Below are positions 1 to 60,024 of a stretch of 60,024 nt of DNA, in pieces; positions within the stretch are counted from its first letter, which is position 1; each line of letters starts with the position of its first letter. This stretch comes from Oxalobacteraceae bacterium (GTDB lineage Bacteria > Pseudomonadota > Gammaproteobacteria > Burkholderiales > Burkholderiaceae_D), in the NCBI GenBank assembly GCA_027490255.1, contig JAIXYM010000155.1, positions 1-60,024 on the forward strand. Reading direction: 5' to 3'. The notes beneath the pieces are model-generated. The model saw only the letters and a program-made list of their open reading frames with translations, ran no database searches and was not told the DNA's origin. The position numbers and the translations under genes are program-made.

Positions 1-591
1 GGTAGCTATGATGCCACGATGGCTGATCCTGCAGCGCTGAACGAAGCGAGACTCACTGCACTGCGCGCGGAAAAATACGACATTCAGTTCACAACAAATA
101 ATCAGTATCAGATTACCTGGAAAAATCCGACTAACGGTCTGGTTACGGTCTTGGCAGAGCGCAGCTACGACCCCATGGCAGGTATCGAATATCGTGGACT
201 CAAACTCACATTGAATGGCCCGCCGTCTGCCGGTGATAAATTTATTATCGATGGCAATCAGGACGGCAAAGGTAACAACCAGAACATGCTCGACATTATC
301 GCGCTGGAAAGAAAGGCGGTGATAGGCGGCGTTGAAGGCAAAACGATTTCTCAGGCTTACATAGAAGAAGTAGGGAAGGTCGGTAACTTCTCCAGTCAGG
401 CAACAATTGCGCAGAAGGCGCTTCAGGTCGTCAATGATCAGGCTATTGAGGCTCGCGACAAAGTGTCTGGTGTCACGCTCGATGGCGAAGCTGCCGACCT
501 GATTCGGTTTCAGCAAGCGTATCAGGCGGCTGCAAAAACGATTCAGGTCGCTGGAACGCTGTTCGATTCGATTCTCCAGGCCAGCCGCTAA
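1..591 (+). CDS. flgK: Flagellar hook-associated protein 1 (FlgK), C-terminal part
   Basis: The frame is open from base 1, so the gene starts outside the window and about 196 C-terminal residues are visible. FlgK joins the hook to the filament and is exported by the flagellar type III apparatus. The last 30 residues form the amphipathic FlgK/flagellin-type D0 helix (LIRFQQAYQAAAKTIQV near the end). The flgL start lies only 16 bases downstream with AAGGAG in the gap, so the two are probably co-transcribed. Identification rests on the C-terminal helix plus the neighbouring flgL and fliD. Confidence 0.93.
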   Translation, partial: GSYDATMADPAALNEARLTALRAEKYDIQFTTNNQYQITWKNPTNGLVTVLAERSYDPMAGIEYRGLKLTLNGPPSAGDKFIIDGNQDGKGNNQNMLDIIALERKAVIGGVEGKTISQAYIEEVGKVGNFSSQATIAQKALQVVNDQAIEARDKVSGVTLDGEAADLIRFQQAYQAAAKTIQVAGTLFDSILQASR

Positions 592-607
592 CAAGGAGTT
601 CTAAGTA

Positions 608-1531
608 ATGCAAATGTCGACCAATCTGAAGTTTGATCGTGCCATCGCGCAGATGGGTATTACGCAGGACAGGCTTGCGAAAACCCAGATGCAACTGACG
701 ACGACAAAAAAAATCAACCAGGCTAGTGATGCGCCGGATCAGTCAGCGCAGATCACCCGATTGAAATCAGCGATCACCAGGCAGGAAAACTACGTCAGCA
801 CCATCAATCAAATCAAAGACAAGATGTCGCAGCAGGAGACAGCGGTCGATAACGCCAGCACAGTGCTGATTCGGCTGAAAGAACTGACTGTACAGGCCGG
901 AAATGACACCTATGGCGCCAATGACCGTAAATCGATTGACATAGAAATACGTCAGCTGCGTGATCAGCTACTTTCCCTGGCCAATACCCAAGATATCGAT
1001 GGCAATTACATCTTCTCTGGCACGCGGGTTGGTAAGGCAGCATTTGACACCGATGAAAATGGCAAGCTGGTTTACACGGGCGATCAGACTGTCAGCGTCG
1101 CAGGGATTGCAGATCAATCTTCGGTCGATACCAATCGCGCTGGCACACGTCCTTTCGACAAAATGATACGTATGGGTAATGACGGTAAACCGGTTGCCGT
1201 GGGATTTTTTCAGGTGATCGACGATTTGTCGGCCGCACTGCAATCGAATAACGGCGTCAATATCCGCCGCGCAGTAGGTGAAGTCGAAACCTTGCAGCAG
1301 GGTTTGTCGGACAGCCTGGCCAGTATTGGAGCATCAGTCAACAAGCTCGACAACCAGATTGATCTGGCAGAGGAAAACATGCTGCGTATGAAAAGTACGC
1401 TATCGCAGTCCGAGGATACGGACTACGCTGAGGCAATTACCAAAATGAACAAGGACATGCTGGCGCTCGAAGCAGCCCAAAGCAGCTTTGCGAAGATTTC
1501 GCAGCTGAATTTGTTTGATTACATACGTTGA
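608..1531 (+). CDS. flgL: Flagellar hook-associated protein 3 (FlgL)
   Basis: This 307-residue protein is the second hook-filament junction protein and has the usual length for FlgL. The N-terminal helix pair (MSTNLKFDRAIAQMGITQD, then the KINQASDAPDQSAQITRL block near residue 40) and the C-terminal helix (ALEAAQSSFAKISQLNLFDYI) are the flagellin-like D0/D1 elements. The ATG at 608 follows AAGGAG with suitable spacing. It lies directly after flgK, as in most flagellar clusters. The intergenic stretch after it carries its own sigma-28 promoter for fliD. Confidence 0.95.
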   Translation: MQMSTNLKFDRAIAQMGITQDRLAKTQMQLTTTKKINQASDAPDQSAQITRLKSAITRQENYVSTINQIKDKMSQQETAVDNASTVLIRLKELTVQAGNDTYGANDRKSIDIEIRQLRDQLLSLANTQDIDGNYIFSGTRVGKAAFDTDENGKLVYTGDQTVSVAGIADQSSVDTNRAGTRPFDKMIRMGNDGKPVAVGFFQVIDDLSAALQSNNGVNIRRAVGEVETLQQGLSDSLASIGASVNKLDNQIDLAEENMLRMKSTLSQSEDTDYAEAITKMNKDMLALEAAQSSFAKISQLNLFDYIR

Positions 1532-1547
1532 GCATAAGCTGCTTGAC

Positions 1548-1574
1548 TAAAGAAAATGCTTCATCGGCCGATAT
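1548..1574 (+). promoter_or_regulatory. Sigma-28 (FliA) promoter for fliD
   Basis: TAAAGAAA (1548-1555), an 11-base spacer and GCCGATAT (1567-1574) match the FliA consensus TAAAGTTT-N11-GCCGATAA at 6/8 and 7/8 positions with exact spacing. It lies in the flgL-fliD gap, about 55 bases before the fliD start. Confidence 0.8.
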
Positions 1575-1628
1575 CCAATCACCGGCAGTGTTAGTCGTAG
1601 GTGATTTCGTGAATAAAAGGATCTCAAA

Positions 1629-3782
1629 GTGGCACTAACGACTGGATCAGTTTCTAATTCAGCATCATCGACTAGCGCAGCATCGAAGGCAACAAAGAGT
1701 GCTGCGACCAGTCTCATTACCAAGCTGGGTACCGGCTCTGGCGTCGACATGGGTTCGCTCGCCCAAAATCTGGTGGATGCAGAAAAGGCACCACGTGTAG
1801 ACAGCATCAACCGAAATATTTCCAAAAGTGAGTCCAGAATATCTGGTTACTCAGCGATGCTGGCATCGCTGAATATGGTCAAAACAGCATTTGAATCACT
1901 GCAGTCACCCTCCAAGGTCGACTTGGTGACCGCAACCAGCAGCTTGCAATCGGCTGTTACGGTGACGTCTACCACTGGCGCCTCACCCGGTGTTCATGAG
2001 ATCGAAGTAAAGTCTCGGGCGCAACCGCAGCGTAGCTTGTCGCCGAGATTTGCGTCTGAAACCGTTTCCCTGAATAGCGGCAATCGCTTCATTTTGCGTC
2101 TGAATATGGACGGCAAGTCACAAGGTATCGAAATTCCGGACGGGAAAACCACGCCCAAGGGAATTGTTCAGGCGATTAAAGATGCCAATATTGGCTTGAA
2201 CGCTCAACTGGTCAATACCGGCGATGGAAGCGCTTCCCCTTACCAAATTGTTGTAACCGGTCCCACGGGCGCGAAGAACAGTTTTAGCTTTACGACCGAC
2301 GATGGTACGGGAGTCAGTGAACGGCAGACTATTAGTTTTCGTGGTGCCATGAATACGGGATCCTTGGCGATCGCAGGGGTCACTGTGAACGTTACTCAAG
2401 GTGACACGAAAGAGGCAGTGGCCGCCAAAGTAAAGGCCGCGCTTGATGCTGATGCGCTCAAAGCGGGAGGCAGCGGCCGGATTTTCACAAATAACAACGA
2501 TGGAACCCTCACCATAACTTATGCGGCTACCGAGGGAAATGTGCCGACCGAGGTCTATACCGACGCGTCGAATTCAATCACCGGGGTGGCCACAACCAGG
2601 TCGTTTGTTGCAGGTGCTGAGCTAACAACAGGCGCCACCAAGAAGCAAAAATGGACGTTTGGTAATGCCACTGAAGCCGGGACTGTCACGATTAATCCCG
2701 GTGGGTCACTCGCTTTTTCACCCGTAACTATCCCTATTGCTGCCGCGGCTAATTCTACTGATATTACGCAAAATATTAAAGATGCGCTAAATGCTGCTGC
2801 ACCCGGACGTTTTTCAATAGGGTCTGATGGCAGTTTGCAAGCGGATTACACAGAGGCAGATGGTGATGCAAGCCTAGTATTTTCGATAACGCCAGATGAC
2901 CCGACCAAAATCTCAGCTGACGTGATAGCCGATCCTGTTGAAACAGTGTCGCAAGCTTATGTAGCCAGAACCTCAGCGACCACACTCAATTTTTCAAATC
3001 GCCTTCAATCTGCAGGTGATGCCGAGTTAGTGATTGATGGAGTAACTATTTTTCGCTCTGAAAATGTGGTGAGTGATGCCGTCTCAGGCTTGAAAATTGA
3101 TTTGCTGAATGTAACCCAGGCAAACGCGCCTGCGGTCATTACATTAAGTCGGGATACCGCAGCCTTGAAGGAAAAAGTTGCTGCTCTGGTCAAATCATAC
3201 AATGATGCAATGTCTGATTTTGCTATTCTTTCAGGCCCTAAAAACAAAGACGATCCTGAGGATGTCTATAGCGGTTCTTTGGCCAATGACTCCACGATCA
3301 GGTTAGTAAAAACCCAGTTGCGTGGACTGTTTCTTGAGGACTCACGCTCCCCAGGCAAAAGTTATCGAGCCTTGCGTGACTTGGGTGTGTCAGTAGATAA
3401 AACAGGTGTTTTACAATTTGATCAAAGTAAGTTCTCCGAAGCGACTTCAAAAAATTTTGAAGATGTGGTCACTTTTCTTACTAACAATACTGAGACCAAA
3501 AGCTCTTTCACAAGCGCTGCCCAGGGTCTGGCTGGCGATGCGGTGAAGCGCATCACAGAGATCAGTCGGCCAACCGGGTATATTCAATCGCAGGCGTTCA
3601 GTGCCCAAAAGGATGTTGATCGTTACAAACTAGATCTCGAAAAGCTGGATGAGCGGATGAAAAAACTGCTCGAGCGCTATACGAAGACCTTTTCGATCCT
3701 CGACGGCTTCGTCGGCCAGGCCAATAGCACGATGGCGCGTCTGAAATCCTCATTTGATGCGATGAACGGCAGTAAAAATTAA
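1629..3782 (+). CDS. fliD: Flagellar filament cap protein (FliD), enlarged
   Basis: This is the 717-residue filament cap, which helps flagellin fold at the filament tip. The N-terminal block (LGTGSGVDMGSLAQNLVDAE, residues about 35-55) and the C-terminal coiled coil (DRYKLDLEKLDERMKKLLERY, then GQANSTMARLKSSFDAM) are typical FliD. The start is GTG, preceded by AAAAGGA. Many FliD proteins have about 450-500 residues; the extra 200-odd sit in the middle (roughly residues 235-450). There, hook-IN-like modules (IAGVTVNVT, DGTLTITY) resemble modules of the giant flagellin at 27362. No fliS follows. Confidence 0.93.
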   Translation: MALTTGSVSNSASSTSAASKATKSAATSLITKLGTGSGVDMGSLAQNLVDAEKAPRVDSINRNISKSESRISGYSAMLASLNMVKTAFESLQSPSKVDLVTATSSLQSAVTVTSTTGASPGVHEIEVKSRAQPQRSLSPRFASETVSLNSGNRFILRLNMDGKSQGIEIPDGKTTPKGIVQAIKDANIGLNAQLVNTGDGSASPYQIVVTGPTGAKNSFSFTTDDGTGVSERQTISFRGAMNTGSLAIAGVTVNVTQGDTKEAVAAKVKAALDADALKAGGSGRIFTNNNDGTLTITYAATEGNVPTEVYTDASNSITGVATTRSFVAGAELTTGATKKQKWTFGNATEAGTVTINPGGSLAFSPVTIPIAAAANSTDITQNIKDALNAAAPGRFSIGSDGSLQADYTEADGDASLVFSITPDDPTKISADVIADPVETVSQAYVARTSATTLNFSNRLQSAGDAELVIDGVTIFRSENVVSDAVSGLKIDLLNVTQANAPAVITLSRDTAALKEKVAALVKSYNDAMSDFAILSGPKNKDDPEDVYSGSLANDSTIRLVKTQLRGLFLEDSRSPGKSYRALRDLGVSVDKTGVLQFDQSKFSEATSKNFEDVVTFLTNNTETKSSFTSAAQGLAGDAVKRITEISRPTGYIQSQAFSAQKDVDRYKLDLEKLDERMKKLLERYTKTFSILDGFVGQANSTMARLKSSFDAMNGSKN

Positions 3783-3815
3783 TTCATTAGGAATGAAGTA
3801 GTTTTGGCTGCCACG

Positions 3816-3847
3816 CATTTCATGCCTGTCTCCCTAGGCATGAAATG
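3816..3847. terminator. Hairpin between convergent genes (possible bidirectional terminator)
   Basis: CATTTCATGCCT (3816-3827) and AGGCATGAAATG (3836-3847) form a perfect 12-base-pair stem with an 8-base loop, between the ends of fliD and the convergent methyltransferase. There is no T run on either side, so intrinsic termination is plausible but unproven. Confidence 0.5.
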
Positions 3848-3879
3848 AAGTTGATAAGCGGGTTTATTTACATGCCCGG

Positions 3880-4650
3880 TCAGAATGGCTTGTGATTCTG
3901 AATAGCCGCTGAGTCCAGAGGGTTAACCGAGAAATCGGCGCCTCGGATGATGCGCTGCCCTAGTTTGTTATGTCCGGCTTTTTTTGATTTTCTTACCACG
4001 ATGACCGAATTTCGAAACTCTACAGATTCAATCCATCCATCGGTGATAAATTCCGGAATATTTTGCAAGAAAAAAGTTGATAAATGTGTTTGAATCGTGG
4101 AGCTTTCATGCCACCACTCAAAGCTGACGACATCGACAAGTTTCTTGAAAAAAGCAATCGCAGATCTTTCATTGGTAATTCCACCGCCAAAAGCCTGATG
4201 GTAAAGCGTATGAGTATCTTCGATGACGTAAATGCCTCCTGGTTGCAAGGCAGGGAAGTAAATCAAAAATGAGTTGATGATGTCTAAAGATACGTGCGAT
4301 CCATCATCAATAATGATGGAAAAATCATTGCTGTGTTGAAGGATTTCACTGGCTGCTGCTTCAGTATTCGCGTTTCCCACCACGACTGCGATTCGCTCAT
4401 CTTCGTAACTTAAATTCCTGCAGCGCTCGTTGATATCGCAGCCCACAAATTTTTTGCCTTTTGTGAAATACTCGGCATAAGTTTCCAGCGACCCTCCGTT
4501 CTGTACGCCGATTTCCAGCATCGTGATCGGATTTTTTTTCAGGGGTGTAAACAGCTCGTCGTAGAACTCAAGATACGACTCCCATTTATCACTGGCTTTC
4601 CCCTGTTTTTTGTCGTGAATAGCGGCAAATGTATTTTTTTTACTGATCAT
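3880..4650 (-). CDS. Class I SAM-dependent methyltransferase
   Basis: The protein has 256 residues. The motif MLEIGVQNGGSLETY (residues about 44-58) is a class I glycine-rich SAM-binding loop, followed by the acidic strand end FVGCDIN. FSIIIDDGSH and GGIYVIEDTHT are the later core strands. This set resembles methyltransferases found in cephalosporin-hydroxylase-like and macrocin O-methyltransferase families. It is the last gene of a minus-strand group with the 276-residue protein and the O-GlcNAc transferase, so methylation of a flagellar glycan is a reasonable inference. The substrate is not known. Confidence 0.75.
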   Translation of the reverse strand: MISKKNTFAAIHDKKQGKASDKWESYLEFYDELFTPLKKNPITMLEIGVQNGGSLETYAEYFTKGKKFVGCDINERCRNLSYEDERIAVVVGNANTEAAASEILQHSNDFSIIIDDGSHVSLDIINSFLIYFPALQPGGIYVIEDTHTLYHQAFGGGITNERSAIAFFKKLVDVVSFEWWHESSTIQTHLSTFFLQNIPEFITDGWIESVEFRNSVIVVRKSKKAGHNKLGQRIIRGADFSVNPLDSAAIQNHKPF

Positions 4651-4774
4651 GTCATTCTCCGATGTGCTTTATCGTGCACAGTTATCTTCAGTCGCGCTCC
4701 GAACGATCGCTGCTGGCATCAGCGCGTATGGTGTCTGTAGCTCAATATAGCTTTTAATAGGACGGTTTTTCGTT

Positions 4775-5605
4775 TTACATCACGGGTGGGTAGTATGAAA
4801 TTCCTTTACGTATTCGCCAATACATGTCCAGATATGCCGGATCCAGAGTTTCACGGTACTTTGATTTCATCAAATCACAGGTCTGAAGCATATTCCTTGT
4901 TTTTGAATCATCGCTGAATATTCGAGAAAAAATAGGGCGGCTGCTGCTCTGATCTGCGAAAAGCACTTTGTAATTACCGGCGGCCATAATAAGACTGGTA
5001 AATCGTTCCTGGATGAAGGTTTTCATTGGGTACTGATTTATGTTGGAACCATAGCTTGTGGTTTTTGTAAACTCCGGATGCTGTTCTGCATTGGTTTCCA
5101 CATAAGCAAAGAATTTTTCCGCCAAATCGTACCAGGTCATCCAGAACTCTTTTTTTGCGATCACATAGTTTGAGAAAGCTGAATTGGCAGAGTCAGTCAC
5201 AATATTTCTTAGATCTGTGGTGAAGCCGTGATCTGCTAAAAAACCTTGCGTCAGGGCGGTGAGGCCGGGGTGCCAAACTTCACCTTGCTCCCAAGGATTA
5301 ATAAAGTAGGCAAGTTGATCCCAGGCGGTGCTGAACACAGCAATGTCCATAGAATCATAATTCGCCTCGATTGCTTGCAAAATTGCGGTGGAGTCAATGC
5401 CAGTTTTTTCAAGGAATTTCGGTGACAAAAATCCATACCAGGCATTTTCTTCTAAGGGATTATTTCTAAGAAAATTCAGTATTACCCAAAACTCGAACCA
5501 GTCACGATGCGCGCTATTGGTATTGTCGATCGGAATAAAGCCGGGCTGGATTTTGGCTCGTGATTCTGAGTCATAAAAAATCTGGTGGACGTAAATCTTT
5601 TTCAT
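4775..5605 (-). CDS. Protein of unknown function in glycosylation group
   Basis: I do not recognise this 276-residue protein with confidence. It begins MKKIYVHQIFYD, and the segments NAWYGFLSPKFLEKTG (about residues 54-69) and TSYGSNINQYPMKTFIQERF read like soluble glycan-active proteins encoded next to glycosyltransferases. No signal peptide or membrane segment is visible. It starts 14 bases after the O-GlcNAc transferase ends, so the two are probably one transcript, and 124 bases separate it from the methyltransferase gene. A sugar-transfer role is inference from context only. Confidence 0.6.
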   Translation of the reverse strand: MKKIYVHQIFYDSESRAKIQPGFIPIDNTNSAHRDWFEFWVILNFLRNNPLEENAWYGFLSPKFLEKTGIDSTAILQAIEANYDSMDIAVFSTAWDQLAYFINPWEQGEVWHPGLTALTQGFLADHGFTTDLRNIVTDSANSAFSNYVIAKKEFWMTWYDLAEKFFAYVETNAEQHPEFTKTTSYGSNINQYPMKTFIQERFTSLIMAAGNYKVLFADQSSSRPIFSRIFSDDSKTRNMLQTCDLMKSKYRETLDPAYLDMYWRIRKGISYYPPVM

Positions 5606-5619
5606 GTTGCGTATGGCCG

Positions 5620-7428
5620 CTATGAAGATTTTTTTGACGTTGTCGGCTGATGTTGCGTCTGATTGACGGCCAATAAAATGGCGTCGCCGAAATTTTTGGT
5701 AAATGTTTCTTTATCAAAAAGTAGGCTGCTTGCTCTGGCCGCCAGCATCTTTGTTTTGATTTTTTTTACCATTGATTGGTTATTGCCGAGTTCAATCGCC
5801 CGTGCTTCATAAGAGGCGATGTCGTCAACGATAAGTTCGGTGAGACCCATTGATTTCATTACATGAGCGGACAATCTTGACATGATGGTTCGGCCGGGCT
5901 TAGTCAGGATCGGCAAATTCGCGATCACGGCATCGCGGGCTGTGGCGCCATTTCCATAAGGCGACGTGTCCAGAAATAAATCTGCAAGCGCCAGTTGTGA
6001 CCGGTATTGTGCCGGATGGACTCTTTGGCTGAAATGTAATCTGCCTGGATCGATACCATGTGCACTCGCATAAGATTCCAGATTTCGGCGAGTTGTCGGG
6101 TTTTCATCCACCAGCCAAAGCACGCTGTCTGGTACTGCTCGCAGAATATTCATCCAGGCGCCAAACATCTCGGGGGTGATTTTGTATGAATTCAGAAGCG
6201 CGCAATAGATCATGCCTTGCTCCGGCAGATTAAATTGAGCACGTGTGACACCCGGCAGCAATTCTGTTGCAGGGTCGACGACCAGATAGGTGCCCGCCAG
6301 ATACAGAGGTTCTTCAGTGAAGCCCTTTTGCTTTTTCTTTGGGAAGAGATCCTTGGTCGTCAGGATGTAGTCTACGGAGGGCATGCCACAGCTGGCAAGA
6401 AAGCCGATATAGGCCATCTGCAAGGGGGCTGCGCGTGCTGCAACTATTGCCGGACGCGCGCCTGCAGTGAGTCCGGCCAGATCAACCAGAACATCGATTT
6501 CCATTTCCTGTATGTGCTTGATCGCCCTTTCGTCATCGAGATCCTGAAGTGGAACATGCTGATCGGCCACGCTGATCAAGCGCTTGCGCATTTCAAAAAC
6601 CGAGTCTGATGCGGTGGTGATGTCCAGCAGGTAAATCTCGAATTGCGTTCTGTCCAGGCCTTCGATCAGTGGGGCGAAAAAAATACTGGTGGCATGTAGC
6701 CTGAAATCTGCAGAGAGGAAGCCAACTCGGATTTTGGTATGGCCTCTATAAAATTGGCCACGTTTTATCGAGCTTGGTGAAATCTTGTCGAGCTGTTTAC
6801 TTTTCAGGAAGCGGTTAACTGAAGCTAGATTTTCTGTCGGATCATCAGTTAATGCCAATGACATCAGGGGTCCGATGTGCTCCTTCTGAAATTCAATATC
6901 AGCACAGATTTCTGTGGAGATGACTGGCCAACGGCATAGTTTCTGCCTTTGTTGCAAAAGGGTTGTTACGACGGCATCTTGCTTGTTATCTAATTTTAGG
7001 CTGCGCACTAATGCGAGTTCAGCGTCCTCTGGTCGATGCGTTTGGTCCATCAATCTTGCAATATTATTAAGCAGATCGATTTGAAGGGCTTCAGAGGGAA
7101 TGGCGGATTGCCAGATAGCTATTGCCTGATCCAGTTTGCCTTGTGATTCCAGGGATTTTCCGAGCGCCAGTAAGGCCTCTACGAATTGCGGCTTTTGTTC
7201 CAGGGCGGCGCGAAACGAGCTCTCTGCTTTGGGATAGTTTCCCTCCTTCTGCAGCAGCCGGCCAAATTCATACCATATAAGAAACGACAATTCGATATTG
7301 GCGTTGACTTTCAACCATTCCCGAAACAGCTCAATAGCTTGAGATACGGCACCGCAGCTTTCGAGCTTCCTGCCTGCTTCCAATATCGAATTGATATCCA
7401 TGGATGTTGGAGAGGCATTAGTCGGCAT
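5620..7428 (-). CDS. TPR-containing O-GlcNAc transferase-like (SPINDLY-type) glycosyltransferase
   Basis: The 602-residue protein has N-terminal TPR units (residues about 25-150, for example YPKAESSFRAALEQKPQFVEAL) followed by a GT41-type catalytic region. RVGFLSADFRLHATS (about 234-248) contains the conserved family histidine, and the C-terminal half has DTSPYGNGATARDAV and SRLSAHVMKSMGLTELIVDD, the nucleotide-sugar-binding segments. Such enzymes transfer GlcNAc or another sugar to Ser/Thr. Its position between fliD and the flagellin genes points to flagellin or cap protein as target. No Maf-type glycosyltransferase is in the window. The ATG start is shared with no neighbour. Confidence 0.87.
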   Translation of the reverse strand: MPTNASPTSMDINSILEAGRKLESCGAVSQAIELFREWLKVNANIELSFLIWYEFGRLLQKEGNYPKAESSFRAALEQKPQFVEALLALGKSLESQGKLDQAIAIWQSAIPSEALQIDLLNNIARLMDQTHRPEDAELALVRSLKLDNKQDAVVTTLLQQRQKLCRWPVISTEICADIEFQKEHIGPLMSLALTDDPTENLASVNRFLKSKQLDKISPSSIKRGQFYRGHTKIRVGFLSADFRLHATSIFFAPLIEGLDRTQFEIYLLDITTASDSVFEMRKRLISVADQHVPLQDLDDERAIKHIQEMEIDVLVDLAGLTAGARPAIVAARAAPLQMAYIGFLASCGMPSVDYILTTKDLFPKKKQKGFTEEPLYLAGTYLVVDPATELLPGVTRAQFNLPEQGMIYCALLNSYKITPEMFGAWMNILRAVPDSVLWLVDENPTTRRNLESYASAHGIDPGRLHFSQRVHPAQYRSQLALADLFLDTSPYGNGATARDAVIANLPILTKPGRTIMSRLSAHVMKSMGLTELIVDDIASYEARAIELGNNQSMVKKIKTKMLAARASSLLFDKETFTKNFGDAILLAVNQTQHQPTTSKKSS

Positions 7429-7931
7429 AAACGCTCAGTCTTCTTAAAAATAGGTTTGCTATGAAAACGCTATCGGTTCAACTATCCGTTTTTTGATCGT
7501 TGAATTCAATACTTTTATCTAAAACCTGCTGCATTGCAAAATATATACGTATTTTTCAACGTATGCGCCCCCAGTAGTAATCAATCGAATATTTTTTTCG
7601 AGCGGCATCAAAAAAATACTAATAAAGACAAGTTTTGGTGCTTGCTTCGGCCTTCATTCAACGAAAATTGTATTTCCGCTAATTAAATCGACTATGACCA
7701 AGCGCCGTGCGCAGCACTGCCGGATTTCTTTTGGTTGCTGACTAAAGGTTTTAAAAGATCTGTCGAACAAGGATCCGAACGAGGAATTTTTGCCGTATCG
7801 ACCGTTGTATTAAAAAAACGATAATTAATTTTCAAGTTGTCTGGCTAACTAACGCAGAGACTTGTTTTTTAGAAAATTATTTTAATAGATTCATAGACAC
7901 ATTTTGTTGTCTTGAAGATTAAGAGGTTCAT
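7429..7931. other. AT-rich divergent intergenic region
   Basis: There is no gene in these 503 bases between the minus-strand transferase and the plus-strand octapeptide protein. A sigma-28-like site at 7743-7769 faces the octapeptide gene. AAGAGG sits just before its ATG. For the minus-strand operon I see no convincing promoter. Confidence 0.6.
7743..7769 (+). promoter_or_regulatory. Probable sigma-28 promoter for the octapeptide-repeat protein
   Basis: TAAAGGTT (7743-7750), 11 bases, then GTCGAACA (7762-7769). The -35 element matches the FliA consensus at 7/8 and the -10 element at 5/8. The implied leader is about 155 bases. It is weaker than the fliD and fliC sites. Confidence 0.5.
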
Positions 7932-10900
7932 ATGTCCTCCATTTTTACCAACATGTCGGCCGCTTCGGTTGCAGATTTGACCACGGCCCAAATGAGTCGC
8001 TTAAGGTCTTCAGATCTGGCCGGTCTCAAGACTAGCCAGGTGGCTGCGCTTAAGACTGAGCAAATCAGGGCGATCAAGGGGGACAGTTTTGTAATAAGTA
8101 CTCAGGCAATGGCCCTGTTTAACTCAGACCAGCTGGGTGCCATTTCGTCCGATGCAATCAAAAAGCTTACTAACAGCCAGATATCTGCTATCACCACCAC
8201 AGCGATTACCGGGATGCGGCAGGGGCAACTTGCTGTCATGTCCTATACGCAGATTAATAATTTTGGTACCAGTCAGGTAGCTGCACTTGACACCACGGCT
8301 AGCTATATTTCCACAGCCCAGATTGCCAGCCTTTCTACCAATGTCATATCGTCGATAACGACGGATGGTTTGCTTGCACTCAGTAGCGCCCAGATGATCC
8401 GGCTATCAACGACACAGATAGCGAAGCTGACTACCGCGCAGGTGGGTGCACTGACTTCTGACGAAATCGCGACTTTAACGACCAGCCAGATTGCAGCGCT
8501 GGAAACTGAAGATTTGAATCAGTTCACCTCGGATGAAATAGCGGCATTAGCAACTCATCAGGTTCGAGCTTTGGGTAGCTCGCAACTGAATAATCTGGAT
8601 GCATCGCTGATCAGCGCTTTTACTACTGATCAGCTCGGGAAATTGACTACGGCCCAGATCAACAATCTCACCACAGAGGCTTTGAATTTGCTGCAATCAG
8701 ATCAGATCCGTTCTCTTTCTTCGGTCCAGATCGCAGCCTTGAAAACAACCCAGCTGAATGCGCTGAATTCTGACTTGTTGAGTTCGCTAAAGACAGAGCA
8801 AGTGAATAAACTGACGACGGCACAGGTGGCTAACTTGAGCTCGGATCAGCTGAATTTTTTGAGTTCTGACCAAATTAGTGCGTTAACGACCGCGCAGGTT
8901 TCTTCACTCAAAACATCGCAGCTTGAGGCGCTCGACAGCACATTGTTTACCGAGTTCACAACATTGCAGTTATCCAGGCTAAGCTCGAGTCAGATGAATA
9001 GTCTGAATTCCGATCAGCTAGCCGCTTTGAGTTCGGTTCAGGCGGGTGGTCTCACTTCAGCGCAACTTGGAAGCTTAAATGTTGGTAAGCTCAGCTTGAT
9101 TGCAACAGATGCGATCGCTGTTCTCAGTACAGCTCAGCTTCGCGGTTTAACGACAGCGCAGATTGTTGGTCTTAGCTCAGCTCAAGCAGCTGCGTTAAGT
9201 TCAGTTCAGATCAGCGCACTGAGCACCTCGCAGATTGCGAGCCTTGAATCAGAAGATCTGAATCAATTTTCATCTGACGAGATACAAGCATTAACTAATT
9301 CGCAGTTGGCTGCTCTGACAAGCTCGCAACTCAATAACCTTGCAACAGAGTTACTTACTTCATTCACAACCGCTCAAGTGGTACGGCTAAGTACTGCGCA
9401 AATTTCAAATCTCATAACTGGGCAGCTCAATGAGATGAGCTCCGATCAGCTCGCTGCTATGACGACCGCCCAGGTTGCGGCACTTAGGAACACGCAGTTG
9501 GCGTCGCTGGCTACTGAAATGCTGAGCAAGTTGACCAGCTTGCAGCTTTCGAAGATGAGCAGCAGCCAGCTAAATAGTCTAACGTCCGATCAGCTGAGTG
9601 CCATAACAACCGATCAGGTTGCTGGTTTGACCTCTGCTCAGATTGGTAGGCTGACCGCAGCCAACCTGGCATTCCTTTCATCCGACGCGATTGAAAAGCT
9701 GACCACGACACAGTTGCAGGGTCTTACGACTGAGCAGATCGTTGGGTTGACCACAGATCAAGCGCAGGCATTGACTAGCGTGCAGATAGCTCTCTTGAGC
9801 ACCGCGCAAATCGCCGCGCTGGAGAGTGATGATTTGAATCAGTTCAGTTCTGATGAAATTCAGGCGATGAGTGCTGCCCAGATCTCGGCATTAAAAACTG
9901 CCCAGCTGAACAAGCTTGCGACTGAGTTGCTCGGTGCCCTCAGCACGGCTCAGGTGATTCGCCTCAGCACAAGTCAGATTTCTAATTTGTCGTCCGACCA
10001 GCTCAACGCACTTGCCTCGGATCAAGTGGTTGCTCTGACAACGGCGCAAATCAGTGCATTGAAGACATCTCAGCTTGCCGCTCTGGATACGTCGTTGCTG
10101 AGTGCACTGACCACGCTACAAGTTTCTAGACTAAGTACAAGTCAGCTCAACAACCTGACCACAGACCAACTTAGTGCATTAACTTCGGTTCAGATTGTAG
10201 GCTTGACTTCAGCCCAGTTGAGTAAGCTCACCGTTGCCAATATGGCGACTATTTCAACAGATGCAGTGTCAGCCTTATCTGCGGCTCAGTTGGCAGGCCT
10301 GACGACGGATCAGATCGTTGGTTTGACGACGGAGCAGGCAGAGGCACTGACTTCGGCGCAAATTTCTAAGCTGACCACGGCACAGATCGCTACGATGCAA
10401 TCTGATGATCTGAACAAGTTCAGCTCGGACGAGATTCAGGCGCTGTCAACACTGCAGGTATCAGTATTGACAAATACGCAGCTCGATAATCTCGCAACAG
10501 AGCTGCTGAGCTCTCTCACGACTGCGCAGGTGGTGCGTTTGTCTACGGCGCAAATCAATAATTTGTCATCGACCCAGCTAAATTTCCTGACATCAGATCA
10601 AATTGCGGCGTTCACTACCCAGCAAGTGAGTGCTTTGACTAACGCTCATTTGTCTAATCTTGGTAGCGATTTGTTTGCTGCAATGACGTCAGCTCAGGTT
10701 AACAAACTTACGAGTGCACAACTCAACAGCTTGAGTGCTTCGCGTATTGGTGATTTGTTGTCTGCGCAAGTGGCTGGTTTGTCATCAGCGCAAGTCTCAA
10801 CATTGGGAGTGGCTAAGGTTGCGGCACTGTCCAGTGATGTGATCGCAGCTTTGAATAGCTCACAAATTCGTTGGCTCACTACGGATCACATCAATGGTCT

Positions 10901-13001
10901 TACCTCAGATCAAATTATTGCTTTAACGTCGAGCCAAGTCTCGAATCTCAGTACAGCACAGCTTGGCGCACTGGGCTCTGACGATCTGAACTTATTCGCT
11001 TCAGACGAAATAACTCAGCTCACTACAGCACAAATAGCCGCACTTAAGACCAGTCAAATCTCGACTCTGAGCACAGAACTACTGGCTGCAATGACTAGCG
11101 CGCAGATTTCAAGGCTAACGAGTGACCAGTTGAACAATTTTGGATCAGACCAGTTAGCCGCATTGACGACCGATCAGGTGGCAGGTTTATCGTCTGCGCA
11201 AATCAGAAATATGACGGCATCTAAGGTGGCTCTTTTGTCATCTGATTTCATCGCTAATTTGTCGAGCGCGCAACTGGCTGGAATTACTGCTGCTCAGATC
11301 GCTGCTCTGACCACAGATCAGGCATCGGCGCTTACTTCGGTTCAGATTGAAAAGCTCTCGACTGCACAGGTTGCCGCAATTGAATCAGATGATTTAAATC
11401 AGTTCAGTTCTGACGAAATCAATGCTTTGGGCACCGCGCAGGTCGCCGCACTGAAAACTGCCCAGCTCGCCGCTTTGGATACGGCCTTGCTGTCCTCCAT
11501 GAGCACAGCCCAAATCAGCCGTCTGACGACTGACCAACTTAACAACTTGACGACCGCACAACTCGATGTGTTGACAACTGTTCAGGTCGGTGGTTTGAGC
11601 TCTGCGCAGATTGCAGCTCTTACAGTCAGCAAACTTCAAGCTCTGTCCACTGATTTTGTGTCGAAGTTGAGCACAGAACAATTGCGTGGTTTGACGACAG
11701 CACAGGTTGTCGGACTGAAGTCGGATCAGGTAGCCGCGCTTGGTTCAGATCAGCTGACGAAGCTTTCGACGGCACAGATCGCAGCATTCGAGACCGAAGA
11801 TCTCAACGCGCTGACGTCTGATGAGCTTGCTGCTCTCGGCACCGCTCAGGTAGCGGCACTGACAACGGTACAGTTTCCAAAACTTGACACTGCCTTGTTG
11901 TCGGCAATGACAACATCGCAGGTTTCAAGGCTTACCAGCAGTCAGATTAATAGCATGACCAGCGCGCAGCTCGAATCTCTGACGACTGACCAAGTGGCTG
12001 GTTTGACATCAGCCCAGCTGGCTTCAGTTACGGTGGCGAAGCTGGCCTCACTGTCGTCTGATTTTATTGCGAATCTATCGACACTTCAGCTGCGAGGCCT
12101 GACCACGGCTCAGGTGGCTGGACTGACATCGGATCAGATCGGGGCACTTGGATCTGACCAGCTAGTCAAGCTTTCCACTGCTCAGGTTGCTGCCCTCGAG
12201 ACAGAAGATTTGAACGCGCTGTCATCGGATGAGATTGCTGCATTGGGTACGGCTCAGATAGTCGCGTTGAAGACAAGCCAGTTGGCTGCGCTTGATACCG
12301 GACTACTTGGTGGATTGACGACAAGCCAGATATCCAAACTCACCAGCAGTCAGCTTAACAACTTAACATCGGATCAGTTAGGCGCTCTGACAACCGACCA
12401 GATTGCTGGATTGACGTCGAGCCAGGTGGGTAGCTTGACGGTAGCAAAACTGAACTCTCTGCTCACTGATGCAATCGAGAAGCTTTCTACAACGCAGTTG
12501 CGTGGCCTAACAAACGCGCAGATCGCTGGTTTGACCAGTGACCAAGTCGCTGCATTGAGCTCGGATCAGCTCGTCAAGCTGACAACGGCGCAGATCGCAT
12601 CTTTCGAGACGGAGGATCTCAACCAGATAGGTACCGACGAGATCAGCCAGCTGGGTACGGCACAAATCCGCGCACTGACGACTACCCAGCTCGGTAGCCT
12701 AGATTCGACCTTGTTCGAAAAACTCAGTACAGCGCAGTTAAGCAAGCTGAGCGAGACACAGCTCGCCTCTCTGACTTCTGCGCAAGGCGGAATCCTGAGC
12801 TCAGATCAGTTAGCAGGCTTTGATGCGACTCAGGTTGCGCAACTGAGCACCGACTTCCTGCAGGGTATTACGACGGGTGTCGTTGACAATCTCAGTTCGG
12901 TGCAAGTGGCAGCGTTGACGACAACGCAGATTCTAAGTCTGACCTCCGATCAGATTGACGCGCTGCAAGCTGCCAGCTTGATTCAATATTTGAATTACTG
13001 A
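7932..13001 (+). CDS. Giant octapeptide-repeat protein in flagellar cluster
   Basis: The 1689 residues are almost wholly tandem octapeptides of the form L(T/S)(T/S)xQ(I/V/L)xx. From residue 134 to 1685 there are 194 consecutive octads with no insertion or deletion, ending YLNY. Residues 1-133 are less regular and contain two heptads. A marker octad (ETEDLNQ type followed by SDEIxAL) recurs nine times and defines a super-repeat. There is no Sec signal peptide, membrane segment or cysteine-rich part. The N-terminus (MSSIFTNMSAASVADL) could suit type I or flagellar type III export. Similar repeat proteins in databases often carry adhesin or heme-utilisation names without proof. The AAGAGG before the ATG and the probable sigma-28 promoter link it to late flagellar expression. 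Function is unknown. Confidence 0.85.
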   Translation: MSSIFTNMSAASVADLTTAQMSRLRSSDLAGLKTSQVAALKTEQIRAIKGDSFVISTQAMALFNSDQLGAISSDAIKKLTNSQISAITTTAITGMRQGQLAVMSYTQINNFGTSQVAALDTTASYISTAQIASLSTNVISSITTDGLLALSSAQMIRLSTTQIAKLTTAQVGALTSDEIATLTTSQIAALETEDLNQFTSDEIAALATHQVRALGSSQLNNLDASLISAFTTDQLGKLTTAQINNLTTEALNLLQSDQIRSLSSVQIAALKTTQLNALNSDLLSSLKTEQVNKLTTAQVANLSSDQLNFLSSDQISALTTAQVSSLKTSQLEALDSTLFTEFTTLQLSRLSSSQMNSLNSDQLAALSSVQAGGLTSAQLGSLNVGKLSLIATDAIAVLSTAQLRGLTTAQIVGLSSAQAAALSSVQISALSTSQIASLESEDLNQFSSDEIQALTNSQLAALTSSQLNNLATELLTSFTTAQVVRLSTAQISNLITGQLNEMSSDQLAAMTTAQVAALRNTQLASLATEMLSKLTSLQLSKMSSSQLNSLTSDQLSAITTDQVAGLTSAQIGRLTAANLAFLSSDAIEKLTTTQLQGLTTEQIVGLTTDQAQALTSVQIALLSTAQIAALESDDLNQFSSDEIQAMSAAQISALKTAQLNKLATELLGALSTAQVIRLSTSQISNLSSDQLNALASDQVVALTTAQISALKTSQLAALDTSLLSALTTLQVSRLSTSQLNNLTTDQLSALTSVQIVGLTSAQLSKLTVANMATISTDAVSALSAAQLAGLTTDQIVGLTTEQAEALTSAQISKLTTAQIATMQSDDLNKFSSDEIQALSTLQVSVLTNTQLDNLATELLSSLTTAQVVRLSTAQINNLSSTQLNFLTSDQIAAFTTQQVSALTNAHLSNLGSDLFAAMTSAQVNKLTSAQLNSLSASRIGDLLSAQVAGLSSAQVSTLGVAKVAALSSDVIAALNSSQIRWLTTDHINGLTSDQIIALTSSQVSNLSTAQLGALGSDDLNLFASDEITQLTTAQIAALKTSQISTLSTELLAAMTSAQISRLTSDQLNNFGSDQLAALTTDQVAGLSSAQIRNMTASKVALLSSDFIANLSSAQLAGITAAQIAALTTDQASALTSVQIEKLSTAQVAAIESDDLNQFSSDEINALGTAQVAALKTAQLAALDTALLSSMSTAQISRLTTDQLNNLTTAQLDVLTTVQVGGLSSAQIAALTVSKLQALSTDFVSKLSTEQLRGLTTAQVVGLKSDQVAALGSDQLTKLSTAQIAAFETEDLNALTSDELAALGTAQVAALTTVQFPKLDTALLSAMTTSQVSRLTSSQINSMTSAQLESLTTDQVAGLTSAQLASVTVAKLASLSSDFIANLSTLQLRGLTTAQVAGLTSDQIGALGSDQLVKLSTAQVAALETEDLNALSSDEIAALGTAQIVALKTSQLAALDTGLLGGLTTSQISKLTSSQLNNLTSDQLGALTTDQIAGLTSSQVGSLTVAKLNSLLTDAIEKLSTTQLRGLTNAQIAGLTSDQVAALSSDQLVKLTTAQIASFETEDLNQIGTDEISQLGTAQIRALTTTQLGSLDSTLFEKLSTAQLSKLSETQLASLTSAQGGILSSDQLAGFDATQVAQLSTDFLQGITTGVVDNLSSVQVAALTTTQILSLTSDQIDALQAASLIQYLNY
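8331..12986 (+). repeat. In-frame 24-base repeats with nested 168-base and 408/576/744-base super-repeats
   Basis: The coding repeat has a 24-base period. The marker codon pair (Asp of the DLN motif) falls at 8511, 9255, 9831, 10407, 10983, 11391, 11799, 12207 and 12615. Successive spacings are 744, 576, 576, 576, 408, 408, 408 and 408 bases, that is 31, 24, 24, 24, 17, 17, 17 and 17 octads. Each step down is exactly seven octads. The removed block begins with a Q-less octad such as LDASLISA or LATELLTS, present three, two or one times per super-repeat. Confidence 0.9.
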
Positions 13002-13383
13002 CAGGCTTAACAGACCTCGGCGTCGATACGTCGACTGACGCAATTCGCTCATCTAGTGGGTGGTGGCCCAACCGGCCACCACCTCGTGGGTATGCCTAGT
13101 CCCTTGCTGACCCACTTGGCTCAAGCGAGCCAGCCGCCTTCCACTGGCATCTATTGAGGCGCAGCGGTCTCATTCCGGATAGGAGGACGACCCTAAGAAA
13201 AGTTGCTGCAAGAATAAAAAAGACAACTTGTTGGGGCTTTACTGTTCTTCATCGTCCGGGCGGCTAAAGTTTGCCGCCCCCAGACCGAATCATCGAATAA
13301 GCATGAAGGTTTTCTGATCAGGCTCGGGATAACCGGCCACTCGCATGACTTGTAGGTGTTGAATTCCAAAAGGGGTGTTTTGT
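13002..13383. other. Intergenic region with two GC-rich hairpins
   Basis: No gene is seen here. GGTGGTGGCC (13059-13068) pairs with GGCCACCACC (13074-13083) around a 5-base loop. It could stop transcription after the octapeptide gene, although no T run follows. A second stem, GGGCGGC/GCCGCCC (13258-13264 with 13273-13279), encloses the sigma-28 -35 element of flaG. Confidence 0.6.
13265..13291 (+). promoter_or_regulatory. Candidate sigma-28 promoter for flaG
   Basis: A perfect FliA -35 element TAAAGTTT (13265-13272), 11 bases and ACCGAATC (13284-13291), which matches the -10 consensus at only 4/8. The -35 element is also the exact loop of a 7-base-pair GC stem. Confidence 0.45.
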
Positions 13384-13767
13384 ATGGGCGATCTTCTGAA
13401 ATCAGTCACAACTGCGATGCAAGCTGGCGTGCGGGAGGATATGCAGGCAGCGAAAAGTATCCCTGCCAATCAAGTGCCTCTCAGGCCCTCGATGCCAGCC
13501 AAGACCGAACAAGCTGCCAAACCTAAGTTTAATCCCGAGCAGCAACGTGAAGCGATGCAGGAAATGATCGAGCGTCTGAATCAGATGGTGAAAGATACTC
13601 GGCGTGATCTGCATTTCTCGTTGGATGAGCGTATTAACAAGTTCATTATTGTTGTTAAAAATACAAATTCAGGCGAGGTCGTTCGTCAGATCCCGAGCGA
13701 AGCGGCCGTAAAAATGGCGCACAGCATTGAGGATATGAAGGGAATTATCTTCAATGAAGAGCTTTAA
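13384..13767 (+). CDS. flaG: FlaG family flagellar protein
   Basis: The 127-residue protein ends with the FlaG domain: LHFSLDERINKFIIVVKNTNS, then GEVVRQIPSEAAVKMA. FlaG proteins influence filament length and usually sit beside fliC and fliD, as here. A GTG nine bases upstream is in frame, but AAGGGG has better spacing to the ATG at 13384, so I chose that. The N-terminal 45 residues are Ala/Pro/Lys-rich and variable. Flagellin follows 181 bases downstream. Confidence 0.9.
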   Translation: MGDLLKSVTTAMQAGVREDMQAAKSIPANQVPLRPSMPAKTEQAAKPKFNPEQQREAMQEMIERLNQMVKDTRRDLHFSLDERINKFIIVVKNTNSGEVVRQIPSEAAVKMAHSIEDMKGIIFNEEL

Positions 13768-13781
13768 GTGTGGTTTAGCTA

Positions 13782-13808
13782 TTAAGTTTTAAGAATCGCA
13801 GCCGATTC
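13782..13808 (+). promoter_or_regulatory. Sigma-28 promoter for flagellin fliC
   Basis: TTAAGTTT (13782-13789), 11 bases, then GCCGATTC (13801-13808). Matches are 7/8 and 6/8 to the FliA consensus with exact spacing. It leaves a leader of about 134 bases before the ATG at 13949, which has TAGGAGT as ribosome binding site. Confidence 0.82.
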
Positions 13809-13948
13809 ACGCTTTAACAGAAGGAAACAAGACTTTCTGTGAGACTGATGCAAGAGCAAGCCGCGTCCGACAAGATGCAATGTTGACGACGGTGTTGTTG
13901 CAGCACAGCCTTTTTTGAAAAGTTGATTTTCATTTAGGAGTAACTAAC

Positions 13949-15883
13949 ATGTCTGTAATTAACACTAACGTCAAGTCAATGGTCGCGCAGGATTCGATCG
14001 TTAAAAACAACCGTGCTCTTGAGACTGCCATGCAGCGTCTCTCGACCGGTAGCCGTATCAATAGCGCTAAAGATGATGCTGCTGGTCTGTCGATCAGCAC
14101 ACGTATGGACTCCCAGGTTCGTGGCCTTTCGATGGCTATCCGCAATGCGAATGATGGTATTTCGCTGATGCAGACAGCTGAAGGTGCGATGGACGAAGTC
14201 ACGAATATGCTCCAGCGTATGCGCGAACTCGCAGTTCAGTCTGTCAACGGTGTGAACAACTCTGCTGACCGTAAAGCACTGAATGATGAAGTTGATCAGC
14301 TCAAGCAAGAGATTGATCGTATCGCCAAGACGACGCAGTTCAACAACATCAACCTGCTTGATGGCTCGTTCCAAGACAAGACACTGCAGATCGGCGATAA
14401 ATCTGATCAGATCATGAAGGTGGGTATTGCTTCCGTTGCCACCAAAGATCTGGGCATGGGTAATTCCAGCGCAACGAATAATGTAATTATCGGCGGTCGT
14501 CTTGGTTTCACTGATGATGAAATGGTCATTAGCGAGTCATTTGCCACGGCAACTTCGATGAGCCTGGTGATCAACGGTACGGTCATTGATATCATCAAGA
14601 GCGATACTTCTGGCTACAATTCGGGCACCAGCGCTGGTAATTCCGCACTCGACATCAATGACGTAATTACCTCGATTAACCGTAGTAACGCGGGTGTTAC
14701 CGCAAGTGGATTCAATGAAGTCGTTGCCAAGACGGCGGGTACCGGTGTTTTGAGCAATGCAAGCTTCCAGATCACGGTCACGCTGTTGGATTCGGGCTCG
14801 ACGATAGAGTACAAGGTAGGTGAAACTACCGGTATGGCTGATCTGGTCAACAAGATTAACCAGGTGGGTGGTGCCTCGACAGTGCAGGCTAAGCTGAACG
14901 AAGATGGCAAGCTGGTGCTGTTTAACAACTCTGGTGCAACCATCGCGGTGTCCGACACCTCAGCCACTGCGGGTGGTGAGATTTATGATGGTCGAAGCGG
15001 CTTTGCCACAGGTGCTGGTCGTCAGTTCCAGGGTTTCCTGAAGCTCGAAGCGACGAATGGGCAGCCTATCTCGATCGGAACTACAGCCATCGCACTCGGC
15101 GCCACCAGAACCGACGAAGCGGCTGCTCTCGCATCCCTGGGACTGGTACGTACCCAAGGTTTCCGCACTGAAGATGGTAATGAAGCTGTCACCGACGCCT
15201 ACACGGTTGTTGGTGCAGCGATGACTGGAACAGACACCGAGTGGGCCAAAGGCGAAGTCAAGATTAACGGTGTGGATATCTGGCGCTCGGGTCAGTCAAC
15301 AGATACCCTGGTCAAGAAGGTTGATCTCATCAACAGCTTTGCTTCCGAGACAGGTGTCTGGTCTGATGTTTATTCTGATGATTCTGGCGCTACGGTGATC
15401 AGACTGAATTCGCTCAACAACGCCCCAATATCGATCGATCTGGGTGATGAGCTGTCTTCGGATGCGCCAGGTCTGGGTGGTTATGCTTCCCACGGTTTGC
15501 GTGAGATGAATGTTGGTGCTGCTGACTTCGACACGAATACAGCGACCTACGGTACGGGCGGTGGTGGTACCTCACTGAGTGGCACGAACGTGTTGACGGA
15601 AGCTTCGGCGACTTCGGCGATCAAGACCATTGATAATGCGATCGAGAAGATATCGTCAAGCCGCGCCAAGCTAGGTGCTTTCCAAAACCGACTGGTCAGC
15701 ACGGTGAATAACCTGGATAACATCGTCACCAACACTGCGCAGTCCCGTAGCCGTATCAAGGATACTGACTACGCAACGGAGACCACGCAGTTGGCGAAGA
15801 CGCAGATCATCCAGCAAGCTGCAACCGCGATGCTGGCACAGGCCAACCAGGCACCACAGTCTGTCCTCTCGCTGCTGCAATAA
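13949..15883 (+). CDS. fliC: Flagellin
   Basis: This 644-residue flagellin has a canonical N-terminal D0/D1 (MSVINTNVKSMVAQDSI, then QRLSTGSRINSAKDDAAGLS and MQTAEGAMDEVTNMLQRMREL, residues 1-150) and C-terminal D1/D0 (SRSRIKDTDYATETTQLAK to SVLSLLQ). The central part is longer than in short flagellins and has hook-IN-like segments (LVINGTVIDI, AKLNEDGKLVLFNNSG). Filament subunits are secreted by the flagellar type III system and, given the neighbouring pse and O-GlcNAc transferase genes, are likely glycosylated on Ser/Thr of the exposed middle. A sigma-28 promoter precedes it and a strong terminator follows. Confidence 0.96.
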   Translation: MSVINTNVKSMVAQDSIVKNNRALETAMQRLSTGSRINSAKDDAAGLSISTRMDSQVRGLSMAIRNANDGISLMQTAEGAMDEVTNMLQRMRELAVQSVNGVNNSADRKALNDEVDQLKQEIDRIAKTTQFNNINLLDGSFQDKTLQIGDKSDQIMKVGIASVATKDLGMGNSSATNNVIIGGRLGFTDDEMVISESFATATSMSLVINGTVIDIIKSDTSGYNSGTSAGNSALDINDVITSINRSNAGVTASGFNEVVAKTAGTGVLSNASFQITVTLLDSGSTIEYKVGETTGMADLVNKINQVGGASTVQAKLNEDGKLVLFNNSGATIAVSDTSATAGGEIYDGRSGFATGAGRQFQGFLKLEATNGQPISIGTTAIALGATRTDEAAALASLGLVRTQGFRTEDGNEAVTDAYTVVGAAMTGTDTEWAKGEVKINGVDIWRSGQSTDTLVKKVDLINSFASETGVWSDVYSDDSGATVIRLNSLNNAPISIDLGDELSSDAPGLGGYASHGLREMNVGAADFDTNTATYGTGGGGTSLSGTNVLTEASATSAIKTIDNAIEKISSSRAKLGAFQNRLVSTVNNLDNIVTNTAQSRSRIKDTDYATETTQLAKTQIIQQAATAMLAQANQAPQSVLSLLQ

Positions 15884-15911
15884 ACAGCAAACTGAGGCAA
15901 GCTGGTCAGAA

Positions 15912-15941
15912 CCCGCAGAGTGCAAGCTCTGCGGGTTTTTT
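15912..15941 (+). terminator. Rho-independent terminator after fliC
   Basis: CCCGCAGAG (15912-15920) pairs with CTCTGCGGG (15927-15935) around a 6-base loop and is followed by six T. It lies 28 bases after the flagellin stop. Confidence 0.93.
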
Positions 15942-15998
15942 CTTTCAGATGGGTGAATAAGATTTTGTTTTTAGTTATTTAAATGTTAATTTAATTCA

Positions 15999-16012
15999 GG
16001 TGCGTTTTTTGC
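15999..16012 (+). promoter_or_regulatory. Weak sigma-54-like site upstream of TPR protein
   Basis: GG at 15999-16000 and GC at 16011-16012 are separated by exactly ten bases, with TTTTGCT at the -12 side. The -24 side (AGGTGCG) departs from TGGCACG at three positions. The implied leader is about 24 bases. Confidence 0.35.
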
Positions 16013-16047
16013 TTTATTCAACGTGATGCCAATTTTATGACACTCCC

Positions 16048-17697
16048 ATGAGCACTCGAAAGCACAGCAGCACCGACGGAAGATTGACCCAGGCTAGACA
16101 GGCCAAGGCTCGCGGCGATTTTCTGTTCTCGCGTACCATGTACGAAAAAATTTATAAAAAAGACAATAAGAATGTCGAGGCTCTCTCCAGTCTCGCGTAT
16201 CTGAACATGGATCTGTCAAATCTCGGCGAGGCCTACGGTTACGCGGCTGAATTGGCCCGTTTGATGCCGGAAGATCTGAATGTCGGCATGATGATGTCGG
16301 TGATCCTGATGCGTCTTGGAAAACTGACCGAGGCGAGGGCGCTTTTGACGCAAATGCGAGCAGCTTTCCCCGATCGTGCCGAGATTTTGCACAACCTTCA
16401 TTCGGTCGAGACTCAGGCAAAACGCCATCAGGAGGCGGCACAATTTGCCATGGCGGCGATAGAAAAGTGTCCCACCGACCCGAATGGCTACAACAATCTC
16501 GGTGCCTCCATGAGCGCGCTCGGTTTGAATCAGCAAGCCAAAGCCGCGTTCGAGGTAGTGATTGCCCTTCAGCCGGGTCACGGCACTGCCAATGCGAATC
16601 TGGCGCTGATTTTGGCGGGTGAGGGCAAAATCAATGAGGCTATCGAGTTGTTAGAAAAAATTCTACGCGTTGCCGAGGCTAAACACGATGAGGGCAATAT
16701 TCAGGCACTTCGTCACAATCTCGGCTTTCAGTATCTGAAAGTTGGACGTCTGGCCGAAGGCTGGAGTCATCTTGAGAGCGGGTTCAGCTCCCATATTGAT
16801 CAGAATCGAGGTCGTCGACCACAGCGCAGTTTTCAGAAGCCGCGCTGGAATGGGCAGCCCTTGAATGGGAAGACACTGATGGTCTGGCGCGAGCAGGGCT
16901 TGGGTGACGAACTAATGTTTTCCACCTGCCTGAAAGAGCTGGTCGGTATCGGTGGTAGGGTGATTGTTGAGTGCGAAACGAGATTGATCAAGAGTTTGGC
17001 CCGATCGTTCCCCGAATTTCACTTCCGCGATGTTGCTTACTACAACAAGCCTGGATTACCGGCCTATCACCACGATTACGATTATCAAATACCTGTGGGT
17101 TCACTGTGCGGCATTTTCCGTCAGAAAATTGAGGATTTCGACCGATCGGTTCCCTATATTGTCGTCGATCCGGAGCGCGCACAAGTTTATCGAGACCGCA
17201 TCGCAGAGGTGGTACCAAGTGGTGAGAAAAAGCGTCTGGTGGGCATATGCTGGCGAAGCGGCGTCATTGAGCCCACGCGAAACTCCGGCTACACAACGCT
17301 GGACGCCTGGGAAGACATCTTTGCCGTGCCGGGGATTCAATTGGTGAATTTGCAGTATGGTAAATGCGAAGACGAAATTCTCGCGGTCGAAGAAAAATTC
17401 AATATCAAAATTCTTCGGTGGGCTGACTTAAATCTGCAAAATGATTTGGATAATGTTTTTGCACTAATGTCATGTCTTGATGAGGTGGTAACAGTAGCAA
17501 CTGCCGTCAACACGATGGCAGGTGCAGTTGGCGTACCTGTAAGGGCGATTTTCGCTGGAAATCAGGGATGGCCTCATCTCGGCACCAAACGCTACCCGTT
17601 TTTCCCGCTGACGAAGTGCTACCTGCCGGAGAACGGTCAGGTTGCAGTCGACTTACTGCCTATTATCGCGGGCGACTTAAGGGCTGAGGCACCCTAA
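16048..17697 (+). CDS. TPR protein with glycosyltransferase-like C-terminal domain
   Basis: Of 549 residues, about 15-230 form tetratricopeptide repeats (for example PNGYNNLGASMSALGLNQQA and HGTANANLALILAGEGKINE). The C-terminal half has WREQGLGDELMFSTCL near residue 280, the GEQGLGD-type motif of a GT9-related family often fused to TPRs, and later SCLDEVVTVATAVNTMAGA, the usual nucleotide-sugar-binding end. It follows flagellin and faces the pse operon with only 19 bases between stops. A role in attaching nonulosonate or other sugar to flagellin is plausible but inferred. Confidence 0.75.
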   Translation: MSTRKHSSTDGRLTQARQAKARGDFLFSRTMYEKIYKKDNKNVEALSSLAYLNMDLSNLGEAYGYAAELARLMPEDLNVGMMMSVILMRLGKLTEARALLTQMRAAFPDRAEILHNLHSVETQAKRHQEAAQFAMAAIEKCPTDPNGYNNLGASMSALGLNQQAKAAFEVVIALQPGHGTANANLALILAGEGKINEAIELLEKILRVAEAKHDEGNIQALRHNLGFQYLKVGRLAEGWSHLESGFSSHIDQNRGRRPQRSFQKPRWNGQPLNGKTLMVWREQGLGDELMFSTCLKELVGIGGRVIVECETRLIKSLARSFPEFHFRDVAYYNKPGLPAYHHDYDYQIPVGSLCGIFRQKIEDFDRSVPYIVVDPERAQVYRDRIAEVVPSGEKKRLVGICWRSGVIEPTRNSGYTTLDAWEDIFAVPGIQLVNLQYGKCEDEILAVEEKFNIKILRWADLNLQNDLDNVFALMSCLDEVVTVATAVNTMAGAVGVPVRAIFAGNQGWPHLGTKRYPFFPLTKCYLPENGQVAVDLLPIIAGDLRAEAP

Positions 17698-17716
17698 GCA
17701 GTTTATCTGAGCGGCT

Positions 17717-18769
17717 TCATTCTGATGCTTGGAAATGGGAAAATTGGACTGCAGTGCCACGGACGATGTCTGTGGTCACGCAGCTACCCACGACTTGATC
17801 CTGATGTTTTGGTGAAATGCCGAAACCAGGCCGGATACTTCGTATCGCGTCCTGCGTAATCAGCTCACCTTGCTTCAGGTCTTTGACGAAGTAAAGCGAG
17901 CGACGAAACTGAACGTTACCTGCTTCACTCGATTTTTTTTGGTAGTTAATGCTGCCTAGCGCCTGCCATGCAGTAAGCGCGTCACGACAGAGCCGCGACA
18001 GTTCTGGTGGTTCCAGTGAAAAAGAATCGTCCGGTCCGCCACCCTTGCGATCTAAAGTGACATGTTTTTCAATGATGGACGCACCCAATGCGACGCTTGC
18101 AATAGCGGTACTGTTGTCAAGTGTGTGGTCGGATAGACCAGTCACCACACCGAATCTCTCGGACATATCCGGCAGTGTTCTGAGATGGTAGTCAGATGCA
18201 GGAGCCGGGTAGCCGCTGACACAATGCAAAATAGCGAGTTGTTCACAGCCACCCTCACGCGCCGAGGCAATCGCCTCGCCAATCTCTTCGGCACTGGCCA
18301 TCCCAGTTGAAATGATGAGAGGTTTTCCAGTGCTCGCCGCATACCGGATCAAAGGTAAATCGACTGCCTCGAACGATGCAATTTTATAGGCAGGGGCGTT
18401 AAGGTCTTCCAACAAATCAACAGCGGCATGATCAAATGGTGAGCTGAAAATAGTGAGAGACAGCCGACGGGCCTCTTCAAAAAGAAGCTTGTTCCATTCA
18501 AGCGGCATTGCCGCCTCTCGGTAAAGGTCAAACAGCGTCCTGCCTTTCCAAATGCCATCATCAATTAGAAATTCCGGGCTATTACAATCAATCGTAAGCG
18601 AGTCAGCAGTAAAAGTTTGTATTTTCGCAGCCTGTGCGCCGGAGCCCTTAATCGCAGCCAGAATATCTCTGGCACGATCGAGACTACCATTGTGATTTGC
18701 CGAGACTTCAGCAATGATAAATGGCGGGTAATCCCTGCCAATTGGCACGCCATCAATGGTCATGTGCAT
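17717..18769 (-). CDS. pseI: Pseudaminic acid synthase (PseI/NeuB family)
   Basis: The enzyme condenses phosphoenolpyruvate with a 2,4-diacetamido-2,4,6-trideoxy-hexose to form pseudaminic acid. NeuB-type TIM-barrel motifs are clear: FIIAEVSANHNGSLDRA, KIQTFTADS, SSPFDHAAVDLLE, KIASFE, LSDHTLDN and GGPDDSFSLEP, the last being typical of PseI rather than sialic acid NeuB. The C-terminal SAF (antifreeze-like) domain contains RRSLYFVKDLKQGE. An in-frame start exists 48 bases upstream, but GGAG lies six bases before the codon at 18769, giving 350 residues. It overlaps the WbqC-like gene and is the last gene of the operon. Confidence 0.92.
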   Translation of the reverse strand: MHMTIDGVPIGRDYPPFIIAEVSANHNGSLDRARDILAAIKGSGAQAAKIQTFTADSLTIDCNSPEFLIDDGIWKGRTLFDLYREAAMPLEWNKLLFEEARRLSLTIFSSPFDHAAVDLLEDLNAPAYKIASFEAVDLPLIRYAASTGKPLIISTGMASAEEIGEAIASAREGGCEQLAILHCVSGYPAPASDYHLRTLPDMSERFGVVTGLSDHTLDNSTAIASVALGASIIEKHVTLDRKGGGPDDSFSLEPPELSRLCRDALTAWQALGSINYQKKSSEAGNVQFRRSLYFVKDLKQGELITQDAIRSIRPGFGISPKHQDQVVGSCVTTDIVRGTAVQFSHFQASE

Positions 18770-19469
18770 GTGATGCTCCGTTTCGTAAATAATGCCTGGC
18801 AAACTCCAAGCCAGCATTACCTATGACATCAATAATCGAAAGATGTGAAATAAATGTAGCAGCGTGCCGTTGTTGATAGGGCATTGGTGTGAATGAATGG
18901 AATCTCAGTGGAATGTTTGCCAAAGATTCAAAGCCATCCTCTTGCAAATAATCTCGAGATCCTTCGGGGGAAAGATAGACGTCCGCATTCACCGACTTAC
19001 ACAATTGTGCAAGATGCTCGCTTCGCTTGCCACCGCAGGCAAGCGACGAGGCGCGTATCGTTTTACAATTAATTTCCAATAATCGAAACAATTCTGTAAT
19101 TAACGCGATTGTAAAGTCAGCTAGCTTGTCAGTTTTTTCAGAAGCAAGCTGGTCAAGGAATAATGACATTTCAGAGGCCGAATCAAATAGCGAGGGGTAA
19201 GCTGAACGAATAGCTTGGAGGTGTCGGATCTGCCACTTCTCATCTCTTGAGACTTCAATATTTTCCAGAGTCGCGGTCTGGGAAGCTTTTTTCACTGGAA
19301 TCGTCAGTAGTCGCGCATCCCCATTTTGTAGAATTCGATTCCTGTTTTGCCACGAGCGACGTTCAAACTGAACATCGTCAAGAAAAATGAATACATCAGA
19401 CTTGCTTGCAAGAGCGAAGTAGCCGGCCCAAGGCAAATAGGTGGGCTGCATGATGGCGCATGTTGTCAT
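18753..19469 (-). CDS. WbqC-like family protein
   Basis: This 238-residue protein begins with the family signature IMQPTYLPWAGYFALASKSD, then FIFLDDVQFERRSWQNRNRI and TIPVKK. WbqC-like proteins occur in O-antigen and nonulosonate clusters. Their biochemical role is not firmly established; some are proposed to act in amino-sugar N-acylation. It overlaps the FAD oxidoreductase by four bases and pseI by 17, so it is surely co-transcribed. Because no PseH acetyltransferase is present, this protein is one candidate for a missing acyl transfer step, which is speculation. Confidence 0.85.
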   Translation of the reverse strand: MTTCAIMQPTYLPWAGYFALASKSDVFIFLDDVQFERRSWQNRNRILQNGDARLLTIPVKKASQTATLENIEVSRDEKWQIRHLQAIRSAYPSLFDSASEMSLFLDQLASEKTDKLADFTIALITELFRLLEINCKTIRASSLACGGKRSEHLAQLCKSVNADVYLSPEGSRDYLQEDGFESLANIPLRFHSFTPMPYQQRHAATFISHLSIIDVIGNAGLEFARHYLRNGASHAHDH

Positions 19470-20683
19470 CTAATGGCCTCACTGATTTTGCAATTAATTG
19501 ACTGCACTTTTTCTTCGCGCCCATACTGCGTCCATGCACCCGGGATAATCCCAAGTGAGGGAAAATCTTGCGATACTGATTCTATAGAATGCAGCTCTTC
19601 TGAGGAAAAATTTACATGACGACGCTGATGTTCGATGCCAAAAATAGTATACCTTGATGGGAGTGGCAGCTGATCAAAAACTGACTTCACATCCATTAGT
19701 GTTTTTTCATCGCTATCGCCTGCAAAGGCCTCTACTGAGAAGCACGAACGACCCTCCAGTTCGTAAACATAGACTCTTGTAACCGAGATATCCACATCAA
19801 AAATCTGCCAGTAATAAGGAACGACAGGCAGCGACGTGCTGAATTCGCCGACGATCAACTTCATCGGAATAGATGGAGTGGTCAGCTTCACATTGAAAAT
19901 ACGGCTTAGTAAAGGTATTGGGTTTGCTGTCCAAACTACCTTGTCAAACTTCAGTCTCTCTCCTCGAGAGGTGAGAGAAACGACGTCCTCGCTACGCTGC
20001 AACTTTACGGGTGTATCGGTGTTTACACTAACACCTATGTTGATCAGCGTCTCCTTAAGATTGGCGAAAAATTTATTAAATCCTTTATTTGGCAGAAAGG
20101 CTGTCTCTATCGAACTTTCCGGAATTCGCAGCCTACGCGGTAGGGCGAGTAGCTCATCGGCTAAGGGGTCTTTGTTCTTCTTTTCATCAAGACATGGATC
20201 TTCTGCAAAGTAAACACGTGAAAGCTGCATGGGTACAAGGCAGCGGTAATCAAGCTGGTTTAAGCTTCCGAAGCGCGATGCCCAGCGGATTAGATCTGCT
20301 GAACGCGAGCCGTAAGCAAGCAAGCGCTCCCATGCGGATTGGTTTACAACAGGATTATTTGAAAGTACTGCTTCACCATCTAATACAGGCTGTGCACAAT
20401 CGTCAACGAGGCGCGCGTGCTTATTACCCAATCGGGTGAGTGATCCATAATGATGGTCGAATTGAATCAAATGTTCTGAAAAACTGACATCCTCGAAATC
20501 ATATGCTTGGTTTCTCAAATACTGGCAAGCATTGAAAAAATTTTTTCCCTCAAAAACAACATCGCGTAATACGCCACCTAATTCACTTTCAACTTCGTAA
20601 AGACTTACTTGTGCGCCGAGTGTGTGCGCATGAAAGGCTGCCATGCAGCCCGTGTAACCGCCGCCTATTACAGCAACTTTCAC
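19466..20683 (-). CDS. FAD-dependent oxidoreductase of the protoporphyrinogen/amine oxidase type
   Basis: The 405-residue protein starts with MKVAVIGGGYTGCMAAFHAHT, a GxGxxG dinucleotide fold, and continues SLYEVESELGGVLRD, the usual second FAD contact. VVWTANPIPLLSR resembles the middle of the NAD(P)-binding-8/amine oxidase superfamily (also UDP-galactopyranose-mutase-like and desaturase-like proteins). It overlaps both neighbours by four bases. Redox modification of the nonulosonate or of a linked sugar is inferred from context. The substrate cannot be read from sequence. Confidence 0.75.
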   Translation of the reverse strand: MKVAVIGGGYTGCMAAFHAHTLGAQVSLYEVESELGGVLRDVVFEGKNFFNACQYLRNQAYDFEDVSFSEHLIQFDHHYGSLTRLGNKHARLVDDCAQPVLDGEAVLSNNPVVNQSAWERLLAYGSRSADLIRWASRFGSLNQLDYRCLVPMQLSRVYFAEDPCLDEKKNKDPLADELLALPRRLRIPESSIETAFLPNKGFNKFFANLKETLINIGVSVNTDTPVKLQRSEDVVSLTSRGERLKFDKVVWTANPIPLLSRIFNVKLTTPSIPMKLIVGEFSTSLPVVPYYWQIFDVDISVTRVYVYELEGRSCFSVEAFAGDSDEKTLMDVKSVFDQLPLPSRYTIFGIEHQRRHVNFSSEELHSIESVSQDFPSLGIIPGAWTQYGREEKVQSINCKISEAIR

Positions 20684-21288
20684 TTTCCGCCCCGGTAGGC
20701 ATAAACGGTAAAATCGAAAGGAATGACGCCAGTTTTTACCTCGTAGTCATTACGAAGGGAAACATAAGGTGTAATTTCTTTCTTAAGAAAACTAAAAACA
20801 TTCTCAGGGTATTCGTAGAAAAGACCGGGATCCTGATAGTCAACGTAGGCACTCATCATATTGAATGACAGACCTATACGGGTCATTTCAAAGAGTTTTT
20901 TTAATGTTGACTGATAAAATTCTCGATTATTTATTATAAGATTATTAAAAACTCCGGAAACAAAAACGTAGTCAAAATTCTTGCCTTCAAAATCATCAAT
21001 TTTCCCAAAACTTTGAGCAGGATACTTGCCTTGACAAAGCTCAATGAACTCGTCAACAATTTCGACGCCATGATAGCTCACTGTAATTCCTTGGGTCTGA
21101 AGATAAGCATATAGTTGTCCAGTGCCACACCCAAAATCAAGTATAGACTTACCGTTCAGATCGCCGACTTCCACCAAGAATTTGAAGCGTCTTTCTTGTG
21201 ACTCTCGCGAGGCATATTGAACGGCTTCAGCACTGTCGCCATGCTGGATGAAAAGATTTTTATAATGCGATTGAAGATCTTCAATCAT
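20680..21288 (-). CDS. Class I SAM-dependent methyltransferase
   Basis: In this 202-residue protein, KSILDFGCGTGQLYAYL (about residues 47-63) is motif I and YHGVEIVDEF motif II, followed by FDYVFVSGVFNN. It starts within the end of pseG (8-base overlap). Its small size and placement suggest methylation of the nonulosonate or its precursor. It lacks GNAT features, so it is not a pseH. Coding A+T is higher than in pseC or pseB, which may reflect transfer of part of the cluster. Confidence 0.8.
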   Translation of the reverse strand: MIEDLQSHYKNLFIQHGDSAEAVQYASRESQERRFKFLVEVGDLNGKSILDFGCGTGQLYAYLQTQGITVSYHGVEIVDEFIELCQGKYPAQSFGKIDDFEGKNFDYVFVSGVFNNLIINNREFYQSTLKKLFEMTRIGLSFNMMSAYVDYQDPGLFYEYPENVFSFLKKEITPYVSLRNDYEVKTGVIPFDFTVYAYRGGK

Positions 21289-22276
21289 ACAGAGCCTCTA
21301 AATATTCAATCACCCGTGCTGTGCCATTTCGTAGGCTGACATTCAAAGGTGTGGGTTTCAGTTTTTTCAATCGATCTATTGAAGTCTTCAACTGCTCTGG
21401 CTTATCAAGATCAATCTCATTGAATGAGACTGCATTGCCCTTGTTCTCAAGTGCAAGGGCAACTTCCCGCTGAATTGGCGTGTTATAAATGATCAGCGTG
21501 GGTGTGCCTACCAGTGCGAGTTCGTAGGCAATGAACCCACATTGGACAACAGCGTATTCGACGCTGCGACACAGTGGCGCTGTGTCAGGTAAATCAGTAT
21601 GTAATATGCAGTCATTCTGACTGGAGAGCCTAGCAATCTCATTAGCTGCTATCCGGTAAGCGGATGTCGTTAACAAATGTAATGGCCGGGCTATGCTGGT
21701 TGTGTCGAGCCGATCCTTCAAGTTTATTAATACGGCACTACGATCGCCGCCACCGAGAAAAACCATGGTTCCTGAGCGGATTTCAGGGTGGTGGTGATAA
21801 AAACTTTCACGGGCAAGCAGATAGTCCAGTCCCAGCAAAATTTTACAGTGCGATGGCACAAGATCTGTATAGTTATTTTGTATAGCGTTCGATATGTTCT
21901 GATCTAAAAGTAAGTCGCAATCATGTCGGCGATTGCCCAGATCATCAATCACCATTATGTGATTTACATACGATCTAGCTCGCTTCTCAAATTCAAAGTC
22001 AAGCGAATAGCTGTCAATAATGAGGCAGTCAATGGTCAATTTTTCCGCAATAACTTTTATCTCATGCAGGCCTTCGCTTTGGCTATCTGTAATCTCGTGA
22101 AAAACATGATCATCTAGTAAAGCAGCATGAGAAAAAGGTAATGGATGGCTTAAAATATGCGTTCTATGGCCGCGAAGACGCAACTGCCGTGCCAGCATCA
22201 ATGAGCGAACTAAGTGTCCGTTGCCTATACTTGCATTGGCATCGAATCTGAAAAGAAAGCTCATATTCTTTTGCAT
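21281..22276 (-). CDS. pseG: UDP-2,4-diacetamido-2,4,6-trideoxy-beta-L-altropyranose hydrolase
   Basis: PseG removes UDP from the activated sugar before condensation by PseI. The 331-residue protein shows the signature FRFDANASIGNGHLVRSLMLA, then DCLIIDSYSLD, MVIDDLGNR and LLLDQN, all conserved in PseG, plus a GT28-like C-terminal half with FIAYELALVGTPTLI. The ATG at 22276 is used here; a second ATG four codons on is equally close to the motif. It lies 6 bases after pseF. Confidence 0.92.
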   Translation of the reverse strand: MQKNMSFLFRFDANASIGNGHLVRSLMLARQLRLRGHRTHILSHPLPFSHAALLDDHVFHEITDSQSEGLHEIKVIAEKLTIDCLIIDSYSLDFEFEKRARSYVNHIMVIDDLGNRRHDCDLLLDQNISNAIQNNYTDLVPSHCKILLGLDYLLARESFYHHHPEIRSGTMVFLGGGDRSAVLINLKDRLDTTSIARPLHLLTTSAYRIAANEIARLSSQNDCILHTDLPDTAPLCRSVEYAVVQCGFIAYELALVGTPTLIIYNTPIQREVALALENKGNAVSFNEIDLDKPEQLKTSIDRLKKLKPTPLNVSLRNGTARVIEYLEALYD

Positions 22277-22282
22277 AACTGC

Positions 22283-22987
22283 TCAGGAATCAGTCTCAGA
22301 TTGGAAGCGTAGGGAATGTTTCATTTCGGCTATTTCCCAATCACTGAAGTTATCAATGTCGTGACACTGGCTTTCAGCGAGTTCAATACTGCCTGTGCGA
22401 CCGCCAATAATTGAACCTGTCTTCAAGAGAATCGTGCTACGAACGATGTAAAACTGGCCGGCATCGTGATAAGCAACAGGCAGATCCTGAGATCTGCTTT
22501 GCGTATGTTCTGGCCAGATGAATGTCGTTTCCCCCTCGGTCGATCTTTGCAGAGAGCGCCAGATTGGATATGCAAAACGCACTACTGGAAAAACTGTATC
22601 AAAATTCTCATTCTTCAGTTTTTCAAACGCCGTCCAAAGCATTGCTGAATCGATGAAGGCAGCGCTCCCATAGATGCAGCATAGATAATCCGGGAGGCGA
22701 TCTTCTTGTTGAAGTCTATGTGCGCATTCCAGTAGGGCTTCAGATGTCGTTGCCGTATCGGAGGCAGTCGTATCTTTGCGTAGTCCAGCATGTTCTGCAC
22801 CCAGTGAAGCTGCCAAAGCAGCGATATCTTCTGAGTCTGTGCTGATTAGCACTCGATCAAACTGACCCCAAGCTAAGGCCGCACGCGTAGGCCAGGCGAG
22901 CAAAGGTTTACCACGGAAGCTCCGGGTATTCTTGTGTGGTATTCGTTTGCTTCCGGCCCGAGCAAGAATGATTGCGGTGACACTCAT
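22283..22987 (-). CDS. pseF: Pseudaminic acid cytidylyltransferase
   Basis: PseF makes CMP-pseudaminic acid, the donor for flagellin glycosylation. The 234 residues begin with the CMP-NeuA-type nucleotide loop AIILARAGSKRIPHKN and have LISTDSEDIAALA, KDTTASDTATTSEAL and DLPVAYHDAGQFYIV, as in PseF. The usual length is 230-240. The start overlaps the upstream methyltransferase by four bases. Confidence 0.93.
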   Translation of the reverse strand: MSVTAIILARAGSKRIPHKNTRSFRGKPLLAWPTRAALAWGQFDRVLISTDSEDIAALAASLGAEHAGLRKDTTASDTATTSEALLECAHRLQQEDRLPDYLCCIYGSAAFIDSAMLWTAFEKLKNENFDTVFPVVRFAYPIWRSLQRSTEGETTFIWPEHTQSRSQDLPVAYHDAGQFYIVRSTILLKTGSIIGGRTGSIELAESQCHDIDNFSDWEIAEMKHSLRFQSETDS

Positions 22988-24033
22988 TTTTTCTTGAATA
23001 ACAAAAGCTCTGAGTGGAAGCCATCGACCGTTTCGAATCCAAATGGATGTACATTAGTCTCGACTAGTTCATAGCCATCCAGCATCGCAATATAGTCAGC
23101 GCTCTTGATGGGCGTCTTTACCCCAGTTGAAGTAGCGGTTAGTTTCTGTTTTCCCTCGCGCATATTTCTCAGGAGAACCCATTTTGTGTCGAGTCGCTTT
23201 ACATGCTGTAAATAATTTTTTACGACTTCAGGTTCCATTTCTTGGAACGAGATAAAGTTCACGAATAAGTCGACTTTGAGCTGTAAATTTTCAATCTGCC
23301 ACGAGCAGAGAACGGAAGTTTTCTTAAGCTGCCCAATTCCGATGTCTTCAAATTGCGCCGTATCATTGAAGCCAGATACATTTTCTGGACCCAGGGCAGC
23401 TGCTAGATAGCGTTCTGCGACAAACTGAGTAGGCGGGATGTCAATATCAATATATCTGAGATGTGTAATTCCGGACTGGGCTAGGATCTCGCCGAGTGTG
23501 CCGAATCCACCGCCGACCTCCAGAACTGTTTTGATTTCATCGTTGCCTAAGTACTTTTTCAGCAGGGTCAAACCGAGCAGGTAATTCAGCGATGAACGAC
23601 TGTAGCGCTTTCCATCGAATTCAAATTGCTCGACAGGATGGCCGAATTGACTTTCTGAAAACTGATGAATGTAAGGTATCTGTCTAGGATTGTCTGCGGC
23701 CAGCATGACCCGATAATCAGCCAACGCTGATTGGTAACCGTCAAGATACTGATTCAAAGCAAGCTGGGATTTCTTTTGTTCTGGAAATTCATTTGCGACC
23801 ACTTCCTTGAGGCGATTGACCTGCGCGGGTGTGAAGCCACTGGTGGGTGAGCCATAGTTAGGTACAAAATAACCCATAGGTGTGGGTAGTCGCCTGAAAT
23901 TCTCAACACCCCCCGATTCTATTTCCTCCGAAATTTGTTCCGAGGCGTGCGCCCAGAATGAGGTCGGCCTGTAGAGGTGTGACTTCATTTGCATATTGGC
24001 GTGAGCAGTACGCAGGTCAGGATAGATAGGCAT
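22984..24033 (-). CDS. Putative sugar O-methyltransferase
   Basis: The protein has 349 residues from the ATG at 24033, chosen because AAGGA lies eight bases before it; the frame is open 57 bases further. Motif I is TVLEVGGGFGTLGEILAQ and motif II LRYIDIDIPPTQFVAERYL. The overall layout, with SFWAHASEQISEE near the N-terminus, fits the putative sugar O-methyltransferase family seen in surface-glycan clusters. It is embedded between pseC and pseF with overlaps on both sides, which suggests an O-methylated pseudaminic acid derivative, an inference. Confidence 0.8.
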   Translation of the reverse strand: MPIYPDLRTAHANMQMKSHLYRPTSFWAHASEQISEEIESGGVENFRRLPTPMGYFVPNYGSPTSGFTPAQVNRLKEVVANEFPEQKKSQLALNQYLDGYQSALADYRVMLAADNPRQIPYIHQFSESQFGHPVEQFEFDGKRYSRSSLNYLLGLTLLKKYLGNDEIKTVLEVGGGFGTLGEILAQSGITHLRYIDIDIPPTQFVAERYLAAALGPENVSGFNDTAQFEDIGIGQLKKTSVLCSWQIENLQLKVDLFVNFISFQEMEPEVVKNYLQHVKRLDTKWVLLRNMREGKQKLTATSTGVKTPIKSADYIAMLDGYELVETNVHPFGFETVDGFHSELLLFKKK

Positions 24034-25234
24034 CGTGATAATCCTTGGAAACAGAGGGCTCGCAGAGTATGCTGCGCAAACACGTGGCAACGCTCACTAA
24101 ATCAGCATCATTCATTGAGGGAAAAAGAGGAAGACTTAAATTTTTGTTTGCGTAAGATTCAGCCATGGGAAAGTCACCTGACTTGAATCCGAGCTCACGA
24201 TAATAAGGCTGCAAATGTACGGGCGTGTAGTGTACGTTTACACCAATGTCTTGTTCGCGTAGATTTTCAAAAAGCTCGCGCCGGCTAAATTTTGTACGAT
24301 CTTCGTCTATCAAGATTACATATAAATGAAAGCTTGATAGTGAATCAGGGCTGCTTTTAGCAGGTAGTATTAGAGGTAGGTCACATAGTAGATCTGAGTA
24401 CATCTGTGCAAGCTGATTTCGTCTTGCGACAAATGTGTCCAGACGCTGTATTTGCGATAACCCCAAGGCTGCCTGCAAATCTGTCATTCGATAATTGAAT
24501 CCGAGAAGGTGTTGCTCGTAGTGCCAGGCGCCTTGATCGGAATGGATAAATTCTGTTTTTTCGCGAGTGATGCCGTGGCTACGTAGTAGTTTCATACGAT
24601 TGGCCAGCTCTGTACTATTGGTCGTCGCCATCCCACCTTCAGCCGTCGTGATGATTTTCACCGGATGAAAACTGAATATGCTGATGTCACTGTACTGGCA
24701 ATGACCTATTGGCTGATGCTGATAGTGCCCGCCTATAGCGTGTGATGCATCTTCGATAATCTTGAATCCATATTTCAAGCTGAGCTTATGAATTTCTTCC
24801 ATATCGCAGGACCTACCTGCGAAATGTACGGCGATCAGTAGTTTCGGCAAGCGCCCCTTGGCTTTTGCATTCGTTAGTTTCTCCGCAAGAGCGTCGATGC
24901 TAAGGTTATAAGTTGCCGGATCAATATCGACAAAATCTACGTCCGCGCCACAGTATCTTGCGCAGTTTGCACTAGCGACAAAGGTGTTTGGAGTTGTCCA
25001 GACGAGATCGCCTTTGCCTATGCCTAGCGCGAGACAGGCAATATGCAAAGCCGAGGTGGCACTATTTACGGCAACTGCATGCTTGGCATCGCAATATTCA
25101 GCGACTGCGCGCTCAAAAGCAGGAACGGCTGGGCCTTGGGTCAGCCAGTCACTACGCAATACTTCTACGACTGCAGCGATATCTTCTTCGCTGACATCTT
25201 GACGGCCGTAGGGTATGTGATGTCGTCTGCTCAT
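24017..25234 (-). CDS. pseC: UDP-4-amino-4,6-dideoxy-N-acetyl-beta-L-altrosamine transaminase
   Basis: This PLP-dependent aminotransferase performs the second pseudaminic acid step. Conserved DegT/DnrJ/EryC1 elements are HAVAVNSATSALHIA, TTPNTFVASANCARY, DFVDIDPATYN, IEDASHAIGG and the PLP lysine in SFHPVKIITTAEGG. IPYGRQDVSEEDI at the N-terminus is typical of PseC. The length of 405 residues is slightly long for the family. It overlaps pseB by four bases. Confidence 0.94.
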   Translation of the reverse strand: MSRRHHIPYGRQDVSEEDIAAVVEVLRSDWLTQGPAVPAFERAVAEYCDAKHAVAVNSATSALHIACLALGIGKGDLVWTTPNTFVASANCARYCGADVDFVDIDPATYNLSIDALAEKLTNAKAKGRLPKLLIAVHFAGRSCDMEEIHKLSLKYGFKIIEDASHAIGGHYQHQPIGHCQYSDISIFSFHPVKIITTAEGGMATTNSTELANRMKLLRSHGITREKTEFIHSDQGAWHYEQHLLGFNYRMTDLQAALGLSQIQRLDTFVARRNQLAQMYSDLLCDLPLILPAKSSPDSLSSFHLYVILIDEDRTKFSRRELFENLREQDIGVNVHYTPVHLQPYYRELGFKSGDFPMAESYANKNLSLPLFPSMNDADLVSVATCLRSILCEPSVSKDYHDAYLS

Positions 25235-26274
25235 GCTGGCGAAAATGCCGGATCTATATGGTCGCGTATTAGGTTGCGAATCTGCTCAACGTTCAAAAAA
25301 TCGGGATTACTTCCTGAGTTATAAGAAAATTTTGGATCAACAACTGCTGCGGACTGTTTTTCTAAATATCGATCGATACTCATTGAAGCGTTTGCTGGAA
25401 GGATTGCAAAGTACTGACCCAAATCGACTGTGTTTGGGCTATCACTTGTAGTGATCATTTCTTCATGCAATTTTTCGCCAGGTCTTGCACCGATTATTTT
25501 GTGCGTGCAATTCGGCCCCACTGCTTCGGCGACATCCGATATGCGATATGAAGGAATTTTTGGTACAAAAATTTCACCACCCAACGCATGCTCGAGGGCC
25601 CAAAGAACCATCTCCACACCATCTTCGAGTGATATGTTGAACCGAGTCATGTTTGGATCTGTGATCGGTAGAAGACCGCTCTTTGCCTTTTGTAGAAAGA
25701 ATGGAATCACTGAACCGCGCGAGCCCATGACATTGCCGTATCTGACTACGGAGAAGCGTAGATCGCGCTCACCTCGGAAATTGTTTCCAGCGACGAAGAG
25801 CTTATCGCTGCACAACTTGGTGGCGCCATAAAGATTGATCGGAGCAGCCGCTTTGTCTGTCGACAGCGCCACCACACGTTTGATGCCCATGTCCATGCAG
25901 GCTTCAATCAGATTCTGGGCACCCATGATGTTGGTCTTGATGAATTCGAAGGGGTTGTACTCGGCAGCCGGGACTTGCTTCAGTGCGGCAGCGTGAACCA
26001 CGGTGTCGATACCTTCGAGAGCGCGGCGAAGTCTGCGCTCATCGCGCACATCGCCAATAAAAAATCGCAACGCTGGGTATTGGTCTACAGGGAATTCCTG
26101 CTGCATCTCGAACTGTTTAAGTTCGTCACGGCTGAATACAACTAGTCGCTTGACCTTCGGGCAATGATCAAGAACGGCACGGACAAAAGCCTTGCCAAAT
26201 GATCCGGTGCCGCCCGTGATCAATATCGATCGGTCGCAGATATCCCGGTTTTGATGTTTTGTTCGCATGTCCAT
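25231..26274 (-). CDS. pseB: UDP-N-acetylglucosamine 4,6-dehydratase (inverting)
   Basis: First enzyme of the pathway: it dehydrates and C5-epimerises UDP-GlcNAc. The SDR Rossmann motif is ILITGGTGSFGKAF. The catalytic region has HAAALKQVPAAEYNPFE and STDKAAAPINLYGATK, with the modified active-site triad of PseB/FlaA1. Possible starts are the TTG at 26289 and ATGs at 26274 and 26268. None has a strong ribosome binding site, so 26274 is a tentative choice. It opens the nine-gene operon. Confidence 0.94.
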   Translation of the reverse strand: MDMRTKHQNRDICDRSILITGGTGSFGKAFVRAVLDHCPKVKRLVVFSRDELKQFEMQQEFPVDQYPALRFFIGDVRDERRLRRALEGIDTVVHAAALKQVPAAEYNPFEFIKTNIMGAQNLIEACMDMGIKRVVALSTDKAAAPINLYGATKLCSDKLFVAGNNFRGERDLRFSVVRYGNVMGSRGSVIPFFLQKAKSGLLPITDPNMTRFNISLEDGVEMVLWALEHALGGEIFVPKIPSYRISDVAEAVGPNCTHKIIGARPGEKLHEEMITTSDSPNTVDLGQYFAILPANASMSIDRYLEKQSAAVVDPKFSYNSGSNPDFLNVEQIRNLIRDHIDPAFSPA

Positions 26275-26434
26275 TTTTCGACAACCCAAGTTGGTTTGCG
26301 AACATGCTTAGCAGAAAGTGTGCCTGATATGGTTTTTCTCTCAAGGTGCTGTTTTTTCTTGAATTTCATGTGGCGGTTAATTCTTTTTTTGTCCAGGTCC
26401 TGCGTGGCATAGAGAGGGAAAATATTGGCCGCCA

Positions 26435-26450
26435 TGGCAAAGTCTTGCCA
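26435..26450. promoter_or_regulatory. 16-base palindrome, possible operator
   Basis: TGGCAA (26435-26440) and TTGCCA (26445-26450) are perfect inverted halves around AGTC. Each strand also looks like a sigma-54 site with one spacer base missing (GG-N9-GC). Confidence 0.35.
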
Positions 26451-26576
26451 CTTTCTTGCCGCTACCCACTCTAACTTTTCGCGTTTGCGCTTTATCTACA
26501 TAAATTGAGCGTTGTGTGGATACCCCTCGACTCGGCAAATTGAGCAGTATTGAAAGGGATGGGGTGTCGCGATCAT

Positions 26577-26592
26577 TGGCATTCATTTTGCT
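26577..26592 (+). promoter_or_regulatory. Sigma-54 promoter
   Basis: TGGCATT, four bases, TTGCT: GG at 26578-26579 and GC at 26590-26591 are ten bases apart. The implied start near 26603 leaves a 70-base leader to the ATG at 26675. Confidence 0.78.
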
Positions 26593-26674
26593 TAATGGTG
26601 CTTCGCAAGTCATCTTGTAAGTCAACATCGACACGTTATGTTGCCCCAATTCGTTGCTTAAGGAGTCTTTTTTC

Positions 26675-27151
26675 ATGGCCAATCTCGCTCAGGAACTCAT
26701 TACTAACGCGGAAAGCGGAAAAGCTTTCAGCGCTATGCAGATATCACGTTTTTCACCACAGGAAATCAGAATGGCTATTCAGGCACTAATGGGTGAGGAC
26801 AGAGATGCGTTGGCTTATGCGTTGGGTGATGCCGGTCTTGCGCTTTATCCAGATAGCGAAGACATCCTTGCGATTACTTCTTTGCTGGCGGTAGTCCGCG
26901 AAGACTGGCCGCAAGCGGTTGATCTTTTGAAGCAGTTGATCGAAATGCAGGGCGGGCAGGCGACGGTGTTTACCCACTCGATGATGATCCGCTCCTTGCG
27001 CTGCAATCTGGATCTGGCAGAAGCCTTTGAGGCTGCAGGTATTGCCTTGTCCTTGTTCCCCGAGCACCCTGAGTTGCTTAAAGAATATGACGCGTTGGCA
27101 GAAGCACTTGGGCTTTGCGCCGTTCAGGCTCAGCACGATCAGGTGATTTAA
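26675..27151 (+). CDS. Small TPR-like protein of unknown function
   Basis: I do not recognise this 158-residue protein. The sequence is helical and repeat-like: ALAYALGDAGLALYPDSEDILA, then TSLLAVVREDWPQAVDLLKQLI and AEAFEAAGIALSLFPEHPELL suggest two or three TPR-type helix pairs. An in-frame TTG lies seven codons upstream, but AAGGAG sits correctly for the ATG at 26675. It has its own sigma-54 promoter and directly precedes the giant flagellin, so a chaperone-like role in filament export or assembly is a reasonable guess. No membrane segment or signal peptide is present. Confidence 0.75.
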   Translation: MANLAQELITNAESGKAFSAMQISRFSPQEIRMAIQALMGEDRDALAYALGDAGLALYPDSEDILAITSLLAVVREDWPQAVDLLKQLIEMQGGQATVFTHSMMIRSLRCNLDLAEAFEAAGIALSLFPEHPELLKEYDALAEALGLCAVQAQHDQVI

Positions 27152-27274
27152 TTATTTATTTAATAATGGCAATTAGCTGCCGGAATATCGACAGATTTTG
27201 CCACTTTGGATTTGCCGGGGATTTAAGCTCACCCTGAATTCTTGTAACCACCTGAATAAAATAGAGTTTTTATC

Positions 27275-27290
27275 TGGCATAGGGTTTGCT
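27275..27290 (+). promoter_or_regulatory. Sigma-54 promoter of the giant flagellin
   Basis: TGGCATA, four bases, TTGCT, with GG (27276-27277) and GC (27288-27289) separated by ten bases. This matches the -24/-12 consensus well. The start near 27301 gives a 60-base leader with AAGGAG before the ATG. Confidence 0.85.
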
Positions 27291-27361
27291 TGAAATGTAG
27301 TTGACGGGTAGCGACCCGAAATCATTCAAGCGAGACCCTGGAGCCGGAAGGAGAAACCAGA

Positions 27362-30300
27362 ATGGCAGTTATCAATACAAACACCAAAGCACTTTTTTCG
27401 CAGTCAGCGCTGAAGCGGACCGAAGGAAGCATGTCGAAGGCAATGGAGCAGCTGTCCACGGGCAAGCGAATTAACAGCGCCAGTGACGACGCGGCTGGCA
27501 TGGCGATCGCTACGAGAATGTCACATCAGATTCGTAGTCTGAACCAGGCGGTTCGTAATGCGGGTGACGCCATCAATCTGATTCAGACTGCAGAAGGTGC
27601 GACCAACGAAATTACGGACATGATGATCCGTATGCGTGAGCTCGCCATTCAGGCAGTCAACGACACCAACGCCAATGAACAGCGAAGCTATCTTGACTTG
27701 GAATTCCAGCAACTCAAGCAGGAAATTGTCAGGATCGCCGATGTCACCGAATGGAACGGTTTCCCCGTGCTCAACGGCACGGCAGGTGAGCGGGTAGGTG
27801 AGATGCCGGTGTTTAAGGCGACTTCGGTAAGCCAGTTTGGCAGTGTGCTGATTAACCCCACGACCGTTCGAACATTAGCGGGTACAGATGAGGGCGATGG
27901 GGTTGGTGAGGTTCAGGAAGTTGTCTTTGCGGGCACGCCATCAACCGCTACATCGACGGGATTTATTACCATTGCAGGCGTCGAAATCAATGTGACTGCA
28001 GATGATTTTGATGACGGTGATTTGTCCTCGTATCTTACTTTTATCGCAGAAAAGCTTAGTGAAGACGATCAGTTTTCGGTGGATTCCGGTCGTACTGTGG
28101 AGTTCGACGGTACGGATACCTTAACGTTTACCTATACAGCGAGCGATGGTGATGTCGATAAAATTGCTGTCTACCCGCCTAGCGATCTGACTTATACGAA
28201 TGCAGATACGCCTTACCGCAATGCGATTACCAACGCAAAAGAGACTTTTACCAATAGCGGAAATTTCCTTAAAAGCGGCTCCTTGACTATCCAATACCCT
28301 GGATCGGGCGATGTTGCAACCGCGACATTCATTGCGGAGTCGGGTGAAGAAATTACCATGACAGGCGTGCTGGATACCGTGAATGGCACAATTTCTTTTA
28401 GTGATGAAGATGATTTCAATGCGAGCGTTTTATCGGGTTCCCTGACCTACACGTTTAGAAATTCCGACGGTGATGCGGAAGACATCAGCAGCCGGGCAGT
28501 CTCCTTATCGGTCAATGTCGCCGGCAGTATTCCCTCGTTACGTGCAGGTGACTTGCAAATCAATGGTATCGAGATTGGTGCATCCAGCGCTGATGATGAT
28601 CTGTTATCGCCGCCGAATAACGCCTCAGGCAGTGCAATAGCCAAAGCGGCTGCGATTAACCGTCGCGCACGTGATTCCGGAATCACTGCGGGTGAAACAC
28701 AAACCATTGCAATCTCCGGCACGCCTATCCCCGGTACCGTGGTCGTGGGGGGAGTTGCGGTTCAAATTACTTCAGCGGAAAGTACCTCAGTACTAGCGAC
28801 TGCCAAGATTGCCGCAACGCTTAACGCGAGTACTGCTTTTGGCGCTGAGTCAGGCCGTAGCGTTAGATATGCACCAGGCAGCACTACGCTAGTCATTGAC
28901 TTTGCAGCGAACGAGGGCGATGTCGCAAAGCTGACGATGTCGCCCGGGTCGACCGGACTTACGAGCCTGGTCGAAACGACGCGTACCCATTCAACCATGC
29001 TTCCTGGTACCGGCGTTTATGCCAAAGTCAATGAGAACGTATTGACTGGCCGCTCAATGTCTGCGGAGTCTGTTGCGAGTGGTACCGTATTTATTAACGG
29101 ATTTGCCAGTGCGGACATCACGACCACATTGAACAATACTCGCCAGACCCGATCTAGTGTTGTCGCAGCAATTAATGCGATCACTGATCGTACAGGCGTA
29201 AAGGCGATTGATACAGGATTTGATTCTCAGGGCATTACGCTTCTGGCAACCGATGGTCGTAACATTGAAGTGCGCTTCGAAACGGATTCGAATTCAAACA
29301 CTTTCGGGCAGCGTATCGGATTACGCGAAGGGGTTCAGAGTAGTACGGTGTCGCTGGAATCGCGCGTACAGGCACCCGTTGTTCTGACATCATCGGCCAC
29401 TGGTGACATCACGCGAGCGGGATTGATAGAGGGTAATTTCACCAAAAACCAATCGGTATTCAATACAGATACGCGCGCTCCGGTGATCATGCCTCAGGCT
29501 CAGGTTGAAGCAATCACCATTGATGACGGTGCTTTGGTTGATGGAGAAATATTTACCGCAACGATTAACGGTTATACCTTCGAAGTGGAGGTGGATGCAC
29601 CAGCTGTAGAAACTGCACAAGATATTCGGGATGCTCTTGTAGAGGCTATTAATCTGAAAGCAGATGTGATGGGCGTGACTGCCTCGGCTGGGCGCAGCAT
29701 CAGTGAATTAACCCTAACAGCCAATACAGCCGGAACCCCATTTACCTATTCGGTTGAAACCGATAGCGTTGATGCCACCATGCCAACGCAAACGATTGCC
29801 AAAAATGTACCGGCAAATTTCAAGCCATTGAATGCGGGCGACCTGGTTATTAACGGCATCAAAATTCGCGCCACTTCCTCAGCAGATGATACCGTTTCGA
29901 ACAGTGTGGCTGCTAGCAGTGACTCCAGCTCAAGTGCAATCGCTCTGGCTGCTGCGATCAATTCACACAGCTCGGAGACGGGTGTTCGAGCCCAGGCAAA
30001 CCCCGTGGTAAGCAAGGGTTTGAGTACGTACACAGCGTATCCGGATTCAGGAACATACAGCTTGTTCGTCAACGGCACGACGATTGAGGTTGACTTTAAA
30101 AAAGGCGAGACGGGATCTGAACGTAGAGCCAAGGTTATTGATGCCATCAATGAGCGTGTTGGTCAACATGGCGTGACCGCGAGTGATAATGGCAATGGTG
30201 TAACACTTGAGTCTGATGGCCGTAACGTCTCGGTCTGGTTTGATGGTGGCGTGAAAGATCTTACTGCCGCCAGCTTTGGACTTGAAAAAGGTGGTTCTGT

Positions 30301-31384
30301 AGAACAGGTGTCGCGTATTGTTTTGGGTGCTGATGCTGCCGCTTCTGATACCGCGACTGTGGTGATTAATGGCGTTACGATTACATCGGATGCCGATGTT
30401 GGTACTGCGAATGGTGCGGATCTTGCGTCGGCCCTGTTCCAGAAAATTCAGGAAAAAATTGATGCCGGCGAGATCAGAAATGTCGAAGTCAGTTATGACA
30501 GTGGTACGACCATCACGATCACCTCAACGATTGCAGGTACGCCTTTCAGTCTGACCGGGGCGGCAGTTGATTCAGATGACGCCACACTCAAGCTTGAATC
30601 CGTCACTGCAAACAGTGTGGGCGACAACGACGTAATTGGTCTGAGAGCTGCCAAAGATTCCGATGATAATGGTGCCCCTGTTTACGTGAGTAACAAGGCA
30701 CTTGGTGCAAAGACCCTGTATGGCACCGTACGCATGATCTCTGATCCAGCACTGCTGCCTATCGGGCTGCCATCGCCGATCGGTGCACCACCTTCGGATC
30801 AAGAGGCTTTGGTGCGAGCCAACGGCAAACCATTCACGGTGTCTGCTGGCGTCAAGGGATTTGGGGACGATAGCAATTTCGCTTCACTGGGATTCCAGGC
30901 AGGTACTTTTGGCGGTCGCGCCAGTACTGACCTCGATCCACCGCGCGTGGGTCGACTGGCCTTCCAGGTAGGTTCAGGTTCCAACCAGATGATCACGATT
31001 GACCTTGCAGATTTCGGTAAAGGTGGTCCGATCACAGGTGAGATTACAGGCGATGTCGATCTTAATGTTGAGCAAAGACGTACACGCATCAATACGCGTG
31101 AAGGCGCATCGTCGGTGTTGGCACTACTCGATACCGCCATGGATAAGGTCAATGCGACCCGGGCGACGATGGGTGCGGTAATGAACCGACTCGAGCACAC
31201 GATCAATAATCTTTCGAACGTGTCGACGAACTTGTCCGCCTCCCGCAGTCAGATTGAAGACGCCGACTATGCGGCAGCATCAACTGAAATGGCCAAGACC
31301 CAAATCATGCAACAGGCAGCAACCTCAGTGCTCGCACAAGCGAACATGAGCCAGCAAACCGTACTCAAACTCCTGGGCGGCTGA
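27362..31384 (+). CDS. Giant flagellin
   Basis: The 1340 residues start with a canonical flagellin D0/D1 (MAVINTNTKALFSQSALKR, EQLSTGKRINSASDDAAGMA, QTAEGATNEITDMMIRMREL) and end with the matching C-terminal helices (ASRSQIEDADYAAASTEMAK to VLKLLGG). Between them lie about 1100 residues of repeated surface modules: RAGDLQINGIEIGA near residue 390 and NAGDLVINGIKIRA near 823 are hook-IN-type elements, with several VTIxGVxxxxT units. Flagellins above 1000 residues are known but uncommon and form thick filaments in some marine gammaproteobacteria. A sigma-54 promoter, not sigma-28, precedes it. Glycosylation is likely from context. Confidence 0.93.
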   Translation: MAVINTNTKALFSQSALKRTEGSMSKAMEQLSTGKRINSASDDAAGMAIATRMSHQIRSLNQAVRNAGDAINLIQTAEGATNEITDMMIRMRELAIQAVNDTNANEQRSYLDLEFQQLKQEIVRIADVTEWNGFPVLNGTAGERVGEMPVFKATSVSQFGSVLINPTTVRTLAGTDEGDGVGEVQEVVFAGTPSTATSTGFITIAGVEINVTADDFDDGDLSSYLTFIAEKLSEDDQFSVDSGRTVEFDGTDTLTFTYTASDGDVDKIAVYPPSDLTYTNADTPYRNAITNAKETFTNSGNFLKSGSLTIQYPGSGDVATATFIAESGEEITMTGVLDTVNGTISFSDEDDFNASVLSGSLTYTFRNSDGDAEDISSRAVSLSVNVAGSIPSLRAGDLQINGIEIGASSADDDLLSPPNNASGSAIAKAAAINRRARDSGITAGETQTIAISGTPIPGTVVVGGVAVQITSAESTSVLATAKIAATLNASTAFGAESGRSVRYAPGSTTLVIDFAANEGDVAKLTMSPGSTGLTSLVETTRTHSTMLPGTGVYAKVNENVLTGRSMSAESVASGTVFINGFASADITTTLNNTRQTRSSVVAAINAITDRTGVKAIDTGFDSQGITLLATDGRNIEVRFETDSNSNTFGQRIGLREGVQSSTVSLESRVQAPVVLTSSATGDITRAGLIEGNFTKNQSVFNTDTRAPVIMPQAQVEAITIDDGALVDGEIFTATINGYTFEVEVDAPAVETAQDIRDALVEAINLKADVMGVTASAGRSISELTLTANTAGTPFTYSVETDSVDATMPTQTIAKNVPANFKPLNAGDLVINGIKIRATSSADDTVSNSVAASSDSSSSAIALAAAINSHSSETGVRAQANPVVSKGLSTYTAYPDSGTYSLFVNGTTIEVDFKKGETGSERRAKVIDAINERVGQHGVTASDNGNGVTLESDGRNVSVWFDGGVKDLTAASFGLEKGGSVEQVSRIVLGADAAASDTATVVINGVTITSDADVGTANGADLASALFQKIQEKIDAGEIRNVEVSYDSGTTITITSTIAGTPFSLTGAAVDSDDATLKLESVTANSVGDNDVIGLRAAKDSDDNGAPVYVSNKALGAKTLYGTVRMISDPALLPIGLPSPIGAPPSDQEALVRANGKPFTVSAGVKGFGDDSNFASLGFQAGTFGGRASTDLDPPRVGRLAFQVGSGSNQMITIDLADFGKGGPITGEITGDVDLNVEQRRTRINTREGASSVLALLDTAMDKVNATRATMGAVMNRLEHTINNLSNVSTNLSASRSQIEDADYAAASTEMAKTQIMQQAATSVLAQANMSQQTVLKLLGG

Positions 31385-31388
31385 TCCC

Positions 31389-31411
31389 GTCCGGCGTGAC
31401 GCTAGCCGGAC
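31389..31411 (+). terminator. Hairpin after giant flagellin
   Basis: GTCCGGC (31389-31395) pairs with GCCGGAC (31405-31411) over a 9-base loop, five bases after the stop. No T run follows, so it is a possible but incomplete terminator. Confidence 0.45.
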
Positions 31412-31485
31412 CAAAAATCCAGCCAGCGTGTCCTCTCAGCCTGTGACAAAATACGGGCAGTAGCGTAGGTCGCTCCGAGGCTGGT

Positions 31486-31725
31486 ATGGACAACAATGAC
31501 AAGCGCAGCCGAATCGTATTTCGGCTGCTTCGTATTTTGCTGATTTCGATCGGGCTGTTTCTGGTAACGGTAGTGCTGCACCCCGAGCGCTTTCTACCAC
31601 CCGACATGACGCTGGGTGAGTTTTTTCAGGCGATGCTCGGTGTCTTGATGTTGGCGGGGGTTCTCGCGGCCGTGACTTTTCGTGCCTGGAATGACTATCA
31701 GAACAAACGACGTAACAAGAAATGA
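31486..31725 (+). CDS. Small membrane protein, two predicted helices
   Basis: This 79-residue protein has a basic N-terminus (MDNNDKRSRIVFRLLR), a hydrophobic stretch ILLISIGLFLVTVVL and a second, MLGVLMLAGVLAAVTF, then a basic tail (NKRRNKK). The layout suggests two inner-membrane helices with both ends in the cytoplasm. It is not assigned to a named family. It overlaps the next gene by four bases, so three genes to 32668 probably form one transcript. No flagellar role can be inferred from the sequence. Confidence 0.6.
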   Translation: MDNNDKRSRIVFRLLRILLISIGLFLVTVVLHPERFLPPDMTLGEFFQAMLGVLMLAGVLAAVTFRAWNDYQNKRRNKK

Positions 31726-31970
31726 ATACTCCGAAGCTCACCGAACAGGAAGAGGCGCCTAACTGCTGGCAGTGTCGCCACTTCGCCGTGAGCTGGGATC
31801 CCAAGATGCCGTATTCCTGCCGACTGATGGGCTTTAAAAGCCGCATTCTCCCGGCCATCGAAGTACTGCGCGCTGACGGCCTTCGCTGTCAGGGTTTCAT
31901 GCGCAAACCTGCGGCCGCCACTGGCTGCAGCGAATCTCCCACACCGACGACCGTACGCAAGCTCGCATGA
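31722..31970 (+). CDS. Small four-cysteine protein
   Basis: The 82 residues contain Cys15-x2-Cys18, Cys33 and Cys56 with conserved-looking surroundings: CWQCRHFAVSWDPKMPYSC and LRADGLRCQGF. This spacing could bind a zinc ion. No known function. It overlaps the genes on both sides by four bases, which supports its reality. The C-terminal 20 residues are probably disordered. Confidence 0.6.
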   Translation: MNTPKLTEQEEAPNCWQCRHFAVSWDPKMPYSCRLMGFKSRILPAIEVLRADGLRCQGFMRKPAAATGCSESPTPTTVRKLA

Positions 31971-32668
31971 GAGCGATCGCCAGATTATCTACCTTGCTGG
32001 TGCTGCTAGTTTGCAGTACTGCACAGGCAGATATCGGCGTTGCAATGAAAGCTATTGAGCGCGGCCACTATGCAACGGCTGAGCGCGCATTGCGCAAAGC
32101 TGCCAGCAAGGGCGACCCACGTGCACAGAACAATCTGGGTTATTTATACGAGCATGGACTTGGCGTCGTGCAGAGTTATTCGGATGCGTACAGCTGGTAC
32201 AACCGCGCGGCGGAAGCGGGCTTGCCGGAGGCGCAGTACAACCTAGGTACCCTGTATCACCACGGTCGAGGCATCTCGCGCAATCACGATGTTGCGTATA
32301 AGTGGTTTTCTTCTGCAGCGACTGCTGGGTATACCGAGGCCGAGTACATGTTGGGCGAATCCTATCGCTCAGGTTTAGGCGTGAAGAAAGACGGCGCCGT
32401 TGCGCTTTCCTGGTATTTGAAATCCGCTCGCAAAGGTCATCCAGCGGCACAGCTCATGGCCGCGTCTGTCTATTTATCGGGCGAGGGCTGGCGCAAAGAA
32501 CCTGCCAAAGCGTTGGTTTGGGCTGAGATCGCTCGGTTCAATGGCGAACCTCAGGCCACGGCGTTGCTAGATAAGGCCAGCAAGGGTCTGGGCCAAGAAA
32601 AAAAATCTGAGGCCATGGAGCTGGCTGCACTTTGTTTGCGAAGTGCTTATCAGGATTGTCCGGAGTGA
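31967..32668 (+). CDS. Sel1-repeat protein, exported
   Basis: The first 21 residues form a Sec signal peptide (RLSTLLVLLVCSTAQA). The rest has four to five Sel1-like helix pairs, for example AQNNLGYLYEHGLGV, AQYNLGTLYHHGRGI and AEYMLGESYRSGLGV, each about 36 residues. Sel1 repeats mediate protein-protein contacts, and many such proteins work in the periplasm. The gene overlaps the four-cysteine protein gene by four bases. A specific role is not visible. Confidence 0.82.
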   Translation: MRAIARLSTLLVLLVCSTAQADIGVAMKAIERGHYATAERALRKAASKGDPRAQNNLGYLYEHGLGVVQSYSDAYSWYNRAAEAGLPEAQYNLGTLYHHGRGISRNHDVAYKWFSSAATAGYTEAEYMLGESYRSGLGVKKDGAVALSWYLKSARKGHPAAQLMAASVYLSGEGWRKEPAKALVWAEIARFNGEPQATALLDKASKGLGQEKKSEAMELAALCLRSAYQDCPE

Positions 32669-32675
32669 TTTGACT

Positions 32676-33164
32676 TCATTCGTCCGCTGGCTTGATCCTG
32701 AGCATCAAGGTCATTGGGTTTACTGGCGATGACTTGAATCCGTAGTACTCATAGAACTCTCTTGCGTGCTCGTTCAGAGCGTGTACCAGCATTGCTCTAA
32801 CTCCCGCATTAGAAGATATCCCAACAGAGCGACGCATTGCGTCTTGTAGCAGTGAGGCACCAAGTTTCATGCCTTGTGCGCGAGTGTCAACTGCCAGACG
32901 CGCCAGAATCATCACCGGTATGGGGTCTGGCATGTTCTGTCGAATGGCACGGGTGGCATCTTGCTGCGTCACCGCGCCCGCGGCCAGCGCGTAATACCCA
33001 ACTACCTGTTGCTCACCATCCGTAACGACAAAGGTTCGGCTGGCACCGTTGGATTGATTGGCGAGAGCGCGGCGTTTTAGCCAATCATCCAGAATGGATT
33101 CACCGCAGGAAAATAAATCGACGTGGTGCTCGGGTGCCAGAGGCACAGGCGCTTGGAGGTTCAT
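32676..33164 (-). CDS. GNAT-family toxin (TacT/AtaT-like acetyltransferase)
   Basis: The 162-residue GNAT protein has the acetyl-CoA loop LARLAVDTRAQGMKLGASLL and the strand-helix ending LVHALNEHAREFYEYYGF. DLFSCGESILDDWLKRRA near the N-terminus is typical of GNAT toxins that acetylate aminoacyl-tRNA and block translation. The partner DUF1778 gene overlaps its start by four bases, the standard arrangement of this toxin-antitoxin type. I chose the start at 33164; the frame is open 15 bases further. Confidence 0.85.
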   Translation of the reverse strand: MNLQAPVPLAPEHHVDLFSCGESILDDWLKRRALANQSNGASRTFVVTDGEQQVVGYYALAAGAVTQQDATRAIRQNMPDPIPVMILARLAVDTRAQGMKLGASLLQDAMRRSVGISSNAGVRAMLVHALNEHAREFYEYYGFKSSPVNPMTLMLRIKPADE

Positions 33165-33430
33165 GCACCCTTGTCCCAAGGCGCCTTCACTGCCAATAAT
33201 CGCTCCAGGCCCGGATTGGGTTCTGGCGGCGCATCCAGCAAGGCTTGGAATTGCTGCAGCTTTGCTTCGTCCAAGTTAAAAAACACCTGATCCAGCAGCA
33301 CTGACTGCGCCTTGTCGCAGGCAGCTTCAAGCATGAAATCGGAGCGGTTCTTGCCGAGCAGCTGAGCGGCCTGATCGATCAGTTCACGCTGCTGAGGCAG
33401 GGCTCGTAGGTTGATGGGGGCATCGCGCAT
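33161..33430 (-). CDS. DUF1778 antitoxin
   Basis: The 89-residue protein is a ribbon-helix-helix type antitoxin: INLRALPQQRELIDQAAQLLGKNRSDFMLEAACDKAQ is the DNA-binding half, and the C-terminal QALLDAPPEPNPGLERLL is the toxin-binding tail of TacA/AtaR relatives. The ATG at 33430 has GGAA six bases before it; an in-frame ATG 24 bases upstream is also possible. It precedes the GNAT toxin in one operon and likely represses the promoter at 33466-33494. Confidence 0.85.
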   Translation of the reverse strand: MRDAPINLRALPQQRELIDQAAQLLGKNRSDFMLEAACDKAQSVLLDQVFFNLDEAKLQQFQALLDAPPEPNPGLERLLAVKAPWDKGA

Positions 33431-33465
33431 AGGAATTTCCAAGTAGATGTACAAGAGATATACGA

Positions 33466-33494
33466 AGCCTAATTCGATGTATAGCTGATGTCAA
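33466..33494 (-). promoter_or_regulatory. Sigma-70-like promoter of toxin-antitoxin pair
   Basis: On the minus strand, TTGACA (33489-33494) is a perfect -35 box. After 17 bases comes TAGGCT (33466-33471), a weak -10 box matching 3/6. Confidence 0.45.
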
Positions 33495-33655
33495 TACATT
33501 GAGGCGCCATGGGATACCTTGATCGACCGGTAAATTGCGGAACAAAAGCCCGTTTAATCCGGAATAAGGTGCCGCAGCGTTGCATCCAGAGACGCCCATC
33601 AGACCAACCGTACCAAATCACTGCAACCGTGCGATGAGCAAATGCCACACGGTAC

Positions 33656-33805
33656 AGCAAAGACGCTGGATCCCCCCTTGCAGGCCGCGAACTGGTTTGC
33701 AAGCCAGTGCCGATGCGCTGGCAGCCCGCATTCGGTCAGAAACCCCGGCTACACCCCTTCGCCGGGAGCGAGTGGAGAATTCGGATCGTATGCGGTACGT
33801 CCACG
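33656..33805 (-). repeat. Interspersed composite palindromic repeat, inverted copy
   Basis: It reads AAAGACGCTGGATCCCCCC at one end and CGCCGGGAGCGAGTGG, then GAATTCGGATCG, at the other. This is the reverse orientation of the elements at 50873-50990 and 55245-55430. The centre between the shared ends differs. Confidence 0.65.
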
Positions 33806-33863
33806 CAGCATTCATCGCATCCTGGTGATGACGGAAGGATTTTTACGGTCCCTTAGCAACCCC

Positions 33864-33902
33864 TGTCATCCCGGCGCACGCCGGGATCCAGCGTCTTTCG
33901 TT
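33864..33902 (+). repeat. Short GGATCC palindromic repeat
   Basis: TCATCCCGGCG, four bases, CGCCGGGATCCAGCG, then TCTTTCGTTG. Close relatives occur at 50612-50640, 50955-50982 and 55066-55105. Confidence 0.65.
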
Positions 33903-34114
33903 GTGCATCATTAACTTTGGAGATGCAAATGAACAGGCTGCTCAACTCGGGCAACAGGCACCCATTTTGCAAATACCCACCTCATGGGCACATAATCGAA
34001 TCGACTGTCGACTTTCCGTCCCCCCCAAAAGCGGACGGCTTCTTCCTCCCCCGGCAAACCCCTGCCGATCCGACAGATCCCCTGAAAACCCGCATATTTC
34101 CTTGCTGAATTATC

Positions 34115-34130
34115 TGGCACACGGATTGCT
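34115..34130 (+). promoter_or_regulatory. Sigma-54 promoter of the flagellar regulator operon
   Basis: TGGCACA, four bases, TTGCT, with GG (34116-34117) and GC (34128-34129) ten bases apart: near-perfect. The predicted start near 34141 is only six bases before the ATG at 34147. Confidence 0.85.
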
Positions 34131-34146
34131 ATGGAGAAAGCACTCA

Positions 34147-35592
34147 ATGTTTTCAGAGGCAATCAAAGTGACAGCACCTACAGAAATCTCGCATCCCGCA
34201 TTGTGGCTGGACCCGAAGTCTGCGGTCGGCCCGAATGAGCGTGAACAGCTTGCCGCTGCCGGACTGCAGCTCCTACCGGTCGCCACACTCGACGACCTGA
34301 AGCAGGGGCTCGCGCGTGCGCGCCTGGTGGTCATTCGCTTGATGACTGACGTCAGTCTGCTGGAAGAGGTCAAGAAACTCACCCAATCGTTTGGACATGC
34401 CGTGCCGGTGCTGTGCCGCATTGACCGTAATCGTTTCGAGCTTGCAGTGGAAGCAATGCGTTGCGGTGCTTATCAAGTGGTGGCTGCTGATGAATGGTCG
34501 GTCGATGTCTGGCGCAATTCTTTGTCGCTGGCGCCGCGCCGTCCCGAGCCGCAGCGTAGTGGTCCGCAGACCTTTGTCTTTGTTGATCCCAATAGTCAGC
34601 ATCTGCTTGAACTCGCACGTCGTGTCGCGCAGACACAGGTGTCCGCGCTGGTCACCGGTCCTACGGGCGCCGGTAAAGAAGTCCTCGCCCGAGTGCTGCA
34701 TGATGCCTCGCCACGTCGCAACGGCCCTTTCGTTGCCATGAATTGCGCCGCACTGCCTGAAAACCTGATTGAAGATTTATTGTTTGGTCACGAGAAGGGC
34801 GCCTTTACCGGTGCATTGAAAGAGCATCGTGGTCTGTTCGAACAAGCGCATGGCGGCACGATCTTCTTGGATGAAATCGCCGAGATGCCGTATCACCTGC
34901 AAACCAAACTCCTGCGCGTGCTACAGGAACGCAAAATCACACGTCTTGGTGGCAATGCGCCCATCGAACTCGATGTACGTCTGGTCGCCGCCACCAACAA
35001 AGATTTGCGTGAAGCGATTGCCGAGCGTGAGTTCCGTGAAGATCTCTATTTCCGTATCAGCGCCTTCAAATTGTCCGTGCTGCCGCTGCGCGAGCGGCCG
35101 GGCGATATTCTGCCGCTGGTCATGCAATTCCTGCGCACCTATGGTCCGGTGGATCGTCAGATCGAACTCTCGCCGCGTGCGATCGAACTGCTTCAGCACT
35201 ATCGCTGGCCAGGTAATGTACGTGAATTGCAAAACGTCGTTCAGCGCGCGCTGGTACTTTGCAACAGCGACACCATCACCGAAGCCGAACTCATGTTCGA
35301 TGAAACGGATGAAAAGCCTATCGCGCCACCGATATCGCAACCCCTCTCCGTTACGACGCACGCACAACTGATGAAATACGGTCAGCGTGAAATCGCTGAT
35401 GTACACAATGTCGAGTCTGTCGATTTATCGACGGCAGTTAAGAGCAGCGAGTATCAGGCCATCATGGCTGCGATTCAATCGACGCGTAACCGTAACGAAG
35501 CTGCAAAAAAACTCGGTATCAGTCCCCGTTCGCTGCGATACAAGATGGCGCAATTCCGCGAGCGCGGCGCACCTATGGCCGTAGCCGCTTGA
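34147..35592 (+). CDS. Sigma-54-dependent activator of flagellar genes (FleQ/FlrC-like)
   Basis: Residues about 140-390 of 481 form the AAA+ domain: Walker A GPTGAGKE, the sigma-54 contact GAFTGALKEHRGLFEQA, GGTIFLDEIAEMP (Walker B), and arginine-finger region EFREDLYFRI. The last 45 residues are a Fis-type helix-turn-helix (AAKKLGISPRSLRYKM). The N-terminal 110 residues resemble a receiver domain, but where the phospho-acceptor should be the strand reads LVVIRLM, so it may act without phosphorylation. The frame is open 246 bases upstream, but the sigma-54 promoter excludes that. ATG 34147, or GTG 34168 with AGAGG eight bases before it, is the start. It precedes fliE by 16 bases. Confidence 0.88.
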   Translation: MFSEAIKVTAPTEISHPALWLDPKSAVGPNEREQLAAAGLQLLPVATLDDLKQGLARARLVVIRLMTDVSLLEEVKKLTQSFGHAVPVLCRIDRNRFELAVEAMRCGAYQVVAADEWSVDVWRNSLSLAPRRPEPQRSGPQTFVFVDPNSQHLLELARRVAQTQVSALVTGPTGAGKEVLARVLHDASPRRNGPFVAMNCAALPENLIEDLLFGHEKGAFTGALKEHRGLFEQAHGGTIFLDEIAEMPYHLQTKLLRVLQERKITRLGGNAPIELDVRLVAATNKDLREAIAEREFREDLYFRISAFKLSVLPLRERPGDILPLVMQFLRTYGPVDRQIELSPRAIELLQHYRWPGNVRELQNVVQRALVLCNSDTITEAELMFDETDEKPIAPPISQPLSVTTHAQLMKYGQREIADVHNVESVDLSTAVKSSEYQAIMAAIQSTRNRNEAAKKLGISPRSLRYKMAQFRERGAPMAVAA

Positions 35593-35608
35593 GCAGGGAG
35601 TCAATAAC

Positions 35609-35956
35609 ATGATCAACAAAATCAACAGCCAGGCCAATATTGAATCGATGTTGGCTACGCTCCGTCAGCATCAGGTGGATTCGTCTGGCAAGACCACGCC
35701 ACCCTTGCTCACCGTGCCGGCGCCGGAAGTCGGCAAGCCGACCTTTGGTGAAGCCATTGAAGCTGCGGTCATCAAGACCAATGATACTCAGCAGCATGCG
35801 AGTAGTTTGCGTCAGGCTTATGACCGTGGTGAAGATGTTCCCCTGACCGATGTCGTGCTAGCGATGCAGAAATCCTCACTGGCATTTGAAGCGACGATGC
35901 AGATACGAAACAAAGTATTGAAGGCTTACGAAGATATTTTGAATATGCCTGTTTAA
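35609..35956 (+). CDS. fliE: Flagellar MS-ring/rod junction protein FliE
   Basis: FliE connects the MS ring to the rod and is among the first exported proteins. The 115 residues end with the typical PLTDVVLAMQKSSLAFEATMQIRNKVLKAYEDILNM. The length is normal. AGGGAG precedes the ATG. It begins 16 bases after the regulator, so it is probably on the same transcript from the sigma-54 promoter at 34115. Confidence 0.93.
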   Translation: MINKINSQANIESMLATLRQHQVDSSGKTTPPLLTVPAPEVGKPTFGEAIEAAVIKTNDTQQHASSLRQAYDRGEDVPLTDVVLAMQKSSLAFEATMQIRNKVLKAYEDILNMPV

Positions 35957-35976
35957 CGCTACCGATCAATGAGTAG

Positions 35977-36054
35977 ATGATCAAGCAGAAAACCAAGCAG
36001 AAAACTAAGCATAAAACCAAGCAGATGACTGAACAGAGAGTGAATCATGGCTGA
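35977..36054 (+). other. Tandem 12-base repeat and 25-codon open frame before fliF
   Basis: Three 12-base units (AAAACCAAGCAG, AAAACTAAGCAT, AAAACCAAGCAG) lie at 35989-36024. A frame starting at the ATG at 35977 reads MIKQKTKQKTKHKTKQ and ends at 36054, eight bases inside fliF. It could be a translated leader coupling to fliF or chance. No ribosome binding site is evident for it. Confidence 0.35.
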
Positions 36055-38065
36055 AGCGACAATGAACCCTGGCGGTATGCCGCCGCAACTGCCACCGGCG
36101 AACCCTAACGGCGCCGCTGATGGTGCTGCAGCGGCACTACCCATCGCGACATCCGGCATGCCGGCACCAGGTACGCAATTGCCTGAAGCCTTGCGTGGCG
36201 TGAACAGTGGCGTCTCCGCCTTCCGCGACTGGATTGATGGCGTACTCAAACAGCCTAGCGTTCGTCGCGCCCTGATTCCGCTGATGATTCTGCTGGTTTT
36301 GGTGATTGCTGCAATGTCGTTCCAGTTCAGCCAGAGCACACCTTATCGTCCGATCATGCCCGGCATGACAGAAAACGATAAGCAGGCCGCGATCGAAGCC
36401 CTTAAGGCAGGCGATTTCAAACCTAAAGTCGATACCAGCAGTGGACAGATTACCGTGCCCGAATCACGTTATCACGAAGCGCGTATTTTTCTGGCGGGAC
36501 AGGGTATTCCGAAAGAGGCGCAGCCTATCGGTATGGAGTCACTGAAAGACAAATCATCCATGACCACCAGTCAGTTCATGGAGCAGGTACAGTACAACAC
36601 TGCGATCGAGCAAGAGCTCGCGCGCAGCATCATGCAGATTTCTACCATCAAGGCAGCGCGCGTTCACTTGGCGCTGCCCAAGCAGAGCGTTTTTGTGCGT
36701 GAGCGCGCAACACCGAAAGCCTCGGTGGTGGTAACACCTCACAGCGGCCGTGGCGTATCAACGCCTCAGGTAAAAGCGATCGTCCATCTGGTGTCATCCA
36801 GCGTGCCTTATCTCACACCGCAGAATGTTTCCGTGGTCGATGATCAGGGCAATCTCATGACCGAAGAAAACCAGGTTGACGCCGCGATGGGACTGACTAT
36901 GGCCCAAATGGCGCACAAGCAGCGTACAGAAGAAACCTACCGCAATCGCGTGACAGAATTACTGGGACCCGTCGTTGGTGAGGCTTCTGTGCAGGCACAA
37001 GTTAATCTGACACTCGATTACACCCAAGTCGAAACCACGACTGAGGATTTTGATGATAAAGACAAAGGCGTGAAGCCGCGTTCCGAAGCACTGACCACCG
37101 AGCGCAAATTCAAGCTTGATCCAGAAGGTATTCCTGGTGCGATGAGTAACTCGCCACCGCCCGATGCTGACCTGACGAAAAACACTAACACTGACGAGCA
37201 GAAGCCTGCCACGAACGAAACCGTGACCACCAAGTCAACACGTAATTTTGAAATGGACCGCTCGGTGCGTCACGTAAAAAATTCACTGGGTAATATCTCG
37301 CGTGTGACGGTTGCTGTGGTCGTGGCCGAGCGTCCTGCACCACCACCAGCCGATGGTAAGCCTCCGGCACCTGGTGCGCCGACCACGATTCCTTATACAG
37401 CGCAGGAACTGGACCGCATGCTCAATCTGGTTCGCAGTGCAGTGGGTTACAGCGAAGCTCGGGGTGACGTGGTCACAGTGGCGCCAGCACGTTTCGAAAC
37501 GCTGGCACCTGAGCCACCCAAGCCCTGGTATGAAAATGGCGATATCCAGAATTTCATTAAAATCGGTTTGGCAGCGCTCGTGATCATTGTCTTCATGTTG
37601 GCTGTGGTACGCCCTATGGTCAAAGGACCAACGATCAATCAGATCATGCCGCCTGTGCTGACACCGACTGTCGAAGAAATCAGAGCGCTGGAACAAGCCA
37701 AGGCCGCCGAAGAAGCCCAGATCGCGGCCGAAGCGAAAGCTGCTGCCGACCAGTTGGCTGCCGAAGAAGCGGCTGCAGTTCTGGCTGCCGAGGAAGAGGC
37801 TGCTGCACTGGCTGCCGCAGAAGCAGAAGCAGCGGCAGAAGCCGAGAGCCAGTTGGCCGAGGGCGAGATCGAGATGCAGGAGGGCGAATCGCTGGATGAG
37901 CTCAAAGCACGGATGCAGGCCATGAAGCCGAAGAAACCGACCTTCACCGCCGATATGCTCGACACCGCCAACAGCTATGATGACAAAGTCGCGTTGATCC
38001 GGATGTTGGTATCTCAGGAATCTGGTCGTGTGGCGCTGGTATTGAAAAACATGGTCAGGTCTTAA
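36047..38065 (+). CDS. fliF: Flagellar MS-ring protein FliF
   Basis: The 672-residue membrane ring protein is somewhat longer than the usual 530-580. The first membrane helix is near residues 78-95 (PLMILLVLVIAAMSF) and the second near 505-523 (GLAALVIIVFMLAVV). The periplasmic ring-building motifs include TSQFMEQVQYNTAIEQELARSI and KASVVVTPHSG. After the second helix comes a 70-residue Ala/Glu coiled-coil-like linker, which explains the extra length, then the FliG-binding tail (ADMLDTANSYDDKVALIRML, ending NMVRS). That tail is duplicated in the next gene. fliF is flanked by fliE and an unusual extra gene. Confidence 0.94.
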   Translation: MAEATMNPGGMPPQLPPANPNGAADGAAAALPIATSGMPAPGTQLPEALRGVNSGVSAFRDWIDGVLKQPSVRRALIPLMILLVLVIAAMSFQFSQSTPYRPIMPGMTENDKQAAIEALKAGDFKPKVDTSSGQITVPESRYHEARIFLAGQGIPKEAQPIGMESLKDKSSMTTSQFMEQVQYNTAIEQELARSIMQISTIKAARVHLALPKQSVFVRERATPKASVVVTPHSGRGVSTPQVKAIVHLVSSSVPYLTPQNVSVVDDQGNLMTEENQVDAAMGLTMAQMAHKQRTEETYRNRVTELLGPVVGEASVQAQVNLTLDYTQVETTTEDFDDKDKGVKPRSEALTTERKFKLDPEGIPGAMSNSPPPDADLTKNTNTDEQKPATNETVTTKSTRNFEMDRSVRHVKNSLGNISRVTVAVVVAERPAPPPADGKPPAPGAPTTIPYTAQELDRMLNLVRSAVGYSEARGDVVTVAPARFETLAPEPPKPWYENGDIQNFIKIGLAALVIIVFMLAVVRPMVKGPTINQIMPPVLTPTVEEIRALEQAKAAEEAQIAAEAKAAADQLAAEEAAAVLAAEEEAAALAAAEAEAAAEAESQLAEGEIEMQEGESLDELKARMQAMKPKKPTFTADMLDTANSYDDKVALIRMLVSQESGRVALVLKNMVRS

Positions 38066-38098
38066 TCAGTACTGATCGAAAACGGAAACGGAAACATC

Positions 38099-38773
38099 AT
38101 GGCAGAAGCAAAAAAACCTGAGGCTCCACGGCCGGCATCGGCGGCGGTAAAGACCACCGCTGCTGTTCCCGCCAAGGCCGCAGCGGTACCCGCGAAAGCA
38201 GCACCTGTCGCTGCAAAGACAGCGGCAGTCCCTGCCAAGACCGCCGCAGTACCAGCACGCGTGGGCGGTGTACCTGCAAAAACTGCTGGCGTACCTGCAA
38301 AGACAGCAACGACTGGCGCGCTCGTGCCGGCTAAAACCGCAGCGATACCCGCCAAGACAGGCGCAGTCCCCGCAAAAACTGCCGCAGCACCGGCGAAACC
38401 AGCCCTGGCAGCCAAGACGACGACGGCGGGCGCCTCGGTTGTTGCGACCAAAGATATCGCGACGAAGGGTTCTGTCTCCACAGATCCAGCGAAGCCCGCG
38501 ACGACCGAATCTGCAACGGCAGGCGATAAAGACAAGCCTGGTTCGCCAGACGCTGTAAGTGCCGAAGATGAGGGTCAAAACTTCGAGGAAATGAGAAACA
38601 AATTCAAGCCTGCCAAGAAGCCTGTGGCGGTGCCGGCAGAATTACTGGGCGATGCAAAAAGTTATGATGACAAGCTGATTCTGGTGAAATTGCTGACTGA
38701 AAAAGAGCAGAGCCGGGTGGTTCTGATGATCAAGAACATGCTGCGCTCTTCGGGCGCAGAAAAGAAAAGATAA
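38099..38773 (+). CDS. Lys/Ala/Pro-repeat protein ending in a FliF-like FliG-binding tail
   Basis: This 224-residue protein stands between fliF and fliG. Residues about 10-110 are low-complexity repeats of the type AVPAKTA, strongly basic and reminiscent of histone-H1-like tails. Residues about 110-170 are a mixed linker. The last 45 (PAELLGDAKSYDDKLILVKL, ending IKNMLRSSGAEKKR) align without gaps to the FliF C-terminal tail at about 50 percent identity over 38 residues by eye, including SYDDK, RV and KNM-RS. In FliF this segment binds the N-terminal domain of FliG. It has no membrane segment or signal peptide. The role is not known; competition with, or bridging to, FliG is inferred. GGAAAC repeats before the ATG provide the ribosome site. 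Confidence 0.85.
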   Translation: MAEAKKPEAPRPASAAVKTTAAVPAKAAAVPAKAAPVAAKTAAVPAKTAAVPARVGGVPAKTAGVPAKTATTGALVPAKTAAIPAKTGAVPAKTAAAPAKPALAAKTTTAGASVVATKDIATKGSVSTDPAKPATTESATAGDKDKPGSPDAVSAEDEGQNFEEMRNKFKPAKKPVAVPAELLGDAKSYDDKLILVKLLTEKEQSRVVLMIKNMLRSSGAEKKR

Positions 38774-38785
38774 ATTGTAACCACC

Positions 38786-38817
38786 GAGGTTACGACAGAG
38801 GTTACGACAGAGGTTAT
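38786..38817 (+). repeat. Tandem 12-base repeat carrying ribosome-site sequence before fliG
   Basis: GAGGTTACGACA occurs twice in tandem (38786-38797, 38798-38809), with a partial third unit, GAGGTTAT. Each contains GAGG, so the fliG ATG at 38820 has up to three Shine-Dalgarno-like sites; the nearest is at 38810. Confidence 0.7.
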
Positions 38818-38819
38818 TT

Positions 38820-39872
38820 ATGGCAGATCCAAAAACTCCCGCGGAAGCGACCATTTCCGAGGAACTCAAGCGAGAACTCGCCGAGCTGACCAACACCCAG
38901 CGCGCTGCTGTGCTGATGTTGTTGCTGGGTGAAGATCTGGCATCGAACATCATCAGTTACCTCGATCCCAAAGAGGTGCAGGAACTGGGTGCGGCGATGG
39001 TGTCGGTGGCTGACATGTCACAAGAGGCTGTGAATGCCGTGCTAGATCAGTTTGTCGACATGCTGAAAAAACAAACCAGCTTGTCATTGGGTACCACCGA
39101 CTATGTCGAGACGGTACTCAAACGTGCGCTGGGTCCTGACAAGGCATCATCTGTGCTATCTCGCATCATGCCCAATCGCGCCAGTCGCGGACTGGAGATT
39201 TTGCAATGGATGGATGCGCGTGGCATTGCTGAGATGATTCGCGGCGAACACCCGCAGGTAACGGCAATCATTCTGTCTGTGCTCGAGTCTGAGGTGGCGG
39301 CTGACGTGCTGGCTTTCTTGCCTGAAGAGGTGCGTCCGGAAGTAGTGCAGCGTGTGGCTAGCTTGGATACCGTTCAGCCGTCGGCGATGGAGGAACTTGA
39401 AACCATCATGAAGGCACAGTTCTCTAACAATGCGTCTTCATCCTCATCAAGCTTCGGTGGCGTCAAGGCAGCGGCGAAGATCATGAACTTCACCAAGGTG
39501 GAGCTCGAGTCGACGATCATGCAGGGCGTGGGGCAGATTGATGAAGAACTCGCGCTGCGTATTCAAGACAACATGTTCAGCTTTGATAATCTGGCAGGCG
39601 TGGACAACCGTGGTATTCAGGCGCTCATGCGTGCGGTCGAGCCAGATATGCTCATGGTTGCGCTGAAAGGTGCAACGGATGATGTTAAGAACAAATTCCT
39701 CGACAATATGTCCAGCCGGGCACGCGGTATGTTTATCGACGATATGGAATCCAAAGGTCCTCTGCGTATGACCGAAGTCGAAGACGCGCAGAAGAAAGTT
39801 ATGCGTAAAGCACGAACGCTTTCCGAGAAGGGCGAGCTGATCCTGGCCTCAGGTGGAGCCGATTTTGTCTGA
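38820..39872 (+). CDS. fliG: Flagellar motor switch protein FliG
   Basis: FliG couples the MS ring to the C ring and receives torque from the stators. The 350-residue protein has an N-terminal FliF-binding domain (LTNTQRAAVLMLLLGEDLA), the EHPQ motif in RGEHPQVTAIILSVLE, and the C-terminal charged helix (LKGATDDVKNKFLDNMSSRARGMFIDDM). The length is slightly above the usual 330-340, with an extra N-terminal 15 residues. A Ser-rich linker (SSSSSSFGG) precedes the middle armadillo helices. fliH overlaps its end. Confidence 0.96.
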   Translation: MADPKTPAEATISEELKRELAELTNTQRAAVLMLLLGEDLASNIISYLDPKEVQELGAAMVSVADMSQEAVNAVLDQFVDMLKKQTSLSLGTTDYVETVLKRALGPDKASSVLSRIMPNRASRGLEILQWMDARGIAEMIRGEHPQVTAIILSVLESEVAADVLAFLPEEVRPEVVQRVASLDTVQPSAMEELETIMKAQFSNNASSSSSSFGGVKAAAKIMNFTKVELESTIMQGVGQIDEELALRIQDNMFSFDNLAGVDNRGIQALMRAVEPDMLMVALKGATDDVKNKFLDNMSSRARGMFIDDMESKGPLRMTEVEDAQKKVMRKARTLSEKGELILASGGADFV

Positions 39873-41211
39873 GTCTTCTCATGCAGCGCGCCGGCGCCAC
39901 GAGTACATGCCAAACCGGATGTTCGATCCGGTTGCCAACCCATTCGCGGTGCAAAACTTGCTGGTCAAAGAAGAGCAGGGATACAGAGTCAACACTGATG
40001 AGCGGCCTGAGTTCGGTTTCGAATCCGATCCGCTGATCAACAAAGAAGGCCCGGAAAATTTCGCGCTCGATGAAGTCATTGAATTGGCAGATCTGACTGG
40101 CGCCACTGCTTATGCGTCAGAGGCTGATGCCAAGAGTACTTTTGTGGCTGAACCCTCGTCTGCTGCTGATGCGGCGATGGTAAATCCGGAAACAGGTTTC
40201 ATGGCCGATGCCGCAATGGCAGCATCGAGTACCAATGGCTTTACTGAAAATACAGAGCAGGGTGACCCGATCGCCACTGCGCAATCAGAGCTGCACGACG
40301 ACTTGGTTGCCAATACCGGAGACGCTGGGGACGCCAATACGGCCATTCATGCGGAAACCGAGAACGCCATTGCGTCGGAATCGCCGGATATCACCGATGG
40401 CGAATCCTCCGTTACAGAAGAAGTGACTGCATTCACCGCAGACGACCATGATACTGAAGCAGTAGCGGCCGAGCTTGCAAGCGAGCCTGAGCTTGCACAA
40501 GCAGAGGCAGCACCCGAGGTCGCCAGCACGCCAGCAAAACCGGATCTTTCTGGTGAAGCCTTCGCTGCATTGATTGCGGCAACCCGAGAGCAGACACGCG
40601 CTGAAACCCATGAGCGAGCCTATAACGAAGGTCTTGAAGCCGGCAAGGCGCAAGCCATAGCCGAGCTCCAAAAAGAACACGACACGCAGATCACCCAGCT
40701 CAAGGCCTTGCAGGAAGCGCTGCAAAAAATCAGCTTTGATGCTGATGCCCTGTTTGAGCCCGTTAAAAAACTGAGCGTGCATTTGGCCGAGCAACTGGTG
40801 CGCGGCGAGCTTGCGCAATCAGGGCAAACGATTTCCCGACTGGTAGATAACAGTCTGCGCGAACTAAACGCGTCCGGTGAGAAAGCCGTCATTGTGCATC
40901 TGAATCACGAAGATCTCGAAGCCTACCGACCCTTGGTAGCGCAATTTGGCGACAGCATGATTCTGCGCCCTGATTCGCTACTTGAACGGGGCAGCGTTCG
41001 CGTCTCGCTCGATGGCAGTGTGGTTGAAGACTTGATGCAGCGTCGCATTGATGGCCTGAAAAAATCACTGAGCCAACCTGCAGCACCTAGCTGGCAGGCG
41101 GATGGTGGACGACTCAGCGATCGTCTAAACGAATCACAGCGGGGCAGTCAGCAGGTCGAAGATGTCACCGCCGTAGAAACCTCGAGCAGCGACGATGACC
41201 TCAACGATTGA
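39853..41211 (+). CDS. fliH: Flagellar export regulator FliH
   Basis: FliH binds FliI ATPase and the C ring to deliver export cargo. The C-terminal part (EAFAALIAATREQTRAETHERAYNEGLEAGKAQA, then LSVHLAEQLVRGEL and VIVHLNHEDLEAYRPLV) is the FliH domain. About 180 acidic and alanine-rich residues (roughly 60-230) are inserted before it, making the protein 452 residues, about twice the usual size. The start is uncertain: GTG 39853, TTG 39865 (GGTGGAG six bases before) or ATG 39907 are all in frame. It overlaps fliG and fliI. Confidence 0.88.
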   Translation: MEPILSESSHAARRRHEYMPNRMFDPVANPFAVQNLLVKEEQGYRVNTDERPEFGFESDPLINKEGPENFALDEVIELADLTGATAYASEADAKSTFVAEPSSAADAAMVNPETGFMADAAMAASSTNGFTENTEQGDPIATAQSELHDDLVANTGDAGDANTAIHAETENAIASESPDITDGESSVTEEVTAFTADDHDTEAVAAELASEPELAQAEAAPEVASTPAKPDLSGEAFAALIAATREQTRAETHERAYNEGLEAGKAQAIAELQKEHDTQITQLKALQEALQKISFDADALFEPVKKLSVHLAEQLVRGELAQSGQTISRLVDNSLRELNASGEKAVIVHLNHEDLEAYRPLVAQFGDSMILRPDSLLERGSVRVSLDGSVVEDLMQRRIDGLKKSLSQPAAPSWQADGGRLSDRLNESQRGSQQVEDVTAVETSSSDDDLND

Positions 41212-42526
41212 TTACGCCGATGTGGTTGAGCGCCTGATTGCGCAGACCCGCACTCCGCCTGCTTGCAATACGGGCACACTGGTGCGACTGGTTGGCATGA
41301 CGCTCGAAGCGCGCGGCATCATGGCGCCGCTGGGTGCCTTGTGCGAAATCGAAGGCAATGGTGGAAACAAAATCTCTGCCGAAGTCGTTGGCTTTAATGA
41401 TCAGACACTTTTTCTGATGCCTTTTACCGAGCCCATCGGTATTGGTCCTGGTGCTGCTGTGCGTGTACTCGCCAATTCATCCGAAGCGCGCTTAGGCGAT
41501 GGTTTGCTGGGGCGTGTTATTGATGCGTTCGGCGAACCACTGGATGGCGGTCCACCACCGGATTGCCCCGACCGACTTGCCTTGTTGGGATTGCCGCTCA
41601 ACCCGATGGAGCGCGGTCCGATCAATCAGATACTCGATGTGGGTGTCAAAGCGATTAATGGCTTGCTCACTATGGGCAGGGGGCAGCGTATTGGTCTCAT
41701 CGCAGGTTCGGGCGTCGGTAAGAGCTCATTGCTCGGAATGATTACCCGATTTACCAAAGCTGATGTGGTGGTGATTGGATTGATTGGTGAACGTGGACGC
41801 GAGGTTCAGGCCTTCATCAACGAAGTGCTGGGCCCCGAGGGTCGCGCCAAATCTATCGTCATTGCCGCACCTGCGAATGTGTCACCCGTGATGCGCTTGA
41901 AAGCCACTCACCTGACGCATGTGATCGCTGAATATTTTCGAGATCAGGGTAAGAATGTACTGATGCTCATGGACAGTCTCACTCGAGTCGCGCACGCCCA
42001 GCGTGAAATTGGTCTTGCTATTGGTGAGCCGCCCACCGCCAAAGGTTATCCGCCCTCTGTATTTGCTTTGCTGCCGAATTTGATCGAGCGCACTGGTGTT
42101 GGACGTCATGGTTATGGTGCTATCACCGCTATTTATACGGTGCTGGCCGAAGGTGATGATGCACAGGATCCGATCGTGGATATCGCGCGCGCGTCACTGG
42201 ACGGACAAGTCATGTTGTCTCGTAAGCTCGCTGATGCGGCACATTATCCAGCGATTGATCTGAATGGATCGATCTCGCGGGTCATGCAAAATTTATTACC
42301 GGCTGATGAGCTCAAGCTAGCCAATCGTGTACGCCGACTCTGGTCCTTATATCAGCAGAATCAGGATCTGATTTCGGTGGGCGCCTACGAAATGGGCTCC
42401 AATCCCGAGATCGATCAGGCAATTGCACTTCGCTCGCAGCTGGAAGCTTTTCTTGTGCAGGACATGCATGCCGAAGTGGATCATGACACCACCCGTCAGA
42501 ACATCCGGCAGTTGCTGGGTCTATGA
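41195..42526 (+). CDS. fliI: Flagellum-specific ATPase FliI
   Basis: This 443-residue F1-beta-like ATPase powers early steps of flagellar export. The Walker A motif is AGSGVGKSSLLGMI (about residues 170-183), Walker B is VLMLMDSLTRVAHAQREIGLA and the following GEPPTAKGYPPSVFALLP is the classic FliI/YscN block. The length is normal. It overlaps fliH by 17 bases. Confidence 0.97.
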   Translation: MTSTIDYADVVERLIAQTRTPPACNTGTLVRLVGMTLEARGIMAPLGALCEIEGNGGNKISAEVVGFNDQTLFLMPFTEPIGIGPGAAVRVLANSSEARLGDGLLGRVIDAFGEPLDGGPPPDCPDRLALLGLPLNPMERGPINQILDVGVKAINGLLTMGRGQRIGLIAGSGVGKSSLLGMITRFTKADVVVIGLIGERGREVQAFINEVLGPEGRAKSIVIAAPANVSPVMRLKATHLTHVIAEYFRDQGKNVLMLMDSLTRVAHAQREIGLAIGEPPTAKGYPPSVFALLPNLIERTGVGRHGYGAITAIYTVLAEGDDAQDPIVDIARASLDGQVMLSRKLADAAHYPAIDLNGSISRVMQNLLPADELKLANRVRRLWSLYQQNQDLISVGAYEMGSNPEIDQAIALRSQLEAFLVQDMHAEVDHDTTRQNIRQLLGL

Positions 42527-42575
42527 GACGCCCGCCTGAGTGCATGACAGGCTGTACTACTACCAAGCCAAAACA

Positions 42576-43007
42576 ATGAACAACTGCTGGAATATTCTCG
42601 CAGAACGCGCACAGCACGCTACCCGCGAGGCTCAAGCCCGCGTCGTTGACGTTCGTGCGCGGATAGAAAAACTCGAGAGTAGTGAGGCGCATATCGACAA
42701 ACTGCGCGCAGATTATGTCGAACGCTACAACGCCACGCAAAAAGAGTCCCACAAAATCAGCGACAACATCGCCTACCGACAATTCCTAGATCATTTGCGC
42801 GGTCTGCGTCTGCGCGTTGAATCACAAACCTCAGCAGCGCGAGTGCAACTCATTGAAGCCAAAGCCGCATTGCTCGTCGCTCAGCGCGAACAAGCCAAAA
42901 TGGAAGCGATGGTCGAACGCGATGAACGCAATGCCGAACAAGTCGCGGCGAAAAAAGAGCAGCGTGAATTGGATGCGGCGGGTATACGCTTGTTTAATTT
43001 GCGGTAG
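42576..43007 (+). CDS. fliJ: Flagellar export chaperone FliJ
   Basis: The 143-residue protein is almost entirely a heptad-patterned coiled coil (for example ARVVDVRARIEKLESSEAHI and VAQREQAKMEAMVERDERN), as expected for FliJ, which inserts in the FliI ring. Placement directly after fliI supports the call. The frame is open 36 bases further; I chose the ATG at 42576 because the helix starts there. No fliK follows in this window. Confidence 0.85.
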   Translation: MNNCWNILAERAQHATREAQARVVDVRARIEKLESSEAHIDKLRADYVERYNATQKESHKISDNIAYRQFLDHLRGLRLRVESQTSAARVQLIEAKAALLVAQREQAKMEAMVERDERNAEQVAAKKEQRELDAAGIRLFNLR

Positions 43008-43068
43008 CCGATCAGCAGACCGGAACATCCCCTACAGAGGCGAATGCTCCGATCTTTCGGTGACCTGA

Positions 43069-43289
43069 TCAGGTAAAGAGAAAGTCTGCCGCCGTCAGCT
43101 CGGTGACACCAATGACCGTAATGGTGTTGGATCCGAAGGTGATGACGGTATTCGTATTTTGTTGACTTAGGTTGGACCCTGTAATCAGCGCATCGAAACT
43201 GGCACCGCCGATGCCCTTCAATTCGATCTTGTCTTCGCCTTGGCGGAAGTCATGAATCGTATCGGCTCCGTTATTGGCAGAAAAAAAAA
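43069..43289 (-). pseudogene. Out-of-frame C-terminal part of RTX-like protein
   Basis: This region continues the adjacent RTX-like gene in another frame: SANNGADTIHDFRQGEDKIELKGIGG, then ITVIGVTELTAADFLF, the usual C-terminal module of RTX proteins secreted by type I systems. Loss of one T of the ten in the run joins it to the upstream part as GQDVFFSANNG, the normal motif for the family. I list it as the disabled end of one gene, not a separate gene. Confidence 0.75.
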
Positions 43290-44233
43290 ACATCTTGGCC
43301 AGTTGCGACGCGGGTGAGGTCAATGGTTGAGCTTCCCAAGCGAGAGGCCGCAATATCCCCCCACATTGCATCGTTACCCGTGCCGCTTATCAGGCGGTCA
43401 TTTCCGCAAATGACATTACCGGCAACGTAGTATTCGGCGTCACCATAAAGTGAATTTTGCGTTACAAACGCGCCAGAGATTGGGTTGTCGCTTGCTGCAA
43501 GAATGTCATTGCCGCCCCGGCTGTCAGACATTCCATAAGCATCGCCGAATAAGACGTTAAAATTGGAGCCTGCTCCACCAATCAACACATCATTGCCGCC
43601 TTGGCCGCCAGAAATTGAATAGGCATCACCATAAAGGGTGTTTGACCAAGAGCTGCCTCCTCCTGTTAACGCATCATTGCCGCCTTGGCCGCCACGCATT
43701 ACATAGGCATCACCGTATAGAAGGTTTTCGTAGGATAAGGCGCCTCCAATCAGTAGATCATTACCGCCCTTGCTACTAGACATTGAATAGGCATCGCCGT
43801 AGAGATTGTTTAAGCTGGAGTTAACACCACCGATCAGCAAATCATTACCGCCCCGGCTGTTGTCAAACATGTCGCCCGCATCCCCGTACAGATAGTTTTT
43901 GGCGCTGTTATCGCCCCCTTTTACCGCGTCATTGCCACCCCGACTATCGGTCATAGTTTCCGCGTCGCCGTAAAGGAAACTATTGCGGTTTTCTTTTCCT
44001 CCAATCAGCACATCATTGCCACCCCGACTAGCGGTCATAGTTTCCGCATCACCGTAAAGGACATTATTGAAGTTGCCTTTCCCTCCAAACAGCACATCAT
44101 TGCCACCTCGACTATCGGTCATAGTTTCTGCATCGCCGTAGATAGTATTTTTTTCTCCATCAATGCCAACCAGAATTTGTCCTCTGGCCTTTGCTTCGAG
44201 CGTTCCTGCCGTGTCTCCATAGATTGTAGCCAT
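43271..44233 (-). CDS. RTX-like calcium-binding repeat protein, frame broken at poly-T
   Basis: From the ATG at 44233 (GAGGGAATTGAC before it) the frame gives 320 residues. Eight or more repeats of 28 residues (YGDAETMTDSRGGNDVLFGG type) carry the GGND core of RTX calcium-binding proteins. At the end the protein reads VATGQDVFFFCQ and stops, because of a run of ten T on the coding strand (43281-43290). Nine T would restore a 387-residue protein with a proper RTX C-terminal domain. Phase variation or a sequencing error in the run are the alternatives. Type I secretion genes are not in the window. It stands next to the end of the fli operon in opposite orientation. Confidence 0.8.
   Translation of the reverse strand: MATIYGDTAGTLEAKARGQILVGIDGEKNTIYGDAETMTDSRGGNDVLFGGKGNFNNVLYGDAETMTASRGGNDVLIGGKENRNSFLYGDAETMTDSRGGNDAVKGGDNSAKNYLYGDAGDMFDNSRGGNDLLIGGVNSSLNNLYGDAYSMSSSKGGNDLLIGGALSYENLLYGDAYVMRGGQGGNDALTGGGSSWSNTLYGDAYSISGGQGGNDVLIGGAGSNFNVLFGDAYGMSDSRGGNDILAASDNPISGAFVTQNSLYGDAEYYVAGNVICGNDRLISGTGNDAMWGDIAASRLGSSTIDLTRVATGQDVFFFCQ
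43281..43290. repeat. Homopolymer A10 (T10 on coding strand)
   Basis: Ten consecutive A on the plus strand fall exactly at the frame break of the RTX-like gene. This length is prone to slippage by one base. Confidence 0.9.
43500..44180 (-). repeat. 84-base tandem repeats in RTX-like gene
   Basis: The GGND codon block recurs at 43506, 43590, 43674, 43758, 43842, 43929, 44013 and 44097: spacing is 84 bases, once 87. The three units nearest the start share long identical stretches, so they were duplicated recently. Confidence 0.85.
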
Positions 44234-44494
44234 GTCAATTCCCTCATCAGAGTATTCAGAGGAGAGCAATTTCTTCTCTGACAGCCCGTGGCGTGCTGCA
44301 TATCTATGTTTGTCTGGAAGTTTCAGGGACGATTGACGTGCATCAAGCCGACGTCGTTAGCGACACTGGACTAGTACATTGGCGTCCCAACTCGTTGTTA
44401 ACAAGCGTTGTAACAAAACCAGTATCGTAACGATCCTGCGCAGCCTGCCGGGCAAACTTTCGCCGCCACGCAGTGCCTGATGAGTTGCGCTGTC

Positions 44495-44989
44495 TTATTC
44501 CGCCAGCAAACTACGCAATATCCACGCGTTTTTCTCATGAATCTGCATACGCTGCGCAAGTAATTCGCAGGTGGGTTGATCGCAGGCCAGTTCGGTGTAG
44601 CCGAACATAGCGCGCGCCAAGCGTGCAATCGTTTCCTGACCTTCGACGAGCTCGATCATCATCTCGCGTGCTTTGGGTCGTCCCTGAATTGGTTTGATCG
44701 ATGTGAGTTTGGCGAATTCTTCATAGCTGCCCGGTGCGCGTTCGCCTAGTGAACGAATGCGTTCTGCAATGAGATCAACCGCAGTCCATTGTTCGGTATA
44801 GAACTGCATGAATAACTGATGCAGCGTCTGGAACATCGGACCAGTCACGTTCCAGTGGAAGTTGTGCGTCTTCAGGTAGAGCGTGTAAGTGTCTGCAAGA
44901 AGCTGGCTGAGACCGTCGACAATTCGCAGGCGGTCGGCATTGCTCATGCCGACATCAACAGGGGGAAGCGTGGAATCGCTGCTAGACAT
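44495..44989 (-). CDS. dps: DNA-protecting ferritin-like protein Dps
   Basis: The 164-residue protein has the Dps ferroxidase motif THNFHWNVTGPMF followed by YTEQWTAVDLIAERIRSLG, which supplies the conserved Asp and Glu at the dimer interface, and ends with IHEKNAWILRSLLAE. Dps dodecamers store iron and shield DNA during starvation and oxidative stress. The length is standard. It is monocistronic and unrelated to the adjacent flagellar genes. GGAGG lies a few bases before the ATG. Confidence 0.95.
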   Translation of the reverse strand: MSSSDSTLPPVDVGMSNADRLRIVDGLSQLLADTYTLYLKTHNFHWNVTGPMFQTLHQLFMQFYTEQWTAVDLIAERIRSLGERAPGSYEEFAKLTSIKPIQGRPKAREMMIELVEGQETIARLARAMFGYTELACDQPTCELLAQRMQIHEKNAWILRSLLAE

Positions 44990-45090
44990 GAAACCTCCAT
45001 CAATTTGAAAAGTGCTGCATTTTAGGCATCACTTGTCAAAATTGTCATGCTTGCTGTATGGACTTTTCCGAAAGCGGCGATTCAAGAGAC

Positions 45091-45120
45091 AAAAAAATCC
45101 CCGACGAGTGAGCCGGGGAT
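45091..45120 (-). terminator. Rho-independent terminator after the hydratase gene
   Basis: On the minus strand, a 7-base-pair stem (ATCCCCG at 45097-45103 with CGGGGAT at 45114-45120) is followed by a T run (A at 45091-45097 on the plus strand). It lies 20 bases after the stop. Confidence 0.85.
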
Positions 45121-45139
45121 CGTTGTTCGCTGAGTTGTA

Positions 45140-45979
45140 TCAGGTAAACGAAACCGTCAATCCACCCAGATTGAGTTGCGAGAATGCGCTCGACCAAACT
45201 TCACCGCGTTTGATAGGCAAAGCATTGGTCCAGCTGCCGGTGCTGACGATTTCACCGGCTTGCAAGTTTGGCGCGTCCGCACGTTGTTGCAGCTGCTGGT
45301 GCAGCGCCAACAGCGCATGCAGCGGGCTACCCTGCACGTCCCTGCCAAAACCTGCTGCGCACAAGCTGCTGCTGCCGGCTGTGCTGCGCGACACAGACAT
45401 CGTTGCTGAGGCTAGCACTTCGGGCAGGCTGCGACGGCTTTGACGTGAAATCATGCGTGGCTCACCCACAATCAGTGCTTTGTGCATTCCGAATGCTGCC
45501 ACGGCATCAGCGGCCTCGAACTCCCAGTGGCGGAAAGGCGAGGTTACTACCTCAAAGCCATGTGCAATCCATTCCAGACAGTCCGAGATATCTTCCAGTG
45601 TTGCATCTGGAGCGGGCGTACGCGCGAGCTTGAAAATCAGCTGCGGTTCCAAGCGAGGCTGTTGAGATTTACTCAGGCTATGCGTGGCCAAGTTATCCAT
45701 CGCGTAATGGACGGTGCTGTCATACAGGGTGGACCAGATCGGCGCCGTCAGACTGCCTTTGCCATAGACATTCCAGAGCTTTTGATTGGAGAAGCCTATC
45801 TTGCGGCCTACGGGGTTCTCGCCCTGGGCAGTCCGTATTTTGACGATACTTAGCGCGACATCGTAAGCATCGTCGATCGAGAGTTTACCGTCGGCAGTGA
45901 GCAAAGGCATTAGCGTACCGCTCGTGCGTGCCTTGATCAGAGCGTGGGCCAGACGGTTGGCCTGAGTCGACATCAACAT
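45140..45979 (-). CDS. 2-keto-4-pentenoate hydratase-like enzyme
   Basis: This 279-residue protein belongs to the hydratase/decarboxylase branch of the fumarylacetoacetate hydrolase fold. GRKIGFSNQKLWNVYG, RLEPQLIFKL, the acidic stretch WIAHGFEVVTSPF and GEIVSTGSWTNALPI match MhpD/DmpE/DmpH-type enzymes that act on 2-hydroxypenta-2,4-dienoates from aromatic meta-cleavage. AAGGGG precedes the ATG at 45979. It is transcribed away from iorA with a shared spacer, suggesting a link to aromatic degradation, but no ring-cleavage gene is nearby. Confidence 0.8.
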   Translation of the reverse strand: MLMSTQANRLAHALIKARTSGTLMPLLTADGKLSIDDAYDVALSIVKIRTAQGENPVGRKIGFSNQKLWNVYGKGSLTAPIWSTLYDSTVHYAMDNLATHSLSKSQQPRLEPQLIFKLARTPAPDATLEDISDCLEWIAHGFEVVTSPFRHWEFEAADAVAAFGMHKALIVGEPRMISRQSRRSLPEVLASATMSVSRSTAGSSSLCAAGFGRDVQGSPLHALLALHQQLQQRADAPNLQAGEIVSTGSWTNALPIKRGEVWSSAFSQLNLGGLTVSFT

Positions 45980-46345
45980 ACGGTTCCCCTTGTGTAGAGA
46001 ATTTGTTTACCATTGAGTCACAAATTAAACTCAATAATAAAGATTGTGGCGGTTAAGTGCAAATAATTGCTGCAAATTTACATTTATGGCGATAAAACAA
46101 GGGGTTGGGCTGCGCGGAGCAGGCACTTGGGTCAATTTGCAGAATGAAAAGTGCGATAAGGATGTAGACCGACTATCATTCCCACAATTCAATTCTTTCG
46201 ATCCCAACATAAAGCACTACTTTTATAAAACTAGAAAGTTTTCTAGTGAGAAACTTTTTCAAGTTATTGATTATTAAGGTTTTATGGCCGATTATTGCGT
46301 CTGGCTTACCCTAAAATGCGGCTTTGTTTATTGTCTTCCTGACCC
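45980..46345. other. AT-rich divergent spacer with two inverted repeats
   Basis: No gene is supported in these 366 bases. ATTGAGT (46012-46018) and ACTCAAT (46029-46035) form an inverted repeat close to the hydratase start. ACTAGAAA-GT-TTTCTAGT (46231-46248) is an 18-base palindrome about 100 bases before iorA. Either could be a regulator site. Confidence 0.6.
46231..46248. promoter_or_regulatory. 18-base palindrome upstream of iorA
   Basis: ACTAGAAA and TTTCTAGT are perfect inverted halves with a two-base centre, in an AT-rich stretch between divergent genes. It is a candidate operator for a dimeric repressor. Confidence 0.45.
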
Positions 46346-48499
46346 ATGGAAATTTCCTTCAAAAAAGAAATCGAGCAGCTAAGGCTAGGTCAGGGCGAGG
46401 AGTTTCATGGTGAGGGCATTCTGGCCATTACCAAGGCCTTGCTGCAGTCGGGGGTGTCCTACATCGGCGGTTATCAGGGCGCGCCGGTGTCTCATTTACT
46501 CGATGTGATGGTGCAGGCCCGCGAGCTGGTCAGCGAGCTTGGCGTACATGTCGAGGCCTGCTCGAATGAAGCTTCGGCCGCGGCCATGCTGGGTGCTTCC
46601 ATTCACTACCCGGTTCGGGGTGCGGTCACCTGGAAGTCAATTGTGGGCACCAATGTGGCTGCCGATGCGCTGGCCAATCTCGCGTCGCCCGGCGTGACTG
46701 GCGGCGTGCTGATGATCATCGGCGAAGACTACGGCGAGGGCGCGTCGGTGATTCAGGAGCGCACGCATGCGTATGCGATGAAATCCACGATGCTGCTACT
46801 GGATCCGCGGCCCGAATTGTCGACGATGGTCGATATGGTTGAGCATGCGTTTGCGATGTCCGAGGCATCGAACATGCCCGCGATGATGGAGCTGCGTATA
46901 CGTGCCTGTCATGTGCGCGGCAGTTTCATCAGTAAGGATAATCGTGCACCGGTGGTGTCCTCGCTGGCACCGCTGAATGAGCCGGCGAATTTTAATTATG
47001 AACGTCTCGCGCATCCACCGGCCACCTTCCGCCATGAAAAACTCAAAATCGATGAGCGTTTGCCGGCAGCGCGTGATTACATCGTCAAGCATGGTCTGAA
47101 TGAACATCACCACGGCAAGCTTCCCGATATCGGCATCATTATTCAGGGAGGTCTGACGAATGCCTTGCTGCGCTCGTTGCAGCAATTTGGTCTGGCGGAT
47201 GTATTTGGTACATCCGATGTGCCGCTGCTGATTTTGAACGTGACCTATCCACTGGTGCATGAGCAGATCGCCGACTTTGCGCGCGACAAGCGGGCAGTGC
47301 TGGTGATCGAAGAAGGCTCACCTGATTACATCGAACAAGAAATCGCTACCTTGCTCAGACGTCGCGATCTGCAAACTGCCTTGCACGGTAAAGATATATT
47401 GCCGGCCACCGGTGAAGTCACGCCCGAAGTCATGATGCGAGGACTGCTGCGTTTTTTTGCGAAACATTTTTCGAATGCAGACACGCGCAACGTACAGGCA
47501 ATGCTATATGCTACCAATACACGTCGCACGCGCATCGCAGCACAATTAGACAAAGCCTTGCCCGCGCGTCCGCCGGGCTTTTGCATTGGCTGTCCGGAAC
47601 GACCTGTGTTTTCTGCGCTCAAGCTCGCGCAAAAGGAACTGGGGCCTGTGCATGTCGCTGCTGATATTGGTTGTCATTCGTTTGCGACCTTTGAACCTTT
47701 TTCGCAAGGGCATTCGATTTTAGGTTACGGCATGAGTCTCGCCAGCCGTGCGGGCGTCTCACCGATGATGGCGCGACGTGTGATTTCCATCATGGGAGAT
47801 GGCGGGTTTTGGCATAACGGTTTGCTGACAGGTGTGCAGTCGGCGCTGTTCAATGGTGATGATGCGGTGTTATTGATTTTCAAGAACGGCTACACGTCTG
47901 CCACCGGTACTCAGGAGATCATTTCCACGCCCGAGGCCGCAACAAAATTGCAGGCAGGCGACAAGCTCGCCAGTCTGACAGCCAGCAATCGCACCATTGA
48001 AGACACCCTCGTCGGTCTGGGAGTGAAGTGGATGCGTACCGTGCATTCTTATCGCGTTGCGGTAATGCGCGATGTGGTTCGAGAAGCACTGACCACGGAT
48101 TTTAATGGCCTGAAAGTCATCATCGCCGAAGGTGAATGTCAGCTTGAACGTCAGCGACGCATTCGCCCGTGGCTTGCTGCATTGCAGGCGAGGGGTGAGC
48201 GCGTAATGCGCGTGAAATACGGCGTCGATGAAGATGTATGCAATGGTGACCATGCCTGTATGCGGCTTTCTGGCTGTCCCACACTGACGCTTAAAGACAA
48301 TCCTGATCCATTAAAGGTGGATCCGGTGGCGACCGTCATTGATGGCTGCGTGGGTTGCGGCTTGTGTGGCGAGAATGCGCATGCTGCAACACTGTGTCCA
48401 AGTTTCTATCGCGCTGAAGTCATACAAAATCCGCGCTGGCATGAGCGCATCATCGCTACGCTGCGCTCAACCGTGCTGCGTGTTCTACAACCAGCATGA
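46346..48499 (+). CDS. iorA: Indolepyruvate ferredoxin oxidoreductase, alpha subunit
   Basis: This 717-residue thiamine-diphosphate enzyme oxidatively decarboxylates aryl pyruvates to aryl-acetyl-CoA with ferredoxin. The N-terminal pyrimidine-binding part has GYQGAPVSHLLDVM and EACSNEASAAAMLGAS; the TPP-binding motif is IMGDGGFWHNGLLTG near residue 485 with the matching NGYTSATGTQ. The C-terminal cysteine clusters (CNGDHACMRLSGCP and DGCVGCGLCGEN) bind [4Fe-4S]. IorB follows. Related betaproteobacteria use it in phenylalanine or tryptophan catabolism. Confidence 0.92.
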   Translation: MEISFKKEIEQLRLGQGEEFHGEGILAITKALLQSGVSYIGGYQGAPVSHLLDVMVQARELVSELGVHVEACSNEASAAAMLGASIHYPVRGAVTWKSIVGTNVAADALANLASPGVTGGVLMIIGEDYGEGASVIQERTHAYAMKSTMLLLDPRPELSTMVDMVEHAFAMSEASNMPAMMELRIRACHVRGSFISKDNRAPVVSSLAPLNEPANFNYERLAHPPATFRHEKLKIDERLPAARDYIVKHGLNEHHHGKLPDIGIIIQGGLTNALLRSLQQFGLADVFGTSDVPLLILNVTYPLVHEQIADFARDKRAVLVIEEGSPDYIEQEIATLLRRRDLQTALHGKDILPATGEVTPEVMMRGLLRFFAKHFSNADTRNVQAMLYATNTRRTRIAAQLDKALPARPPGFCIGCPERPVFSALKLAQKELGPVHVAADIGCHSFATFEPFSQGHSILGYGMSLASRAGVSPMMARRVISIMGDGGFWHNGLLTGVQSALFNGDDAVLLIFKNGYTSATGTQEIISTPEAATKLQAGDKLASLTASNRTIEDTLVGLGVKWMRTVHSYRVAVMRDVVREALTTDFNGLKVIIAEGECQLERQRRIRPWLAALQARGERVMRVKYGVDEDVCNGDHACMRLSGCPTLTLKDNPDPLKVDPVATVIDGCVGCGLCGENAHAATLCPSFYRAEVIQNPRWHERIIATLRSTVLRVLQPA

Positions 48500-48542
48500 T
48501 GATGAACCGAATCAGTACAGAAAGTACCGCAAAGTGAGTTTG

Positions 48543-50189
48543 ATGCACAACACGACAGATGAAACATCTGCAGCCTCAGCAGTGCCGCAGCCGCTATCGG
48601 TGCTGATTGGTGCGCTCGGTGGCGAGGGCGGTGGCGTACTCAGTGAATGGCTCACTGCGATTGCGCGTCATGCTGGCTATGCAGCACAAAGCACCTCCAT
48701 ACCCGGCGTCGCGCAACGCACAGGCGCGACCACGTATTTTTTCGAGATGTATCCGGTGCCCATGTCGCAGCTGGGCGGGCGTCATCCTGTGTTCAGTCTC
48801 AATCCGATACCCGGCAGGCTGGATGCATTGGTCTCTTCCGAATTACTAGAAACCGCCCGAGCTGTGAGTAACGGTTTGCCGTCATCTGAACGTACGCTCA
48901 TCATTACCTCATCTTCACGCACACTCACCAATGCCGAACGCAGTCATCTCGGTGATGGCCGTCTGGATGATGCAGCGCTGCTCGCTATCGTACAAAGCGC
49001 TTGCCGCGCGCATCATGTGCTGGATATGCAGCGTATCGCACGCGATAACGTCACCGTTGTCAGTGCCGTGATGCTGGGTGCGATTGCGGGCAGTGGCTTG
49101 CTGCCCTTTTCAAAAGAAGATTACATCGCCATCGTGCGTGACAGTGGGCGTGGTGCTCAGGCCAGTCTCGCAGGTTTTGAAGCCGCGTGGCAGTGGGTCA
49201 GCGAGGGTCGCCAGCAAGCCGCGTTTGCAAAGCAGCTAGTGGATGATACCGTTGCTGCATCAGGGCCGTCGGTACTGAATGAATTTCCAGTCGCTGCGCG
49301 TGACTTGCTTGCGCTCGGTCTGGCGCGCGTAACTGAGTATCAGGATGCCGCGTATGGTTCGCTGTATCTGGAACGCATGCGTCAAGTGTGTGACGCTGAG
49401 GCCAGTGCTAGCACTAGCATCTCTTCCAATGCTGAGGCTGTCGTTGACGCAGATATGGAGGAGGGCATCATTACCCGCGACGTCGCGCGCTGGCTGGCAC
49501 TGTGGATGGCGTATGACGATATTGTGCGCGTTGCGGATCTGAAAAGTCGCGCCGCACGTAGCCAGCGAGTGCGCAATGAAGTGCGTGTTGCCGCTGGTGA
49601 TGTACTCAAGACCTATGAGTACTTCAAGCCCGGTGTCCCGGAAATCGCTGCGCTCTTGCCGGTGCCACTGGCTGAGCGATTGAAAGATATGAACCGTCAG
49701 CGTCTTGCAGAAGGTCGCGCTGCATGGGAAATGCCAGTCAAGCTAGCCTCGCATACGATTGTGGGTACGCTGTTACTCCGTCTGCTCGCTGGGATGAAAC
49801 ATCTCCGGCGCTGGGGTAGTCGTTATGCGGAAGAACAGGCACTTATTGACGCATGGCTGACAGCGGTGAAGGAAGGTGCAAGGGAAGACAGATCACTTGG
49901 TTTTGAAATCGCGCAGTGCGGTCGTCTAATCAAAGGTTATGGCAGCACCAATGAACGTGGCCGGGACAACTTGCTGCATGTGATTCGCCATCTCGCATCA
50001 CCGCCATTCGGTAGTGTTTCTGAGCGCACCATCGCCATACGCCGCGCTCGCGAAGCTGCACTAGCAGATGATGCTGGCATGGCGCTCGACAAAACACTCA
50101 ATGAACTCGGTGCACCGCCCCGCGCGATCAAGGCCCAGCCCATACGCTGGATGCCGCGCAGTCGCATTACGACAGGACCCGCCAAATGA
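48543..50189 (+). CDS. iorB: Indolepyruvate oxidoreductase beta subunit with DUF6537-type extension
   Basis: The frame opens upstream, but the IorB fold starts at PLSVLIGALGGEGGGVLSEWL, soon after the ATG at 48543, giving 548 residues. The gamma-type domain (PGVAQRTGATTYFFEMYP) is followed by a long C-terminal helical part (from about residue 260, RDLLALGLARVTEYQDAAYGSLYLERM) seen in IorB proteins of proteobacteria that are fused to the DUF6537 domain. It starts 44 bases after iorA and overlaps the thioesterase gene by four bases. Confidence 0.85.
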   Translation: MHNTTDETSAASAVPQPLSVLIGALGGEGGGVLSEWLTAIARHAGYAAQSTSIPGVAQRTGATTYFFEMYPVPMSQLGGRHPVFSLNPIPGRLDALVSSELLETARAVSNGLPSSERTLIITSSSRTLTNAERSHLGDGRLDDAALLAIVQSACRAHHVLDMQRIARDNVTVVSAVMLGAIAGSGLLPFSKEDYIAIVRDSGRGAQASLAGFEAAWQWVSEGRQQAAFAKQLVDDTVAASGPSVLNEFPVAARDLLALGLARVTEYQDAAYGSLYLERMRQVCDAEASASTSISSNAEAVVDADMEEGIITRDVARWLALWMAYDDIVRVADLKSRAARSQRVRNEVRVAAGDVLKTYEYFKPGVPEIAALLPVPLAERLKDMNRQRLAEGRAAWEMPVKLASHTIVGTLLLRLLAGMKHLRRWGSRYAEEQALIDAWLTAVKEGAREDRSLGFEIAQCGRLIKGYGSTNERGRDNLLHVIRHLASPPFGSVSERTIAIRRAREAALADDAGMALDKTLNELGAPPRAIKAQPIRWMPRSRITTGPAK

Positions 50190-50599
50190 CAAAGACAGTG
50201 ATTTATGAAGTGCGCGTGGAATTCGGTGACTGCGATCCGGCCGGCATTGTGTGGTTTCCGAATTTTTTTCGCTGGATAGATGCCGCATCCCGCCACTTTT
50301 TTATCGAATGCGGTGTGCCGCCTTGGCAGGAAACGCGGCAAAGCATGGGTCTGATAGGAACACCGCTGGTCGATACGCAAGCCAGCTTCAGCAAGACCGC
50401 CAGCTACGGTGATGTACTGCAGATTCACACGCAGATCAGCGAGTGGCGCAACAAGAGTTTCGTGCAGACCTATCGCGTGATGCGGGGTGATGACGAGATC
50501 ATGCAGTGTACTGAGGTCAGAATCTTTGCGGCGGACAAGGTCGGTGGCGGAATACGTGCGATGGCGGTGCCGGAGGAGATTCGTGGGATGTGTTCGTGA
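50186..50599 (+). CDS. Acyl-CoA thioesterase, 4-hydroxybenzoyl-CoA thioesterase family
   Basis: The 137-residue hotdog-fold enzyme has the family motif VEFGDCDPAGIVWFPNFFRWIDAA; Asp17 matches the catalytic aspartate of 4-hydroxybenzoyl-CoA thioesterases. It overlaps iorB by four bases (ATGA), so hydrolysis of the aryl-acetyl-CoA made by IorAB is the obvious hypothesis. Substrate preference cannot be read from the sequence. Confidence 0.88.
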   Translation: MTKTVIYEVRVEFGDCDPAGIVWFPNFFRWIDAASRHFFIECGVPPWQETRQSMGLIGTPLVDTQASFSKTASYGDVLQIHTQISEWRNKSFVQTYRVMRGDDEIMQCTEVRIFAADKVGGGIRAMAVPEEIRGMCS

Positions 50600-50611
50600 T
50601 TGAGGCAAAGA

Positions 50612-51000
50612 CGCTGGATCCCGGCTTTCGCCGGGATGACATTTTAAGAGCCGCTGTCCTAAAAATCGTTATCCGCGCGGAGGGTGTGGCGGGGGGGCAT
50701 GCAGCATGCTGCGCGCCCTGCAAGGGGGTGGCAGCGTCTTTCGTTGAACTCCTGAAGTTTTTTTGATGAACGTGAATCAAAAAACTCAGGAATCAAGCCG
50801 AGTCAAAGACGCTTACTCCAAAAATGTTCCATGCTGAGCCTGCGCCGAGATGACATTTTAAGAGCTACTGTCCTAAAAATCGTCATCACTTGCATGTGAT
50901 GACCGCTGCGTGGGCGTATCGCATGCGATCCGAATTCCCCACTCGCTCCCGGCGTAGGCCGGGATCCAGCGTCTTTCGTTGAATGCCTGAATTTTTTGCG
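50612..51000. repeat. Interspersed GGATCC-type repeats, several copies
   Basis: AAGACGCTGGATCCCGGC with its mirror (50612-50640), then CATTTTAAGAGC-type sequence at 50638-50672 and again at 50851-50886, a partial copy at 50700-50755, and the full palindromic element at 50873-50990 (TGCATGTGATGACCG, GTATCGCATGCGAT, CACTCGCTCCCGG). There is no gene in this stretch. Confidence 0.7.
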
Positions 51001-51015
51001 ATGCCCTCACATCCC

Positions 51016-51597
51016 TCACATCCCTAACGGACTCACCCCAACCCAGCGCACATGCAGCCACAGCATGAACACCACGCCGGCACCCAATCCAACGACGAGT
51101 GTCAGCAGGCTATTGGCCACTGCGGCCGACGGATAGACGGTAGCGTTCATGCGATCGCGGCGACGCGATACGCGGAAATCCAGCACAGCCCAAATTAGAA
51201 AGCCTCCGAAGAGCAGCACATCGGCCAGATTGCCGTTAGCGAGCAGGTGCGCCAAAGCCCAGATTTTTACTGCGGCGACCATGGGATGACCGATTTTGGC
51301 TTTGATGATGTTGCGTGGGACATAAGCTGCTGCAAGAAGAACGAAGGCCACAAGATTTAGCAGAAGGGCCACATGCCGTGTCCAGATCGGTGGCTGCCAC
51401 AGTGCGATCGGCGTCATGCGCGCCTGATCGTAGCCAACGATGAGCAGAATGAAGCCAGCGATCGAGAGCACAGTCACCAGGCCTTTCCATTTCAGCTCGC
51501 CCAGCCGCTCGATCATGTTTGTGCGCCAGTTGTCAGCGAAGACGCGCGTTGAGTGCGCGCCCAGAAAAAGAATCAAACCAGCGATCAGTAGGGCCAT
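51016..51597 (-). CDS. NnrU family membrane protein
   Basis: The 193 residues from the codon at 51597 begin ALLIAGLILFLGAHSTRVFA, the NnrU signature. Five to six hydrophobic helices follow (LVTVLSIAGFILLIVGYD, HVALLLNLVAFVLLAAAYV, ADVLLFGGFLIWAVL, LLTLVVGLGAGVVFMLWL). NnrU proteins are linked to nitrite and nitric oxide reduction in denitrifiers, but occur widely without them. Upstream frame extension of 58 codons has no family match, so I used the inner start with GGAA before it. Confidence 0.85.
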   Translation of the reverse strand: MALLIAGLILFLGAHSTRVFADNWRTNMIERLGELKWKGLVTVLSIAGFILLIVGYDQARMTPIALWQPPIWTRHVALLLNLVAFVLLAAAYVPRNIIKAKIGHPMVAAVKIWALAHLLANGNLADVLLFGGFLIWAVLDFRVSRRRDRMNATVYPSAAVANSLLTLVVGLGAGVVFMLWLHVRWVGVSPLGM

Positions 51598-51803
51598 AGC
51601 GTGTTCCATCGTCAGATTATCGAGAGCTTGCTTTGTCGGGCGGCTGGTGACCTTGCGCCCTTGTGTCCGGCGGTAGACCGTTACATGACATACCGCCACC
51701 ATCGGCCGAAGTGTACCGGATTGGCCGGGCCTGGGCTGTGAGTCGTTTATGATGGGCGCTGCAGCCAGCAACGGCTAATAATACCAAGCAAAGGAGATGA
51801 CTC

Positions 51804-53078
51804 ATGGAGCAAAGCAAGATCCATAAACGCCAGATTTTGGCTGCCGTTATTGGCAATGCCCTGGAATGGTATGACTTTGTGGTGTACGGCTTCCTCACCG
51901 TGATCATCTCGCGTTTATTCTTCCCCTCGGACAGCGAATATGCGTCCTTGCTGATGGCGATGGCCACCTTTGGTGTTGGGTTTTTCATGCGTCCGGTGGG
52001 CGGCATTCTGATTGGCATGTATGCGGATCGCAAGGGTCGCAAGGCAGCGCTGCAGCTCATCATTCTGTTGATGACGATATCCATAGCGATGATCGCTTTC
52101 GCACCGACCTACGCGGCCATTGGTGCAGCGGCGCCCGTGCTGATTGTGCTGGCGCGACTGCTGCAAGGCATGGCGACCGGCGGTGAGTTTGCTAGCGCAA
52201 CCTCATTTCTGGTCGAAAGTGCGCCGCCTGGCCGTCGCGGGTTTTATGGTTCGTTGCAAATGGTGGGCCAGAGCGTTGCCGCACTCGCAGGTGCGACGGC
52301 AGGCATGCTGATTACCCAGGGACTCACGCCAGAGCAAATCGATAGCTGGGGCTGGCGTTTGCCTTTCATTTTTGGTTTGCTGATTGGTCCGGTGGGATTG
52401 TGGATACGTCGGCACTTGAAGGAAACCGAAGCGTTTGTTGAAGCTAGCCAATCCACTGAAGAACCGGTAGGGCTGATGGCGTTGTGGCGTTTGTATCGCC
52501 GCAGCATTGCGGTGTCATTTGGTCTGGTGGTCTCTGGCACGATCATGTACTACGTCGTATTGATCTATATGCCTACTTATGCAAAAACCCAACTCGACAT
52601 ACCGCTCGGTCAGGCCTTCATTGCTCAGGTAGCGGGACTTTTGTGTCTGACGGTGGGTACGCCATTTTTTGGAATACTGTCAGATCGCATTGGTCGCCGT
52701 CCCGTGCTGATGCTCGCTTGTGCGTTGTATTTCATTTTGCCTTATCCGCTGTTTTCATGGCTGCAGGCTGATCCAGGATTGTTTCGCTTGGCGGTGATGC
52801 AGGTGATCCTCTGTAGCGCGGTCGCAGTAGGTTTTGGTGCGATATCGACCGCGCTGGCAGAACAGTTCCCGGTACGCATGCGCTCGACGGGTCTTGCGCT
52901 GGCGTATAACTTTGCTGTCATGTTGTTTGGTGGTTTCGCGCAGCTGATCGTGACCTGGCTGATCAAGGCCACCGGCACACCATTGGCGCCGGCGTATTAC
53001 GTGATGTTTGGTGCGGTAGTGGGTTTAAGCGCGGCGTATTTTCTGACTGAGCGGTTTCGGGATGAGGTCTTGCATTGA
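51804..53078 (+). CDS. MFS transporter, metabolite:H+ symporter family
   Basis: This 424-residue, twelve-helix protein has MHS-family signatures GNALEWYDFVVYGFL, MRPVGGILIGMYADRKGRKAAL and LLQGMATGGEFASATSFLVE. Relatives import citrate, proline/betaine, shikimate or alpha-ketoglutarate with protons. The substrate is not apparent. AAGGAG precedes the ATG. It is divergent from nnrU with a 200-base spacer. Confidence 0.9.
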   Translation: MEQSKIHKRQILAAVIGNALEWYDFVVYGFLTVIISRLFFPSDSEYASLLMAMATFGVGFFMRPVGGILIGMYADRKGRKAALQLIILLMTISIAMIAFAPTYAAIGAAAPVLIVLARLLQGMATGGEFASATSFLVESAPPGRRGFYGSLQMVGQSVAALAGATAGMLITQGLTPEQIDSWGWRLPFIFGLLIGPVGLWIRRHLKETEAFVEASQSTEEPVGLMALWRLYRRSIAVSFGLVVSGTIMYYVVLIYMPTYAKTQLDIPLGQAFIAQVAGLLCLTVGTPFFGILSDRIGRRPVLMLACALYFILPYPLFSWLQADPGLFRLAVMQVILCSAVAVGFGAISTALAEQFPVRMRSTGLALAYNFAVMLFGGFAQLIVTWLIKATGTPLAPAYYVMFGAVVGLSAAYFLTERFRDEVLH

Positions 53079-53155
53079 GCTGCAAGCCGTCGTACCTATT
53101 TTTTTAAATTTTTATACGTGCTGTTAGCCGCAGCATGCCGTCGAGATAAAACCTG

Positions 53156-54154
53156 ATGCGAAATTTTTTGATCCTTCTGTTGTTCACTCTTGCGTTGCCA
53201 ATTGCCCAGGCTGAGGAAGTCTACGGCCCCGAGCTTGAGGGCTTCGACTATCCGTGGCCTGAGTTTCGGTTTCATTTCACTTCGCAGCGGCAGTCGATGC
53301 AGATGGCTTATCTCGAGCTTATCCCAGAAAAACCAAATGGTCGTACCGCCGTGCTACTGCATGGTAAAAACTTTTGCAGCGCGACTTGGGAAGGGACAAT
53401 GCGTTTTCTGCAGCAGCAGGGCTATCGTGTAATCGCACCGGATCAGATCGGCTTTTGCAAGTCCAGTCGACCTGCGGCGTATCAGTACACTTTTCATCAG
53501 CTCGCTCACAACACCAAAGCCTTACTAGATTCACTGGGCATCGCCAAAGTCACCGTCATAGGCCATTCCACTGGCGGCATGCTGGCCACGCGGTTTGCAC
53601 TAATGTTTGCCGATAGAGTCGAGCAGCTGGTGATGGTCAATCCGATTGGTCTTGAAGACTGGAAGGCCGAGGGTGTGCCCGCGCTGTCGGTTGATGAATG
53701 GTATGCGCGCGAACGCAAGGTGACTGCGACGATGATTCGCAACTACGAGCGCAGCACCTATTACGTGAATGAGTGGCGACCCGAATACGAGATTTGGGTG
53801 CAAATGCTCGCGGGTATGTATCGCGGGCCGGGTGGATTCATCTTTGCTTGGCATTCTGCTCTGTTATACGACATGATTTTTACGCAGCCAGTGTTGTATG
53901 AATTCCCGAATTTGCGTGTACCTACGTTGCTATTAATCGGCGAGAAAGACAACACGGCGATTGGCAAGGACATCGCACCGCCTGAGGTGAAATCACGGTT
54001 AGGAAATTATCCTGCACTAGCACGCCGCACGGCTGCTGCGATTCCCGGTGCGTCGCTGGTGTTGTTTCCCGAGCTAGGACATGCGCCGCAGATGCAGGAT
54101 CCGGAACGATTTCATCGCGCGCTCATCGAGGGCTTGAATCGTCGTGCGCCATAG
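53156..54154 (+). CDS. Exported alpha/beta hydrolase
   Basis: The first 19-20 residues (NFLILLLFTLALPIAQA) form a signal peptide. The mature part has the nucleophile elbow VIGHSTGGML, acidic GEKDNTAIGK and histidine LGHAPQMQDPERF, a complete Ser-Asp-His set. RTAVLLHGKNFCSATWEG is the oxyanion-hole strand. The family includes haloalkane dehalogenases and esterases; the elbow Ser favours esterase. Substrate unknown. It stands alone between two unrelated genes. Confidence 0.87.
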   Translation: MRNFLILLLFTLALPIAQAEEVYGPELEGFDYPWPEFRFHFTSQRQSMQMAYLELIPEKPNGRTAVLLHGKNFCSATWEGTMRFLQQQGYRVIAPDQIGFCKSSRPAAYQYTFHQLAHNTKALLDSLGIAKVTVIGHSTGGMLATRFALMFADRVEQLVMVNPIGLEDWKAEGVPALSVDEWYARERKVTATMIRNYERSTYYVNEWRPEYEIWVQMLAGMYRGPGGFIFAWHSALLYDMIFTQPVLYEFPNLRVPTLLLIGEKDNTAIGKDIAPPEVKSRLGNYPALARRTAAAIPGASLVLFPELGHAPQMQDPERFHRALIEGLNRRAP

Positions 54155-54209
54155 AATTCACATCCTCTGAACCATCATTGCTTTACGATCCTTTAACTAT
54201 TCTTTCATC

Positions 54210-55007
54210 ATGACCCAAGCACCCAGCGCAGAAGACCAATTCGATGAGCATGCATCACGCCGTCTGGAATCCATTTATCTAACGCCCGATGTTGTGGCTC
54301 AGCGCGCGCAGGTCATGGCCTTGCTGCACGCGCAGCCGGGACAGCATGCGCTGGATATTGGCTGTGGCCCCGGCCTCACCACGCAGGCGCTGGCCGAAGC
54401 CGTGGGTGACACCGGACAGGTGTTGGGCGTGGACATCGCGGCGCCTATGTTGACGATTGCGCGTCAGCGTTGCGCGGCTACGCCTCAGGTGCGATTCGAG
54501 TTGTGCGACGTGAATGCCTTGCCTTGTGACGATGCCAGCATTGATATCGCGCTCGCCTCACAGGTGTATGAGTATGTTGAAACGATCGATGCCGCACTCA
54601 GAGAGCTAGCCCGCGTGATACGGCCGGGTGGCAGGGCGGTGTTGGTGGATACCGATTGGGAGTCTGCGGTCTGGGCTAGTCACGATGATGTGCGCATGCG
54701 CCGCGTGCTGGAGACCTGGAATGAACACATACCGCATCCGCAGTTGCCACGCACATTAAAGCGTCGCATGGAAGAAGCAGGGTTTGATTCTGTCACGGTG
54801 ACGGTCGTGCCTTTGCTGAACTCTGTGTATGACCGCCAGACGTACAGCGTCGGCATGATGGATATGATCGGCGGTTTTGTTACAGGTCGCAATGGATTGA
54901 GCGCCGAGGATATCGCGGCGTGGAAGGCCGATGCTGTGGCTATCGGTGCCGAGAATGGCTATTTTTTCAGTCTGAGTCGATATGTGTTTGTGGGCGAGCG
55001 GGCGTAG
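54210..55007 (+). CDS. SAM-dependent methyltransferase, UbiE/COQ5-like
   Basis: In this 265-residue protein, HALDIGCGPGLTTQALAEAVGDTGQVLGVD supplies motif I and the acidic loop, ARVIRPGGRAVLVDTDWESAV the post-motif III. It is close to the methyltransf_11/UbiE fold. The length and the C-terminal helical part (MIGGFVTGRNGLSAEDIAAW) suggest a small-molecule substrate. Nothing near it identifies the substrate. Confidence 0.83.
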   Translation: MTQAPSAEDQFDEHASRRLESIYLTPDVVAQRAQVMALLHAQPGQHALDIGCGPGLTTQALAEAVGDTGQVLGVDIAAPMLTIARQRCAATPQVRFELCDVNALPCDDASIDIALASQVYEYVETIDAALRELARVIRPGGRAVLVDTDWESAVWASHDDVRMRRVLETWNEHIPHPQLPRTLKRRMEEAGFDSVTVTVVPLLNSVYDRQTYSVGMMDMIGGFVTGRNGLSAEDIAAWKADAVAIGAENGYFFSLSRYVFVGERA

Positions 55008-55065
55008 GGGCAGTGTGAAACTTTAATTCGGTTGTTAAAGTTCACGAGCAATTTTTTTCAGGTGG

Positions 55066-55105
55066 TCAACGAAAGACACTGGATCCCGGCCTGCGCCGGG
55101 ATGAC
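55066..55105 (+). repeat. Short GGATCC palindromic repeat
   Basis: GAAAGACACTGGATCCCGGC, four bases, GCCGGGATGAC, as at 50612-50640. It lies just before the 12-base tandem array. Confidence 0.65.
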
Positions 55106-55118
55106 GGTAGAAATTTTA

Positions 55119-55198
55119 CAGCCACCTAAACAGCCACCTAAACACCCACCTAAACACCCACCCAAGCACCCACCTAAACACCCACCCAAGCACCCACC
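55119..55198 (+). repeat. 12-base tandem minisatellite
   Basis: Six full units and a partial seventh: CAGCCACCTAAA twice, then CACCCACCTAAA and CACCCACCCAAG alternating. No gene is supported on either strand across it. Copy number is likely to vary between strains. Confidence 0.85.
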
Positions 55199-55430
55199 GT
55201 CATCCCAGCGCGGGATAACTTGTGACGTGCTGTTGACCTCAAAGTCGTCATCACCTGCAGGTGACGACTGCTGCGTGAGCGTATCGCATGCGATACGAAT
55301 TCCCCACTCGCTCCCGGCGCAGGGTGGCGCGGGGGTTTCAGACCGCATGCGGTCTGCCCGTGAAACGATTATGGCGTCCTCGCCATGATGCGCCCTGCAA
55401 GGGGGGATCCAGCGTCTTTCGGTGTACACA
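55199..55430. repeat. Composite palindromic repeat element
   Basis: It contains CACCTGCAGGTG, GTATCGCATGCGATAC, CACTCGCTCCCGGCG, CAGACCGCATGCGGTCTG and AGGGGGGATCCAGCG. The same order, inverted, is seen at 33656-33805, and the first half again at 50873-50990. No gene lies in the 517-base spacer 55008-55524. Confidence 0.7.
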
Positions 55431-55524
55431 AGTAGCGTCTTTCGGCGCACACAAGTAGCTTCTATTCGAAAAGATCCGCTTCAAACCTGGGCTGAAATTA
55501 CGATACTTCCGCGCTACCAACCAA

Positions 55525-56274
55525 TCAAGCCGGGACCTGAGGTTCATCCTGTGCAGATGACGTGCGCTGGTTGAACCACCAGCCTGCCAGAACTACCAGT
55601 AACGCACCTGCGGTGCCAGTCAAACTGAGGTGAACGCCGAGATCGTGGAATTTCAGCAGATCCATGGGCAACATCTCTGCGACTTGTAATTTGATTGCGA
55701 CATCCGTGGCGATCATCGATCCACCCAGATAACCCAGTAATGCAGCGCCCATCGTCACCACGGCGGGTACGCGATCCATGATGCGCAGAATGACTGAACT
55801 GCCCCAGATCACGACCGGGATACTGACCATAATGCCGAATACGATCAGTATCAACTTGTGATCGGCGCTCGCTTGTTCGGCGGCGCCGGCCACCGCGATC
55901 ACGTTATCAATACTCATGACCAAGTCCGCGATGATCACCGTCTTGATCGCGGTGAACAGACGATCACCGCCGTCAATCTCATCGTTGTCTTCTTCCTGAT
56001 TGAGTAGTAGCTTGACCCCAATCCAGAGCAGCAGCAAACCGCCAATGATTTTCAGATAGGGCACCGTGAGCAGCGTGACGGCAAAGGCAATTAGAGCGAT
56101 GCGAATCACGATCGCTCCCAGCGCGCCACCGACGATACCTTTAAAACGCATATCCTCCGGTAGGTTCCGGCAGGCGAGGGCGATTACGATCGCGTTATCA
56201 CCGCCCAGCAGAATATCAATCAAAATGATCTGGCCGACGATCACCCAGTTCAGTTCCTGGAAAAACTCAATCAT
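55525..56274 (-). CDS. TerC family membrane protein
   Basis: The 249-residue, seven-helix protein carries the paired acidic motifs LLGGDNAIVIALACRNLP and VMSIDNVIAVAGAAEQ of TerC/Alx/YjbE proteins, which are implicated in manganese and other metal export. An acidic loop (NQEEDNDEIDGGD) follows helix three. A manganese (yybP-ykoY) riboswitch often precedes such genes; I looked in 56275-56450 and saw none. GGGGAG stands before the ATG. Confidence 0.9.
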   Translation of the reverse strand: MIEFFQELNWVIVGQIILIDILLGGDNAIVIALACRNLPEDMRFKGIVGGALGAIVIRIALIAFAVTLLTVPYLKIIGGLLLLWIGVKLLLNQEEDNDEIDGGDRLFTAIKTVIIADLVMSIDNVIAVAGAAEQASADHKLILIVFGIMVSIPVVIWGSSVILRIMDRVPAVVTMGAALLGYLGGSMIATDVAIKLQVAEMLPMDLLKFHDLGVHLSLTGTAGALLVVLAGWWFNQRTSSAQDEPQVPA

Positions 56275-56448
56275 GTTGACTCCCCGGTGTCGTATGACGC
56301 AGCACTGCTGACAACACTTGTTGATTCTTGTCGATGGCCTGATGCGGCCAGCCGTTTATGGTGTTGTCCGTCTGCGATTTGCAATCTATCTAATTAGGTC
56401 GTTGGTAAGCTGCTGCCAGCAACGTACTTGGATTAATGAGACAGGTTC

Positions 56449-57357
56449 TTATTCTTTAATCCCTTTTTCTTCACGCACCTGCCGCGCAATCGCCTCGACC
56501 TGCTCGTCACTCATGCCGAACTGGCGTTTGAGTAACTGTAGGCGTGCGCTTTCTTCTTCGGTCACGATGCCATCGGCGAGCGCTTCCCGTATCTCGGTTT
56601 CGTACATGATCTCGCGTCGCTCAACCTGTGCGGTATAGGCGGTTGCAACGACACCCGTGAGAATCGCTGCAAGCGCAATCGCCAGCACCTGCGTTATCAC
56701 GACAAGAATCACGCCAAAAATCGTGACCGGGTCTACGTTGCCCCAGCCGGAAATAATCGTCAGCAAATACCATTTCATCGTGGCCGGTATTGAGGGGAAA
56801 ACCTCAGGCTGCGCATGACCTTCGGCGATGTAAATCATCGAAGAGAATAACAAGCACGAGATCAGCAGGAGAAACATCGCAGACGCAAACGAATCTCGTT
56901 CTGCTTTGACCGCTTCGATTAGGTCGGAGAGCGCGCTGTTATAACGCGACAGTTTGAAAATCCGCATCAGACGGAACAAACGCAGGAAGCGCAGATCCAG
57001 GCCCGGGAATAGCAGCTGGGCATAGAACGGCACCGTGCCGAAGAAATCGATAAATCCGTAGAAGCTGAATATGTATTCTTTGCGACCACGCCATGCGCCG
57101 CCGTCCTGCTTTTTGTATTTGACGCCGTACGACCAGACGCGCAGTACATATTCCAGGGTGAAGATCATCACGCTGGCTACATCAAAAATATGGAAATACG
57201 TTGCATAGGCCTCGTGCAGTTCATGCACCGATTCCAAGATGATCGCTATCACGTTCAGAACCACTACGCTTGCGATGAAGATTTCGCAGGCGCGGGCGGC
57301 CTTATTTTCTACCGAGCCTTCTAGCAGATCGTAAATGCGCGTTTGCAGGGATTTCAT
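56449..57357 (-). CDS. Ion transport (voltage-gated-type) channel with non-canonical filter
   Basis: This 302-residue channel has six helices: S1-S4 end with RFLRLFRLMRIFKLSRY, a positively charged sensor, and the pore lies between FLLLISCLLFSSMIYIA and VILVVITQVLAIALAAIL. The filter position reads ISGWGNVDP rather than T-x-GYGD of potassium channels, so ion selectivity is unclear. A C-terminal coiled region (TEEESARLQLLKRQFGMSDEQVE) follows. It overlaps nothing and faces the two-sensor channel. Confidence 0.85.
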   Translation of the reverse strand: MKSLQTRIYDLLEGSVENKAARACEIFIASVVVLNVIAIILESVHELHEAYATYFHIFDVASVMIFTLEYVLRVWSYGVKYKKQDGGAWRGRKEYIFSFYGFIDFFGTVPFYAQLLFPGLDLRFLRLFRLMRIFKLSRYNSALSDLIEAVKAERDSFASAMFLLLISCLLFSSMIYIAEGHAQPEVFPSIPATMKWYLLTIISGWGNVDPVTIFGVILVVITQVLAIALAAILTGVVATAYTAQVERREIMYETEIREALADGIVTEEESARLQLLKRQFGMSDEQVEAIARQVREEKGIKE

Positions 57358-57682
57358 GTCTCGACAATAAGCCCGGTTCAGACGGGTTTCATTGGTTAAT
57401 GGGTCTGCGCCATTTGGCGTGCGACTTTGTTACTGATTTGAACAGGCGGTCGTATTATATCGCCCGCCCGATGTGATTAATGGAAATATTCGGAGCTTCA
57501 ATTCAAAAATAATCGTGATTACAGTGTTGCTGATTTAGCAGTTATTAATTTAACACTTGATAATTTAATCATGTCATTGCGACTTGATTGCCAACAGCCT
57601 TTTACAGGCGATACACTTCTTCACCGCAGAATCCTCCATTCAGCGCAGTAAAAATATAACAACTTTTCTGGCGCAAAAACCC
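57358..57682. other. Divergent spacer between two channel genes
   Basis: No gene is supported here. The stretch 57480-57570 is A/T-rich. The next reading frame opens at a TTG at 57584 but has no domain content before 57734. Confidence 0.55.
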
Positions 57683-59287
57683 ATGCAGGCAGATATCAGC
57701 ACTCATTCAGTCCCGAACACGTTCCGTCGGAAAATGTACAACGCATTGCTGGACGAGACCTCTGACACCGGAGCGCGGGGCGCGATCAATCGTTTTATTT
57801 TCTTGTTAATCCTGCTGAACCTGCTGGCCTTGTTGCTGGAGTCGGCGCCGGCCATTGAGGCGGAGTATCGTCAGCTGTTTCATTGGTTTGATCTTTTTTC
57901 TGTCGCCATATTTTCGGCGGAGTATCTGTTGCGCGTTTATCTGGCGCCGGAAGATCCCGACTTCGCTAATGCGTCAATGCCGCGACTAAAGTATGTCACC
58001 AGCTTTATGGGGGTTATCGACCTGCTGGCGATACTGCCTTTCTTCCTTGGCTTGTTTTTCATGCTCGACTCCCGCCTCCTACGGGTCTTGCGTCTGCTGC
58101 GTATCCTCAAAATCACACAACTGTTACGCGAAGGACTACGCGAGTTCAGAGAACTCAATCGGGGGCGCACGTTGCGTCAGCGCGTGCACGCACTGCTCTT
58201 TCCAAGTGAATACGGTGGTCGGCTCAACGAGATCATCGAAGTTTTTCTTATTTTTTGGATTGTGCTGTCGGTGTTATCGATTGTGCTGGAATCTGTCGAT
58301 AGCATACGCTTGCATTTCGGTGCGCATTTTGCGTGGCTGGATGCTGCATCGTTTATTGTTTTTGCGACCGAATACGTACTGCGTATTTACGCCTACCCGG
58401 AAGAAGATCGCTCTAGCACTGCGCTCATGCAGCGCTTCCGCTTCATCAAATCACCGTCCGGATTACTAGATCTGATCGCCATTCTGCCTTTCATGCTGGA
58501 GCTGGTACTGGGCGGCACGCTGGATCTACGCTTCCTGCGAATCATCCGTATGGTGCGGCTGCTGAAGCTCGGTCGCTATTCTTCTGCCAGCGACACCATG
58601 TTCGCCGTGATCCGCAAAGAGACGCCGGTTCTGCTGGCGGCACTGTTCATGATCGCCTTGTTGGTGTTCATGATGGCAGCGTTTGGTTATCTGTTGGAAC
58701 GCGATGCGCAACCGGATAAATTCGAGAATATTCCTCAGTCGATTTATTGGGCCGTGATTACGCTGGCTTCGGTCGGCTACGGTGACATATCACCGGTCAC
58801 GCCTGGTGGGCGCTTCATCACGGTCGTGCTGGCATTGGTCGGCATTGGTCTGTTTGCGATCCCGGCGGCGATTATGGCCTCGGGATTTACTGATCAGCTG
58901 CGTATGAATCGCGAAAAGCTTAAGCAGGACTTGTTGGCAGAAGCCCGTGCCGGTGTCTTTGATGAGCCTGCCCGTGAAGCTTTCATACACAATGCAAAGC
59001 ATCATCACCTGACGGCATTGGAGATTCAACAGTTAATCGATGAAATAGAAAAGGGCGATGACAGTATTGAAACCAGCCGTGGTGAATTTGAGTCGCTGGC
59101 GCTAGCCGCTAAAAATCCCGAATTTGCAATTGCGCAGTACCACACACTGGTCTCCCGGCTACGCGAACTTGCTGCCGTGGCAGATAGCGCTTATATCCGC
59201 GAGCATCTCGATAAGCCGGGGCAGGCTACTGATCTGGACCGCGCGATATGGCAGCAGATTGATCGTTCGAGATCAGACAAAGCGTAG
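57683..59287 (+). CDS. Channel with two voltage-sensor domains and one pore
   Basis: About 534 residues from the ATG at 57683; the frame opens at a TTG 99 bases upstream and a later ATG is at 57734. A first S1-S4 domain (FIFLLILLNLLALLLES, LFSVAIFSAEYLLRVY, DLLAILPFFLGLFF, S4 DSRLLRVLRLLRILKIT) has no pore. A second complete domain follows: VFLIFWIVLSVLSIVLES, S4 LDLRFLRIIRMVRLLKLGRY, and pore TLASVGYGDISPV with the canonical potassium filter. A C-terminal cytoplasmic region contains an acidic helix (ALEIQQLIDEIEKGDDSIE). Ten membrane helices and two sensors for one pore is uncommon; a typical channel has one sensor domain per pore. Confidence 0.88.
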   Translation: MQADISTHSVPNTFRRKMYNALLDETSDTGARGAINRFIFLLILLNLLALLLESAPAIEAEYRQLFHWFDLFSVAIFSAEYLLRVYLAPEDPDFANASMPRLKYVTSFMGVIDLLAILPFFLGLFFMLDSRLLRVLRLLRILKITQLLREGLREFRELNRGRTLRQRVHALLFPSEYGGRLNEIIEVFLIFWIVLSVLSIVLESVDSIRLHFGAHFAWLDAASFIVFATEYVLRIYAYPEEDRSSTALMQRFRFIKSPSGLLDLIAILPFMLELVLGGTLDLRFLRIIRMVRLLKLGRYSSASDTMFAVIRKETPVLLAALFMIALLVFMMAAFGYLLERDAQPDKFENIPQSIYWAVITLASVGYGDISPVTPGGRFITVVLALVGIGLFAIPAAIMASGFTDQLRMNREKLKQDLLAEARAGVFDEPAREAFIHNAKHHHLTALEIQQLIDEIEKGDDSIETSRGEFESLALAAKNPEFAIAQYHTLVSRLRELAAVADSAYIREHLDKPGQATDLDRAIWQQIDRSRSDKA

Positions 59288-59292
59288 TGGGT

Positions 59293-59314
59293 GCCGGACC
59301 ACCGGCCTGTTTTT
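59293..59314 (+). terminator. Possible terminator after the two-sensor channel
   Basis: GCCGG (59293-59297) pairs with CCGGC (59302-59306) around ACCA, with five T (59310-59314) soon after. The stem is short. Confidence 0.5.
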
Positions 59315-59347
59315 GAATGCAAGCTATCGGAAGTGAGAGTGAAACCC

Positions 59348-60024
59348 ATGAAAAAATTCGACTTGTGTGTCATCGGTGGCGGCCCCTCCGGATTTGCCGC
59401 CACCATGCGTGGCCTGGACTTTGGCAAGAAGGTTGCGCTTATAGAAAAAAATAAAGTGGGCGGCGCGGGTATTTTTAATGGTGCGCTCTCTTCGAAAACG
59501 CTGTGGGAGTTATCGGAGAGCTATAAAAATACCCGCCACACTGGGTACGGTTATACCGTGCATGATTGTGAGCTAAGTTACAGCGCTGTGATCAATGAAA
59601 TGCATCGCGCGGTTGGTGAAAAATACACCCAATTGCGTGAGCAGATAAATTACTTCAAACGTAAAGAATTGCTGACCGAGTTTCAGGGCCACGGCAAACT
59701 GCTGAACAAGAACGAGATAGAAATCACGCTCGCCGATGGCAGTACCGAAATCATCTGGGCAGAAAATATTGTACTCGCCATCGGCAGTCGGCCACGTTAT
59801 CTGCCGAATATTCCGATTGATGAAAAAACCATTCTGACCAGTGACGGCATCGCCTCACTACCTGAATTCCCGAAAAGTATTGTGATTTTGGGCGCGGGCG
59901 TAATCGGTTGTGAATTTGCGACTATTTTCTCGAACTACGGACGTACCAAGGTCTTCCTGATTGACAAAGAAGATCGCATTCTGCCGTTTGAAGATGAGGA
60001 TATCTCGGCTGCGCTGGCCAGTAA
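59348..60024 (+). CDS. FAD/NAD-linked oxidoreductase of the disulfide reductase family, redox cysteines absent (partial)
   Basis: The gene runs off the window; 225 residues are visible. FDLCVIGGGPSGFAATMRG is the FAD-binding loop, and SIVILGAGVIGCEFATIFSNYG the NAD(P) one. The usual GGTCLNxGCIPSK is here VGGAGIFNGALSSKT: neither active cysteine is present. Relatives with one or both cysteines lost include soluble transhydrogenase-like enzymes; direct hydride transfer to another acceptor is plausible. ATG at 59348 follows GGAAGTGAG. Role unknown. Confidence 0.8.
   Translation, partial: MKKFDLCVIGGGPSGFAATMRGLDFGKKVALIEKNKVGGAGIFNGALSSKTLWELSESYKNTRHTGYGYTVHDCELSYSAVINEMHRAVGEKYTQLREQINYFKRKELLTEFQGHGKLLNKNEIEITLADGSTEIIWAENIVLAIGSRPRYLPNIPIDEKTILTSDGIASLPEFPKSIVILGAGVIGCEFATIFSNYGRTKVFLIDKEDRILPFEDEDISAALAS

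Follow-up and report, generated by a model that had tools for sequence, protein, structure and literature searches.

A stand-alone copy of the FliG-docking tail of FliF, encoded between fliF and fliG in a Burkholderiales genus, as a candidate second anchor for FliG

Why should a flagellar locus carry an extra gene between fliF and fliG, and what might its product do in the motor? In the window analyzed here (the whole 60,024-nucleotide stretch of DNA), fliF, the extra gene (herein referred to as X) and fliG follow one another on the forward strand, with fliE, fliH, fliI and fliJ as neighbors (the latter four named by ORF reading; table 1); the gene lies where the preliminary description had placed it, and Pfam confirms the identities of fliF and fliG. 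In hmmscan, no Pfam family matches X above its threshold, the sole hit being PF19315 at E 0.063, below the cut-off, and X lacks the ring-building domains YscJ_FliF (PF01514) and YscJ_FliF_C (PF08345), both of which are present in the FliF of the window. By domain content, X is not FliF. The absence of a membrane helix, also claimed at the outset, is borne out by a best 19-residue hydropathy of 1.04 (0.66–1.31 among 15 X proteins) versus 1.87–2.95 in six membrane versions of the gene described below. X thus fits the group of stand-alone tails proposed here, defined by a FliF-like tail on an ORF that lacks FliF domains, with FliF itself encoded in the same genome. Each copy of the 12-bp repeat before fliG contains a ribosome-binding-like GAGG, suggestive of a role of that kind; an Rfam search of the window gave no match.

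Table 1. Features of the fliF–X–fliG region (positions within the window)
Feature	Position	Strand	Basis or remark
X, extra gene, 224 aa	38099..38773	+	ORF, ATG start; candidate stand-alone soluble FliG-docking tail protein
fliF, 672 aa, parent of the tail	36047..38065	+	PF01514 and PF08345 above cut-off
fliG, proposed partner of X; N-domain ~residues 22–123	38820..39872	+	Pfam
Conserved core of X: acidic-to-basic lead-in (EEM.NKFKP.KK) and FliF-like tail	38549..38770	+	
Putative two-helix FliG-docking segment of X, SYDDK...KNMLRS	38660..38749	+	Hydrophobic pattern and fold models
Basic low-complexity lead of X, AVPAKTA-type, species-specific	38099..38500	+	10 [VIA]PA[KR] motifs
FliG-docking tail of FliF itself, last 59 aa	37886..38062	+	Alignment; published role (PMC6079021, in excerpt)
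12-bp tandem repeat GAGGTTACGACA, 2.6 copies, directly before fliG	38786..38816	+	

The relationship of X to FliF lies in its C-terminal part. Aligned locally, X (from residue 151) and the end of FliF (from residue 561) score 123, a value reached by none of 2000 shuffles (mean 28, maximum 56), which rules out chance similarity. The final 44 columns are gap-free with 20 identities (counted by eye), in agreement with the original report of a gap-free, FliF-like C-terminus at about half identity; SYDDK, RV and KNM.RS are common to both tails, X keeps a hydrophobic residue at 13 of the 14 positions that are hydrophobic in the FliF tail, and the similarity continues upstream past one single-residue gap, to span ~60 residues in all (EG..FEEM.....KP.KK). 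This alignment identifies the end of X as a divergent duplicate of FliF's C-terminus. Five tail positions differ consistently from FliF, namely 10 (R to K), 13 (V to T/S), 14 (to E), 15 (to K) and 21 (A to V/I). A cut-off FliF, a frameshift or an assembly artefact can be dismissed, because independently assembled genomes share this gene and it is also represented among metagenome proteins, of which one search matched 23 and a second 598 at E 0.01 (the best 120 of the 598 were listed, and 26 of these were read). A tail-profile search of solved-structure sequences gave no flagellar match.

Searching 56 relatives with the last 74 residues of X placed the gene in 16 of the 21 genomes of the genus, counting that of the window, and gave no X in the 35 relatives outside the genus; a 17th match, in G010, is a FliF tail only. 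No fliF–fliG junction of this motor was found in any of the five genus genomes without X: G003 and G011 have no fliG match, G013 has only a distant fliG together with a FliF of ordinary tail, the fliG of G018 is seen as a 26-residue end, and the FliF tail of G010 lies 123 bases from a contig end with no fliG match. One contig (G017) begins inside X and shows the X–fliG side alone. X is 58–238 aa long in 15 genomes, 58 being a lower bound from G014, where the gene (locus L018, ~1460–1500) reads ATG, GAA and then a stop, with no clear start; decay, an unusual start or an assembly error may be at work there.

The 16-row X alignment has 27 invariant columns, all of which except the start Met fall within the core. 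The dN/dS of this core is 0.05–0.20 in nine of 13 pairs and 0 in one, with dS saturated in three, compared with 0.005–0.04 in six of seven pairs for the FliF tail (one saturated) and 0.15–0.24 in three pairs for the repeat lead. X is therefore a protein under selection, its tail somewhat less constrained than that of FliF and its lead free to vary; judging from the substitution pattern, the core is under purifying selection. Consequently, it is very improbable that X is an unselected remnant left by tandem duplication of the fliF end: the disrupted frame of G014 and an interrupted second-tail ORF in G389 (see below) would fit such a relic, but synonymous changes far exceed non-synonymous ones in all 13 X pairs and in the f21 pair introduced below, X is conserved genus-wide and second tails recur in other lineages.

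The survey of relatives suggested for the tail thus found it conserved across the genus and the repeat variable. The AVPAKTA repeat stressed in the preliminary description is present in the X of the window but is not the core of the protein; among 15 X ORFs measured in the genus, only three (224–238 aa) carry it, with 6–10 [VIA]PA[KR] motifs each, and the other 12 (58–109 aa) have no such motif. The repeat as the functional part is ruled out by these 12 proteins, and the idea that it links FliG to DNA, the membrane or the pole is not supported; other lineages carry the tail attached to a membrane helix or to no scaffold.

When 399 genomes of the order were searched with a 21-row profile built from X cores and related tails, 14 matched, the window's genome included, eight of them twice. 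Five f17 genomes encode FliF and, on another contig, an ORF of 260–408 aa that combines this tail with membrane helices; G389, also of f17, has FliF and an interrupted second-tail ORF, and in G363 the membrane version alone is seen. An ORF of ~150 aa with a membrane helix lies between fliF and fliG in G293 (f46), and a 283-aa second-tail ORF lies near flhB, fliR and fliP (names by reading) in G364 (f18). G135 and G264 show the FliF tail alone and G140 and G276 a single weak FliF-sized match; with one match each, these four genomes count against a fixed link between this tail class and a second copy. Class-wide, 12 genomes besides the window's own matched, each by a single weak hit to a FliF-sized frame or a truncated FliF, and a 244-aa frame in G571 was rejected as a second tail, being FliF cut by masked bases. 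The membrane-type second-tail genes of f17 and f18 (L099, L104 and others) adjoin small secreted Adhesin_E-type genes away from fliF, and PF16747 was found beside the second-tail gene in both f17/f18 cases tested.

Among 101 relatives of one Comamonadaceae genome, 52 match the second-tail search: 42 have FliF and a second, shorter ORF (open frame 164–326 aa), nine the second ORF alone and one (G490) a FliF end at a contig border. The gene order read in four loci (L067, L072, L074 and L079) is fliE-fliF-fliG-fliH-second tail-fliI-fliJ (FliH named by Pfam in L067, the others by reading), and the ORF consists of a helix like the second transmembrane helix of FliF, VRPM motif included, plus the tail. 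Aligned with that FliF helix, the helices of L067 and L074 both score 48 (shuffle maxima 44 and 47, respectively; 0 of 500 shuffles reach the score in either case), and for the f46 ORF the score is attained by 2 of 500 shuffles.

The FliF tail that is common in the order has another sequence (Y..NL..AK.LA.QDP..VANVVKEWV). As a control, an 18-row profile of this ordinary tail was searched against 150 genomes and matched 101, once each except in G058 and G051, with matches in FliF-sized frames of 507–662 aa and in two shorter frames (214 and 373). The exception in G058 is a second FliF; that in G051 is a 55-aa frame directly after fliF, equivalent to a 49-aa gene between fliF and fliG. The same gene is present in G143 (pS 0.68 and pN 0.18 over the last 37 codons of this f21 pair) and in G249, where it starts 8 bases after fliF and overlaps the fliG start by 14 bases. 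It occurs in three of ten f21 genomes, all three with ordinary FliF tails and all among the seven of one genus, and is absent from G099, which was read directly. It is therefore a tail-only gene in the position that X occupies, in a motor whose FliF tail is of a different type, and the control undercounts second tails because its profile missed the copy in G143. On the evidence of these comparisons, the stand-alone tail design recurs in other Burkholderiales, on both membrane and soluble scaffolds and, in Comamonadaceae, at a different position in the operon, a recurrence that the preliminary description, made without comparison, had not picked up. In a tree of 57 tails, X and the Comamonadaceae tails fall on one side of a branch with support of 100/100, from 64 usable columns and with the bootstrap unsettled; none of three groupings is rejected by AU tests: X joined to its own FliF (p 0.417), the second tails of Comamonadaceae joined to the FliF of that family (p 0.30), or all second copies in one group (p 0.179).

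We hypothesize, with the confidence of an evenly balanced case, that X binds the N-terminal domain of FliG in place of FliF and docks FliG subunits that no FliF tail holds. The tail of FliF is reported to complete the fold of this domain (PMC6079021, in excerpt), and two low-confidence models of fused X and FliG, following the modelling first proposed, place the tail of X on the N-domain as one armadillo unit, a packing also predicted without any FliF row in the alignment; the docking segment is helical in both. The first model (pLDDT 55.8) is weak alone, with Foldseek matches mainly to the FliG part, although its VIA alignment is informative; two alignments (A4 and A6) that placed distant FliG rows on X were left out of folding. 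Along with the genus-wide conservation and the 13 of 14 hydrophobic positions kept, the models uphold, at the level of sequence and prediction, the proposal that X carries a second copy of FliF's FliG-binding tail with a compatible interface.

The two tail helices of X would thereby complete the armadillo fold of the FliG N-domain, as the tail of FliF does, and the rotor would dock FliG through two kinds of tail, FliF's own and the separate one, which would free the FliG count of the C-ring from having to match the FliF count of the MS-ring. Membrane versions would lie next to the second transmembrane helix of FliF, and soluble X may be held near the ring by charge, X being basic in 15 of 15 proteins and the FliF linker before the tail strongly acidic (acidic in 16 of 16). 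The tail is the element common to all versions, on scaffolds that vary (none, one FliF-like helix or several helices), which points to occupancy of FliG_N at the rotor, not to the lead. More tentatively, split-off docking tails could have arisen several times in Burkholderiales, giving rotors with two FliG anchors in which additional tails, either soluble or mounted on a FliF-like transmembrane helix, set C-ring size (and torque) independently of the MS-ring.

X might instead be a holding chaperone, made just before FliG, that fills the groove of the unstable N-domain and keeps FliG folded and monomeric until the FliF tail displaces it. Indeed, X is a small, soluble protein whose gene immediately precedes fliG in 16 genomes, three f21 genomes have a tail-only gene at the same place, X keeps the groove-facing hydrophobics and differs consistently from FliF at several exposed positions, as a weaker binder would, and tagged FliG is reported to be stable in E. 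coli only together with FlhF (PMC11236974, in excerpt). We nonetheless consider a chaperone less likely, given that membrane helices are present in the X relatives of other families, ill suited to a cytosolic chaperone, and that the genus encodes full-length FlhF-like ORFs, albeit below the family cut-off; FlhF as a missing partner is ruled out by these ORFs. Two genus genomes (G006 and G013) encode a second, distant fliG (42–43% identity) and an FlhF above the family cut-off. Less probable again is an assembly brake or regulator that competes with FliF for FliG and limits C-ring number or timing, or passes FliG to a polar landmark: a soluble mimic of the FliF tail that changes faster than its model (dN/dS 0–0.20 vs 0.005–0.04) could act in this way, yet the X gene adjoins fliF and fliG, no sign was seen that it is controlled separately, and the protein has no conserved landmark-binding part, the lead differing between species. 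An extra FliG dock is hence favored over the chaperone or competitor readings.

X resembles FliF_C, the FliG_N-binding tail of FliF, in ~60 aligned residues, hydrophobic pattern and predicted FliG_N packing, and is unlike FliF in being a separate protein without a transmembrane helix or ring-building domains. FlhF is likewise a non-FliF protein that binds FliG (PMC11236974, as excerpted), as predicted for X; however, its FliG-interacting part is N-terminal and beta-rich and binds the middle and C domains of FliG, leaving FliF binding possible, whereas X is helical and its predicted binding site is the one that FliF uses. X has no Pfam GTPase match (FlhF is a TIGR03499/SRP-type GTPase), and FlhF-like ORFs lie elsewhere in the genus genomes. 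In FliF–FliG fusions, tail and FliG_N are also joined, and the tail works when covalently linked, but these are engineered fusions of whole FliF (PMC6079021, in excerpt) and X is a natural separate tail. Consistent with the initial statement that no component of this design was known, no separate FliF-tail protein is described in the open-licence PubMed Central literature, the scope searched; X would be new as a separate component, the docking module itself being known.

How FliG and FliF numbers are matched, and why C-ring width varies between species, is an open question; a wider MS-ring as template is discussed for Campylobacter (PMC12222027, in excerpt), as is an unequal FliF:FliG count (PMC11087270, in excerpt). 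A separate, genetically removable protein that seemingly supplies extra FliG-docking tails would make the matching question directly testable, and X exemplifies a structural module, a co-folding tail, that appears to have been copied off its own scaffold in several lineages.

The window holds several other features (names by reading for the flagellin-like ORFs, glycan run and toxin–antitoxin pair). A very large flagellin-like ORF of 1340 aa lies at 27362–31384 and one of 644 aa at 13949–15883, a 1689-aa short-repeat protein (LTTAQIAALTSDQ-like) is encoded at 7932–13001 between fliD-like and flagellin-like genes, and a gene run at 17717–26289 resembles nonulosonic acid (flagellin glycan) synthesis. 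On the minus strand, 32676–33454 carries a pair resembling a GNAT toxin and a DUF1778 antitoxin. A 332-aa ORF of GGND/YGDA repeats (43271–44269) includes an 84-bp DNA tandem repeat at 43929–44140.
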